From positions 3,107,904 through 3,171,903 of the forward strand of contig CM068313.1 in assembly GCA_034766995.1 (NCBI GenBank): a stretch of 64,000 bases of DNA, given 5' to 3'. Position 1 is the stretch's first letter. Each line of letters opens with the position of its first letter. The notes under the pieces are model-generated. The model was not told where the DNA came from. It did no database searches and worked only from the letters and a program-made list of their open reading frames with translations. The position numbers and the translations under genes are program-made. Source of the DNA: Acanthacorydalis orientalis. Taxonomy: Eukaryota > Arthropoda > Insecta > Megaloptera > Corydalidae. This document shows, piece by piece, positions 1 to 64,000 of the stretch.

Positions 1-652
1 GTTATTGAAAACGTTGCAAGCCTCTGTTGATCGTATCGACGAAACCGTTTTAGATTTCTGTAGATTTGTATTATTTGATCATTGCTTTTTCCATAAATGG
101 TTTTTTATTTTTTTTCTTCTTCTTTATTCCATACTGTGGTCACTTTGACATATATCTACAAATGAGTGCACTGTATTCGATTAACACTAGAACTCCAGTC
201 AAAAGAACTGGTTTTACAATTTTATTTCAAGATTCCTACTTCATGTTACATTTTTTTTTCGCAACGATGTCATGACTTTTACAGCGATAACTGTGTAAAT
301 AGTAGAATGAATTTTATTTTTATTTTTTTTTACTCAAAATCAAAATAATTTTGTATCATGGCTGCTTCTACCAATACCAGTCAAAATGACTGCTACCTGT
401 GAAAGTGTAAAAGTGTCCTGCAATCTGTTTACCGAGCACGAATTAACCAGTTTACTCGTTTTGTACAACTTCTCACACATTCTTAAAATTTTCACTGCGT
501 ACCATTCAGTATGATGGTGAAAATTATCAGGAAAATTCCGGATCGATCATGTTGATAATGCAAAGCTAAAGCATTCATTCGAAAATGTAGCGAATTAATT
601 CGAGCGACACTCTTAACACCACCTATTGAATTATATACTAACATTTTCACTG

Positions 653-659
<7 letters not shown>
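1..659. other. AT-rich DNA without recognised gene
   Basis: Only low-complexity frames (T-runs) occur. TTAACACTAGAACTCCAG at about 180 resembles a piggyBac-type end, but no partner end was found. At 643-659 a TTTCACTGATCC motif abuts a (TA)n tract, as at 25919-25931 where it is part of a mariner end. Confidence 0.4.
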
Positions 660-686
<27 letters not shown>

Positions 687-688
<2 letters not shown>

Positions 689-2025
689 ATTATTTTTGAA
701 AGTGGTATAAGTTCATTTATTCATACATTGAGATATTTAAGGGTCTGCGTTTGAATCAACTTAAAAATATTAGCAAACGTTAATCAATTCGGGTAATATT
801 TTTAGAACTATAAACTTGTTAAATTTAATTATGCATTAATAATAAATGAAAATTTTAAGGAAAATATACGATTTTTTAGCTACAAATGGACTTATACCAC
901 TTTCAATAATGACAAATTATGAAAAATATAAATGATAGCAACTTTAAATTTATATTTTAATTGAAGTTGGCTTTTCTGAAATGTATTTTTTAATGTCAAA
1001 AATAATAATTAAAATAAAGACATGTAAGTAAACGAATAATCGAGTTTATTAAGAAATAATCTCAGTTATATCATAATGAATTTATAATTAAACAAGTATA
1101 AAAAGTAATTTCTTCGTTAAGATAACTAATAATAACAAACTTATTCATATTTCAATCTTATTTCTCTTTTACACTTAGCATAGTGGAGTGTTTATGGTGA
1201 ATAGGAGGTATGTAAGGCAGTAAACTCGTCATATATCTATATTTCTCTCTTGTTATAGGTCTTGAAGTTATGTACAGTGGTGATACAGTAATTTTGCTAA
1301 AAAATGTAGGCCTTCCTCGTTTTCCAAATAAATCAAGAACTTTAAATTGCGCATTTTCTTCCATAGAGATTTTGTAGAAAATTTTGTGCGGTTCATCCCG
1401 TTTAAACCTCATCCAGCATATCTTCAGCCAATGTATAATTTCTCCGTCCGTATTTTTTTTTCCTGTTTCAAATTGCCCATTCTAGGGATTTAGTTGAGAC
1501 AAAATCTTCTCGCTTCATTTCATATAAAAGAAAGATATTTTTTCCGGTAATTCTTTATTACATTATAATAATATTGAGCAGTACATAAATGGTCTTTATT
1601 CCTTAGTGCTGTTTCCACAACTCCAAAATCTCTGTCGTTTGGAAGAAACGAATGACCCGATAACAGAAATGTATGGACAATAACGTTTATGTTATTGTCA
1701 GCTGATTGAACAATTCTTAACCGCATCGATGCTATTATCCGATGTGAAGACTTTAAGGGCAGTGCACAATGAAGTCGTAGTAATTAATGATTAATGCGAT
1801 TAGAAAGTTTTTTCACTTATCATTATTACGAATGGACTTATTCCACTTTCAACAAAAACATTCTTGCGATAACATTTTACAGTTCGAATTCTTTTGATTA
1901 ATTTATGAGGATATTGTACATAACTGACTGTGTGATAATAAATATAAAAAGGGGATATCTATATCTGACTAAAACTACCACTAACCCATTTTTTCTAAAA
2001 ATGGACTTATGCCACTTTCAAAAAA
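687..2025 (-). mobile_element. Transposon relic bounded by repeats of a TGGACTTATACCACTTTCAA motif
   Basis: A 20-bp motif, TGGACTTATACCACTTTCAA with small changes, occurs inverted at about 692-715 and direct at 887-907, 1832-1852 and 2002-2022. It surrounds the degenerate DUF7869-like frames at 1158-1745. Repeats around a coding relic suggest one element with terminal or subterminal repeats. True ends and target duplication were not resolved. (TA)n tracts lie at 660-685 and 2033-2095. Confidence 0.45.
1158..1745 (-). pseudogene. DUF7869-type transposon-associated protein, C-terminal relic
   Basis: Minus-strand frames in order carry SGHSFLPNDRDFGVVE (about 1665-1618), then MKREDFVSTKSLEW (about 1503-1462), then after a stop and frameshift IIHWLKICWMRFKRDEPHK (about 1434-1378) and LLPYIPPIHH (about 1200). 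These motifs, in this order, match the C-terminal half of a large uncharacterised insect family usually annotated with DUF7869 and found in many genomic copies. The frame is broken by at least one stop (after SLEWAI) and a shift, so it is dead. The biochemical role is unknown; transposon association is inferred from copy number in insects and the local repeats. Confidence 0.62.
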
Positions 2026-2460
2026 AACGGGTATATATATATATATATATATTCATATATATATATTCATATTCGGAATATATATATATATATTCATATT
2101 CGTGTATGTATATACATAGTAGGTAAATCGTTGTTTTTCAGTGCAACAAAAGAATCACTCTTATAATCCCAACTCACTCGCCTGACACTGTATGTAAATA
2201 TCATCTAATATTAGCTGCAGTTCGAACGCCGAGCGTCGTTTTTGTTTTCACTGCCGCCGTATTTAACGATTAATAAACTCCTAGTTATTAATAAGTTGTA
2301 TACATTTCCGTCGACATCTTGGGATTAGGTTATTGTCGGCCGTCGCGTGAGCGCTAGACGATTTCGCTAATGAGAAAACCAAATTGTTTGTCATGTATCG
2401 TCGTTCATTACAGAACACACACTCACATGTTATACAACATTAGACTAATAAATATAAACA

Positions 2461-2554
2461 TACACTGCCGCTCACAAGTATTCAGCCACTTCGCTTTCTA
2501 TAAACCGATGTCCTATGTCTCGGATGTAAAAAATTTATATGCTTAATTTATTTA

Positions 2555-2589
<35 letters not shown>

Positions 2590-3300
2590 TTAAATCAACA
2601 ATTCCACTCTGTTTAAAGAAAAAAGTATTTGATCAATGTATACTACCGGTCCTTACCTACGGCAGCGAAACATGGTTGCTTAACGCCAAAATAGTTCAAA
2701 GACTCCAAACAACACAACGCAGTATGGAAAGTTACTTGGTCCCAACTTGTGTTGGAAGATTATCATGCATCGAATTTCTATTGAATTTTCCTTCACTTTA
2801 GCCATTTCAATAAAAAGAAAGCACAAGTAAAATTTTAATCTTCAATTATTTCAAACGGTACACTTATTACTTGATCTGGACAAGCTTGAGTTTTTTTTGA
2901 CAGTTTTGAGTTTTTGTCTAATATTGTCTATTTTCCTTTGTATACCTGGTGGTAGTCGAGCCTTGGGATTCGTTCCAATGCAAGCTTGAATGATTTCAAA
3001 CTACATACCGAAATCGATAAATACTTCTCCTTTCACAAAATCTACAATAACACATCAATTACCTGGAAAAACCTAGACAACATTTATTTTTTACTCCATT
3101 GCTGAAATTTCCCGAAACCGTCTTTTTATAAAAAGTCTCACCTCATTCAATTTCCAATATTTTCTGTGATTGTTTTATCATTTCAACAATATAAAATACT
3201 CTACAGACAACAATTAAGCGCATTATTAGGATACATAACTGATTTGAACCGAATTATCTCAATTTATTAAGCTGGCCTCTTAGTTATGAGCGGTAGTGTA
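2461..3300. mobile_element. Tc1-like non-autonomous element (TA-flanked, inverted ends)
   Basis: The left end TACACTGCCGCTCACAAGTA is mirrored at the right by the inverse of TTATGAGCGGTAGTGTA (3284-3300), with TA at both outer edges. CACTGCCGCTCACAAGTATTC is the style of Tc1-like termini. About 840 bp with no intact transposase. It contains a (TA)n tract (about 2565-2591) and an RTE fragment. Confidence 0.6.
2605..2745 (+). mobile_element. RTE-type non-LTR retrotransposon fragment (reverse transcriptase C-terminal part)
   Basis: The frame reads FKEK..FDQC, then LPVLTYGSETWLLNAK and IVQRLQTTQRSME. LP.LTYGSETW is a hallmark of the region after the RT domain in RTE-class elements. One frameshift precedes LPVLTYG. 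It lies just after a (TA)n tract and shares about 45 bp with the start of the RTE fragment at 17256. Confidence 0.75.
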
Positions 3301-4330
3301 CAAGAAATTGATATTTTTTTATTTATGTACAACCAAAAAACGTAGATCGAACTACACTTTCACCTGCCACCCAACAATACTCAGCAATTCATATCGATAT
3401 TGTTTAATTATGAAATTAATTGCGCGCCGGTTGAACGAAACCGGGAAAGCCGTAACGGAACTCGAAGAAAAAACAACCTCATCGCGATGATGTCGGTACG
3501 AGCGCGTTCGAACTTAACATACGGCATCTATCAGAAATCCTGACAGTAATTACCGTCTTGTAAATTACATACATTATCGTCGCTTATACACAACCGTTCA
3601 TTAACCGTGAATTAATTGACGTATTTGTAACGTTCGACCGATACACAAACGCGGCTGCCTCTATTCGATCTCTTTTTATTTCACTCCGCGTTTCACGGAT
3701 CGGTATGCAAGTATGTACACACATGCACGGCTTTCTTTAAACGAATAGCAAAAGTGCTTAATTGGTATACGTTTCGATGCTCGTTCCGGTCACTTCTGTG
3801 CTGAAAGTAAAAACGGACCGACGGACTAATAGATGTGTTACACATCCGTACTGTCAGATACGTTCATATCGGATCATTTTTTTTTTGTATGTTTGCTTGT
3901 TTGTTTGTTTGACGGTTTCGAGAGTGAAACGTACTGTCAGAACGGTAATTAAAAGCAAATAAGTACTTTAATTAATGCTCGGATCTCGCGCGAAAAATTG
4001 GCGACATGTGACGCAGGCGCATCTGTCGGTCTGAGTTGACATGACAGTATGGTCAGCTACCAAATTCAAATTCGAAAACATTTTATTGTTCATAATTTAA
4101 ATACATGGTCTTGTGAGGCCGATTTGAAACATAAAACTATTGCGGTGCGTTTACCGTTACCGGTAGTTATCCACGATTTCCTAATTGATAATCTTTTGAT
4201 GTGGTATTTGAAATTTTTTGATTGTCTTTAAATGTCTCCTGTGTACGGGAAAAAAATTTCAAAAAATCGTGAGAAATGGTCAGCTGAACAGATATTTTCT
4301 TTTATAGTATTTTTACAATATATTTGTCTA
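3301..4330. other. Unique DNA, no gene recognised
   Basis: Moderate GC with frames up to 66 codons and no recognisable domain. Nothing supports a coding call. Confidence 0.4.
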
Positions 4331-4331
4331 G

Positions 4332-4379
<48 letters not shown>

Positions 4380-4381
<2 letters not shown>

Positions 4382-5760
4382 AGGATAACACAGCTAGATA
4401 GGAAAAAATGTAAATAAAGAAAACAAGCAAGTCTTTATTGTTTTTCTATATAATTCCCTTTAACTTTGACACATTGCTACAGCGCTTAATTGGAAATTCA
4501 ATACCCTTATAAAAATAATCTTCCGTTTTTGTGTCAAAGTGGTCAGTTATCGCTGTCCTCGGCTCATTGTCGTCATTAAACGCTGTTCACATAAATCTGT
4601 TTCTAATTACCAAAGAGGTAATAATCTCTAAGGGTCAGATCTGTGTGAGGATCATATTTTCAGTGCCATCAATTGACTTGAGTTGATTTTTGTATAAAAC
4701 CTGTTTTTAAATTGATTTTTTAATTAAATACAGTTGTGTTAATGTCTTCATGTATTTAGTAATAAATCAATTGTTGATAATAGGAGAAATAGGATAAATG
4801 AGGATAAGGTAGGAGATTGATAATATTCAAATATTTTTTTATTATTAATTATGAGAGTACCGCCAAATATTGTCAACATAGATAGGAAGGAATGTAAATA
4901 AAAAAACAATACTACTCTTTTTCTATATAATTCCCTTTAACTTCAATACATTTCTACAACGCTTAATTGGCAATTCTATACCCTTATAAAAATAATCTTC
5001 CGTTTATGTGTTAAAGTGGTCAGTTACCGCTGGTTTCGGCTCATTGTCATCATTATAATGCTGTTCGTGTATACCTTTTTCTAATTACCAAAGAGGTGAT
5101 AATCGCTAAGGGTCTTGTCTGTGTGAGGATCATATTTTCAGTGCCATCAATTGACTTGAGTTGATTTTTGTATGAAACCTATGTTTTTAAATTGATTTTT
5201 TCATTAAATACAAATGTGTTAATGTCTTCTTGTATTTATTAATAAATTAATTGTTGATAATAGGAGAGATAGAATAAATGAGGATAAGATAGGAGATAGA
5301 TAATATTCAAATATTTTTTTTTATCAGTTATGAGGATATCGCCAAATATTTTCAACCTAGATAGGAAGAAATGTAAATAAAAAAAAAAAACAAGACTAAA
5401 TTTTTTCTATATGATTCCCTTTATGTTCAATACATTTCTACAGCGCTTAAATTACCGAAGAAGTAATAATCTTTAAGTGTCATAACTGTGTAAGGATCAT
5501 ATTTTCAGTGCCATCAACTGATTTGAGTTGATTTTTGTATGAAACTTATGTTCTGAAATTGACGATTTCATTAAATACAGTTGTGCTACTGTCTTCATGT
5601 ATTTAGTAATAAATTAATTGTTGATAATAGGAGAGATAAAATAAAGGAGGATAAGATAGGAGATTGATAATATTCAAATATTTTTTTATTATTAATTATG
5701 AGGGTATAAGGCCAAATATTGTCGACCGAGATAGGAAAGGAATGTAAATAACAAAAAAAA
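4380..5760. repeat. Tandem array of about 480-bp units, each with a mariner C-terminal tail
   Basis: Units start near 4390, 4873 and 5352, with a partial fourth at 5722, each with a GATAGGAAnnAATGTAAATAA motif. Unit 3 lacks about 90 bp. Units 1 and 2 encode on the minus strand a mariner transposase C-terminus (TAFNDDNEPRTAITDHFDTK, then TEDYFYKGIEFPIKRC). A transposon relic has been caught up in a local tandem duplication. A (TA)n tract (4338-4379) precedes it. Confidence 0.75.
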
Positions 5761-5764
5761 AACA

Positions 5765-6310
5765 GAATATTATCTTGAAACGTATGGAAGAATGTTACAT
5801 AATATGGACGATCAACAGTGGTACAGCGTTCTCTAAAATCTATTAATAAAATCCCATTGAGATTCCAAAAAAATATAGCGATGAGCTTTTTTGTGGATCT
5901 AGACACTGGATTTACTTGCGGGTGTTTCGCCTGCTCGCCGCTATTACATAGATTCTCTTTTAGACAGCGGATCATTATAAAGGACTTTTGTTTCATCCTC
6001 TGTTACAATGGACTCGATTCATGCGTTTGGATCTGTCTCACAGAGCTCTAAAAATGAACGTACTCAGGCTACTCGACGCTGACGCCGAACGGTGAAAAGA
6101 AATTCCTGGCACCCACTTTGCACTGACCTTATTCATACCTGAATGGTCATTAAGAATTCGACGAACGGTTGTTTGCTAAAAAGTGGACGTTGTTGACAGT
6201 TCTTACACTTTCAAGCACCGACCAAATCGTCGACAAGTGCAACAGAATCGAACCTAAGCACTTCCACGGGGCGACCATGACACGATTCATCTTCCAGTGA
6301 CTCTTTTCCC
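5765..6310 (-). pseudogene. Mariner transposase relic (N-terminal and catalytic part)
   Basis: Minus strand, degenerate. About 6160-6060: RRILNDHSGMNKVSAKWVPG, the mariner helix-turn-helix to linker segment. About 5930-5790: IAIFFWNLNGILLIDFRERC, matching the mariner block around the first catalytic Asp and its strand (consensus VFWDxxGILLxDY); Asp is replaced by Asn in FWN. The C-terminus of a related copy lies in the adjacent tandem units. Inactive. Confidence 0.7.
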
Positions 6311-6462
6311 ACCTGGAATTTTAACCATTTACCATGGAATATGAAGCGGAAGTCTCCACATATACTTTATCTAATCGTTGTTATTATCCGGTACGGTGTA
6401 ACCACTTCGTTTGTCAGAATCTTTATTACCGCACGATACTCAATTTTGGTCACTTGTGACAT

Positions 6463-6615
6463 TGTTAAGAACACGTTGCATTCTCATCGCTGTCACTGTA
6501 TGATTAATCAAATTATAACTTTGAAATTTCTACTAAACGTTGCTAAGACATGATGCTTCCATACTGTACTGATTCGCTATTCCTGCGCATGCGCATACGT
6601 ATCAGGCTGAGATTG
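6463..6615 (+). repeat. Direct repeat A, copy 1
   Basis: About 150 bp repeated at 6886-7038. Both contain CTAAACGTTGCTAAGACATG and GATTCGCTATTC followed by a GCGCATGCGC-type core. The core is self-complementary. Confidence 0.75.
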
Positions 6616-6634
6616 TTTGAAATACTTGTAAAGA

Positions 6635-6885
6635 AAATGACTTTTTGTAATACTTGTAAAGCAAAACCTCATTTTTGTTTAAAATGTTTCAATAAAATCC
6701 CTCAAAAGAGTGTCAACATATTTTTTTAATATAATATGAATTATAAAGTATTATTTTTTTAAAATTTGATACTGTCGAATCATATATTGGTCGAACAAGC
6801 CATTTCTAAGTTGAACACCTCTTTCACACGTTATAATACAATCTTATGTCCAAAATCGAAATTAGAGGAATTAAATTTTTCGATT
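6635..6885 (+). repeat. Dispersed repeat B, copy 1
   Basis: About 250 bp shared with 8880-9115 in the same orientation (common words TAATACTTGTAAA, AACCTCATT, GTTTCAATAAAATC, TTGAACACC, ATGTTATAATACAATC). It lies between the two copies of repeat A. No coding potential; probably part of an unclassified transposon. Confidence 0.7.
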
Positions 6886-7038
6886 TATTAAGAACGCGTT
6901 TCATTCTTATTTCTGTCACTGTACGACTGATCAAGTTATAACTTTGAAATTTTTACTAAACGTTGCTAAGACATGATGCTTCCATACCGCACTGATTCGC
7001 TATTCATCCGCATGCGCAAACGTGTCAGCCGAGAATGT
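6886..7038 (+). repeat. Direct repeat A, copy 2
   Basis: Second copy of the 6463-6615 repeat, diverged by roughly a tenth by eye. Copies 1 and 2 flank repeat B, so the A-B-A unit could be one element with long direct repeats. Confidence 0.7.
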
Positions 7039-7791
7039 TTGGCGCTACGCCGAACCGCAAACTTTTCAAATTTCTCTCATATTTGATGGTCGATTAAAAT
7101 TACAGATTTCAGACACCAAACGTCAACTCAATCCGACAGATAGCACTGTGAATGTGTCGCCGTTCATTTCGATCCTAAATTGCAAAACGTTCCAGAATTT
7201 CTCGACACTACTATCCCGGACGCGATGGTACAGGTACATCCGAACAAAGATGCTTGATCGGAAGAACGTGCGGATCGTGCGGTGTGCGAGGAAAAATCAA
7301 TCGACAGAAATGAATGCATACTCGGTGAAGAAACCAGTACTGAAACAATTTCAATCCGGCGCGTTATTAAATTTTCTCTCGCCGCGTCGACGACATCTTC
7401 ATAAAAATAATACAAGACGGCGACAAAGCTGTCAGTTATATCTATCTATCTGTAAATAAAACACTATACGTTCATTCGATCCGAATGACTAGAAATGATG
7501 ACTAGAAGTGTGCACTGAAAAATATTTTCCTCCGCGAGTCTTGTCAACACTTCAATAGGAACGCTTGACTATTCGAACAGACGGCCGTCGTCGTCTGCAG
7601 CGCGAGCAAAAGAAAAACTCGAGATGGATCAGTGCGGATGAATCGAACGAGTTCGATGATGATATTTAATTAATTGAATCCCGGCAAGACGGTTGCGAAC
7701 ATTTTCACTGGAACACTCCACTAAATAACAGATGCTTGGAAATATTTTCATCTCGCAAGTATCGTTTTATATCTTTAAGGTAAACACACAC

Positions 7792-7795
<4 letters not shown>
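7039..7795. other. Unique DNA with one unexplained 145-codon frame
   Basis: A plus frame 7022-7459 and an overlapping minus frame show no recognisable domain. Composition is mixed and no splice context stands out. No product is proposed. Confidence 0.3.
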
Positions 7796-7854
<59 letters not shown>

Positions 7855-8217
7855 GGAAAATCAAAAAGTAAAGATCTTTTTAAAAGTAAAAAATCTTTAT
7901 CACCCATACAGGATTTTTATCAGGAACATTTTTCTATATAATCCGTCCTTACTTCCAGACACTTAGTCCATTAACAAACTACTGTATGTCGTCCTGGAAA
8001 ACGTTTTAGTCTCTAAATACAGGAAGGCAGTCAGACAGAAGCCACGAGGCAATAAAGACATTATTTGGGAGAAGAAAAATTGAATTTATTCAGCTCGGTC
8101 TCCTATACAGAGTTATGTTCTATAAATTTCAGTGATTTGTTGATTACTTCAAATAGTATTTGTTGCCCATACGACTTGAAATGTTGATGGCGGAAGGAAG
8201 TGATACATCAAGTGAGT

Positions 8218-8240
8218 TATTTCTACCATCTCTGGCCAGA

Positions 8241-8274
<34 letters not shown>

Positions 8275-8690
8275 TGCGGGTAAACGGCGGGAGTAAATAT
8301 GGTTCTCATAATTGAGCTAGTTATTTTTGTTTGTGAAGGTTCCTCAAATAAGCATCTGCATTCAGCGCCAGCCACAAGTATCGAGTACCTGACTTCTTTT
8401 CTCAGGCCCACCGTCACAAGTGGTTGAACCTTCCACATCCGCTGTTTTTCAAACAGCACGTTAGGGCCGGTAACCTCACTTGTCAATGGAGTCAGGTATA
8501 ACGGAAGGAGGCTAATGTATGGAAGGGTAATATGAGAGGGACACCGATAAGAGATGGACTAATTTGCTTTATCCACACCTACGGGGGAGTATACCCGGAA
8601 TTCCGCCCTCAGGGCTCAAGCAAACTAGCCAAATGCCTCTTCGTGACGCGCATAAATGGATTAACGAGATCCCCACTGTCCCTATCTGTT
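8218..8690 (+). pseudogene. 28S rRNA gene fragment interrupted at the R2 target site
   Basis: 8218-8309 matches the conserved 28S segment before the R2 site (GCTCTGAATGTCAACGTGAA, GGTAAACGGCGGGAGTAA). 8627-8690 matches the segment right after it (TAGCCAAATGCCTC, GTGACGCGCAT, GGATTAACGAGAT, CCCACTGTCCCTATCT), with about 10 bp missing. R2 elements insert between TTAAGG and TAGCC. Here that junction is split by about 315 bp. Some substitutions and no surrounding rDNA mean it is a relic, not a functional rRNA gene. Confidence 0.85.
8312..8626 (+). mobile_element. Putative truncated R2-type insert in the 28S relic
   Basis: About 315 bp lies exactly where R2 retrotransposons insert and ends immediately before TAGCCAAATG. 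It has no recognisable reverse transcriptase, which fits a 5'-truncated copy holding mainly 3' UTR. Assignment rests on position only. Confidence 0.5.
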
Positions 8691-8879
8691 TCCCTTAAAG
8701 AATATCCGTGTGAAAAAGTTTCACAAAACGCTCCAACTGATGCAAAAACTCGTCATCAATCAGAAAAAAGAAACAAGCGAAGTACACAAAATCAGATAAT
8801 TCCGTAAAGAATGCTATGAAACGAAATCAAACAAATTTGGAAGACAAATGGCTAGAAATTGTACCAAGAAAGTCGAAAC

Positions 8880-9115
8880 TTTTCATAATACTTATAAATG
8901 AAAACCTCATTCTTGTCTGAAACGTTTCAATAAAATCGATTAAGAGAGTGTCATCATATTTTTTTAACATTATATGAATTTTAAAGTATTATTTTTTAAA
9001 TCAATATATCGGTCGAATAAGACAATTCTAAATTGAACACCCCTTTCACATGTTATAATACAATCGTGTGTCTAAAATCGAAATCAGAGGAATGACATTT
9101 TTTGATTGGATATTT
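8880..9115 (+). repeat. Dispersed repeat B, copy 2
   Basis: Same family and orientation as 6635-6885, here inside the mariner at 7851-10334. Confidence 0.7.
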
Positions 9116-10334
9116 GAAAAGTGAAATCCGGGGAATCACCCTGTTTTGACATACTGTGCATCAAAGCATCGTTCACTACTTGTATCTAGAAGGCTGTGGC
9201 CATGTATTTTATTTCAAAGAAATGTTTATTTAAAATGAATTTTTTTAAAAAATAAAATCGTCCTGAAATCACTTCCCTGTTTCCTAAAGTGAAACGGTTT
9301 TCATTGTAGGTAAGAGAAAGAGGTCCGCTCGTGCCGAATCGGGTGATTGGCTTCAACAACGCCGTGTTTCATGAGAAATTACTTCACAATCAGTGCGGAA
9401 TGGACAGGGTGCATTGTCGTGCAACAAGGACCAACTACACTTTTCTTGAAACTGCGGTCACGCTCAAGAAATGCGTTGTAATAATCTTTTCATCACTTCA
9501 ACATAGAATTCACTATTAATTGTTTATCTTTCAGGCACAATTTCTTTATTGATCGCATCCTGTTTATCTAAAAAGATATGCAGCATGGTTTTGATTCCGA
9601 AGGCGTGCAAACGAAACTGTTTGGATCTTTGTGATGACTTTTCGATCTGATGCATGCTCTGGCGTTTCGACTCGTTCGTCTCGTACTGAAACATCCATGA
9701 TTCGTCACCAGTTAAGAAATTTCGGCATTTTCGCGATAAGTCTGAGCAGTCTGCGCGCGGTGCAACTCTTCACTGTTTTTTGTTCGAGACGGACTTTATA
9801 CAGATCTTCCTCTTTTTAAAATTTTCATATAAAATTTATCGAGTCGTCTCCTTATCGATGTTCATCTCATCTTCCATCGTTCGGATCTGCGGTCATTCGG
9901 TGATCCTTCGCCACAATTTCACGAGCTTCTACGATCAAATCTGCATTTCCAGAGATCAATCGACATCCGGTTCTGGCATCATTCACCTTTCAAACACACT
10001 AATATAACTTAAGTTGTTATCACTGTACACAAATTTCAATATTTTATACAGTTTTCCCTAATTTAGCAGCAAAATTTAATATTCACTCGTTAGCTTCCTG
10101 CTCAAAGAAACTAACAGCTGTTCTATCTTCGCTTGACGACCCTCTGTTGATAAGACTGTGGACTATTATACGCTGCATCACTTTTGGTTCGATTGACACC
10201 AGCGCTGCAGCGTCGTTCCGCGAATCAAATTACCAAAACTCATGCACAGAAAAATGGCCTCCATGAAAAGACTGCATGTTGAAAAAAGTATTTTTTTCTT
10301 CTCACACGTGCCTTTACTTTTTGACTTTCCCTCG

Positions 10335-10744
10335 TACATACGACGTGTAAAGAACAAAGAATTGTTCTTTTATTTATCTTCAGATTGAAAACTGTATTTC
10401 TCGAGATAAGCTCGGCGACGCTGCAGCGAGACGAACAGTTCACGTGGGTGGAAATAGTATGAAAAACTGTACATTTTTTCCGTAGAAGCTCGCGATACTC
10501 TTGAGCGAATCGAACGCGCTTTTCATGTTCCTGATTTGTACGTTTGTTATATTTATTACTAGTACCGTCTGGACTATTAGTGATTAAAAACGTTCGACAG
10601 ACACTCGAAACAGTTTCGAGTTGCATTTCGTGCTGCGAAGCAGCGTGTTTCGTGTTTGTCTTTTATCGTACAGTCACTAGATCTTTGAACTGAAGTATCT
10701 CTCGCGAACGAACTCTTTTTTTAATTCGAAAAACTAGAATATTG
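10335..10744. other. Non-coding spacer
   Basis: A minus frame at 10240-10626 runs across the mariner end and has no domain. A short palindrome GCTGCGAAGCAGC lies at about 10631-10643. Nothing else is recognised. Confidence 0.4.
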
Positions 10745-12040
10745 CTTCTTATCAAATGTGTTCAATAATTTGGCTTCGATCGCTGCTCGTTTCGATGGTG
10801 GTGTCAGCAGACCTGCAAGTATAAAAAACCTTAGATTTTTCTATATCTTATCTTTTTGAATTTCGGTGGACTCTTCGTCTGTTTTTTTTTGTTAATTTAC
10901 TCTCTTATTGATTTTTACATAGTCTCTTCGATCTGTCTGATTGAAATTCGATAAAAGAAATCAACGCATTCTTTATTTTCATAAATAAATTGTTCACCGA
11001 CTCCACTAACCATTAAATATGTTTTTGATCAAAAATGTCCAATAAATAATTATTGGTCGTCTTTGATTGTTGCTCATTCCTATAAAACTGTCATCAGACC
11101 GTTGATGTACATAAAAATCTTAGATTTTTCAATACTTAGCTCTCTGTATTTCAGTGTTGTCTGTGTTTTTCTGTTAATTTACTCTTTTATTGATTTTTAC
11201 ATAGCCTCTTTGATCTTACTGATTGAAATTCGATGAAAAGAAATAAACGCCTTCTCTGTTTTCATAAATAAATTTTTCACTAACCTCAAAAACTATTGAA
11301 TATGTTTCTCATCAAGAATGTCTAATAAATGGTAATTAATCACATTTAATTGTTGCTCATTTCTATGGATGTGTCATCAGACCACTAAAGTAAAGAAAAA
11401 TCATAGATTTTTCTACAGATTTTTCAATACTTAGCTCTTTGAGTTTCAGTAGTCTCTTGATATGCTTTTTTTTGTTAGTTTACTCTTTTATTGATTTTTA
11501 CATAGCCTCTATGATCTTTTCTGATTAAAATTCGATGAAGAGAAATCAACGCATTCTCTATTTTCATAAATAAATTTTTCACTGATCCCACAAACCATTA
11601 AATACGTTTCTGTTCAAAAATGTCCAATAAATGATAATTAATCGCATTTAGTTGTTTCTCATTTCTATGGATGTGTCCTTAAACCACTTAGGTAAGGAAA
11701 AATTATAGATTTTTCTATATCTTGGCTCTCTGAGCATCAATGGTGTCTTGATGTGTTTTTTTTTTGTTAATTTATTCTTTAATTAATTTCTTCACAGCCT
11801 CTTTGATCATTCCGACTGTGCTTCGATACAAGAAACGTCGCATTTTTTATTTTTTCAAATAAATTTTTCACTGACCCCACAAACCAATAAACATGTTTAT
11901 GATCAAAAGTGTCTAATAAACAATTATTCCACATCTTTGATTTTTGTTGATTTCTATGGAAGTGTCATCAAACCATTAAGATACAAAAAAAATCTTTTTC
12001 TAATGATGTCTCTATATCTTAGCTCTCTGAGTATCGAGAC
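10745..12040. repeat. Tandem array of about 290-bp units (4.4 copies), related to a foldback MITE
   Basis: The block GTTAATTTACTCTTTTATTG recurs at about 10892, 11178, 11475 and 11768, spacings about 285, 297 and 293. Each unit also has AAATTTTTCACTGA and AAAATGTCCAATAAATGATA followed by TCATCA. The last motifs match the core of the foldback MITEs at 29669, 30484 and 57105 read in reverse, so the array seems to be an amplified MITE. Confidence 0.8.
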
Positions 12041-12411
12041 TTCCCTACCGATTAGGATTCCAAAAGCATGCGGCATTCAAACATAGAGCACCGTTCCGTG
12101 GATTAATTGATCAGTCAATATTGTGAAAAAAACTTTATGATCCTCGTCTATATTTTTTTAAAATAATTGGATTTTAAAAAATATGTCTGATCTTTAGAAA
12201 CTTTTTTTCATTAGTCTGAATAAAAAGTAATTGAACATTTTTGATAATCTACTATCACATCACTGATGAATCTTTTCGAAGACCTCTGGAGCTGATTTTC
12301 TGAAAAGATTGCCTTCCTTTGAAAATCTTCTATAGAATTCGACATCTAGGACAGACCAACTGGAAATACATCCAACAATCCACATACATACACACATATT
12401 CCACACCGTGT
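12041..12411. other. AT-rich spacer
   Basis: No gene or recognisable repeat seen, apart from the fading edge of the 290-bp array. Confidence 0.35.
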
Positions 12412-12860
12412 TCAGTATACCTTAACTGAACCGTACGTTATTCGTCTAACAAGCAATCGCACATCAGATGATGTAGTGTCGGGGATTTGCCGCGGCCGGC
12501 GAACGGCGTCGGTCCCGGTGAAATTGGGCGAAACAACGACTTGAAAATGGGAACGACGGCGCGGGACGCGAGAGGGACGAACGCCAACAAATCGTACTTT
12601 ATCTGACAAACAATTTCTTATATTCTTGACATTGTCTACAATAAATTTTAAAGTATCGGCTCCAAGCAATCTTGTTATACGTGTTACTGATAAACGCGAC
12701 GGGCACAGCACCACCGGCATGCAGTCAGACAGGCAACGGACGCTCTGTGCCAAAGTGCCAAAAACTCTTTTGCGGTGGTCCGTCGTCGTTGGCGGAAAGA
12801 CGGCGTCGCGGCGGCCGGACGACGGCGGGCGGACGTTTAATCTGACGCTGCTGGCGGTTC
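12412..12860. other. GC-rich island with overlapping frames on both strands
   Basis: Unusually GC-rich for the window (GCCGCGGCCGGCG and similar words). The longest frame is minus 12753-12412. Its first half (TRLLGADTLKFIVDNVKN, residues about 27-44) looks more protein-like than the rest and is followed by a possible donor GTACGA at about 12600. No family is recognised. It could be an exon, a promoter CpG-type island or transposon DNA. Confidence 0.3.
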
Positions 12861-12938
12861 AGAAACATGTTCCACTCAGAACTTGTTTTTTTCTTAATAC
12901 TTGTTTGTTTGTCTGTGTATAACATAAATACATACATT

Positions 12939-12991
<53 letters not shown>

Positions 12992-12995
<4 letters not shown>

Positions 12996-13489
12996 GGACC
13001 CACAAGAGCCATTCATTGTCTTTTCTTTTTGACACGAAGAGTTTCAGATAAGAAAATAAAATATATATTCTCAGGTGGACGCACAGCGGTTCAAACTTAA
13101 AATGGAATAACCTGTATTCAAAATTTCAAATAAATGAAAAGTAACGAAGGAATGTAATTCCAGAAAAAAAAATACATTTTCAGAACATCACTCTTTGTTA
13201 AACCAGTTCCACACTAATTACATTCACTTTCAAAAATAAATCATACTTTCAGTCCAGAAAGCATAAATAGATTTCGTGTTAAAAATGTCCAGTAAATCTG
13301 TTTACTTTTCCGTGATCGTGTGCGATTTTTTGGCCCAAAAGCTGGACCAAACTCATCCCACAAGCAAGTCTTTCGCCCGGCCATGTCCCGTATGATTTTT
13401 TTCTATTCGAAAAGAAAAAATAAATGTAAAATTAAATGAATCATTTTCGAATATAAATAAAAGAAATTTTTTCGGTCGGTAATTTTTTT
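12992..13489. other. Non-coding stretch after a (TA)n tract
   Basis: Follows the (TA)n tract at 12943-12991. The part from about 13320 may be interior of the hAT relic ending at 13573. No coding frame. Confidence 0.35.
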
Positions 13490-13573
13490 AGGGTGTCTTT
13501 TTTTTATCTTCAGTCCGCGGACTCTCTGGAATTTGGTGGCCCGTGTTCGTACATGAGTTTGACACCACTGGTG
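13490..13573 (-). mobile_element. hAT transposon terminal fragment
   Basis: Read on the minus strand it starts CAGTGGTGTCAAACTCATG, the classic hAT terminus, and continues with a GGGCCACCAAATTCCAGAG stretch common in insect hAT ends. The opposite terminus was not found. Confidence 0.55.
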
Positions 13574-13849
13574 TAGAAGAATGTGTCTTCATCTAGAGAA
13601 GAATTTGTCTCCTGACATTTTTATCTTCTGACACCAGTGCACATTCCCAAAAAAAAAAAAAAACAAACACAAAACGCTTGAGGGATTATATAAACAACTG
13701 TTTACAACAAACTATTCAACAAATTGACTTGACGTTTCAAAGCTATTCATAAGTCAGATGTGGCAAAACATCATAGAAAAATTTTAGACAAAACACTGGC
13801 ATCTATACCAATTAGTGAAGTTTTCAAATTGCACCCCTGTGTGTAAATG

Positions 13850-13903
<54 letters not shown>

Positions 13904-14128
13904 AATATAATGTTTATATAGTTCGATACAAGAGCATAAAATGCATGTACGTATATATCTTCCAACAAAACATACAGAAAACCTGTACGAACGCCCCCAA
14001 AGGGCGTTAAGCAACTCAGACCAACGTGTTTATTTGTTAGCAACGACAAAACATAACAGGAAACATACCAAATTAATGGACCATATCTACATAACCAATT
14101 ATATTAAATGAATAATGGTTGAGATTAT

Positions 14129-14161
<33 letters not shown>

Positions 14162-14929
14162 AGACCGTTGCGAATAGCGAATATCGTAACTTCCAGCGAA
14201 CCGTTCGAACTTCGAAATATACGTGCATGTGTTTGTGGGTGTGGGTGTGTATGCACGATCTTGAGCCACTGGGGTGTGTATTGATTTTGCTGTGTGTGTT
14301 TCGAAAAGTTCACACTGCACATTAAATGTTTTGCACGTACGTGTGCAGAATTCGTGTATATTTTGAATACCGTTTAAGCATAGAGACCGTCTTGAAAAAA
14401 AAAACTGTTACATCTGATCACTAAATGGGTTTATCTTAATCGGACATTGAAGAATAAAGTATTGAGAATACCAAAGAGATCCTAGCTGCAGGAGGAAATG
14501 AGTGCAATATTAAAAAGGAAAATGCGAAAAGGACTGATGTTATTGTTGGGAGATATTACACGTCAATATCTTAGAAAATGTATCTAAAATATTCGAATGA
14601 ATATTAGTTGTAAAATTAAGGTTTTTAACACATTTAAGAGGACACCAAATGAGCGATGGTTGTGTCTACTTAACAGGATTTATACAACCAACAGCTGATC
14701 GTTTTTCTTTTTTTTGATTAGTTTAAAAAGGTTTCTGGTCTTGTGTTCTTCCTTGTATACTTATTCTTTCTTCAGCTGTTCCTGGAGAATCTTGCTCCCA
14801 GATTACCAGCTTCTGATTCAACTCTTCATTGGACGTATATTACTTTTTAACTTCTGTTTGTTCGATTAGAAAACATGTCAAAAATCTAGTACTTACCGAC
14901 ACCTAATCAAGTTGTAAACACTAAATATA
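13574..14929. other. Spacer with (TA)n and (CA)n microsatellites, no gene
   Basis: (A)n at about 13650-13663, (TA)n at 13853-13900 and (CA)n(TA)n at 14131-14161. Frames here arise from the microsatellites. Nothing coding is seen between 14162 and 14929. Confidence 0.4.
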
Positions 14930-15775
14930 TTATGTTGGTAGGAAAATAATTGCGGTTTTCTGAGTTCTAACCTGAACTTATTTTAATGAAAGTGTTATTT
15001 CATCATGTTTATGTTAATATCATTTTAAATTCAATTTTTCGGTCTGTATTTCGGTAACATCGATTTTGGTTTTTTATTAATTTTGCTTCAAATCGGGCTG
15101 TTGAATTAAAGATGGAAAAGAAGGAAATAAGAACGATTTGTTCTATGAGTTCAAAGTGGGTGGTAAAAGTTTGAAGATGAACAACTACAAGTTCTACTGA
15201 AAGAAAATCCAGCTCAAACATTCAAAGAATTGACTCGGCAGCTCGTAGTCGATAAATCAACCATTTCATGACGTTTACAAGCCATGTAATAGATCCATAA
15301 AGAAGATAGATGGCTTCCACAGGAATTAACTGAAAATGCCATTGCAAATCGTTTATATATCTCGATTTCTTCACTTGCAAGGCATAAAAGGAAGAGTTTC
15401 TTGTGGCGTATCGTGACCAATGATGAAAAATGGATCTATTCTGACAACCTGAAATGCAAAAAATCATGTATTGATCCTGGCTAACCATCAGCGTCGACAC
15501 CGAAGCGAAATGTCCACGGTCAGAAAGTAATACTCTCTATTTGATGGGATGTGAAGGGTGTCGTTTATTATGAGTTGTTAAAACTGAAGGAAACAATCAC
15601 TATCGAACGTAATCGACAACAATTGGAGCGTTTGAATGAGAGTTTGATGCAAAAACGACCATCAATTGCATCAAATCGCCGAAAAGTGATTATTCTCCAT
15701 GAAAACTCGGCCCCGTATGAAACAAACACTGATGGAGTTCAAATGGGACTAACAAGTGGAACTAAGTTACAGTAG
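14930..15775 (+). mobile_element. Mariner relic with 5' end and most of a degenerate transposase
   Basis: The left end TTGGTAGGAAAATAATTGCG is followed by plus-strand pieces: EDEQLQVLLKENPAQTFKEL and LVVDKSTIS (helix-turn-helix, about 15170-15265), RIVTNDEKWIYSDN with the first Asp (about 15405-15450), WDVKGVVYYELLK (about 15548-15587) and KVIILHENSAPYE, where HDNARPH has become HENSAP, losing the second Asp. Stops after STIS and DPG confirm a dead copy. Confidence 0.82.
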
Positions 15776-15859
15776 TTAGTGAAAAATTATAATAAAGGCC
15801 CACTATTTCTTTCATATAGAAGATAGTGACAATAAACTTTTATAAATTAAACCCTTAAT

Positions 15860-16260
15860 CCATCAATTACATCAAATGTCCGAAGTGATTCTTCTCTATG
15901 ACAACGCTCGCCCCCATGTTGCTACAGCCCTGAAATAAACACTTATCGAGCTCGAAAGGAAAGTTCTCCCGCACCCAGAGTATTCTCCGGATCTGTCTCC
16001 AAGTGATTATCATCTGTTCCGATCGATGCAACACGCTTTGGAAGATACAGATTCCCATAACCACTGAGAAGTCGAAAATTCGGTTGCTGAATGGATTGGC
16101 ACAAAAGATAGACCGTTCTTTCGTCGCGAAATTCAACTTCTGCCAGAAAATTGGGAAAAATTCGTAGCTACCGAGCGCAAATACTTTGATTAATGTATTC
16201 ACACATTCTTTTATTGAAATAAATGCTCAAAGAACACAAAAAAATACAGCGGCTTTCAAC
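15860..16260 (+). mobile_element. Second, partly overlapping mariner copy (C-terminal half)
   Basis: It restarts upstream of the second catalytic Asp: EVILLYDNARPHVATALK, then EVLPHP-like, YSPDLSPSDYHLFRSM with the third Asp, and FFRREIQLLPENWEKFVATE with a stop at about 16190. It repeats a region already present in the preceding relic, so two copies of one family are fused. One stop follows TALK. Confidence 0.82.
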
Positions 16261-16261
16261 G

Positions 16262-17181
16262 CAAGCGCCCGATATAGTGTGTCAGTTTTTGTTATTGCTG
16301 TCCGAATTGATTTGTTCACATACCGAGATATGAACCTGAACTTGGTATCAATCAAAAATCCGCTAGTGAATTTCGACGAGATTGCAAAATACGTGCGGTC
16401 GATTACTACATATCTGTTACAGTTCTCGTGTCCCAAGTATCTTGCAAACGTATCTGAAATGATTCAATAACCAATTATTTTGACACACTTTTTTTCCTAT
16501 TAAATCCTTTAAGACCGCATAATCCACCGTCGTCGCGATACGTATCTAGTGTTTCGGCGGAATTTAACCGCGATTCGAACGTATCTGTCCCATTGATCGC
16601 GCACAGCCGAAACCATTGTCGAATGACTAACAGTTTCTCGGCACCACGCTGTTTCGTACAGTAATTGCGTTTGTTATGACCGATCGATTATGCGGATTAA
16701 AAATAAATAAATACACTAAATCGCATGCATATTATCGGATACTGTGATCGTCGAGTCACGCGAAATGTATTAATGGGATAGCGTGGAAGTGAGACACGCT
16801 GAACGAGTGGAAGCGTGAAGGAGCGAGACGGCGGTCCGAGAGAGATGTCGTCGCGATCGGGCGACAGTTTCAGACAGTCGAACGCGTGGACCGTCGGTTA
16901 CACATCCGAGCGCGCTAATTGTACTAAATTGAATGCTGACGACCTTCGACTAATTCGTTCAGAAAACAATTCGATATTATTAATCACAATTCATCCGACT
17001 TTCGGGACGTGTGACAGATCTAACCCGTAAAACTTTGTCGCAAATGTCAATTAGCGAAAAGTCAGACGGGCGACACTAATATCCTGATCGGGATTTATAT
17101 ACCTGTTTCACTGTCACTTTCGCCACCCGAGTTGATCCCCTGACTTGTTTTGTAATGTGGTCGAGTTATTTTTAATGTCTG

Positions 17182-17183
<2 letters not shown>
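16262..17183. other. Unique DNA, no gene recognised
   Basis: A 94-codon frame (16186-16470) begins in the mariner tail and continues into unique DNA without a domain. GC content rises at 16520-17030, but frames there show no family signature. Confidence 0.35.
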
Positions 17184-17226
<43 letters not shown>

Positions 17227-17255
17227 CATATATATGTATATATATATATATATAA

Positions 17256-17645
17256 CGCCAAAATAGTTCAGACTCCAAACAACACAACGAAGTATGGAAA
17301 TATGCATGTTGGGAATAACAAAAAGAGATAGAAAGAGAATAGAATGGATACGAAAACAAATAGGAGTCCCAGATATAACAAGAATAGTAAAGAGTATGAA
17401 ATGGAAATGGGCGGAACATGTCGCAAGAAGAGAGGACAACCGATGGACAAGAGAAATTATTGACTGGGAACCAAGGAATATAAAAAGACCCAGAAAGAGA
17501 CCAATGAACAGATGGAATAAGGATATTAAAAACTTTCTTGGAAATCTGTGGAAAACAGAGGCACTGAATCGAACAAAATGGAAAATCATGGAAGAGGCCT
17601 TCATCCAACAGTGGATTAACAGAGGCTGAAGATGATGATGATAAT
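17256..17645 (+). mobile_element. RTE-type retrotransposon 3' end between two (TA)n tracts
   Basis: Intact frame to the natural stop (17627-17629): MLGITKRDRKRIEWIRKQ, MKWKWAEHVARREDNRW and RKRPMNRWNKDIKNFLGN, ending FIQQWINRG. This is the C-terminal domain of RTE-class polyproteins. The stop is followed at once by GATGATGATGATAATGG, the simple-repeat tail typical of RTE, then (TA)n. The 5' truncation joins another (TA)n tract (17185-17255). Confidence 0.88.
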
Positions 17646-17715
<70 letters not shown>

Positions 17716-17722
<7 letters not shown>

Positions 17723-18197
17723 TGTTAGCATGCGTGGGAAAAGGGCGCTTTAATACTAACACAAAGTAGATAACAATTTATTTAGAAACTATTATAAATA
17801 ACAACGGCGATGGATAATGCATCTGTACAAACCAGATGTTCATCACAATCCGCATCCGCACACACTACGTCCGTTGCTCGGTTCTAATTTATCCTTAAAC
17901 TATCAATGTTTATTATAAACAACAACAGTGCGTTTCCACGACAGCACACGGGTAAGGAATCTAGACGTTCGGCTTCAGGTGTCATCTAACATTACATATA
18001 TATATATATATATATGAGAGTATGTAATTTGTATAATCGAATGTATGACAATAAAATAAAATAAGAAAAAAAAACGATGAATATTTGGAAAATTGTGCGT
18101 TTTGTCGGTCATAACCTATAAAAATTTAATCAAACTTGCACGTACGGACCTTAATATATATTTAGACACCCCTGTACCCTCATTCACATACATGCAT

Positions 18198-18260
<63 letters not shown>

Positions 18261-18535
18261 TATAGATATATAGATATATTTATACAAATTTGAATGTATG
18301 CATAGTGGACGGAAGGTCAAAAAACTATCATCGCTGTTGAGACGAGCGGAGATGATCTAACAATGTGTGCGGTTTGTATGCAAAGGTTGGACCGTTGTCG
18401 ATGATTGGCCTCATCTAAATGCACATCTCATGTAAAGATAAAGATTGTTATTTAGTGTCGATGCTGTCCCGTAGCCGAGAACCAATTCCCGTCGAACGGT
18501 TTGACTCCTCTTCGCACAATGCGACGTGTATATCG

Positions 18536-18588
<53 letters not shown>

Positions 18589-19344
18589 GCTGGGGTTGGT
18601 ATATTGTATTCTGGACACATTCGAAAGCTGTTATGTCTGCATCACGACATTCTCAATACATAACCGATAAATTCTAGCTAGTTATGAGTCGGGAATCGTT
18701 TAGCGAACTGGAATAGTAAGAACAGTTTTGTTTAGAAAACGTATTACTTTAAAGATTGCCCGATACAATTTTTACAGTCTTCCTGTTTGTATAAAATCTG
18801 ATTGGGGTATAAAAATTGATAGCGCGGGTAACGGAAAACAGTACGGGTAGATTTCACTTGCACAAAATGATTGATACGCCACGATATACAACTTTATTCC
18901 ACTTGCAGTCTTTGACAATGTTGTTCAGTTATTTTTCATCGATGCTGCTAAGCTATCTGTCATAAATGATTTTTCATTCCGGATTAATCGTGCGAAATTC
19001 TTACAAATAAAATATTTAATCATCGTTCATTGATTCGTTTGATTGATGTCAAGCAACAGCATACATGGGAGGTTAAAATGAGGTAGTGCGTGCGTACGAC
19101 GCCACTCCGACTCCAGCTAGCGTCGAATAGACTCTCGGACCCAATTCCGTCTCTCATTTCAAATGGTTAACGCTGGTAACCTGAGTAACCTCACTCAAGA
19201 TCAGATAGAGGGCTCAGGATGGATAGAGGGGTCAGGGATAGCAAGATCGGAAGAATTTTCCTATGAAAAGGGGGTTAAGCGTGGGAGTAACAACCCTACC
19301 TAGTATAATAACAAACTTTACAAAACTTTAAAATAAGCCAGACA
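17716..19344. other. Spacer with several (TA)n tracts, no gene
   Basis: (TA)n at 17995-18015, a (CA)n(TA)n composite at 18198-18260, and a pure (TA)n at 18538-18586. The rest (18590-19344) has mixed composition with no recognisable domain; the stretch 19070-19290 is GC-richer and unexplained. Confidence 0.4.
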
Positions 19345-19620
19345 CTGGATGTATAAGTTTGTTGCATTGAAAGCCGCTTTTTTTGTGTTCTTTGAGCATT
19401 AATTTCAATAACAAAATGTGTGAAACATTAATCAAAGTATTTTCCCTCAGAAGCCTTGACTTTGTCCCATTTTTTTCAGAACATATATTAATCGCTCAGG
19501 GCCAGGTCCGGAGAATACGCTGGGTGCGGGAGAACCTCCTATTCGAACTCCATCAGTGTTTGTTTCACACGGGACTGAGCGTTGCCATGGAGAAGAATCA
19601 CTTTTTAAGTACATGAACGG
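19345..19620 (-). mobile_element. Mariner C-terminal fragment, inverted
   Basis: Minus-strand frames include VILLHGNAQS (second Asp replaced by Gly), EVLPHPAYSPDLALSD (third Asp region) and KVKASEGKYFD followed by a stop. Same family as 14930-16260, opposite orientation, internally shortened. Confidence 0.75.
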
Positions 19621-19787
19621 TTAAAGGTTTGAAATTGATTTAATTGAGCTTAAATTTCAATGAAAATTCACTGATTTTAATTACCCTTTTCTTCCTTTGG
19701 ACGGTATACACACTTTTATAACAGTTTTCCAAATGCCATGTACTCACGTATTTTTCTTAACTCTCTCATCTCTCTCTCTCGCTCTCT

Positions 19788-19831
<44 letters not shown>

Positions 19832-20251
19832 TGTACTAAGCAAGTGAAAACCCCAAAAGTCATCATGTTATCTTTACTGGACTTTTTATAAGACCTGCCT
19901 TCCCAGAGATAAATATCGCTTGCTTCACAAACACGCCCTACTCATGCTATCCCTTTTTAGTAGCATCTATAATTTGTGTGCAACTATTTTCAAGGACTAA
20001 GCACACGAAGAGTAAAATTAGAACCAAGATATGTGATGAGCACCATGAGAACTCACTGAGAATTGCAACTACTTCCATCGGATCAGATATTGATGCATTA
20101 GTTTCTCAAAAACCATGTCAAATATCCCACTAGATTTATGTTACCCTCTTTTATTTTACTTTTATGACAAAAATATAAAAAAAAATGAATGTTAATGAAT
20201 GAAAATGTGCGAATGAAGTTTTATTACTTAGATATATACATTTTTTATATC
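19621..20251. other. Spacer with a (TC)n(TA)n composite, no gene
   Basis: (TC)n at about 19768-19790 runs into (TA)n at 19791-19828. Nothing coding is seen. Confidence 0.4.
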
Positions 20252-20350
20252 AGTGCTCGCAAACTTGTTACTGGCTCGACGATTTTAAAAGATCCTCCGA
20301 AAGGGGCATCGAATAATTAGGATTATCATGCGAAGACCTTTTTTTGCTTA
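20252..20350 (+). mobile_element. hAT-type 5' terminal fragment
   Basis: Starts CAGTGCTCGCAAACTTGTT, a hAT-like terminus, and contains ATTAGGATTATCATGCGAAG, nearly repeated at 23298-23320 (ATTAGGATTATTATGCGAGG) in another hAT relic, so both come from one family. Confidence 0.5.
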
Positions 20351-22167
20351 TCTTTTATATATGACTTCTGCTATATCAAATATGACTTCTGTTTTACTGC
20401 AATATACAATGTCTTTTTTTGTCTGATTAATTCTTCAATTCTCTCTTCTAGTCATTTAAAACTAATTTCCAAAATAACTACATCATCGAAGCGCATGTGA
20501 CAGTTTTTCGCTTTTTATTCCTTCGATGTATGTTAAAAAGTTGTTAATACAGACCGTTACACGTGTGATAAAACACGCATTATAAATTTATCAGCGTGCA
20601 TTTAACAATTTGACTTTTTTTAATTATCTTTGACGTTTTGGAAACGTTCAAATAGCATAATACGGTAATAATTAATTGCTCCGCTTACATATAAACATGT
20701 ACTGACGCCATCTTGACACGCGTTGCTATGCAACCGAACATAACTTTGTTTCATAGCGCGTTCCACGTTATGAAGATAATTGCAATCGCATTGTGGTCTG
20801 TCATGTTTGTGTGTGTGTGTTCTTTCCTATCGCTGTTAGACAATATTATTAGATTGTTGTGGTTAAAAACGTGAATTATTCTCTATTAATCATTTTTAGG
20901 TCTATTGGACAAATATATCGTATATTTTAAATTAAATCTGTAGTTTGTCGTTTCTGTTCAGTGCAGAAATGTCTTAAAATAAAATGTGTTGTTCCCTAGA
21001 CTGCATAAACATAGATTTGACTGTATGTATATTAGTAACAAATAATATTTGTATACTGTTTATGTTTTATATATGAATTCAATCTATTAATTAACGCATT
21101 GGTTTTGTTCATTTACCAGTACTGACAAGTGAAGTTGGCTTGAAATTTTAATTAATAAGAATCCGAGAAATACGGGGTCTGTAAAGTAGATTGTACGCAT
21201 TTCTGCGAATTCCTCTTAATTAGGACGATTAAGACACAGTCCTATATTTCTTGCAATAAACTTTTCAAATTATTTGTGTGAAACGGATAACAAGAAATTT
21301 TAAAACTAGCGCTCTGAAATAACGAACTACTACTAGCGCCACATCAAGCCTACATACAAATCGTCTCCTCAACCTCGAGGCGAATATAACAAAGGCCTGA
21401 TGTAAACGATATAAAAGTTCACTCGTAATCGGAAAGAGACAGAATGAGAAAAATACAAGTTAGGGTTCATTTGGTATTGCTGTAAATTCCGTGAGTGACT
21501 ACGTTCTGTTCGAACAAAGTTGTGACAGTAATTAATAAACAGAGTCGTTAGCTGTTCATTTGCCCGTGTCACTAAAAGATGACACTGTCATCGGCATGTT
21601 TCTTTTCCATTGTCGTGGCCCGTTGTCATCATAATTGTTCTCTGAATAATTACATCGCATTAAGTAATACCGTTGCGTCGTCGACGACAGACGCAAGTGT
21701 TCGACGTCGTTGCCGCCCGCGCACGACGCACTTACTTACACACAACACACCGCACGAAGAATTTCGTTACAGAACTTTATGTCGTTGTGGTCGTCGTCGT
21801 CGTTGTTGCTGCCGCTGCACTGTGCAGCTATACATTTACTTTGCAGGTCACGGCGGCGAGTCCATATTTTCTCCGCCGGTTCTTTTTTGTACAACGTACA
21901 GAATAAACTTTTCCTATTTGCGGTTAATGCATAAGAGACTACTCCGTGTTCGAATTTTGATTAAGTACTCGACGTGCTTCACAAACATGATGTAAGTGTA
22001 TATAAAAGATGCTCCGTTTTTTCTTTATATCATATTCTGTATTAACACTCTGTCGACCAAACTTCCATTGTTAACATTTTGCGAATTTCATTTGTGTTGA
22101 AGAAAATACTCATGGAGATATGAGTTTTATATTTCAACATTTATATGTTAGAATATGTCACTTATGT

Positions 22168-22181
<14 letters not shown>
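20351..22181. other. Unique DNA with a GTC-rich patch, no gene assigned
   Basis: Frames at 21579-21995 overlap in three phases across a GTC/CGT-rich patch (21670-21850) and are likely compositional. No domain recognised. Confidence 0.35.
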
Positions 22182-22229
<48 letters not shown>

Positions 22230-22351
22230 CATACAATTAAAAGCGCACGATCGATCCCGAAACATTAACAGGGCGGAGCATCGTTCCATCATCTTCATAC
22301 TTTTCAATCGAACACAATATCATTAATTATCATATAGCGCTATCAATTTAC

Positions 22352-22582
22352 ATATTGATCATTTCGGAAATACGCTCTATCGGACGGGGTGGTCCGTCGA
22401 CGGAGAATGGAAGCCGCCGGTCGCAATCCGACTGTGTATAATCTCCATCTGACCCACTGTTCGACATCAATAGTCCTTTGTCCATCGTACATAAACCTCC
22501 CAGTGATATTGATGTGTGTGCGGCGGATCCGACGGGGCCACAGAAAGCCAGTGTTCTATTAGATGCCCATACATCAACGTTA
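22352..22582 (-). CDS. Candidate orphan coding exon, unidentified gene
   Basis: Minus-strand open stretch of 76 codons with balanced amino-acid use: NVDVWASNRTLAFCGPVGSA, then SLGGLCTMDKGLLMSNSGSD and RRLPFSVDGPPRPIERISEM. A possible acceptor (TTTGTTAG) precedes it at 22583 and a donor GTAAAT follows at 22351. Non-coding frames nearby are microsatellite-driven, while this one is not. The composition (Ser, Asp, PPRP) recalls a cytoplasmic or linker segment, but no family is recognised and no neighbouring exon was joined. Confidence 0.35.
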
Positions 22583-22687
22583 CTAACAAACACACCCTCG
22601 TAACATTTGATGTACACGTTACGGTTTCAATAAATATCTTAACATGCGATACACTATCTGTGTATGTCTCTACACACACACACATAC

Positions 22688-22748
<61 letters not shown>

Positions 22749-23127
22749 CGTTATTCAAACCCCGTATTGACAAATTTACATTCGACCCTATTGAACCAAA
22801 TCATTATTGTTTTAGTTTACATGCAATTAAGATGTAGTTTCAGCATCAAAGAAATCGAGTTCATTAAATTGTATTTGTGTTAGGATGTACATACAGTCTG
22901 CTGTGGTGGAGCCAGTAGATCGATAAGTCAGATGCCTGTCTGCCTGACTGGCATTTCGGCCGTCCCTTAATACGGACGTTCTAAATGCGGACGCACTAAC
23001 GAGAAATTAGTGACTTGCAACTTGGAATGCTTCTCTAAACTCGATATGTTATCGTACAATTTGCTTAGAAGTTCACAAAGACAACACTCGAGACTTGTTG
23101 AGTACCTCGACTGACTGTCGATCTGAC

Positions 23128-23131
<4 letters not shown>

Positions 23132-23177
<46 letters not shown>

Positions 23178-23178
23178 C

Positions 23179-23236
<58 letters not shown>

Positions 23237-23237
23237 C

Positions 23238-23285
<48 letters not shown>
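23132..23285. repeat. Triple (TA)n block with repeated TATGTATATACATATT spacers
   Basis: Three (TA)n runs are separated by two identical spacers at about 23169-23182 and 23228-23242. Each spacer is itself near-palindromic, so the block is a small tandem duplication of about 60 bp made almost wholly of self-complementary sequence. Confidence 0.85.
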
Positions 23286-23288
<3 letters not shown>

Positions 23289-23294
23289 CCGAAA

Positions 23295-23475
23295 GGAGTG
23301 ATTAGGATTATTATGCGAGGACTTTTTTGGTTATCTGTGATGGCGGATATCATGAAAATTATGCACGGACCTTTCTTTGCTCAACAACTATCGTTAGTGT
23401 TGGTGTATTTTATGTGTGGCTCAAGACAGTGGCACAGGAAACGAAAAGATTGGGGACCTCTGGTGTAGCCGATAT
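23295..23475 (+). mobile_element. hAT-type 3' terminal fragment
   Basis: The block GTGTATTTTATGTGTGGCTC then GGCACAGGAAACGAAAAGAT and GGGGACCTCTGGTGTAGCC follows the arrangement of hAT 3' ends (GTGGCCC..GAAGCCAAAAGGTTGGACACCCCTG). Shares an internal word with the fragment at 20252. Confidence 0.5.
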
Positions 23476-23489
23476 TAATTTTTGACATA

Positions 23490-23529
<40 letters not shown>

Positions 23530-24544
23530 TATATGTATATATATATATGTATATATATGAATATATATATATATATATATGAATAAATGTATGTGCACTA
23601 AAAAAAGTTATGTATCATTTAATATTTCCGTTTTATGTGTCGCCTCCGCCGAATGCTTCCAGCCACCAGCTTCGCAGTGACAGCTTTATTATATATAATA
23701 TCATAAACTTTTATATTTTATAACAAATAAGTAATTATAATTAAAAGCGTAAACTTTATACATAAAGATGCGAATGAAAACAATAAAAAAAAATAACGTT
23801 AATGCGACGATAACTCGAACACGTATAACTTCTGGCACGACACAATATACAATTACACAAGTGTGTGAACGTGCAGAACGGCCACCGTCCATTGTTCGTC
23901 GTAAGAGGCGGAAGACCGCGTCGCGACCGATATCATTATGTCCGCGCCGTGTTGTTTATTATTTTTTTTTAACGCGGAACAACGAAAAAAAAACGCAGTA
24001 CACGCCGTATAACGAATGTCTGTGATCTTTCTCGACAGTCGCTCGCCGGAGATAACGAACCGTATAAATATTTTATGGCGTTTTTATTTTACGTCCGACG
24101 CCGAAAGCGCGTGTAACAGGATCATTTTTCCTGATTATGTGCATAAAAATTGTCTAAATCACACTCGGGGGCGGCAGTAAAAGGCGCGGCGTGTATGCAC
24201 GCCGGCGTTCGTTTAAGACCGTATGCCGCCACGAATGGAATTTCATAAATTCATATTGTCTTATTCCAATTATACACGATGGTGATGTATGCCCGTTCGA
24301 TTCTCTATCGGATCAACGTATCGCCGATCTATTCACATTTACATTTTCTTTCTATTTCTAGATGCTATCCTGAAATATTTATCATGCCGCTTATCAATAT
24401 TTATTGGTAGTGTCTCGGATGGGAAACACGAAAACCTTTTTCTCTCTTTCACTACATTCTGTTAATTTGTAAATCTTCTGTACCTTGATGCTCTGATCTA
24501 AAAAAATCAATACATATATATAGAGAGAGAGAAAGAGAGAGATA
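23476..24544. other. Spacer with (TA)n composite and a GC-rich non-coding segment
   Basis: Interrupted (TA)n at 23491-23582. From 23990 to 24330 the DNA is GC-richer with homeodomain-like AT cores between CG-rich words and no open frame. It could be a regulatory element, but the sequence alone cannot show it. A (GA)n run is at about 24523-24542. Confidence 0.35.
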
Positions 24545-25640
24545 TTAGGGTGTAACATATGAAATTGCGGAATATGTAGGTGAAAATTAAAACACAATAT
24601 TTTTAACAAAACAAAATATATTTAATTAAAATAAGCTCCATCAGCTTCAATCGTCTTTTGCCAACGAGAAATTAGATTGTTTATTACATTTTTTTATAAA
24701 AATCGACATTTTTAGAGCTTATAAAGTCTTCGAGTCCTTGAATCACTTCTGTTTGGTTTCGGAATTTTTTATTTCTTAAATAATATTTTCAAGTGGCGAA
24801 AAAGATGATAGTCTGTCGGTGGAAGATCTGGTGAATAAGGGCGATGCGGTGAAATTTCATAATTTAATGAATTCAATTTGGAAATTGTGATTCGAGATGT
24901 GTGTGGTCGAGCATTGTCTTGCAGTGGTATCTGTCGATCAGCATTGGCTGTTTTGTTTTTAATTTTTCATTCATAATCTCGATTTCGTGACAGTATGAAT
25001 CAACTGTTGTTGCTTCGCCTGGTTTTAGAAAAGAATAATGAATTATTCCTTTATTTGTCCATCACACAGTAACCATGAGTTTTTTTATGTAATGACGGCT
25101 TGGGTAGGTGTCCTCGAGCTTAATTTACATTCAATCACTGTCCAGATCTTTTTCTGTTATCATACAGAATCCAATTTTAATCACAAGTAATGATTCGATT
25201 TAAAAATAACGTTTTATCATTTCGAATCATCAATGATGAGCACACCTCTAAGCGTCTCAGTTTCTGGCCATCGGTCAATTCATGCAGCACCCACTTATCC
25301 AGCTTTTTCACATTTTTAATTGCACTGATAAGAGTCATAACACTAACACTTAAATCACATGCGAGACTTAGAACTGTTGTATGTGGATTAGCTTCCACCA
25401 TGGTTCTCAAATGTTCTTCGTTCACAATGGTTTTGGGCCTTCGTCTAGGCTCATTGTCGAGATTCATATTACCGGAACGAAATTTTTTGAACCATAATTG
25501 AATTGTTCTCTAGCTAGCTGACCCTACTCTGAAAGCTCCATTGATTTTTCTACCTGCTACCGCAGCATTGTGTTCCTACTTGAGCTCATAAAAAAAGTAG
25601 ACGTAAATCTTTTGTGGACACGACCATGTTAAACGGTATA
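24545..25640 (-). mobile_element. Mariner relic, cecropia/HSMAR2-like
   Basis: The left end TTAGGGTGTAACATATGAAATT is followed by minus-strand pieces: PRRRPKTIVNEEHLRTMVEA and NPHTTVLSLACDLSVSVMTL (helix-turn-helix), VKKLDKWVLHELTDGQKLRR, LFLNRIITCD ending at the first catalytic Asp (about 25180), and further down the segment around the third Asp (about 24850-24830). The N-terminal 96 codons are open; the rest is broken by stops and shifts. The VKKLDKWVPHEL block is diagnostic for this branch. Confidence 0.82.
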
Positions 25641-25689
25641 AAAAAATAAAAATAACTCCGTATTTAGTAACAATTGAAAGGTACAGTAC

Positions 25690-25929
25690 ATTAGTCAATT
25701 CCAAATAGATGAACTTGTAAAATATTGCACAGAACCTTTCTCAATCGCCTTGTTGTACCAGAAAACCGTGCAGGTTTTACGAACAAGGAAACCAGCATCT
25801 GTCTGAGCGTTGGAAAATGATTGCAGAAAGTGGTAGTGAATTCATAATTGATTAATAAAATCGATTTCTGAGAAAAATAATCTCTTAAATTTTTAATTTC
25901 AAATCGCATACGAACTTTTTCACTGATCC

Positions 25930-25931
<2 letters not shown>
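25690..25931 (+). mobile_element. Mariner 3' end fragment
   Basis: Plus-strand remnant SERWKMIAESGSEFI (mariner C-terminal RW.K.... pattern) followed by the terminal sequence GCATACGAACTTTTTCACTGATCCTA, split here as GCATACGAAC and TTTTTCACTGATCCTA, whose inverse starts TAGGATCAGTG. It then runs into (TA)n. Confidence 0.6.
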
Positions 25932-25970
<39 letters not shown>

Positions 25971-25995
25971 TTATATATTCATATTATATATATAG

Positions 25996-26460
25996 AGAGA
26001 GTTACTCACGCAATGGAGTGTACACTTCAAAGAAAAATACATTTATTCAAGTATATTTAAGAATATTTTTATTGTACACTTTCTTTATTACAAGTAAATA
26101 ATTATTCTTGTTAACATTTTCATAAAAAATAAATACAGACTTAACATTTATTCCCTGCTAATTAAAAAAAAGAAACATAAAAATGTATCAAATGATGAAA
26201 CACAAAGATAAGTGTCAATCATAGCCGACTTTATTGTGATGCGCGCTCAATTGTTTGTACGTCAAGCAGACAATTTTTTTTATTTCTAAGTAATACAAGG
26301 GTGTATGTAGTTTTTTAAATTAATTATTCGATTCAATTATTGTATCAAACAAATAAAAATCATAACTTGCACACAAATTAATACAAAAATTGTTTTTAGT
26401 CTTAGCTATTTGAACAAATGTGTTTTCCTAATAATATGCGCTCGATTTTGTGAGTGACTG
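25996..26460 (+). mobile_element. Tc1-like non-autonomous element, copy 1
   Basis: Left end GAGTTACTCACGCAATGGAG; the right end is the inverse of GCTCGATTTTGTGAGTGACTG (CAGTCACTCACAAAATCGAG). The interior has no transposase. Its left half matches, inverted, 28780-28995. Confidence 0.6.
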
Positions 26461-27519
26461 TATATATTATGATAATAATAATAATAATTCAAATATATTT
26501 ATATTTATTCAGAAGGTTAAACTGAATAATAATTTATACAAATTGCAATAGAATGTCGAACTTTAATTAGTAAACAGATTTATATTTTATTCACGTAGCG
26601 ACAATTACATCAGTTTCTTCCTAATGATATTAGCTACAATTGTGAAACAATCGAGCATACTTCTAAATGTGTATAATTTATTTGGTATAATTTAAGCATA
26701 CAGGTCATCAGTAATTGTAATAAAGAGGTGGAATATTTAACACCTTCTCGATTCGAGATCGTTTCATAATTGCGGCCTTGAATATATATATATATTTTTT
26801 TTTCAGATCTGTCAAATTTATTAGCCGAGAAATAATTGAAGTACTTGTTTTGGTAACGGACCGGTGTTTGTGTAGTGTGGGCATCCGTATATTTTCGATC
26901 GTTATTTATTATTGCACGGACGGAGATATTCAATTAAAATTGGAAAAGTGTTCATGAGATTTCTGACGAGATTTATCAGCGATTCCAGTTGTTGGTATTG
27001 TGGATTTTGAAATCAACAACTAACATTTCTGACACTGCCTAAATTTATTTTCACAAACGAGTTTTATTTTCGCGCCACAGACCGTAAAAAAAGTTTAATT
27101 ATTCAAAAATAAATATTTTTTAATCATTTTTTTAATTAGTGCCTAGTGTATTTCTATGGCGTTGAGATCATCGCACGGTCTTACATACAGGTCTGGCAAC
27201 GAATACCAATTTCATTAGCGAAAACGGTACCTTTCATAGGTCGAGCTTTTTTATGACGATTTCTTCCACTAGGTGGCAACACCCATAGAGGGATACACTT
27301 CTGTCAACCATACCTTACTTGTCACCACTCTCGTAATAATAGTGTAATTCTAATAATAGCGTTTTCTGCTAATTGAATTTTCATCGAAGTTGAGTATTAA
27401 AAGATAATCAATGTCGCGAACTTGCACACAGTTAACAATTTTCTTTTTTTAATACATTTAAAATTCACGCTATACTGTGAAAAATAAGGGAGGAAGTGTA
27501 TCTCCTTACGGTTGGTGTC
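26461..27519. other. AT-rich spacer with a partial MITE end, no gene
   Basis: (TAA)n at about 26470-26487. At 27020-27110 lies a partial copy of the foldback MITE end (ACACTGCCTAAATTTATTTT). Nothing is assigned at 27130-27310, which has mixed composition. Confidence 0.35.
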
Positions 27520-27890
27520 GTGTTTCCATAACCACGGATAAGTCGAAAATTCGGTTGCTGAATGGATTGATTCAAAAACAGACCATTCTTTCGTCGCATT
27601 CAACTTTTACCAGAAAAGTGGGAGAAATTCATAGTTTTCGAGGGTAAATACTTTTATTAATGAATTCACAGATTTAGTTATTGACATGAATGCTCAAAAA
27701 ACACATAAAACAGTGCCTTTCAATGCAAGTTCCTAAAATATGAGATAAACATGTTTGAGTACCACTAAAACCAACACTTAATCCATCAAATCGCCGAAAA
27801 GTGATTCTTCTCCATGACAACCCTCGACCTGGAAAAATCGGCGCCAAACTTAAATTGATAAAAACCGCAATTATTTTCGTACCAACCTTA
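27520..27890 (+). mobile_element. Rearranged mariner fragments with right terminal repeat
   Basis: C-terminal piece ENSVAEWIDSKT (about 27545-27585) is followed, out of order, by NRRKVILLHDNPRP (second Asp block, about 27790-27830), then the right end AATTATTTTCGTACCAACCT (inverse of the end at 14932). Same family as 14930-16260. Confidence 0.7.
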
Positions 27891-28613
27891 TATGAAACAT
27901 GTGCAGTGTCTGTAATGTTTATTTTCATTCAAACTCTTTATTAGTTTGTCTGCACACACAGACAAATCCAGCCCAGCACGTACGTACGTACATGAATACA
28001 ATTTGAAAGGAGTGGAAAAAAACGACCGAATGAGTTATTACGTCCATTTAAACATTTAATCAGCTGTCAATCTTATAGTTTATCGGAATGACAGTTAATT
28101 GTTGATTAAAAATAGTCGAATGTTTGTTATAACAGTCGAACGCTATTTATAACAGTTTGACTAATTATCCGTCGTATATAAAAAACGCATTATTATCGTT
28201 GTCGAGAATCGAACGTTTCGACTGGAATAATTATTAGTTTCGCGATTAACAGAAGAGTGTCTCTCCCCCCGCCGCCACCAGTCATATATGTATTTGTATT
28301 TTCATGAACGCCGTGCGCGGCGCTGTACATATTGGAATTTTTTTCCACGTTCGAAATGATATTCGGGGAGACGCGGGGTGAAAATGTACAAGTGGGATAC
28401 TTTATGTATGACAAAAGAGCGTTGTTTCATTTGACTTTTTTAATACGAACTCGTTATACGTGATCGATTCTCGTGGTTTATATTTGAGTGAAAAACATGT
28501 ATTCGAGGGGTTTTTTCTTTGCAATTATTAACATCGGGTAGCAGCCGGATTTAAATGATACAGACATTTCTATGATTAAAACATGTTACAGTTATATATA
28601 TATATATATATAT
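27891..28613. other. Unique DNA, no gene
   Basis: Contains a short ACGT run at about 27977-27990 and several homeodomain-like AT cores with a GC-rich patch at 28260-28390. No open frame of note. (TA)n at 28594-28613. Confidence 0.35.
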
Positions 28614-29003
28614 ACTGTAGACACATCACATTCAGGATGTAAAGAAAAACAAAATTATGCAACTAAAATATTAGAATAATAATTTATATCAGCTTCATTT
28701 TAGACATTTTTTCAAATACTTCTTATCTTCTTTTCTGAAAAATCAATATTCATATTCTACTGATTGAACATTATATGCCATCAATTTTATGTTCCATCAT
28801 TTGATACATTTTTAAGTGTTTTTTGAATTGACAGGGAATAAATGTTAAGTTCGTATTTATTTTTTTATGGAAATATCAACAAGAATACTTATTTGTTTGA
28901 AGCAAGAAAAAAATTGTACAATAAAATGAATATTCTTGAATATACTTGAATAAATGTATTTTTCTCAGTGTTGTACGCTCAACTGTGTGAGTGTCTGTAT
29001 ATA
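28614..29003 (-). mobile_element. Tc1-like non-autonomous element, copy 2, inverted
   Basis: The right end, read in reverse, is CAGACACTCACACAGTTGAG, matching copy 1 at 25996. 28780-28995 is the inverse of 25996-26200. 28626-28785 is a second repeat also found at 31467-31625. The copy is thus a composite. Confidence 0.6.
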
Positions 29004-29668
29004 TTATTTGGAGCGTTACGTGACTGATCACACCCCTTTGACCGCAACATCTCTTATCTCCAATCGAAAATAATATTTTACGACGTTCCACTTATTTAAA
29101 GCAAGTAGAGTGAAGACAAAAAAAACGTATTAGACAATCGTCGCTGTTTCAGTAATAAAGTTTTTAGTGTCTGCTGTTGCGCCACACGAGCTCAGCATCC
29201 AGCACTTGTGTTGTGCTTCTTCTAATTCAACGCCTCTACTTGTGACACTGCAACGTGGGCCCCGATTCCATAATTACAATAGCACAAACTCATGATTATG
29301 TTTATTGTTCTTGGTTGTCGCGACCTCGACGTGCCGATCCACACCTCGGCAAAAGATGAATTGAGTAATTTGAACTCGAATTCATCCGCTCGTACCATTT
29401 TGCAATATTTAAATATCGAACCGTGCACCTCGCTATTATTATTTCATGTTCTACATAAACGTACCGAAACAAATGTGTCTAGTCTATGTACGTGTGTTCG
29501 TTCTCGTTCACATGTCGTCCTTCGCATTGTTTCTGTCCGGATTAAATATATTTATTTCGAAATTACAGTTCGAACAATGGCAGTGTTTAGGTTATAAACA
29601 TTTTTTTTTCAACTGCGATAACTTATGACTTACATACATATCATTTATAAAGATTTAGTGTTTGGAAA
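29004..29668. other. Unique DNA, no gene
   Basis: Overlapping frames on both strands at 29222-29628 share no protein family signature. Confidence 0.35.
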
Positions 29669-30048
29669 TGTCACAGTACATTTTTGACACTGCAACCTTA
29701 ATTCACTTTCACAAATGAATTCTTTCTTCGCCCTCTGAATCACAAAAATATTTTCTAACAAAAAAGAGTTCACGGCTATTTATCATCACTAATACCCATT
29801 TCAATGACAATCCCATCATCTTCAGAGCGTCAAGATACAGAAAAATCCCATTTTCAGAAACCATACTTTCCTACACCTTGATGGATGATCGTCATCGTCA
29901 TCAAAATATACATCGACAAGACTCGAAAATGATCAATTATCATTTATTGAACATTTTTGAACAGGTATTGCTTTGTAGTTTGTGGAGTGAAAAAAGAATT
30001 CATTTGTGAAAGTGAATTTAATCACAATGTCAGAACGGTATTGTGACA
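29669..30048. mobile_element. Foldback MITE, copy 1
   Basis: Inverted ends of about 60 bp: TTCACTTTCACAAATGAATTC (left, about 29702) against AATTCATTTGTGAAAGTGAA (right, about 29997), with outer GTCACAGTAC/ATTGTGAC words. The core contains GATCAATTATCATTTATTGA followed by ACATTTTTGA. No coding capacity. Confidence 0.75.
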
Positions 30049-30483
30049 AACACATTACTAGACATTTTATTATCAATAATAATAAATAATCTTATAATCT
30101 TAATTTTCGTTATCTTAATTTATTCATCTTAATTTGACACTCTTATTTTTCATTATCTTGATTGTTTATATTTATTGCAGCTATTTTGTTTTGTTTGCTC
30201 AAAGGTACCTTGATTTTACACTTATGAATTTACAATAACACCAATATACCTCATTGATCTCTTGCAGTGACATAAAAAAAAGAATATAAACTATGCTCAC
30301 TTGATATTTTTTTATTCAAAATGGCATCATACTTAAACTGTCAAATTGTTTTACACTTGTTATGTATGAATCTCTTGTATAATGAATCAAATAAATCTAG
30401 TTGCTGCTTACTTAAATATACTTTTAATTTTTAAAATTTTTAAAACTGATTTAAAATATTAAACATAAAATTTCCTATCATAA
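30049..30483. other. AT-rich spacer
   Basis: No frame or repeat of note. Confidence 0.35.
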
Positions 30484-30998
30484 TTTGACAAGTCTGCGCT
30501 GATTTTCAAAACAATATCCTGTTTTAAAAAATGAATTCTTCTTCCATCCAACAAATTAGTTTATTTCTGATCAAATCTTCAAAAAATTATTATTGATTAT
30601 ATTTGACTATTACTTGTTTGTATTTCGATCGCAATGCTATCATCCTTAAAACACCAAGGTACAGGAAAATCTGATTTTTTAAATTCTTATATCTAAGTAT
30701 ATTTCTTAAAATTTATATAAGGATCTTTTTTTGAGAATGTGTTAAATAAATATAGTTAGGTAAAAAAATTTTGAGGTTATGAAAGATTCGTTTTCAAAAA
30801 AAAATTTTTTTATGTTCTAGCGCCTTAAAGATAATAGAATCAGAATTGAAATTCGCATAAGCAACAATCAAACATGATCAATAATCATTTAATCAATGTT
30901 TTTGATAAAAATAATTCTTTGTGATTTGTAAAATAAAAAAAAGAATTCATCTGCAAAAGTGAATTTAGCCATAGTGTCAAAACTGTATTGTGAGTGAC
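30484..30998. mobile_element. Foldback MITE, copy 2 (longer, diverged)
   Basis: Ends AATGAATTCTTCTTCC (about 30530) and GAATTCATCTGCAAAAGTGA (about 30943), followed by a GTGTCAAAACTGTATTGTGA word as in copy 1. The core has GATCAATAATCATTTAATCA. Confidence 0.65.
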
Positions 30999-31466
30999 CA
31001 ACTTTTCTTATAAAATCTTGCCGGATGACAAATTGTCTCTCTTTCGAGTCCTTACAAATATATATGAAACTTCTATTACTCTATATAAACTTTTATTCTT
31101 GCAGGTTTACTTTCTGATGATTTAATTTCACAATCTACAGGAGTCATCAGTGGAAGTTTATTTAATTGAATTCATACTTGACAGGTATAATCAACAATTT
31201 CTCTCAATGACAATGTGATATTTGCTGCAAAACCTAAATACTACTAATATTATCTTGTAAAAGATATTAAAAGCTTAAGGAGAAATGGAAAAATTCAGTG
31301 ATATGTAAAACAAAACTTATTGATTTTTTTTATTTATTATATGAAGTCAATGATTTTTCAACAAGAAATTTTATTTCTAGGCACACAGTTATTTTATATA
31401 TTATCTTCAATTATTCCTAGTATTATTTTATGTAAAATTAAGATTCATATTCTACTGATTGAATAT
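30999..31466. other. AT-rich spacer
   Basis: Only low-complexity frames. Confidence 0.35.
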
Positions 31467-31625
31467 CACATTCAAGATGTACAGAATAACAAAATTAAGC
31501 AATTAAAATATTAGAATAATAATTTATATCAGTTTCATTTTAGGCATTTTTTCAAATACTTCTTATCTTCTTTTCTGAAAAATCAATATTCATATTCTAC
31601 TGATTGAACATTATATGCACTACAT
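31467..31625 (+). repeat. Dispersed 155-bp repeat, second copy of 28626-28785
   Basis: Near-identical to 28626-28785 (shared words AATATTAGAATAATAATTTA and CTTCTTATCTTCTTTTCTGA). A run of diverged similar segments continues to about 32060. This family is unrelated to the 155-bp satellite. Confidence 0.75.
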
Positions 31626-32430
31626 AAAGAGTAACAAATTATTAGAATTAAATGGAAAACCCAGTTTTATTTTAGACATTCCGTTCAAGTAAATACTTTT
31701 TACTCTGTTTGAAAACTAAAGATTAATTAAACATTCTATTATTTTTCTTACAGAGTACACTGAAATTAAATAAATAAAGTGTTTCAAGACAAAAATCTGT
31801 ATACAAAAAATCATTCTTAGATATTCGGTTCAAATAATATTTTTCAGCTATTCTTCTGAATATAAAAGGTCCTCACTATATCCTCTTGGTCAAATATTCT
31901 GTAGATAAAAGCCAATAAAAATAGTCAATTAAAATATTAAAACAAATGTTATGCAATTTCATTATACACATTATTTTCAGGTAAACAAATTTGATCTCTT
32001 TTGCTGAAAAACAAATATTTCAAAAAAATGCCTAACATATTAACCACTACATTCTGTTAATAAAGAACTTTAAATTTTTTAGACAACTATTTATTTGCAA
32101 ATTAGATGAATTTATTATGAATGAATCTATGATTGATATCTCATTGAATAATGGATCTTTGTCAACAAGTCAAACCCAAATTTAATAACATGTTGTGAGT
32201 AAACTGAAGACATTATGAGATCTAAAATTTAATTCTGTCATCATCAAGTGGTATCCTCATGTGTATGAGGACACCATTTATCAATGGTATGGCTCATGTG
32301 TATTACAAAGTTGAAATGTTAGTACATCCATTTTATTTTCAAGATTTTTACAATATTATTAGAACTGACTTTGCAATGAATGTCAAAACAATGTAGTATC
32401 TTAAAAAAGTTAATAATCTCACTTAATTTT

Positions 32431-32498
<68 letters not shown>

Positions 32499-32650
32499 AT
32501 AGTTATACATATGTAGGTATCATTCATTAAAAATCAAATTCTTTATAAAGGTTTATTCTTTTGTCTAATGTCCATTACTTAGTATTTATTTTCATACATT
32601 ATAAGTATTTAATGAATTTAAGACAACCATACACAAAATTTATTTAATAT
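31626..32650. other. AT-rich spacer with a (TA)n(GT)n composite
   Basis: Pure (TA)n at 32437-32478 then (GT)n at 32479-32497. Nothing coding. Confidence 0.4.
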
Positions 32651-33100
32651 AAACTTAATACAACTCCTCATTAGCTTCTTTCCAGCTTTTAAATATTTCT
32701 TAACTACCAGTTAATACTTTATTGTCATCTTCTATGTTCTTATAATATATATTTATGTGTTATATATATATATATATATATATATTTTCTTACAGCCATT
32801 TTTGTATTAATATGGAAGAAGCAGATATCTAAAATTTTACAGTTGATAAAAAAAACTAGAGCAATATCAATGTGTTACTGCAAAGATATTTAAGTGAAAC
32901 CTGAAATAGAATTTATAGGAAGTAAAAATATAGTAATAAGTAATATAAAGTGTTTAATTTTTTCCCTACAAATTCTTATGGTAAAAGCAAATTATGACAG
33001 AACAAGTAATACCCAATATTCATAATTTGTTGCTTGAAACATAATCCCAAGAAAGGAGCATCTATGTTATAGCCATACTACCCCCTCCTCATATATATAA

Positions 33101-33174
<74 letters not shown>

Positions 33175-33271
33175 AACTTTATCCAACTCCTTCTTTTCAG
33201 CTTTTATATATTTCTTGACTGCCAGTTAATACTTTATTGTTAATCTTCTGTCTTCTTATAATATTTATATG

Positions 33272-33318
<47 letters not shown>

Positions 33319-33618
33319 CACCATTACTATATTGATATGGAAGAAGCAGATCTAAAATTGTTCAGTTGATAAAAAAACTGGAGCAATATCAACATGTTAC
33401 TGCAAAGATATTTAAATGAAACCTAAAACAGAATTAATAGGAAGTAAAAATATAGAAAGAAGTAATATAAAAAATTTAGTTTATTTATATATATATATAT
33501 ATTTAAAATCCAAGCAAATATGACAGAACCAGCAGTACCCAATATTTATAGTTTATTGCTCAAAACATAATCCTGAGAAAGGAAAATCTTTGTTATTACC
33601 ATATCACTCTCCCCACAC

Positions 33619-33625
<7 letters not shown>
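32651..33625 (+). repeat. Direct duplication of a roughly 500-bp unit
   Basis: 32651-33110 and 33175-33625 align along their length (shared CCAGTTAATACTTTATTGT, GATATGGAAGAAGCAGAT, GTTACTGCAAAGATATTTAA, GACAGAAC). Each unit contains (TA)n tracts at matching places (32761/33273 and 33103/33622), so the microsatellites pre-date the duplication or recur at the same sites. Confidence 0.8.
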
Positions 33626-33680
<55 letters not shown>

Positions 33681-34770
33681 ATGTATATATGCAAACAGAA
33701 AAGAATTAGAATATTTACAGATCGAAACATTTTCTGAATTATTCTTTTCTAAAGAAGCCATTGACAATTTTTTTTATTAATTTCCATTTAATTGTACATG
33801 TTTATATATATATACTGCAAACAGTAAATATAATCTTAAAAACATTGATTTAATATTGAGGTGTATTTCCTTTACAAATTTCCCTCTCTCCAATCTAAAC
33901 ACAAACATATAGTTTAGATTATCTATATCAATATTGAAAACATGTAAATAAATAAAAAAACATCTTGAATCAAAAGAAAAATTAAATTTTTAAATAATTA
34001 TAATTTCAAAATAAATTCCATCCGCAATGTTTTTTCTACTAATCATTATTATTTTAGAATTTTTATAGTTGGATCGCGTAGTCTGTTTCCTATTCAGTTG
34101 TAGTGAAATTAGTGATGTGTGGTGGAGATATTACTCTATTAAATCTGAAAACATCGAGAAAAATGCCGAATCTACGATATTTCAGGTAGGAGAAACAGAT
34201 TTAATTTGTTTTACAGTATGATAGAATGTGTATATTATTCATCGAAACTCGAATTTGATCCGATTGAGATTGACAGTACACAACACGTGTTTCAGCTGTC
34301 ACATCTTTATGAAACAATACAGTCGATCTGTGTTAAATCCAATAAATCATAATTCCGTTCAGTCTATAATAAATGAATTGAATCTAAAAATAGATCCCCT
34401 TTCCGATTGTCGAGAACTATTTTAAAATTTCAAATGATCGATAATTATGTCTGAAAATAACCTCAAACATTCGAAATCGTATAATCCTCTCGATCGATTG
34501 CATGCACTTTATCCGACACGCAATACGGAATGCAATTTAAAATATTAAAATTTCACATAAATCATGTTTTATATTTTATCGCGTTTCGTGATATACTGTA
34601 ATCGAGATAACGGAATGTCCGGCTCGTACTATTCAAAAGTTATATTAATTTTGACGTATTGGAGTGATATGCGGCACTGTTCAATGGTCTGTACAAATAA
34701 ATTATCTATTTTAATCACTGTATCAATTTTTTATTTAGTTTCCATGCAGATATCTATTTATGTATCTATA

Positions 34771-34826
<56 letters not shown>

Positions 34827-35245
34827 AATATATAAACAAATGTAAACTATGTAACAAAACAAAATTTTAACAAGTATTGACCAATCACATTTCACTCACT
34901 GTTTCCATTGTTGTTTTATGACTAGTACATTCTTTTTTTTATTTGACAGATAATTTTATGAATATTTTAAAGCTTACTTATTTTTTAAAAAGCATTTTGG
35001 TGTTTCGCAATAATAATTATTTTGTTTCTATTATCAAGTACATTGAATCGTCAAAAGCGATTTGTTTTTCATGTAAAAATGTATACTTATTGATGTCATT
35101 CTGTTAGTAGTATAAAAAATTGAAATTGTCTCAACGTCTGTACCTTTTAAGTGCTCGTACATACTAGATCCGTCACTGCGTTTAACATCATATCATTCAT
35201 TTTTTAAATACACTTCTGTATTTGTATCTTATGAAGCAAACACAT
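33626..35245. other. AT-rich spacer, no gene assigned
   Basis: (TA)n at 33622-33680 and 34776-34820. A short plus-strand stretch 34124-34195 (from ATGTGTGGTGGAG to a GTAGGA donor) could be a first exon, but nothing downstream supports it. Confidence 0.35.
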
Positions 35246-35508
35246 CATTGGCGCACATAAGATTTGATCTGGGGCGTGGAGGCGAGTTGAACGGATAAAA
35301 AATATGTACTGTGAATTCCATAAAATTCATTAGGTGATTATAAAAATTCATTTAAAGAATAAAATCCAGTTTGTTTTCTTTTTACAAAGCTCTTGAATTA
35401 TTTTAGTCGTGGTTACATTTATCTCTGTGTGTATATATACGGGATAGTGATTTTTTCTTTTTCCTTTAACGGGTGCCAGTGCTCCTTGCCCCGATGGGTA
35501 CGCCACTG
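35246..35508. mobile_element. hAT-type MITE with 8-bp target duplication
   Basis: 263 bp. The left end CATTGGCGCAC pairs with the inverse of the right end, CAGTGGCGTAC. Flanking 8-mers AAACACAT (35238-35245) and ATACACAT (35509-35516) differ by one base, as expected for a hAT duplication. The right end (CAGTGGCGTACCCATCGGGG in reverse) is of the common hAT style. Confidence 0.7.
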
Positions 35509-35755
35509 ATACACATTATGTTCAAACATAAAATATCAAATGATGTAGGTTTATGTAATTATAAAAGTATATTTATCATACAATATGTTTCGTTTGTTTT
35601 TAGATTATTTAACATTAATACTAATTTGTATATAATATATAAGACAGATAGTAAACGAATAAACATGAATTATCTACTATTCTTATTACAGCCATCGAAT
35701 AAAAAAATGTAATCATAAGAAAAGTGGAAATCTATTACCATAGTATATATTATAG

Positions 35756-35813
<58 letters not shown>

Positions 35814-35815
<2 letters not shown>

Positions 35816-35913
35816 GTAATCTTACTGAGATGTTGTCCTGGTAGTGTTTGTCCTTTTGGTTCAGCTAAATCTTTAGAAATGGAGAACAGATTGCTGATCA
35901 AAAAGAACGATGA
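35814..35913 (-). CDS. Candidate orphan coding exon, unidentified gene
   Basis: Minus-strand open stretch SSFFLISNLFSISKDLAEPK followed by GQTLPGQHLSKIT. It is preceded by an AG acceptor after a T-rich run (TTTTAGTTCTCCTAGTAG) and followed by an ACAG|GTATAT donor that runs directly into a (TA)n tract. No family recognised. Same strand as the candidate exon at 22352, so both might belong to one long gene, which cannot be shown here. Confidence 0.3.
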
Positions 35914-36380
35914 CTACTAGGAGAACTAAAATATAAAACTGTTTTTTTCTAAACATAATTTATTTCATTCTAGTTATTTCTATAAATATGACTGAACATA
36001 ATCAATGTATACATGTGTATATATATATATATATATATAGATAGAGAGAGAGAGAATTTTTTTGATTTTAATTGAATAGTATTATATATATTATATAGTA
36101 ATTTAATAGTGTTACTGGTTCATATTTTTTTCTGATTTTATAACAAAAACAAATGAAACGTATCTTCATACACATTTTCATAGTCGTCGAATTTAAACCC
36201 TATCAAACGTAGTACGAATGATAAAGAATAAATAAATGCGGTTTTTCGGAACACGATAATTAATTCATTGTTTAAAGAAAGACTAGATTAGAAATGAAAC
36301 GTGTGTAATAAATAAATCAGTCGATTTCGTATAAAAGACGTGTAAAAATTAAATTTATTCGATTTCCAACTAAATATTAA

Positions 36381-36953
36381 CCCTTATCACTCCAAACGGC
36401 CACTGTTACCAAAAACTGCACTCAACTATTAAACAGACTGATTGTCTGTAATCAGTAGTGAAGATGGCTATCCCATGTCTTTATTTACGATTACACTTAT
36501 TTTACATATTGCAATATTTTCTTTTCAATCGAAATAAGTATAAACATGCATAAATTTGTTTGTTTCGTTAATTCGTTATCAAATAGTAGAAACTCGATAT
36601 GATCAGTGCTAAATTTCTAGACATGGATCAAGAGTGTACATTATTTGTGAAAAGATTCACAATAATTTTTAAATCTTCAAATGTTTTATCAGCAATTTAT
36701 TTTTGTGGTATTTCCTATGAATTGACTATAGTACAGTAATTGGAAAAAATATTTTACAATACTATATTAAATAATACTATTTCAATATGTTTGTGTTAAT
36801 TTATCATGAATACCAATTTTCATGAATAAGAACTATTTTCTAAAAATGATCGTGTTTTTTTATTTTTATTATTAAAAAAAACAAAAAAAAAATGACTAAC
36901 AGTTGTATGGAGTTCACTACCTGCCATGAATTAAATGCTTGGAATGATAAGGG
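36381..36953. mobile_element. piggyBac-type MITE
   Basis: 573 bp, CCCTTATCACTCCAAACGGC at the left and GCTTGGAATGATAAGGG at the right (inverse CCCTTATCATTCCAAGC). Preceded by TTAA and followed by TTAC, a one-base decay of TTAA. No transposase inside. Confidence 0.75.
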
Positions 36954-37042
36954 TTACATTTATTTTTTGAAGAGATTTTATAAGTTGTAATTATTTTATT
37001 GTTCTGTCTCTCTCTCTCTCTCTCTCTTCTTATCTATATCTA

Positions 37043-37128
<86 letters not shown>

Positions 37129-37947
37129 TACATACATAAATATATATAGAGAGAGAGAGAGAAAATTCAGATGTTTTAAAACAGTTTCCATTCTAAATAC
37201 TGCGCAATACTTAAACATTTATAACAATAATCAGTATAATGCAATTCATCTTTATGAAAATTCATAAACATTACACAATATAACAACAATATATGTATGT
37301 ATTCTTCGTGATATCGTTTGCCAGATGTTTCGGGTCATTGTTACAAATATGTGCAGAGATATTATGTACGAGAACGTACACACATACCATCACAACTGTC
37401 ACAATATCGATTTTGTAGTTTAATTCCATTCATCACGACAAAGTATATTCGCACGTGAAACCCACTGACATTGTTTCAGTATCGAATCGATGTTGCTGTA
37501 TGTTCGAACGATGAAAGAATGAATAGTATGGAAGTGATTTTAAAGAGATATATTTCTTTGTAATATGCCGATATATAAAAAATCAAATTAACAAAAGTAA
37601 TCGTTAGTAAGAGAAAATAATTATTTAAATATAATCAAGCAAAATCGAATACGTTGTGCCACCTATGAGTATCAATTTTAACAAATGTACATACAGTACA
37701 GAAGTCTACATTACCGGGAATTTCTTCCTCGCATAATTTCTATATTTTCTTTTCAATTTACGTTAATATTTTCAATATTTAAATAATTACGAAGTTAGTG
37801 TTTAGAAAAAAATGTGCAAAACATTTTTTCCATTCATTTCCTTCGAGATTTAATTAAAAAAGAATAATAATTTCTAATGAAGTTCTTTTCATAATTACGA
37901 GTATATGTTGTTTGTTCAAACGCTACAAATACAGATTAGAATATATA
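36954..37947. other. Spacer with a long (TC)n(TA)n(GA)n microsatellite, no gene
   Basis: The composite at 37006-37162 is described separately; the rest is AT-rich without frames of note. Confidence 0.4.
37006..37162. repeat. Composite microsatellite (TC)n-(TA)n-(GA)n
   Basis: (TC)n at 37006-37028, (TA)n at about 37045-37124, (GA)n at 37149-37162. The outer arms are complementary and the middle self-complementary, so the whole 157 bp can fold back. Confidence 0.9.
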
Positions 37948-38935
37948 CGAGTGGGTCTAAAAGTTCACGAAAAAGAGACAAAAAAAAGTGTGATTAAGCT
38001 GAATTTCTTTATTTCTCAATATAGGCCTCCTCAATACTAATACATTTTTTACAACGCTCGATGAGCTTTTCAAGATCTTCTAAAAAATATTCTTTCGGTT
38101 TGTTTGAAAAATGCTCTTAAATAGCCAGCTTCACTTCTTCATCGTTTTGAAATTTATTACCACTCAAGTCTCTCTTCAGATTCGGGAATAAAAAGTAGTC
38201 GCACGGCGACTAATCTGGACTATATGGTGGATGGCTAAGTTCTTGGAAACCACACTCAGTCACAGCCGCCATCGCAGTCTGACTTCGGTCTACCGGAGCA
38301 TTGTCTTGCAAAGAAGAACACATTTTGACAATTTTCCACGTCTTTTCCCTTTAATGGTTTGTCAGTGTCGAAGAATGCTCGACGCGTAGCTCTCTCCGGT
38401 TATGCCGACACCCTTTTCTTTGTATTCAATTAAGAGAATGTGTTCTGCATCCCAAAACACAGTCACCATCATTTTTCCCAGTGACTGCGACACATTGAAT
38501 TTCTTGGGTGGGGATGCCCCCTTTTTCAGCCACTGCTCTGAGGTTGATAGTGATGGACCCGAGTTTCGTCTCCGAAAACTAATCTGTCGAAAATCGCACA
38601 AAAATCTTCGCCATACACCTTCAAAAACTACCAAATGCACGCAACTCGTTTCCTCTTTTACAACAGTGTAAGCATTCTCCCCACCCATCTTGCACTCGCA
38701 TGAGTCATGTCTAGATAATCATGCAAGATTCTGAGAATGCTGGTGGTATCGGATACTCCAGTAACTTCTGCGAGTTACTTCTTCTTCAGTAGACCATCTT
38801 CCGATACAAAATTTTCAACTATTTCGATAATGTCTGAGGTGGTAGCCTCGACCGGGTGTCCAGAGTGGTAATCGTCTTACAAATCTTCTCTTCCTTGTTT
38901 AAAAAGAGAATGTCAATTAAAAATAATACCCTTTC
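37948..38935 (-). mobile_element. Mariner relic, nearly full length
   Basis: Minus strand, N to C: ATTSDIIEIVENFVSEDGLL (helix-turn-helix, about 38855-38795), DTTSILRILHDYLDM (about 38755-38712), SEQWLKKGASPPKKFNVSQS, MMVTVFWDAEHILLIEYKEK with the first Asp region (about 38475-38415), then ETAL-like, and the third Asp region near 38215-38190. The end GAGTGGGTCTAAAAGTTCAC lies at about 37951. Stops and shifts make it inactive. It abuts the left edge of the 155-bp satellite. Confidence 0.8.
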
Positions 38936-38950
38936 CTAGCTAACGATCCC

Positions 38951-41900
38951 ACATTTGAACCAGTTTTTCGCCTGTAAGTAATCGAAATTAAATGTGAAAC
39001 GGCTAATGTCATACATGGTTAGATAGATCTTAAAATTATCAATCACATGGAATACAAGTCAATTGAACTATTTTCCAAAAAAGCCTAATTTTGACCAAAA
39101 ACCCCATTTACTAACCAGTTTTTCACCCATAAATAGATGAAATTAACTGCACAACGGCCAATGTCATACAAGGTTAGATACATCTTAAAATTATATAGGA
39201 CGTGGTGTGCGATTAGATTAAATTATTTTATAAAAAAGCCTAGTTTTGATCCAAAAACAGTCCAGTCCAAAAATAGTTCAAATTAAATGCGAAACGGGCA
39301 ATATTATACATGGTTAAATTCGTCATAAAATTATCTATCACATGGTGCACAACTCGATTGAATTATTTTTACAAAAGGACTAGTTTTAATCCGAAAACTC
39401 ATTTTTGAACCAGTTTTTCGCCTATAAAGAATCAAAATTAACTACGAAAGAAATAAATTCATACATAAATAGATCCGTCTTGAAATTATCTATTACCTGG
39501 TGTGCAATTCGATTGAATTATTTTATAAAAAGGCCATGTTTTGATCCAAAAATCCATTTTTGAACCAGTTTTTCGCCACGAAGTAGTCGAAATTAACTGC
39601 GAAACAGCTTAATACATACATCATTAGATGCGGCTTAAAATTATGTATCACGTGGTGTGCAATTCGACTCGATTATATTCAAAAAAGGCCTAATTTTGCC
39701 CAAAAAACCAATTTTTCAACCAGTTTTTCGGCCATAAGTAGTCGAAATTAAGTGCGAAACGGCTAATATCGGACATCCTTAGATGCGGCTTAAAATTATC
39801 TATCACGTGGTGTGCAATTCGACTCGATTATTTTCCAAAAAGGCCTAATTTTGCCCAAAAAATCAATTTTTCAACCAGTTTTTCGGCCATAAGTAGTCGA
39901 AATTAAGTGCGAAACGGCTTAATTCGCACATCGTTAGATGCGGCTTAAAATTATCTATCACGTGGTGTGCAATTCAACTCAATTATTTTCCAAAAAGGCC
40001 TAATTTTGCCCAAAAAACCAATTTTTCAACCAGTTTTTCGGCCATAAGTAGTCGAAATTAAGTCCAAAACGGCTAATATCGCACATCGATAGATGCGGCT
40101 TAAAATTATCTATCACGTGGTGTGCAATTCAACTTGCTTATTTTCCAAAAAGGCCTAATTTTGCCCAAAAAACCAATTATTCAACCAGTTTTTCGGCCAT
40201 AAGTAGTCGAAATTAAGACGAAAACGGCTAATATCGCACATCGTTAGATGCGGCTTAAAATTGTCTATCACGTGGTGTGCAATTCATCACGATTATTTTC
40301 CAAAAAGGCCTACTTTTGCCCCAAAAACCAATTTTTCAACCTGTTTTTCGGCCATAAGTAGTCGAAATTAAGTGCGAAACGGCTTAATTCGCACATCGTT
40401 AGATGCGGCTTAAAATTATCTATCACGTGGTGTGCAATTCGACTCGATTATTTTCCAAAAAGGCCTAATTTTGCCCAAAAAAACAATTTTTCAACCAGTT
40501 TTTCGGCCATAAGTAGTCGAAATTAAGTGCGAAACGGCTAATATCGCACATCCTTAGATGCGGCTTAAAATTATCTCTCACGTGATGTGCAATTCAACTC
40601 GATTATTTTCCAAAAAGGCCTAATTTTGCCCAAAAAACCAATTTTTCAACCAGTTTTTCGGCCATAAGTAGTCGAAATTAAGTGCGAAACGGCTAATATC
40701 GCACATCCTTAGATGCGGCTTCAAATTATCTATCACGTGGTGTGCAATTCAACTCGCTTATTTTCCAAAAAGGCCTAATTTTGCCCAAAAAAACAATTTT
40801 TCAACCACTTTTTCGGCCATAAGTAGTCGAAATTAAGTGCGAAACGGCTAATATCGCACATCCTTAGATGCGGCTTAAAATTATCTATCACGTGGTGTGC
40901 AATTCAACTCGATTATTTTCCAAAAAGGCCTACTTTTGCCCCAAAAACAAATTTTTGAACCAGTTTTTCGGCCATAAGTAGTCGAAATTAAGTGCGAAAC
41001 GGCTTAATTCGCACATCGTTAGATGCGGCTTAAAATTATCTATCACGTGGTGTGCAATTCATCTCGATTATTTTCCAAAAAGGCCTACTTTTGCCCCAAA
41101 AACAAATTTTTGAACCAGTTTTTCGGCCATAAGTTCTCGAAATTAAGTGCGAAACGGCTTAATTCGCACATCGTTAGATGCGGCTTAAAATTATCTATCA
41201 CGTGGTGTGCAATTCATCTCGATTATTTTCCGAAAAGGCCTAATTTTGCCCAAAAAAACAATTTTTCAACCAGTTTTTCGGCCATAAGTAGTCGAAATTA
41301 AGTGCGAAACGGCTAATATCGCACATCCTTAGATGCGGCTTAAAATTATCTCTCACGTGATGTGCAATTCAACTCGATTATTTTCCAAAAAGGCCTAATT
41401 TTGCCCAAAAAACCAATTTTTCAACCAGTTTTTCGGCCATAAGTAGTCGAAATTAAGTGCGAAACGGCTAATATCGCACATCCTTAGATGCGGCTTCAAA
41501 TTATCTATCACGTGGTGTGCAATTCAACTCGCTTATTTTCCAAAAAGGCCTAATTTTGCCCAAAAAAACAATTTTTCAACCACTTTTTCGGCCATAAGTA
41601 GTCGAAATTAAGTGCGAAACGGCTAATATCGCACATCCTTAGATGCGGCTTAAAATTATCTATCACGTGGTGTGCAATTCAACTCGATTATTTTCCAAAA
41701 AGGCCTACTTTTGCCCCAAAAACAAATTTTTGAACCAGTTTTTCGGCCATAAGTAGTCGAAATTAAGTGCGAAACGGCTTAATTCGCACATCGTTAGATG
41801 CGGCTTAAAATTATCTATCACGTGGTGTGCAATTCATCTCGATTATTTTCCAAAAAGGCCTACTTTTGCCCCAAAAACAAATTTTTGAACCAGTTTTTCG

Positions 41901-44900
41901 GCCATAAGTTCTCGAAATTAAGTGCGAAACGGCTTAATTCGCACATCGTTAGATGCGGCTTAAAATTATCTATCACGTGGTGTGCAATTCATCTCGATTA
42001 TTTACCGAAAAGGCCTAATTTTGCCCAAAAAATCAATTTTTCAACCAGTTTTTCGGCCATAAGTAGTCGAAATTAAGTCCAAAACGGCTAATATCGCACA
42101 TCGTTAGATGCGGCTTAAAATTATCTATCACCTGGTGTGCAACTCATCACGATTATTTTCCAAAAAGGCCTACTTTTGTCCCAAAAACCAATTTTTCAAC
42201 CAGTTTTTCGGCCATAAGTAGTCGAAATTAAGACCAAAACGGCTAATATCGCACATCGTTAGATGCGGCTTAAAATTATCTATCACCTGGTGTGCAACTC
42301 ATCACGATTATTTTCCAAAAAGGCCTACTTTTGTCCCAAAAACCAATTTTTCAACCAGTTTTTCGGCCATAAGTAGTCGAAATTAAGACCAAAACGGCTA
42401 ATATCGCACATCGTTAGATGCGGCTTAAAATTATCTATCACGTGGTGTGCAATTCAACTCGCTTATTTTCCAAAAAGGCCTTATTTTGCCCAAAAAACCA
42501 ATTATTCAACCAGTTTTTCGGCCATAAGTAGTCGAAATTAAGTGCGAAACGGCTAATATCGAACATCTTTAGATGCGGCTTAAAATTGTCTATCACGTGG
42601 TGTGCAATTCATCACGATTATTTTCCAAAAAGGCCTACTTTTGCCCCAAAAACCAATGTTTCAACCAGTTTTTCGGCCATAAGTAGTCGAAATTAAGTGC
42701 GAAACGGCTTAATTCGCACATCGTTAGATGCGGCTTAAAATTATCTATCACGTGGTGTGCAATTCAACTCGCTTATTTTCCAAAAAGGCCTTATTTTGCC
42801 CAAAAAACCAATTATTCAACCAGTTTTTCGGCCATAAGTAGTCGAAATTAAGTGCGAAACGGCTTAATTCGCACATCGTTAGATGCGGCTTAAAATTATC
42901 TATCACGTGGTGTGCAATTCAACTCGATTATTTTCCAAAAAGGCCTAATTTTGCCCAAAAAACCAATTATTCAACCAGTTTTTCGGCCATAAGTAGTCGA
43001 AATTAAGTGCGAAACGGCTAATATCGCACATCTTTAGATGCGGCTTAAAATTGTCTATCACGTGGTGTGCAATTCATCACGATTATTTTCCAAAAAGGCC
43101 TACTTTTGCCCCAAAAACCAATGTTTCAACCAGTTTTTCGGCCATAAGTAGTCGAAATTAAGTGCGACACGGCTTAATTCGCACATCGTTAGATGCGGCT
43201 TAAAATTATCTATCACGTGGTGTGCAATTCGACTCGATTATTTTCCAAAAAGGCCTAATTTTGCCCAAAAAAACAATTTTTCAACCAGTTTTTCGGCCAT
43301 AAGTAGTCGAAATTAAGTGCGAAACGGCTAATATCGCACATCCTTAGATGCGGCTTCAAATTATCTATCACGTGGTGTGCAATTCAACTCGCTTATTTTC
43401 CAAAAAGGCCTAATTTTGCCCAAAAAAACAATTTTTCAACCAGTTTTTCGGCCATAAGTAGTCGAAATTAAGTGCGAAACGGCTAATATCGCACATCCTT
43501 AGATGCGGCTTAAAATTATCTATCACGTGGTGTGCAATTCAACTCGATTATTTTCCAAAAAGGCCTACTTTTGCCCCAAAAACAAATTTTTGAACCAGTT
43601 TTTCGGCCATAAGTAGTCGAAATTAAGTGCGAAACGGCTTAATTCGCACATCGTTAGATGCGGCTTAAAATTATCTATCACGTGGTGTGCAATTCATCTC
43701 GATTATTTTCCAAAAAGGCCTACTTTTGCCCCAAAAACAAAATTTTGAACCAGTTTTTCGGCCATAAGTTCTCGAAATTAAGTGCGAAACGGCTTAATTC
43801 GCACATCGTTAGATGCGGCTTAAAATTATCTATCACGTGGTGTGCAATTCATCTCGATTATTTTCCGAAAAGGCCTAATTTTGCCCAAAAAACCAATTAT
43901 TCAACCAGTTTTTCGGCCATAAGTAGTCGAAATTAAGTGCGAAACGGCTAATATCGCACATCTTTAGATGCGGCTTAAAATTGTCTATCACGTGGTGTGC
44001 AATTCATCACGATTATTTTCCAAAAAGGCCTACTTTTGCCCCAAAAACCAATTTTTCAACCAGTTTTTCGGCCATAAGTTCTCGAAATTAAGTACGAAAC
44101 GGCTTAATTCGCACATCGTTAGATGCGGCTTAAAATTATCTATCACGTGGTGTGCAATTCGACTCGATTATTTTCCAAAAAGGCCTAATTTTGCCCAAAA
44201 AAACAATTTTTCAACCAGTTTTTCGGCCATAAGTAGTCGAAATTAAGTGCGAAACGGCTAATATCGCACATCCTTAGATGTGGCTTAAAATTATCTCTCA
44301 CGTGATATGCAATTCAACTCGATTATTTTCCAAAAAGGCCTAATTTTGCCCAAAAAACCAATTTTTCAACCAGTTTTTCGGCCATAAGTAGTCGAAATTA
44401 AGTGCGAAACGGCTAATATCGCACATCCTTAGATGCGGCTTAAAATTATCTATCACGTGGTGTGCAATTCATCTCGATTATTTTCCAAAAAGGCCTACTT
44501 TTGCCCCAAAAACAAATTTTTGAACCAGTTTTTCGGCCATAAGTTCTCGAAATTAAGTGCGAAACGGCTTAATTCGCACATCGTTAGATGCGGCTGAAAA
44601 TTATCTATCACGTGGTGTGCAATTCATCTCGATTATTTTCCGAAAAGGCCTAATTTTGCCCAAAAAAACAATTTTTCAACCAGTTTTTCGACCATAAGTA
44701 GTCGAAATTAAGTGCGAAACGGCTAATATCGCACATCCTTAGATGCGGCTTAAAATTATCTATCACGTGGTGTGCAATTCAACTCGATTATTTTCCAAAA
44801 AGGCCTAATTTTGCCCAAAAAACCAATTTTTCAACCAGTTTTTCGGCCATAAGTAGTCGAAATTAAGTCCAAAACGGCTAATATCGCACATCGTTAGATG

Positions 44901-45236
44901 CGGCTTAAAATTATCTATCACGTGGTGTGCAATTCAACTCGCTTATTTTCCAAAAAGGCCTAATTTTGCCCAAAAAACCAATTATTCAACCAGTTTTTCG
45001 GCCATAAGTAGTCGAAATTAAGTGCGAAACGGCTAATATCGCACATCTTTAGATGCGGCTTAAAATTGTCTATCACGTGGTGTGCAATTCATCACGATTA
45101 TTTTCCAAAAAGGCCTACTTTTGCCCCAAAAACCAATTTTTCAACCAGTTTTTCGGCCATAAGTAGTCGAAATTAAGTCCAAAACGGCTAATATCGCACA
45201 TCGTTAGATGCGGCATCAAATTATTTATCACGTGTG
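38951..45236 (+). repeat. 155-bp satellite array, about 40 monomers, plus orientation
   Basis: CAGTTTTTCG recurs at 38961, 39116, 39411, 39566, 39721, 39876 and on at exact multiples of 155. The monomer includes GGCCATAAGTAGTCGAAATT, TTAGATGCGGCTTAAAATTA and TATCACGTGGTGTGCAATTC. The left-edge monomers (to about 39700) are clearly diverged and one is short, while inner ones are nearly uniform. A longer period exists: 41023-41301 recurs almost exactly at 41798-42076 (775 bp, 5 monomers). The 92-codon frames here are repeat frames. Confidence 0.97.
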
Positions 45237-48200
45237 GTCATTGTCCAAAAATCGTCGTCAAACTCGAGTTAATTTTAGACATTGTCCAAAAATCGTCGTA
45301 AGTTCCGAGTCAGTTTTAGACATTGTCCAAAAATCGTCCTCAGTTCCGAGTCAATTTTCGACATTCACCAAAAATCGACGTCACATCCAAGTCAATTTTA
45401 GACATTGTCCAAAAATCGTCGACATATCCGAGTCAATTTTAGACATTGTCCAAAAATCGTCGACATATCCGAGTCAATTTTAGACATTGTCCAAAAATCG
45501 TCGACATATCCGAGTCAATTTTAGACATTGTCCAAAAATCGTCATCACATCCGAGTCAATTTTAGACATTGTCCAAAAATCATCGTCAGTTCCGAGTCAA
45601 TTTTAGACATTGTCCAAAAATCGTCGACATATCCGAGTCAATTTTAGACATTGTCCAAAAATCGTCGTCACATCCGAGTCAATTTTCGACATTCACCAAA
45701 AATCGACGTCACATCCGAGTCAATTTTAGACATTGTCCAAAAATCATCGTCAGTTCCGAGTCAATTTTAGACATTGTCCAAAAATCATCGTCAGTTCCGA
45801 GTCAATTTTAGACAGTGTCCAAAAATCGTCGACATATCCGAGTCAATTTTAGACATTGTCCAAAAATCTTCGTCAGTTCCGAGTCAATTTTAGACATTGT
45901 CCAAAAATCTTCGTCAGTTCCGAGTCAATTTTAGACATTGTCCAAAAATCGTCGTCACATCCGAGTCAATTTTAGACATTGTCCAAAAATCATCGTCAGT
46001 ACCGAGTCAATTTTAGACATTGTCCAAAAATCGTCGTCACATCCGAGTCAATTTTAGACATTGTCCAAAAATCGTCGACATGTCCGAGTCAATTTTAGAC
46101 ATTCTCCAAAAATCGACGTCACATCCGAGTCAATTTTAGACATTGTCCAAAAATCGTCGACATATCCGAGTCAATTTTAGACATTGTCCAAAAATCTTCG
46201 TCAGTTCCGAGTCAATTTTAGACATTGTCCAAAAATCGACGTCACATCCGAGTCAATTTTAGACATTGTCCAAAAATCGTCGACATATCCGAATCAATTT
46301 TAGACATTGTCCAAAACTCGTCGTCAGTTTCGAGTCAATTTTAGATATTGTCCAAAAATCATCGTCAGTTCCGAGTCAATTTTAGACATTGTCCAAAAAT
46401 CGTCGTCACATCCGAGTCAATTTTAGACATTGTCCAAAAATCATCGTCAGTTCCGAGTCAATTTTAGACATTGTCCAAAAATCGTCGTCACATCCGAGTC
46501 AATTTTAGACATTGTCCAAAAATCGTCGGCATGTCCGAGTCAATTTTAGACATTGTCCTAAAATCGTCGACATGTCCGAGTCAATTTTAGACATTCTCCA
46601 AAAATCGACGTCACATCCGAGTCTATTTTAGACATTGTCCAAAAATCGTCGACATATCCGAGTCAATTTTAGACATTGTTGAAAAATCTTCGTCAGTTCC
46701 GAGTCAATTTTAGACATTGTCCAAAAATCTTCGTCAGTTCCGAGTCAATTTTAGATTTTGTCCAAAAATCTTCGTCAGTTCCGAGTCAAATTTAGACATT
46801 GTCCAAAAATCGTCGTCACATCCGAGTCAATTTTAGTCATTGTCCAAAAATCATCGTCAGTTCCGAGTCAATTTTAGACATTGTCCAAAAATCGTCGTCA
46901 CATCCGAGTCAATTTTAGACATTGTCCAAAAATCGTCGGCATGTCCGAGTCAATTTTAGAGAGTCAATTTTAGACATTGTCCAAAAATCGTCGACATGTC
47001 CGAGTCAATTTTAGACATTCTCCAAAAATCAACGTCACATCCGAGTCAATTTTAGACATTGTCCAAAAATCGTCGACATATCCGAGTCAATTTTAGACAT
47101 TGTCCAAAAATCTTCGTCAGTTCCGAGTCAAATTTAGACATTGTCCAAAAATCTTCGTCGGTTCCGAGTCAATTTTAGACATTGTCCAAAAATCGTCGTC
47201 ACATCCGAGTCAATTTTAGACATTGTCCAAAAATCATCGTCAGTTCCGAGTCAATTTTAGACATTGTCCAAAAATCGTCGTCACATCCGAGCCAATTTTA
47301 GACATTGTCCAAAAATCGTCGGCATGTCCGAGTCAATTTTAGACATTGTCCAAAAATCGTCGACATGTCCGAGTCAATTTTAGACATTGTCCCAAAATCG
47401 TCGACATGTCTGAGTCAATTTTAGACATTGTCCAAAAATCGTCGACATATCCGAGTCAATTTGAGACATTCTCCAAAAATCGACGTCACATCCGAGTCAA
47501 TTTTAGACATTGTCCAAAAATCTTCGTCAGTTCCGAGTCATTTTTAGACATAGTCCAAAAATCGTCGTCAGTTCCGAGTCAGTTTTAGACATTGTCCAAA
47601 AATCGTCGTCACATCCGAGTCATTTTTAGACATTGTCCAAAAATCGTCGTCAATTCCGAGTCAATTTTAGACATTGTCCAAAAATCGTCGACATATCCGA
47701 GTCAATTTTAGACATTCTCCAAAAATCGACGTCACATCCGAGTCATTTTTAGACATTGTCCAAAAATCGTCGTCAGTTCCGAGTCAGTTTTAGACATTGT
47801 CCAAAAATCGTCGTCACATCCGAGTGATTTTTAGACATTGTCCAAAAATCTTCGTCAGTTCCGAGTCAATTTTAGACATTGTCCAAAAATCGTCGCCACA
47901 TCCGAGTCAATTTTAGACATTGTCCAAAAATCGTCGTCAGTTTCGAGTCAATTTCAGACATTGTCCAAAAATCGTCGTCACATCCGAGTCAATTTTAGAC
48001 ATTGTCCAAAAATCGTCGGCATGTCCGAGTCAATTTTAGACATTGTCCAAAAATCTTCGACATGTCCGAGTCAATTTTAGACATTGTCCCAAAATCGTCG
48101 ACATGTCCGAGTCAATTTTAGAAATTGTCCAAAAATCGTTGACATATCCGAGTGATTTTTAGACATTGTCCAAAAATCGTCGTCAAACCCGAGTTAATTT

Positions 48201-51200
48201 TAGACATTGTCCAAAAATCGTCGTAAGTTCCGAGTCAGTTTTAGACATTGTCCAAAAATCGTCGTCAGTCCGAGTTAACTTTAGACATTGTCCAAAAATC
48301 GTCGACATATCCGAGTCAATTTTAGACATTGTCCCAAAATCGTCGACATGTCTGAGTCAATTTTAGACATTGTCCAAAAATCGTCGACATATCCGAGTCA
48401 ATTTGAGACATTCTCCAAAAATCGACGTCACATCCGAGTCAATTTTAGACATTGTCCAAAAATCGTCGTCACATCCGAGTCATTTTTAGACATTGTCCAA
48501 AAATCGTCGTCAGTTCCGAGTCAGTTTTAGACATTGTCCAAAAATCGTCGATATATCCGAGTCAATTTTAGACATTGTCCAAAAATCTTCGTCAGTTCCG
48601 AGTCAATTTTAGACATTGTCCAAAAATCGTCGCCACATCCGAGTCAATTTTAGACATTGTCCAAAAATCGTCGTCAGTTTCGAGTCAATTTCAGACATTG
48701 TCCAAAAATCGTCGTCACATCCGAGTCAATTTTAGACATTGTCCAAAAATCGTCGGCATGTCCGAGTCAATTTTAGACATTGTCCAAAAATCTTCGACAT
48801 GTCCGAGTCAATTTTAGACATTGTCCCAAAATCGTCGACATGTCCGAGTCAATTTTAGAAATTGTCCAAAAATCGTTGACATATCCGAGTGATTTTTAGA
48901 CATTGTCCAAAAATCGTCGTCAAACCCGAGTTAATTTTAGACATTGTCCAAAAATCGTCGTAAGTTCCGAGTCAGTTTTAGACATTGTCCAAAAATCGTC
49001 GTCAGTCCGAGTTAACTTTAGACATTGTCCAAAAATCGTCGACATATCCGAGTCAATTTTAGACATTGTCCCAAAATCGTCGACATGTCTGAGTCAATTT
49101 TAGACATTGTCCAAAAATCGTCGACATATCCGAGTCAATTTGAGACATTCTCCAAAAATCGACGTCACATCCGAGTCAATTTTAGACATTGTCCAAAAAT
49201 CGTCGTCACATCCGAGTCATTTTTAGACATTGTCCAAAAATCGTCGTCAGTTCCGAGTCAGTTTTAGACATTGTCCAAAAATCGTCGTCACATCCGAGTC
49301 ATTTTTAGACATTGTCCAAAAATCGTCGTCAATTCCGAGTCAATTTTAGACATTGTCCAAAAATCGTCGACATATCCGAGTCAATTTTAGACATTCTCCA
49401 AAAATCGTCGTCACATCCGAGTGATTTTTAGACATTGTCCAAAAATCGTCGTCAATTCCGAGTCAATTTTAGACATTGTCCAAAAATCGTCGATATATCC
49501 GAGTCAATTTTTGACATTGTCCAAAAATCTTCGTCAGTTCCGAGTCAATTTTAGACATTGTCCAAAAATCGTCGCCACATCCGAGTCGCTTTTAGACATT
49601 GTCCAAAAATCGTCGTCAGTTTCGAGTCAATTTCAGACATTGTCCAAAAATCGTCGTCACATCCGAGTCAATTTTAGACATTGTCCAAAAATCGTCGGCA
49701 TGTCCGAGTCAATTTTAGACATTGTCCAAAAATCGTCGACATGTCCGAGTCAATTTTAGACATTGTCCCAAAATCGTCGACATGTCCGAGTCAATTTTAG
49801 ACATTGTCCAAAAATCGTTGACATATCCGAGTGATTTTTAGACATTGTCCAAAAATCGTCGTCAAACCCGAGTTAATTTTAGACATTGTCCAAAAATCGT
49901 CGTAAGTTCCGAGTCAGTTTTAGACATTATCCAAAAATCGTCGTCAGTTCCGAGTCAATTTTAGACATTCTCCAAAAATCGTCGTCAGTTCCGAGTCAAT
50001 TTTCGACATTCACCAAAAATCGACGTCACATCCGATTCAATTTTAGACATTGTCCAAAAATCGTCGACATATCCGAGTCAATTTTAGACATTGTCCAAAA
50101 ATCGTCGACATGTCCGAGTCAATTTTAGACATTGTCCAAAAATCGTCGACATATCCGAGTCAATTTTAGACATTCTCCAAAAATCGACGTCACATCCGAG
50201 TCAATTTTAGACATTGTCCAAAAATCGTCGACATATCCGAGTCAGTTTTAGACATTGTCCAAAAATCGTCGTCAGTTCCGAGTCAATTTTAGACATTCAC
50301 CAAAAATCGTCGTCAGTTCCGAGTCAATTTTCGACATTCACCAAAAATCGACGTCACATCCGAGTCAATTTTAGACATTGTCCAAAAATCTTCGTCAGTT
50401 CCGAGTCAATTTTAGACATTGTCCAAAAATCGTCGACATATCCGAATCAATTTTAGACATTCTCCAAAAATCGACGTCACATCCGAGTCAATTTTAGACA
50501 TTGTCCAAAAATCGTCGACATATCCGAGTCAATTTTAGACATTGTCCAAAAATCGTCGTCACATCCGAGTCAATTTTAGACATTGTCCAAAAATCATCGT
50601 CAGTTCCGAGTCAATTTTAGATATTGTCCAAAAATCGTCGTCACATCCGAGTCAATTTTAGACATTGTCCAAAAATCGTCGGCATGTCCGAGTCAATTTT
50701 AGACATTGTCCAAAAATCGTCGACATGTCCGAGTCAATTTTAGACATTGTCCCAAAATCATCGACATGTCCGAGTCAATTTTAGACATTGTCCAAAAATC
50801 GTCGACATATCCGAGTCAATTTGAGACATTCTCCAAAAATCGACGTCACATCCGAGTCAATTTTAGACATTGGCCAAAAATCGTCGTCACATCCGAGTCA
50901 ATTTTAGACATTGTCCAAAAATCGTCGTCACATCCGAGTCATTTTTAGACATTGTCCAAAAATCGTCGTCAGTTCCGAGTCAGTTTTAGACATTGTCCAA
51001 AAATCGTCGTCAGTTCCGAGTCAATTTTAGACATTCTCCAAAAATCGACGTCACATCCGAGTCAATTTTAGACATTGTCCAAAAATCTTCGTCAGTTCCG
51101 AGTCAGGTTTCGACATTCACCAAAATATCGACGTCACATCCGAGTCAATTTTAGACATTGTCCAAAAATCGTCGTCAGATCAGAGTCAATTTTAGACGTT

Positions 51201-51284
51201 GTCCAAAAATCGTCGTAAGTTCCGAGTCAGTTTTAGACATTGTCCAAAAATCTTCGTCAGTTCCGAGTCAATTTTAGACATTCT
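45237..51284 (+). repeat. 41-bp satellite array, about 147 monomers, plus orientation
   Basis: A constant part (CCGAGTCAATTTTAGACATT then GTCCAAAAATC) alternates with a variable 10-bp part drawn from a few forms (GTCGTCACAT, GTCGACATAT, GTCGTCAGTT, TTCGTCAGTT, GTCGGCATGT, GTCGACATGT, GACGTCACAT). A 737-bp block (18 monomers, one short) at 47838 repeats at 48575. Because 41 is not a multiple of 3, open frames of 80 codons recur; they are artefacts. The array joins the 155-bp array in mid-monomer at TCACGTG. Confidence 0.97.
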
Positions 51285-51312
51285 CCAATTCTAAAATTGA
51301 CTCGAAACTGAC
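51258..51312. repeat. Palindromic orientation switch of the 41-bp satellite
   Basis: The left arm ends GAGTCAATTTTAGA (to 51278), then an 11-nt spacer CATTCTCCAAT, then TCTAAAATTGACTC (from 51290). Beyond this the two arrays remain mutually inverted for kilobases. Confidence 0.95.
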
Positions 51313-54300
51313 GATGATTTTTGGACAATGTCTAAAATTGACTCGGATATGTCGACGATTTTTGGACAATGTCTAAAATTGACTCGGATGTGACGTCGAT
51401 TTTTGGAGAATGTCTAAAATTGACTCGGAACTGACGACGATTTTTGGACAATGTCTAAAACTGACTCGGAACTGACGACGATTTTTGGACAATGTCTAAA
51501 AATGACTCGGATGTGACGACGATTTTTGGACAATGTCTAAAATTGACTCGGATGTGACGTCGATTTTTGGAGAATGTCTAAAATTGACTCGGATATGTCG
51601 ACGATTTTTGGACAATGTCTAAAATTGACTCGGATGTGACGTCGATTTTTGGAGAATGTCTAAAATTGACTCGGATATGTCGACGATTTTTGGACAATGT
51701 CTAAAATTGACTCGGAATTGACGACGATTTTTGGACAACGTCTAAAATTGACTCTGATCTGACGACGATTTTTGGACAATGTCTAAAATTGACTCGGATG
51801 TGACGTCGATTTTTGGTGAATGTCGAAAATTGACTCGGATGTGACGTCGATTTTTGGACAATGTCTAAAATTGACTCGGATGTGACGTCGATTTTTGTTG
51901 AATGTCAAAAATTGACTCTGAACTGACGACGGTTTTTGGACAATGTCTAAAATTGACTCGAAACTGACGACGATTTTTGGACAATGTCTAAAATTGACTC
52001 GGATGTGACGACGATTTTTGGACAATGTCTAAAATTGACTCGGATGTGACGTCGATTTTTGTTGAATGTCAAAAATTGACTCTGAACTGACGACGGTTTT
52101 TGGACAATGTCTAAAATTGACTCGAAACTGACGACGATTTTTGGACAATGTCTAAAATTGACTGGGATGTGACGACGATTTTTGGACAATGTCTAAAATT
52201 GACTCGGATGTGACGTCGATTTTTGGTGAATGTCGAAAATTGACTCGGATGTGACGTCGATTTTTGGAGAATGTCTAAAATTGACTCGGAACTGACGACG
52301 ATTTTTGGACAATGTCTAAAATTGACTCGGATATGTCGACGATTTTTGGACAATGTCTAAAATTGACTCGGACATGTCGACGATTTTTGGACAATGTCTA
52401 AAATTGACTCGGATGTGACGTCGATTTTTGGTGAATGTAAAAAATTGACTCGGAACTGACGACGATTTCTGGACAATGTCTAAAATTGACTCGGACATGT
52501 CGACGATTTTTGGACAATGTCTAAAATTGACTCGGATGTGACGTCGATTTTTGGTGAATGTAAAAAATTGACTCGGAACTGACGACGATTTCTGGACAAT
52601 GTCTAAAATTGACTCGGATGTGACGTCGATTTTTGGACAATGTCTAAAACTGACTCGGAACTGACGACGATTTTTGGACAATGTCTAAAATTGACTCGGA
52701 TATGTCGACGATTTTTGGACAATGTCTAAAATTTACTCGGAACTGACGATGATTTTTGGACAATGTCTAAAATTGACTCGGATGTGACGACGATTTTTGG
52801 AGAATGTCTAAAATTGACTCGGATATGTCGACGATTTTTGGACAATGTCTAAAATTGGCTCGGATGTGACGTCGATTTTTGGAGAATGTCTAAAATTGAC
52901 TCGGATATGTCGACGATTTTTGGACAATGTCTAAAATTGACTCGGAATTGACGACGATTTTTGGACAACGTCTAAAATTGACTCTGATATGACGACGATT
53001 TTTGGACAATGTCTAAAATTGACTCGGATGTGACGTCGATTTTTGGTGAATGTCGAAAACTGACTCGGAACTGACGAAGATTTTTGTACAATGTCTAAAA
53101 TTGACTCGGATGTGACGACGATTTTTGGACAATGTCTAAAATGGACTCTGAGCTGACGACGATTTTTGGACAATGTCTAAAATTGATTCGGAACTGACGA
53201 CGATTTTTGGACAATGTCTAAAATTGACTCGGATATGTCGACGATTTTTGGACAATGTCTAAAATTGACTCGGACATGTCGACGATTTTTGGACAATGTC
53301 TAAAATTGACTCGGAACTGACGATGATTTTTGGACAATGTCTAAAATTGACTCGGATGTGACGACGATTTTTGGACAATGTTTAAAATTGACTCGGAACT
53401 GACGAAGATTTTTGGACAATGTCTAAAATTGACTCGGATATGTCGACGATTTTTGGACAATGTCTAAAATTGACTCGGATGTGACGTCGATTTTTGGAGA
53501 ATGTCTAAAATTGACTCGGATATGTCGACGATTTTTGGACAATGTCTAAAATTGACTCGGAATTGACGACGATTTTTGGACAACGTCTAAAATTGACTCT
53601 GATCTGACGACGATTTTTGGACAATGTCTAAAATTGACTCGGATGTGACGTCGATTTTTGGTGAATGTCGAAAACTGACTCGGAACTGACGAAGATTTTT
53701 GGACAATGTCTAAAATTGACTCGGATGTGACGACGATTTTTGGACAATGTCTAAAATGGACTCTGAGCTGACGACGATTTTTGGACAATGTCTAAAAATG
53801 ATTCGGAACTGACGACGATTTTTGGACAATGTCTAAAATTGACTCGGATATGTCGACGATTTTTGGACAATGTCTAAAATTGACTCGGACATGTCGACGA
53901 TTTTTGGACAATGTCTAAAATTGACTCGGAACTGACGATGATTTTTGGACAATGTCTAAAATTGACTCGGATGTGACGACGATTTTTGGACAATGTTTAA
54001 AATTGACTCGGAACTGACGAAGGTTTTTGGACAATGTCTAAAATTGACTCGGATATGTCGACGATTTTTGGACAATGTCTAAAATTGACTCGGATGTGAC
54101 GTCGATTTTTGGAGAATGTCTAAAATTGACTCGGATATGTCGACGATTTTTGGACAATGTCTAAAATTGACTCGGAATTGACGACGATTTTTGGACAACG
54201 TCTAAAATTGACTCTGATCTGACGACGATTTTTGGACAATGTCCAAAATTGACTCGGATGTGACGTCGATTTTTGGTGAATGTCGAAAACTGACTCGGAA

Positions 54301-54868
54301 CTGACGAAGATTTTTGGACAATGTCTAAAATGGACTCTGAGCTGACGACGATTTTTGGACAATGTCTAAAATTGATTCGGAACTGACGACGATTTTTGGA
54401 CAATGTCTAAAATTGACTCGGATATGTCGACGATTTTTGGACAATGTCTAAAATTGACTCGGACATGTCGACGATTTTTGGACAATGTCTAAAATTGACT
54501 CGGAACTGACGACGATTTTTGGACAATGTCTAAAATTACCTCGGGTATATAGACAATTTTTGGACAATGTCCAAAATTAACTAGGGATTGACGAAAATTT
54601 TTGGAAAATATCTAAAATTACCTCGGATCTGACGACGATGTTTAGACAATGTCTAAAATTAATACGGGACTGACGAAGATTTTTTGACATTGTCTAAAAT
54701 TAACACGGGTCTGACGACGATTTTTAAACAATGTCTAAAATTAACTCGGGTTTGACGACGATATTTGGACAATGTCTAAAATTACCTCGGATCTGACGAC
54801 GATTTTTGGACATTGTCTAAAATTAACTGGGACATCTAGACGATTTTTGGACATGGTCAAAATGTGTG
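51290..54868 (-). repeat. 41-bp satellite array, about 87 monomers, minus orientation
   Basis: Same monomer and variant set as 45237-51284, inverted. A 615-bp higher-order block (15 monomers) starts near 52931, 53546 and 54161. Monomers from about 54530 to the right edge are strongly diverged, as at an ageing array edge. Confidence 0.97.
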
Positions 54869-55432
54869 TGTGGGTCTGTGTGTGTGTGGGTCTGGGTGTG
54901 TGTGGGTCTGGGTGTGTGTGGGTCTGAATGTGGGTGGGTCTGGACGTGTGTGGGTCTAAATGTGTTTTGATCTGGGTGTGTTTTGATCTGGGTGCGTTTT
55001 TCTGGGAGTGTGTGGGTCTGATTGGGTCTGTGTATATGTGGATTTGGGTGTATGTAGGTCTGGATTTTGGTCTGTGATTCTGGATGTGTGTGGGTCTAGA
55101 TGTATTTTTATCTGGGTGTGTTTTGATCGGTGTGCGTGTGTCTGAGAATGTGTGGGTCTGTTTGTGTGTGAGTCTGGGTATGTGTGGGTCTTTTTGTGTG
55201 TGGGTCTGTGTGTGTGGGTCTGTGTGTGGGTCTGTGTGTGTGGGTCTGTGTATGTATGGATTTGGGTGTATGTGGGTCTGGAATTGTGTGGGTCTGGATG
55301 TGTTTGGATCTGGGTGTATTTTGATCTGGGTGCGTGTGTCTGGGAATGTGTGGGTCTGGGTGTGTGAGGGTCTGTGTATGTGTGGGTTTGCGTGTGTGTG
55401 GTTCTGTTTGTGTGGGTCTGTGTGTGTGTGGA
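54869..55432 (+). repeat. GT-rich minisatellite
   Basis: Irregular units built on GTGTGTGGGTCTG with variants such as GTGTTTTGATCTGG. Open in several frames on both strands (up to 142 codons) only because of composition; not coding. A related segment continues at 55815-55910 beyond an insertion. Confidence 0.9.
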
Positions 55433-55650
55433 TCTTTCGAACCGTGCGAGCGCGGGTGCTGTTTCTTTTTATCTAACTTTCTTTTATTTGACGTAGTGCG
55501 TTGTCGAGTACCACCACTCCTTTTGTTGGTCGCCACCGTTCGTGCTTAACTTAGTTGCTTGTTGTAATATTTTAGAGTTTTGCTATGTTGCACCTTAGCT
55601 GTAGTCAATTTATTTCAAAGTTATCGTGTAAATATACGAAGATATATGTG

Positions 55651-55731
<81 letters not shown>

Positions 55732-55814
55732 GTATATTTGATATCAATAAATGTTTCTTCATATTATACGTGAGTATTTGTTTCTAAAATATATTTGTAT
55801 GTATTTCAGAGATC
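55433..55814. other. Insertion within the GT-rich minisatellite, with a (TA)n tract
   Basis: Unique DNA (55433-55640) then (TA)n (55655-55735) splits the GT-rich repeat. No terminal repeats were resolved, so the origin is unknown. Confidence 0.5.
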
Positions 55815-55935
55815 CAGGGTCTGTGTTTGTAGATGTGTATGTTAGTCTGTGTGTTTTTGGGTCTGCTGTGTGTGGCTCTGTGTGTGTGTGGGTCTGTCTG
55901 TGTGTTAAACGACGATTTGTGGACATTGTCTAAAA

Positions 55936-56575
55936 TCACTAGGAAAACTGGTTCAATAATAGTTTTTTGGTTAAAACGAGGCTTTTTTGGAAAATAATTC
56001 AATCAAACTGCACACCACGTGATAGATAATATTGAGACGCATTTAACCATGTATTAATTTTGTCGTTTCGCACTTAATTTCGACTACTTATGGCCGAAAA
56101 ACTGGTTGAGAAATAGGTTTTTTGAGCAAAGTAAGGTCTTTTTGGAAAATAATCAAATCGAATTGCAAACCACGTGATAGATATTTTTGAGACACATCTA
56201 ACCATGTACGAATTAAGCTGTTTCGCAGTTCATTTCGACTATCTATTGCCGAAGAACTAGTTCAAAAATGGGTTTTTTGGTCAAAACTAGGCCTGTTCAG
56301 AAAATAATTCAATCGAATTGCACACCACGTCATAGATAATTTTGAGACGTATCTATTCATGTATGAATTAAGCCGTTTCGCAGTTATTTTCGAAAACTTA
56401 TAGCCGAATAACTGGTTCAAAATTGGATTTTATGGCCGAAATTAGGTCTTTTTGGAAAATAATTCAATCGAATTGCACACCACGTGATAGATAATTTTAA
56501 GACGCATCCAACCGTTTATGAATTTATTTATTTCGCAGTTAATTTCGACTTATAGGCGAAAAACAGATTCTACAA
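55936..56575 (-). repeat. 155-bp satellite, about 4 diverged monomers, minus orientation
   Basis: The inverse of the 38951-45236 monomer: AACTGGTT-type words at about 55947, 56102, 56257, 56411 and 56565 (spacing 154-155), with GCACACCACGTGATAGATAA and TTTCGACTACTTATGGCCGA. A single 41-bp-type remnant (ACGACGATTTGTGGACATTG, about 55909) sits just before it, keeping the order 155-bp/41-bp on the inverted side. Confidence 0.93.
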
Positions 56576-56976
56576 TATTTCATACTAATTGACTTACATT
56601 TCACTATTCAGTTATCAAAAATATTTACAATGTCAGGCAGGTCTTTGATCTAATGTCTAATCTTATCTTTAAGACCAGTTTTTTTCTCACTTATGTTCAT
56701 ATAAAAACTCGATAAGATTCTATTACCAAAAAAAACTAATTGCTGTGTGATTATTTAATTAAACATTCTATTAAATAAATTGAAATTTCAATTATGGAAA
56801 AAATTGACTACACGGCAGTTTTTGATTACTGTCGTTCAATCAGTGATCGATATTTTTTGGTTATACGTTCAACGTTTCTGATTATAGCAATCATTTACAA
56901 AATTGTATATCTTACCTTTTTCAGCATTCTTGAAAAATACTCCACCTGTTTAAATCTTTTACTGAAAAGATTTATG

Positions 56977-57049
<73 letters not shown>

Positions 57050-57104
57050 GTATTAGAATATAATTCTACTGTTATGCAGTACAGTTTTGACATTAAAATA
57101 CTAA
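56576..57104. other. AT-rich spacer with a (TA)n tract
   Basis: (TA)n at about 56985-57045. The 89-codon frame is partly microsatellite and has no domain. Confidence 0.4.
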
Positions 57105-57365
57105 ATTCACTTATACAAATTAATTCTTTTTTCATCAAACCATGAAAATATTTCTGCTCAAAAATGTTGAAAAATCTTCATCGATCATTTTTTTTTACCT
57201 ACTATCATGTTTATCGATTATTTTATACCTTGATGCTCTGAGGACGACGTCATTGTCATCGAACATGCAATAAATCAAAAATAATCAACAATAATCGAAC
57301 ATTTCTGAGCAAAATTTTTTATGGTTTGTACATCTGAAAAAGAATTCATTAATGAAATACATATT
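57105..57365. mobile_element. Foldback MITE, copy 3
   Basis: Left AATTCTTTTTTCATCAAACC with ATGAAAATATTTCTGCTCA, right inverse of TTTTATGGTTTGTACATC with AAAAAGAATTCATTAATG. Same family as 29669-30048. It lies about 160 bp beyond the LRRC58 stop codon. Confidence 0.65.
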
Positions 57366-57488
57366 TTTTTCCCCTCTATTATAAGTCGACACGCTGTTTA
57401 ATTAATGAAAAAGGTACTAAAACACAGGAATATTATTAAAGGAAAGATAAATGAAACCTCCAAAAAAACATAGTATTAAAATATCACA

Positions 57489-57494
57489 TTTATT
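57489..57494 (-). other. Poly(A) signal of LRRC58
   Basis: AATAAA on the minus strand, 35 bp beyond the TAA stop, followed by AT-rich DNA. Confidence 0.55.
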
Positions 57495-57528
57495 GTTATA
57501 CACGTAGCACAAATAAATCACAAGTTAT

Positions 57529-60352
57529 TTACCCCAAGAGTACTTTACGCATCATATACCTATTCGGTGGATGGCTGTTGGATGTGTCTGTCGTGTCGCT
57601 TCCCACAATACATTTCGAAGAACATAGATACTGTAAGAGCGGTATACGATACTTGCCGCAGAAATCGACAAACTTTATGTGTTCTACACGATTGTCAAAG
57701 AAAACACCTGAATAGAAAAAAAGTTTATGAAATCAGAGGATGCTTTTGAGATGCCACGTCGAACAAAAGAATTCGAAATTCATGAATATATACACTCTTT
57801 TAAATAAGTAAATAAGTTATTAATTAAATATACGGTAATCAATACCGTAAATTTGAATTTAAAAATTATTTTTTTATTTTACGATGATCATTTTAACTAA
57901 TTTATTCATATTCCTGTTCGATATAATAGAGGAAAAAAGACGAGAGGGTATCCGCTGTACTTTGTATCTTAGGCCGTATATAATATACAAAGCTCGCCGA
58001 AGCAATGAACCGTCGAAGGCAAGTTTCATAACGGCCTCATGAACATCGATGTAGTTAGATATATTGTTTTAAAATAGATATATCTTTCAATAAAAACAAT
58101 AAATACATTACTTATTTCTTTTACATATCAAATGCAAAATATGTCAGTTGTGCAATTCTTCAAATGTTGTTTATTGTATAAACATTTGTCAGTTCAGCAT
58201 TTTTGTAAAAATTATAGATACATAAAACATTAATTATCATAGTTTAGGTCAAAACATTCGATGTAACAATAATGTCGAGTTCAACTTGATGAAATAAAAA
58301 ATTTTAAATTTAACCGATGTTATTTATTGATACAAATTAATAATAGATTATTAGACCATGATAAAAAAAAACGTAGTAGACGTGCGTTATATTTATGAAA
58401 ACTATGAACAATTTGTCATATTATGACATTTAATACATGTTTCGGCATGTTAAATGCGACAATGCTATAAAAATATTCGTACAATGCCAGTTTTACATAT
58501 TGTAATAAAAATGAATTGGAATTAAAACCATGTTAAAGTATTGAAAATAAAAAACTAACTTCTATTAAATAGCACAAAGAATAGATTCAAATTTTAACAC
58601 ATATCTTCAGTCTGAAAAAAAGAATAATCTTGAAGACTTTCACCGGCACGGTAGTTTTACAACTGCACATTTTCGTTTTATTAAAATGTCTAATAATCGA
58701 TTATATATATTTTGAAATCGATGACAACATTCACAGAGCACAAACAGATAAGTTACGTGTGCTGAAAAGACGACAGCATTGAAAAAAGTCTCTGACCAGG
58801 AAATTGAAATTATCATAGGTTTGATTCGAGTAAAATTTATAAATATTTTCAACCTCTCATACTTCATACTTTTCTGTAAAAAATTATTACATACTTTTTA
58901 AAAAAAAGCAGTTCAATTATTTAACTTTTAACCCTTTACATATTGGCAGAACTTTCACGTGTCATAGACAAAAAACCGATATTAAGTAATTAATGATTCA
59001 TCGATCATCTCATGAAACTTCTGTTCGAAATAAGAAAAATATCATTTTATTTTTCTTCAGTGCTATTCTTTTTCACAATAAAAATTACATTCTACATATC
59101 ATATTTGATTTTAATCGATCCAGTAAACAAAAGGTTAAAACGTAGGACGGAAATTTTAACTTTTTAAAAAAAAATCTTTAAACAGATAAACATCGATGTC
59201 GTATACATTTCGAAACCAAATTGCATCAAATTATAAACATAACACGACCGAATAATAAGAATGTCAATAACTTCTAGTATAGACAAAAAAAAAATACTAT
59301 TACATTCTACTGCACATTTATCAACTGACCTTTGCACTTCGGATTGACACAATAGTGTCCGCTGTCTAAATACGCTATCAGACACTGCGGGAGATCGCCG
59401 GGGGATACTTCGATAGACGTAACCTTCACGACTCTCGCCGCCAACTCTAATAAACTGGCCGGGTTGTACGTCATATCGCTGACGAATCTCACGACCAGCG
59501 GATTATCTCGTAAACTGAGCTGCAAGACAAGAGATCGATCGATCGATCGTCGACGTCGTGTAAAGCGAATCGACGGTACTCACTTCCGTAAGGTTTTTGA
59601 GCGCGACGATTTCCAGCGGTAGCGTTTTTAATCTGTTTTTATGCAACAGCAACGACTTCAGATGACGTAGATTCGCTATGTTCGCCGGTAAATTGACGAT
59701 TTCGTTATCCGATAAAACCAGCACGTGCAAGAACTTCAACAGGCCGACCGAGGCCGGTACCTCCGCTATCGAATTGCTTCCCATCGAGAGGACCTGAAGG
59801 CTACGGAAAGAAACGAGAACCGTCGATCGATAGTGAAATCGATCGCCGGTGATCGTCGACTCACCCGTTCAGTTTCCAGATGTCTTTCGGTATGTTGTCG
59901 ATACGATTCCCGCCGAGATATAAATACTTCAAATTCGTCATTTCGAGTATTTGGTCCGGGAACGATGTCAGCTGATTCCCACTGAGATTCAACTCTTTCA
60001 AATGCGTGCACTGCGATAACGATTTCGGTAACAAGTCGTTCGTTAGACGGTTGTTTTTGGCGATTAGCGTCTTCAGCTTGCAATCGAACGGAATGTCTGG
60101 GAGCAAGTTGAGCCCGTTCGAGCTCACGTCGAGGACTTGCAATTGACTAAATTTGAACACGTTCGACGGGATCTCAGAAATCCGGTTATGTCCGAGGAGG
60201 AGTATTTCGACATCGTTGAACGACCCTTTGTTTGCATTCAATATATGTTCGATGTTATTTTCCAATACATTCCTGTCGAGCATCGAGTGCGAAAAATCGA
60301 CTACTTTATTGTGATTATCACTGTCACTGCTATCTGACGTGTAATTCTCCAT
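57529..60352 (-). CDS. LRRC58: LRRC58-like leucine-rich repeat protein, 4 coding exons, complete
   Basis: Coding exons (minus): 60352-59865, 59800-59584, 59519-59330, 57707-57529. Introns are 64, 64 and 1622 bp, all GT-AG (donors GTGAGT, GTGAGT, GTCAGT), and the phases join into one 357-aa frame. An acidic Ser/Asp N-terminus is followed from about residue 48 by LxxLxLxxNxL leucine-rich repeats to about residue 245. The C-terminus carries the Cys pattern typical of LRRC58: HYCVNPKCK at the end of exon 3, then FFDNRVEHIKFVDFCGKYR and LCSSKC in exon 4. Human LRRC58 is about 370 aa, so this is full length. The start is the ATG beginning MENYTSD. The last exon lies 1.6 kb away behind an AT-rich intron with a TTAA-flanked MITE, so simple gene finding would miss it. 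LRRC58 is a cytosolic LRR protein; reports linking the human protein to a ubiquitin-ligase adaptor role are outside knowledge. Head-to-head with KAT5. No disruption seen. Confidence 0.93.
58932..59134. mobile_element. TTAA-flanked MITE (piggyBac-type) in LRRC58 intron 3
   Basis: A 203-bp segment starts CCCTTTACAT and ends ACAAAAGG (inverse CCTTTTGT), with TTAA directly outside both ends (58928-58931 and 59135-59138). TTAA duplication plus a CCCTT-like terminus is the piggyBac pattern. The terminal inverted repeat is short and imperfect, so this is tentative. Confidence 0.4.
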
Positions 60353-60881
60353 TACTGAATTTAAACTATATAAAACAATCGAAAATACTATTTATGTTGA
60401 ACACTGAGATACATCTCAAATACACATCTCCTCTTCAAATAAATAATTTCTTAGAACACTGAGATTAAGCAGTGCTCATCGTTACAAACATACACATACA
60501 CACACACACACGGTCGCGCCGAAGCTCAAAAGTCACACTACATCGTTTTTACATCAATTATATGCATGTATTTAATCTGTGTCACGGAGTCTGATAAAAA
60601 TTTATGAGAACTGATAAGATGTTGTAATGACTATATAGTTTTCTTCTTCCGAGAAGAGAGAATTCTAAAAAAAAAAGACATGTAATCACTGTCGTACGCT
60701 CTTTCACAATTCACAATGAAAATATTGCGTTATTCCAAGACACGAAAATAACTTCCAGCGAACATGCCAGTAAAATTTAAATTTAATCTTAACGTGGAGC
60801 GGACAGCGACGGCCGCCGCTCGATTTTCTGTCAGGGTTTTTTAATACACATATTTATACACACATTTTTTTTTTCATTAAT
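60353..60881. promoter_or_regulatory. Bidirectional promoter interval between LRRC58 and KAT5
   Basis: Only 529 bp separates the two divergent start codons, so both 5' UTRs and core promoters must lie here unless upstream exons exist. It holds a (CA)n run at about 60493-60512 next to a GC-rich patch, and a second GC-rich patch at about 60795-60825 just upstream of the KAT5 start. No clear TATA box is placed. Promoter assignment is by position. Confidence 0.6.
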
Positions 60882-62796
<1,915 letters not shown>

Positions 62797-62854
62797 ACTC
62801 GTACGTGAAATAAATACTTTATCAATGTATTTTGAAGATATTTTATTTATTTAT

Positions 62855-62860
62855 AATAAA
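62855..62860 (+). other. Poly(A) signal of KAT5
   Basis: AATAAA lies 58 bp after the KAT5 stop codon. Another AATAAA-like hexamer sits at about 62808. This gives a very short 3' UTR, as expected in a compact gene. Confidence 0.6.
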
Positions 62861-64000
62861 AGATTTTTGACTGAGTTTTTGAGTTTTGTCCACAGACATC
62901 GAACATACACACAGGCAGACTCGCGCGCGCGCACACACACACACACGAACCTATACACAGAAACTCAGTAAAAGTTCACGAAGACAGGCTGAAATATCAA
63001 AATTGAGTACTCGAACTTCATTTCAAAGTACGTAAAAATTCTAAATCTATTCTTTATCATTGGACTTCAAACTAGATGCGACTTTGTAAAATGAAACCAT
63101 CTGTACCCATTTTTAACAAACCTCTGAATACATTTAACAATGGTGTTGAATTAAAACACAAATAATATAATCATTCATTATATTATCATTATTTACAAAT
63201 CAATTTGTCCTAAATTATTTTATATACTTAATAACATTATCCAATTCCCTTAAAATTGACATTCCCGACAGAGCCTCAGCGCATCTGCCAAGAACTTACT
63301 ATATACATTTTGTAAGTGTTCTTCACCAAGTATCTACATAAGAGATATTTATTGTACGTATTTAACACGCCGTACGCTCTGACGGACGTAAAACGGGCCG
63401 ATTTAATCGGTCTCGATTACAACTATCGATAAAAAAACACTATTTTGTCAGGTTTACCTGGTAAAGACCGTGTATCTGAGGCGATCAATGTATATACTAA
63501 AGATACATGTTAACATTGGCCCCAGAATATTTTTTTTAATATTATGTTCATTTTCATATAATTTTTTAAACTTATCTTTTAACAAATGTACACTAATATA
63601 TAATAATAATAATAATTGTAATAATAATAATAATATTAACTATCTACGTACAGAGTGAATTTTTTAATATCATTTTGTCATCTATGTAAACTACCCACAA
63701 TACTCTATAAAAATATATATAATAATAAATAGATTTTTGTTAAAAATATTAATAAAACGGATCGAGGATAATAAAAACACATTTTGGCGGCGGGTACACG
63801 AACACATGTGTCCTCGCATTGTACATGATGGTGTCTCTCTCACAACAGTGTAATAATATATACCCTTCCATTTTTTATATTTTGATTAATTTAACATTTA
63901 AAAAAAAAATAATAACTTTCGAACACGTAGACCGATCTACATTCGAGCGGATATTTCACGGGGGACGATCGAATACGAGTTCGATTACGACTTCGATAAC
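62861..64000. other. Intergenic DNA downstream of KAT5
   Basis: A (GC)n(CA)n microsatellite lies at about 62925-62945 and (TAA)n at about 63603-63636. Frames are low-complexity only. It may be UTR of a further gene, but no coding exon is visible. Confidence 0.4.

Follow-up and report, generated by a model that had tools for sequence, protein, structure and literature searches.

Inward-facing inverted blocks of several satellites in Acanthacorydalis orientalis: a probable dispersed family resembling the macro-dyads of Tribolium

Introduction

In Tribolium madens, T. freemani and T. castaneum, two intermingled satellites form macro-dyads that invert over kilobases to tens of kilobases; the part of the source available to us describes characteristic inversion sites and transition zones, with inversion-site subunits conserved at 98.2-98.9% (PMC13081366). 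These macro-dyads make up megabase-sized putative (peri)centromeric fields and, in the same part of that source, are said to be documented exclusively in Tribolium (PMC13081366). A limited literature search for macro-dyads beyond Tribolium returned an Edessa bug paper, whose available text only cites the Tribolium work, and a trypanosome paper, known to us by its title. Foldback elements offer a second comparison. According to the available portion of its description, the arms of Tetris combine a unique outer domain with tandem repeats of variable number, reach up to 1.7 kb and are dispersed (PMC4079207). The target-site duplications given in the accessible text are 8-10 bp long for Tetris (PMC4079207) and 9 bp for Tm1 (PMC3169594).

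Satellites are usually described family by family; in the blocks reported here, several unrelated repeats tend to keep their order and polarity around a flip of orientation. Layered satellite fields are also known from centromeres, with the older, divergent repeats at their edges.

Results

The window, that is, the whole stretch of DNA that was analysed, comprises 64,000 nucleotides of Acanthacorydalis orientalis (C1:3,107,904-3,171,903, in an assembly of 548 Mb and 27 contigs) and contains no N. TRF and module mapping give the order of the block as 155(+), 41(+), flip at 51,278-51,288, 41(-), GT-rich minisatellite with an insert, 41-bp remnant and 155(-). The element order and the positions that the earlier note had claimed for both satellites were all recovered by TRF and the module map, and its statement that the two satellites invert together with their order kept holds as well. 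The features are as follows.

37941..38930, minus strand: mariner-type transposase fragment, decayed, with broken frames; context directly outside the left end of the block
38954..45234, plus strand: 155-bp satellite, left arm, 40 copies (TRF 40.6)
45239..51277 (TRF to 51,288), plus strand: 41-bp satellite, left arm, about 147 copies
51278..51288, no strand: flip, an 11-bp spacer CATTCTCCAAT between perfect 15-bp inverted repeats
51289..54862 (TRF 51,286-54,853), minus strand: 41-bp satellite, right arm, about 87 copies
54863..55435 (TRF 54,864-55,435), minus strand: GT-rich minisatellite (CA-rich on the other strand), first piece
55436..55816, plus strand: insert carrying an AT microsatellite (55,642-55,737)
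55817..55905 (TRF 55,834-55,905), minus strand: GT-rich minisatellite, second piece
55906..55943, minus strand: lone 41-bp remnant of the GTGATTTTAGACAATGTCC type, adjoining the right 155-bp array
55944..56564, minus strand: 155-bp satellite, right arm, four divergent copies (TRF 4.0)

The outermost eight copies of the right 41-bp arm (54,529-54,856) lie 4-9 bases from the consensus. Minisatellites like that of the window stand between or within 155-bp and 41-bp arrays at C1:12.0M, C1:38.85M, C1:54.45M, C5:10.6M and C9:25.4M. Relatives of the insert (∼70-83% identity) occur as several opposite-strand pieces on the left side of C1:38.84M, on the same strand on the right side of C1:45.3M, and as a short opposite-strand piece on the left side of C8:35.84M. 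Beside a minisatellite-associated insert at C1:38.847M, a tRNA-like stretch, possibly SINE-derived, was seen by eye (L029, from ∼9,109); ARAGORN found no tRNA gene in it.

Elsewhere in the window, two genes lie head to head, one for an LRR protein (59503-60391, minus strand) and one for KAT5/Tip60 (exons within 60891-62338, plus strand); the right end of the block is 2.9 kb from the first and 4.3 kb from the second. Named relatives of the KAT5 gene come from insects (Tenebrio, Cryptolaemus, Ephemera, Scirpophaga and Periplaneta) and are distant. A piece of mariner-type transposase (5595-6002, minus strand; PF01359, E 1.5e-05) is present near the start of the window, and the Transposase_1 ORF at these positions is weakly matched (E 4e-6) by the decayed fragment outside the left end of the block. 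The sole Rfam match in the window is a 28S ribosomal RNA fragment (8232-8339, plus strand; RF02543, 65 bits). TRF lists further tandem repeats at 10832-11994 (302 bp, four copies) and 4394-5450 (480 bp, 2.2 copies).

The earlier note had called for a genome-wide search for the 155/41 pairing; searches with each satellite give matches at many scattered sites. A piece of the 155-bp array gave 242 genome matches (at least 29 places among the matches listed) and a 41-bp query gave 532 (at least 13 further places among the matches listed); counted by eye among the matches listed, those of both satellites mark at least 42 places on C1-C11. With several places per contig among these matches, and the window block within 5 kb of two genes, the placement does not look like that of (peri)centromeric fields, a reading that a holocentric species would alter. 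Twenty 10-kb stretches and six more yielded 13 loci, which were mapped together with the window (14 sequences).

All ten loci that reach the middle of a block, the window included, carry a 41(+) to 41(-) flip; three of these ten (C3:32.6M, C1:45.3M and C8:35.8M) had been preselected, with both strands already among their matches. Among ten loci chosen by 155-bp matches alone, seven reach the main 41-bp array, six of them flip, and the seventh (C5) is cut off. The main 155-bp array lies outward of the 41-bp array, and is co-oriented with the neighbouring 41-bp repeats, at 11 of 11 loci. The module maps contain 32 orientation switches, 22 from 41(+) to 41(-) and ten from 41(-) to 41(+), and the latter are confined to C1:12.0M and to outer relic repeats.

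The commonest order, from the outside inward, is a second 155-bp satellite, the 155-bp satellite, a CA/GT minisatellite, the 41-bp satellite and the flip, followed by the mirror image. The second 155-bp satellite is present at C1:38.8M, C5 and C7; neither it nor the mRpL51-like segment described below has a match in the flanks of the window at E 0.1. Locus C1:12.0M reads 155(+), minisatellite(+), 41(+), 41(-), minisatellite(-), 155(-), plus small extra switches, and is the only one with the 155-bp satellite, minisatellite and 41-bp satellite on both sides; elsewhere one side misses modules or the stretch ends too early. No locus has the full module set on both sides, partly because of cut stretches. 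C1:38.8M reads minisatellite(+), 41(+), flip, 41(-), minisatellite(-), 41(-), 155(-), second 155(-). At C1:54.45M (L015-L016, C1:54.46M), a unit of minisatellite(+), 41(+) and 41(-) is repeated seven times in tandem, the last cut by the end of the stretch, so that the minisatellite is unmirrored there. The order is also broken at C3:32.6M and C1:45.3M, whose 41-bp arrays contain 155-bp islands, and at C4:18.7M, C9:25.4M, C1:38.8M and C7:18.4M, where 41-like relics lie on the outer side of the 155-bp arrays. Since the same inward-facing order is found at other scattered sites, the window block is an instance of a structure that recurs, not an isolated accident.

The flip of the window reads CGAGTCAATTTTAGA [CATTCTCCAAT] TCTAAAATTGACTCG, with 15-bp arms that pair perfectly across the 11-bp spacer. 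When the arms are extended, 24 of 25 bases pair, a dyad score that is weak on its own, as unidirectional arrays average 18.6/25. Flips tend to sit in or near an odd dyad that the 41-bp monomer itself carries, TTTTWRGACA-W-TGTCYAAAA; the window flip falls within the monomer-dyad region, with the dyad core altered. A strict flip expression, in which GAGT.. and ..ACTC border the dyad, finds the main flip of six of the ten loci (the window, C1:54.45M, C4, C9, C1:45.3M and C8) and also matches twice off the main flips, in C1:45.3M at 7,249 and in C8 at 282. Judged by eye, the remaining main flips are one base off (C1:38.8M), without the core (C3), shifted by about ten bases (C1:1.59M) or occupied by an AAAGGAG minisatellite in place of the dyad (C1:12.0M). 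The opposite expression, for 41(-) to 41(+), matches four times in the fetched loci, all in C1:12.0M. By eye, the dyad region is the same at most loci, with a variable exact sequence.

A tighter flip pattern run against the whole genome gave 74 sites at one mismatch or fewer, 19 of them exact, and the same pattern read backwards, as a control, gave none. The 55 one-mismatch sites were excluded from the count, because an ordinary monomer with a one-letter change could pass. The 19 exact sites make 14 places on nine contigs including C13, and the flip of the window does not match this pattern exactly. Several exact flips may occur at one place (two at C1:23.65M, three at C1:32.07-32.10M and three at C2:28.16M), so the single-flip block is no universal rule. 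At C1:32.0M, C6:38.6M, C7:26.5M and C10:17.9M, which were not fetched, the adjacent 41-bp or 155-bp matches are on the strand that the orientation rule predicts.

Comparison of the two 41-bp arms of the window gives a longest exact stretch of 203 bp between the left arm and the reverse-complemented right arm, and of 14 bp without reverse complementing. Exact repeats within the arms are longer, 257 bp in the right arm and 722 bp in the left, which has an internal higher-order duplication. Decomposition into monomers, fragments included, gives 147 on the left and 89 on the right (64 and 42 distinct, 11 common to both). In a mirror test, the best mirror diagonal has a mean of 0.898 and the best anti-diagonal 0.893, and runs of mirrored monomer order (at 95% identity) extend over at most five monomers. 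Given such short mirror runs, and exact repeats longer within than between arms, any mirror copying was later overlaid by local duplication.

A consensus typed from the left core served as the reference for scoring the 155-bp copies. Scores are 79-84% for the four right copies, 71-80% for the outermost four left copies and at least 92% for the other 36 left copies; right copies are ∼80% identical to the left core and 74% to the left edge. The earlier note held that the right arm later shrank, which these values do not establish. The divergence of the 155-bp copies is compatible with a short arm that has decayed, and equally with a left core that expanded later. For both 155-bp edges of the window the nearest locus is C1:1.59M, to which the right copies stand 2.3 points closer than to their own left core, with a 95% interval of -1.7 to 6.0 that was computed for the right edge only. 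The outer ends of the block have nearly the same 155-bp monomer phase at both sides, GTTTTTCGCC, which lends weak support to one bounded block.

Across loci, the 41-bp arm closest by mean monomer identity is that of the same locus in four of nine cases (C1:1.59M, C9, C1:45.3M and C1:38.8M, where one arm pair merely ties); elsewhere the own arm ties or loses. The left 41-bp arm of the window is 89% identical to its own right arm and 90% identical to C3:32.6M. Mean monomer identity between arms is 89-94% at five of nine loci, and at some loci, e.g. C1:1.59M and C1:45.3M, variants private to the locus occur in both arms. Within a locus, the longest exact left/right stretch measures 77-233 bp, which at seven of nine loci exceeds the between-locus maximum (103 bp; median 31 bp). 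As for the 155-bp arrays, the arms of C1:12.0M are closest to each other (88%) and those of the window are not (79%). Inside-out growth from the flip was considered as a general rule and rejected, there being no consistent gradient across loci.

Nine junctions between 155-bp and 41-bp arrays were compared. Those of the window are unlike on the 155-bp side (column 85 on the left, column 14 on the right), and the same holds for most of the nine. The 155-bp side coincides in two cases. The left and right junctions of C3:32.6M agree (columns 0 and 22), which is what one inverted duplication would leave, and the right junction of the window falls within one base of the left junction of C1:1.59M, a coincidence with an estimated chance of ∼5% over 36 pairs. 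The 41-bp side is at column 38 in five of the nine junctions, at column 22 in two and at columns 31 and 12 in one each, the window-left value being doubtful since TRF starts that array later. The earlier note had proposed a single event as the origin of the block. The joint inversion with order kept speaks for it; the unlike junctions (85 vs 14), with arms unmirrored monomer by monomer, speak against it.

Outside the 155-bp arrays, C1:38.86M and C7:18.46M have ∼760 bp in common at 75% identity, and this sequence is itself dispersed, with 75 genome matches. It includes a decayed mRpL51-like exon (PF10244; E 5.7e-16 for the C1:43.79M copy and 2.7e-11 for the C7 copy). The same outer sequence occurs at C2:40.66M in mirrored orientation before a 155(+) array, in a stretch with no flip in view. 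The mRpL51-like segment thus lies outside 155-bp arrays at three places, with no sharp common end proved. As far as the sequences go, the dispersed fragment suggests that the arrays may travel with neighbouring DNA. On C11, at 15.865M and 15.951M, the two copies of an inverted mRpL51-like pair ∼86 kb apart show 98.5% identity along 401 fetched bp, with no end reached; the pair is possibly a large recent palindrome.

Discussion

We consider it reasonably probable that the window block belongs to a family of inverted multi-satellite blocks (‘macro-dyads’) that face inward and are dispersed over the genome, and for this family we infer foldback, arm exchange and spread. A replicating or broken strand would fold back at the 41-bp dyad and copy the array in the opposite direction, producing the flip; a foldback step of this kind, or an inverted duplication, is what one would naturally expect behind a flip. 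The left and right arms of each locus would then stay alike in their 41-bp repeats through exchange with one another. Blocks or their parts, with flanking DNA, could be copied elsewhere by ectopic exchange, or excised DNA could be reinserted; every array would then expand, contract and be replaced separately. The foldback step fits the flip sites, arm exchange fits the long exact stretches and spread fits the dispersed gene fragment; none of the three is proved.

An unlikely alternative is that one-directional 155-41 arrays were dispersed first and that each then flipped independently at the hairpin-prone 41-bp dyad. The flip spacers and the 155-bp side of the junctions do vary between loci, and repeated use of one site is to be expected of a dyad that is intrinsic to the monomer. 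However, a flip at the dyad could equally yield 41(-) to 41(+), whereas the main arrays almost always show 41(+) to 41(-), and the outer modules would need to have inverted too.

We also doubt, to a very similar degree, that the block is a giant foldback-type transposon, i.e. a non-autonomous DNA element mobilized by a transposase in trans, whose long terminal inverted repeats string several tandem repeats together in a set order (cf. FB, Tetris, Galileo and Tm1). The block does have long terminal inverted repeats that contain tandem repeats: composite arms stand head to head in many dispersed copies, the outer ends of the window block start at near-identical 155-bp phase, and a non-tandem segment lies outside the 155-bp arrays at three places, mirrored before 155(+) at C2:40.66M. 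This segment is, however, a decayed host-gene fragment, and the C11 inverted pair has no end within 401 bp. Neither a target-site duplication beyond chance nor a common non-satellite inverted end was found at the four loci with both flanks partly covered (the window, C1:1.59M, C1:38.84M and C4:18.7M), where the right flank was 1.3-2.3 kb only at two loci and the edges may be decayed or further out. The flank matches in that search were a 39-bp direct match (window), the 155-bp edges themselves and 41-like relics (C4); two 7-mers are common to both end regions of the window but lie off the edges.

It is similarly doubtful, if conceivable, that the mirrored multi-satellite block is itself the replicating unit: such a unit would be foldback-like, tens of kilobases long, with satellite arms in fixed order, able to carry pieces of host genes (mRpL51-like) and the ultimate source of the dispersed satellites of this insect.

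That the flip stems from a false join, or from a hairpin read left unsplit, is very improbable: the repetitive nature of the blocks and the N stretches of 3.7-4.5 kb in three of the joined loci (C1:12.0M, C9:25.4M and C3:32.6M) would favour it, but unsplit hairpin reads should be exact mirrors, the window arms differ in length and monomer order, and the flip signature occurs at 19 exact sites elsewhere, which together make an exact-mirror read or assembly artefact unlikely.

If the family of inverted blocks is as we propose, the blocks are a testable case for the origin and spread of palindromic satellites and for the upkeep of their symmetry. Should they be transcribed, the arms may give long double-stranded RNA.

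With the layered satellite fields of centromeres, the blocks share older, divergent repeats at some array edges; they differ in that the layout of the window is an inversion, with no consistent inside-out gradient. The long inverted tandem-repeat arms and dispersed copies are also features of foldback elements such as Tetris and Tm1, as the available parts of their descriptions present them, but no target-site duplication was found at the four loci, and the window arms are 5-12 kb long against at most 1.7 kb in Tetris. To judge from the available text on them, the Tribolium macro-dyads are the best match to the layout seen here: in both, direct and inverted subarrays of one satellite meet at a flip (in Acanthacorydalis at ten of ten loci, three of them preselected). 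Unlike those of Tribolium as that text describes them, the Acanthacorydalis blocks are ∼10-30 kb long in the fetched loci, scattered, and built of up to five module types, and their flips lie near one monomer dyad with variable sequence. The blocks extend the idea of the macro-dyad from the putative pericentromeres of Tribolium to dispersed sites of another insect, the site in the window being near genes.
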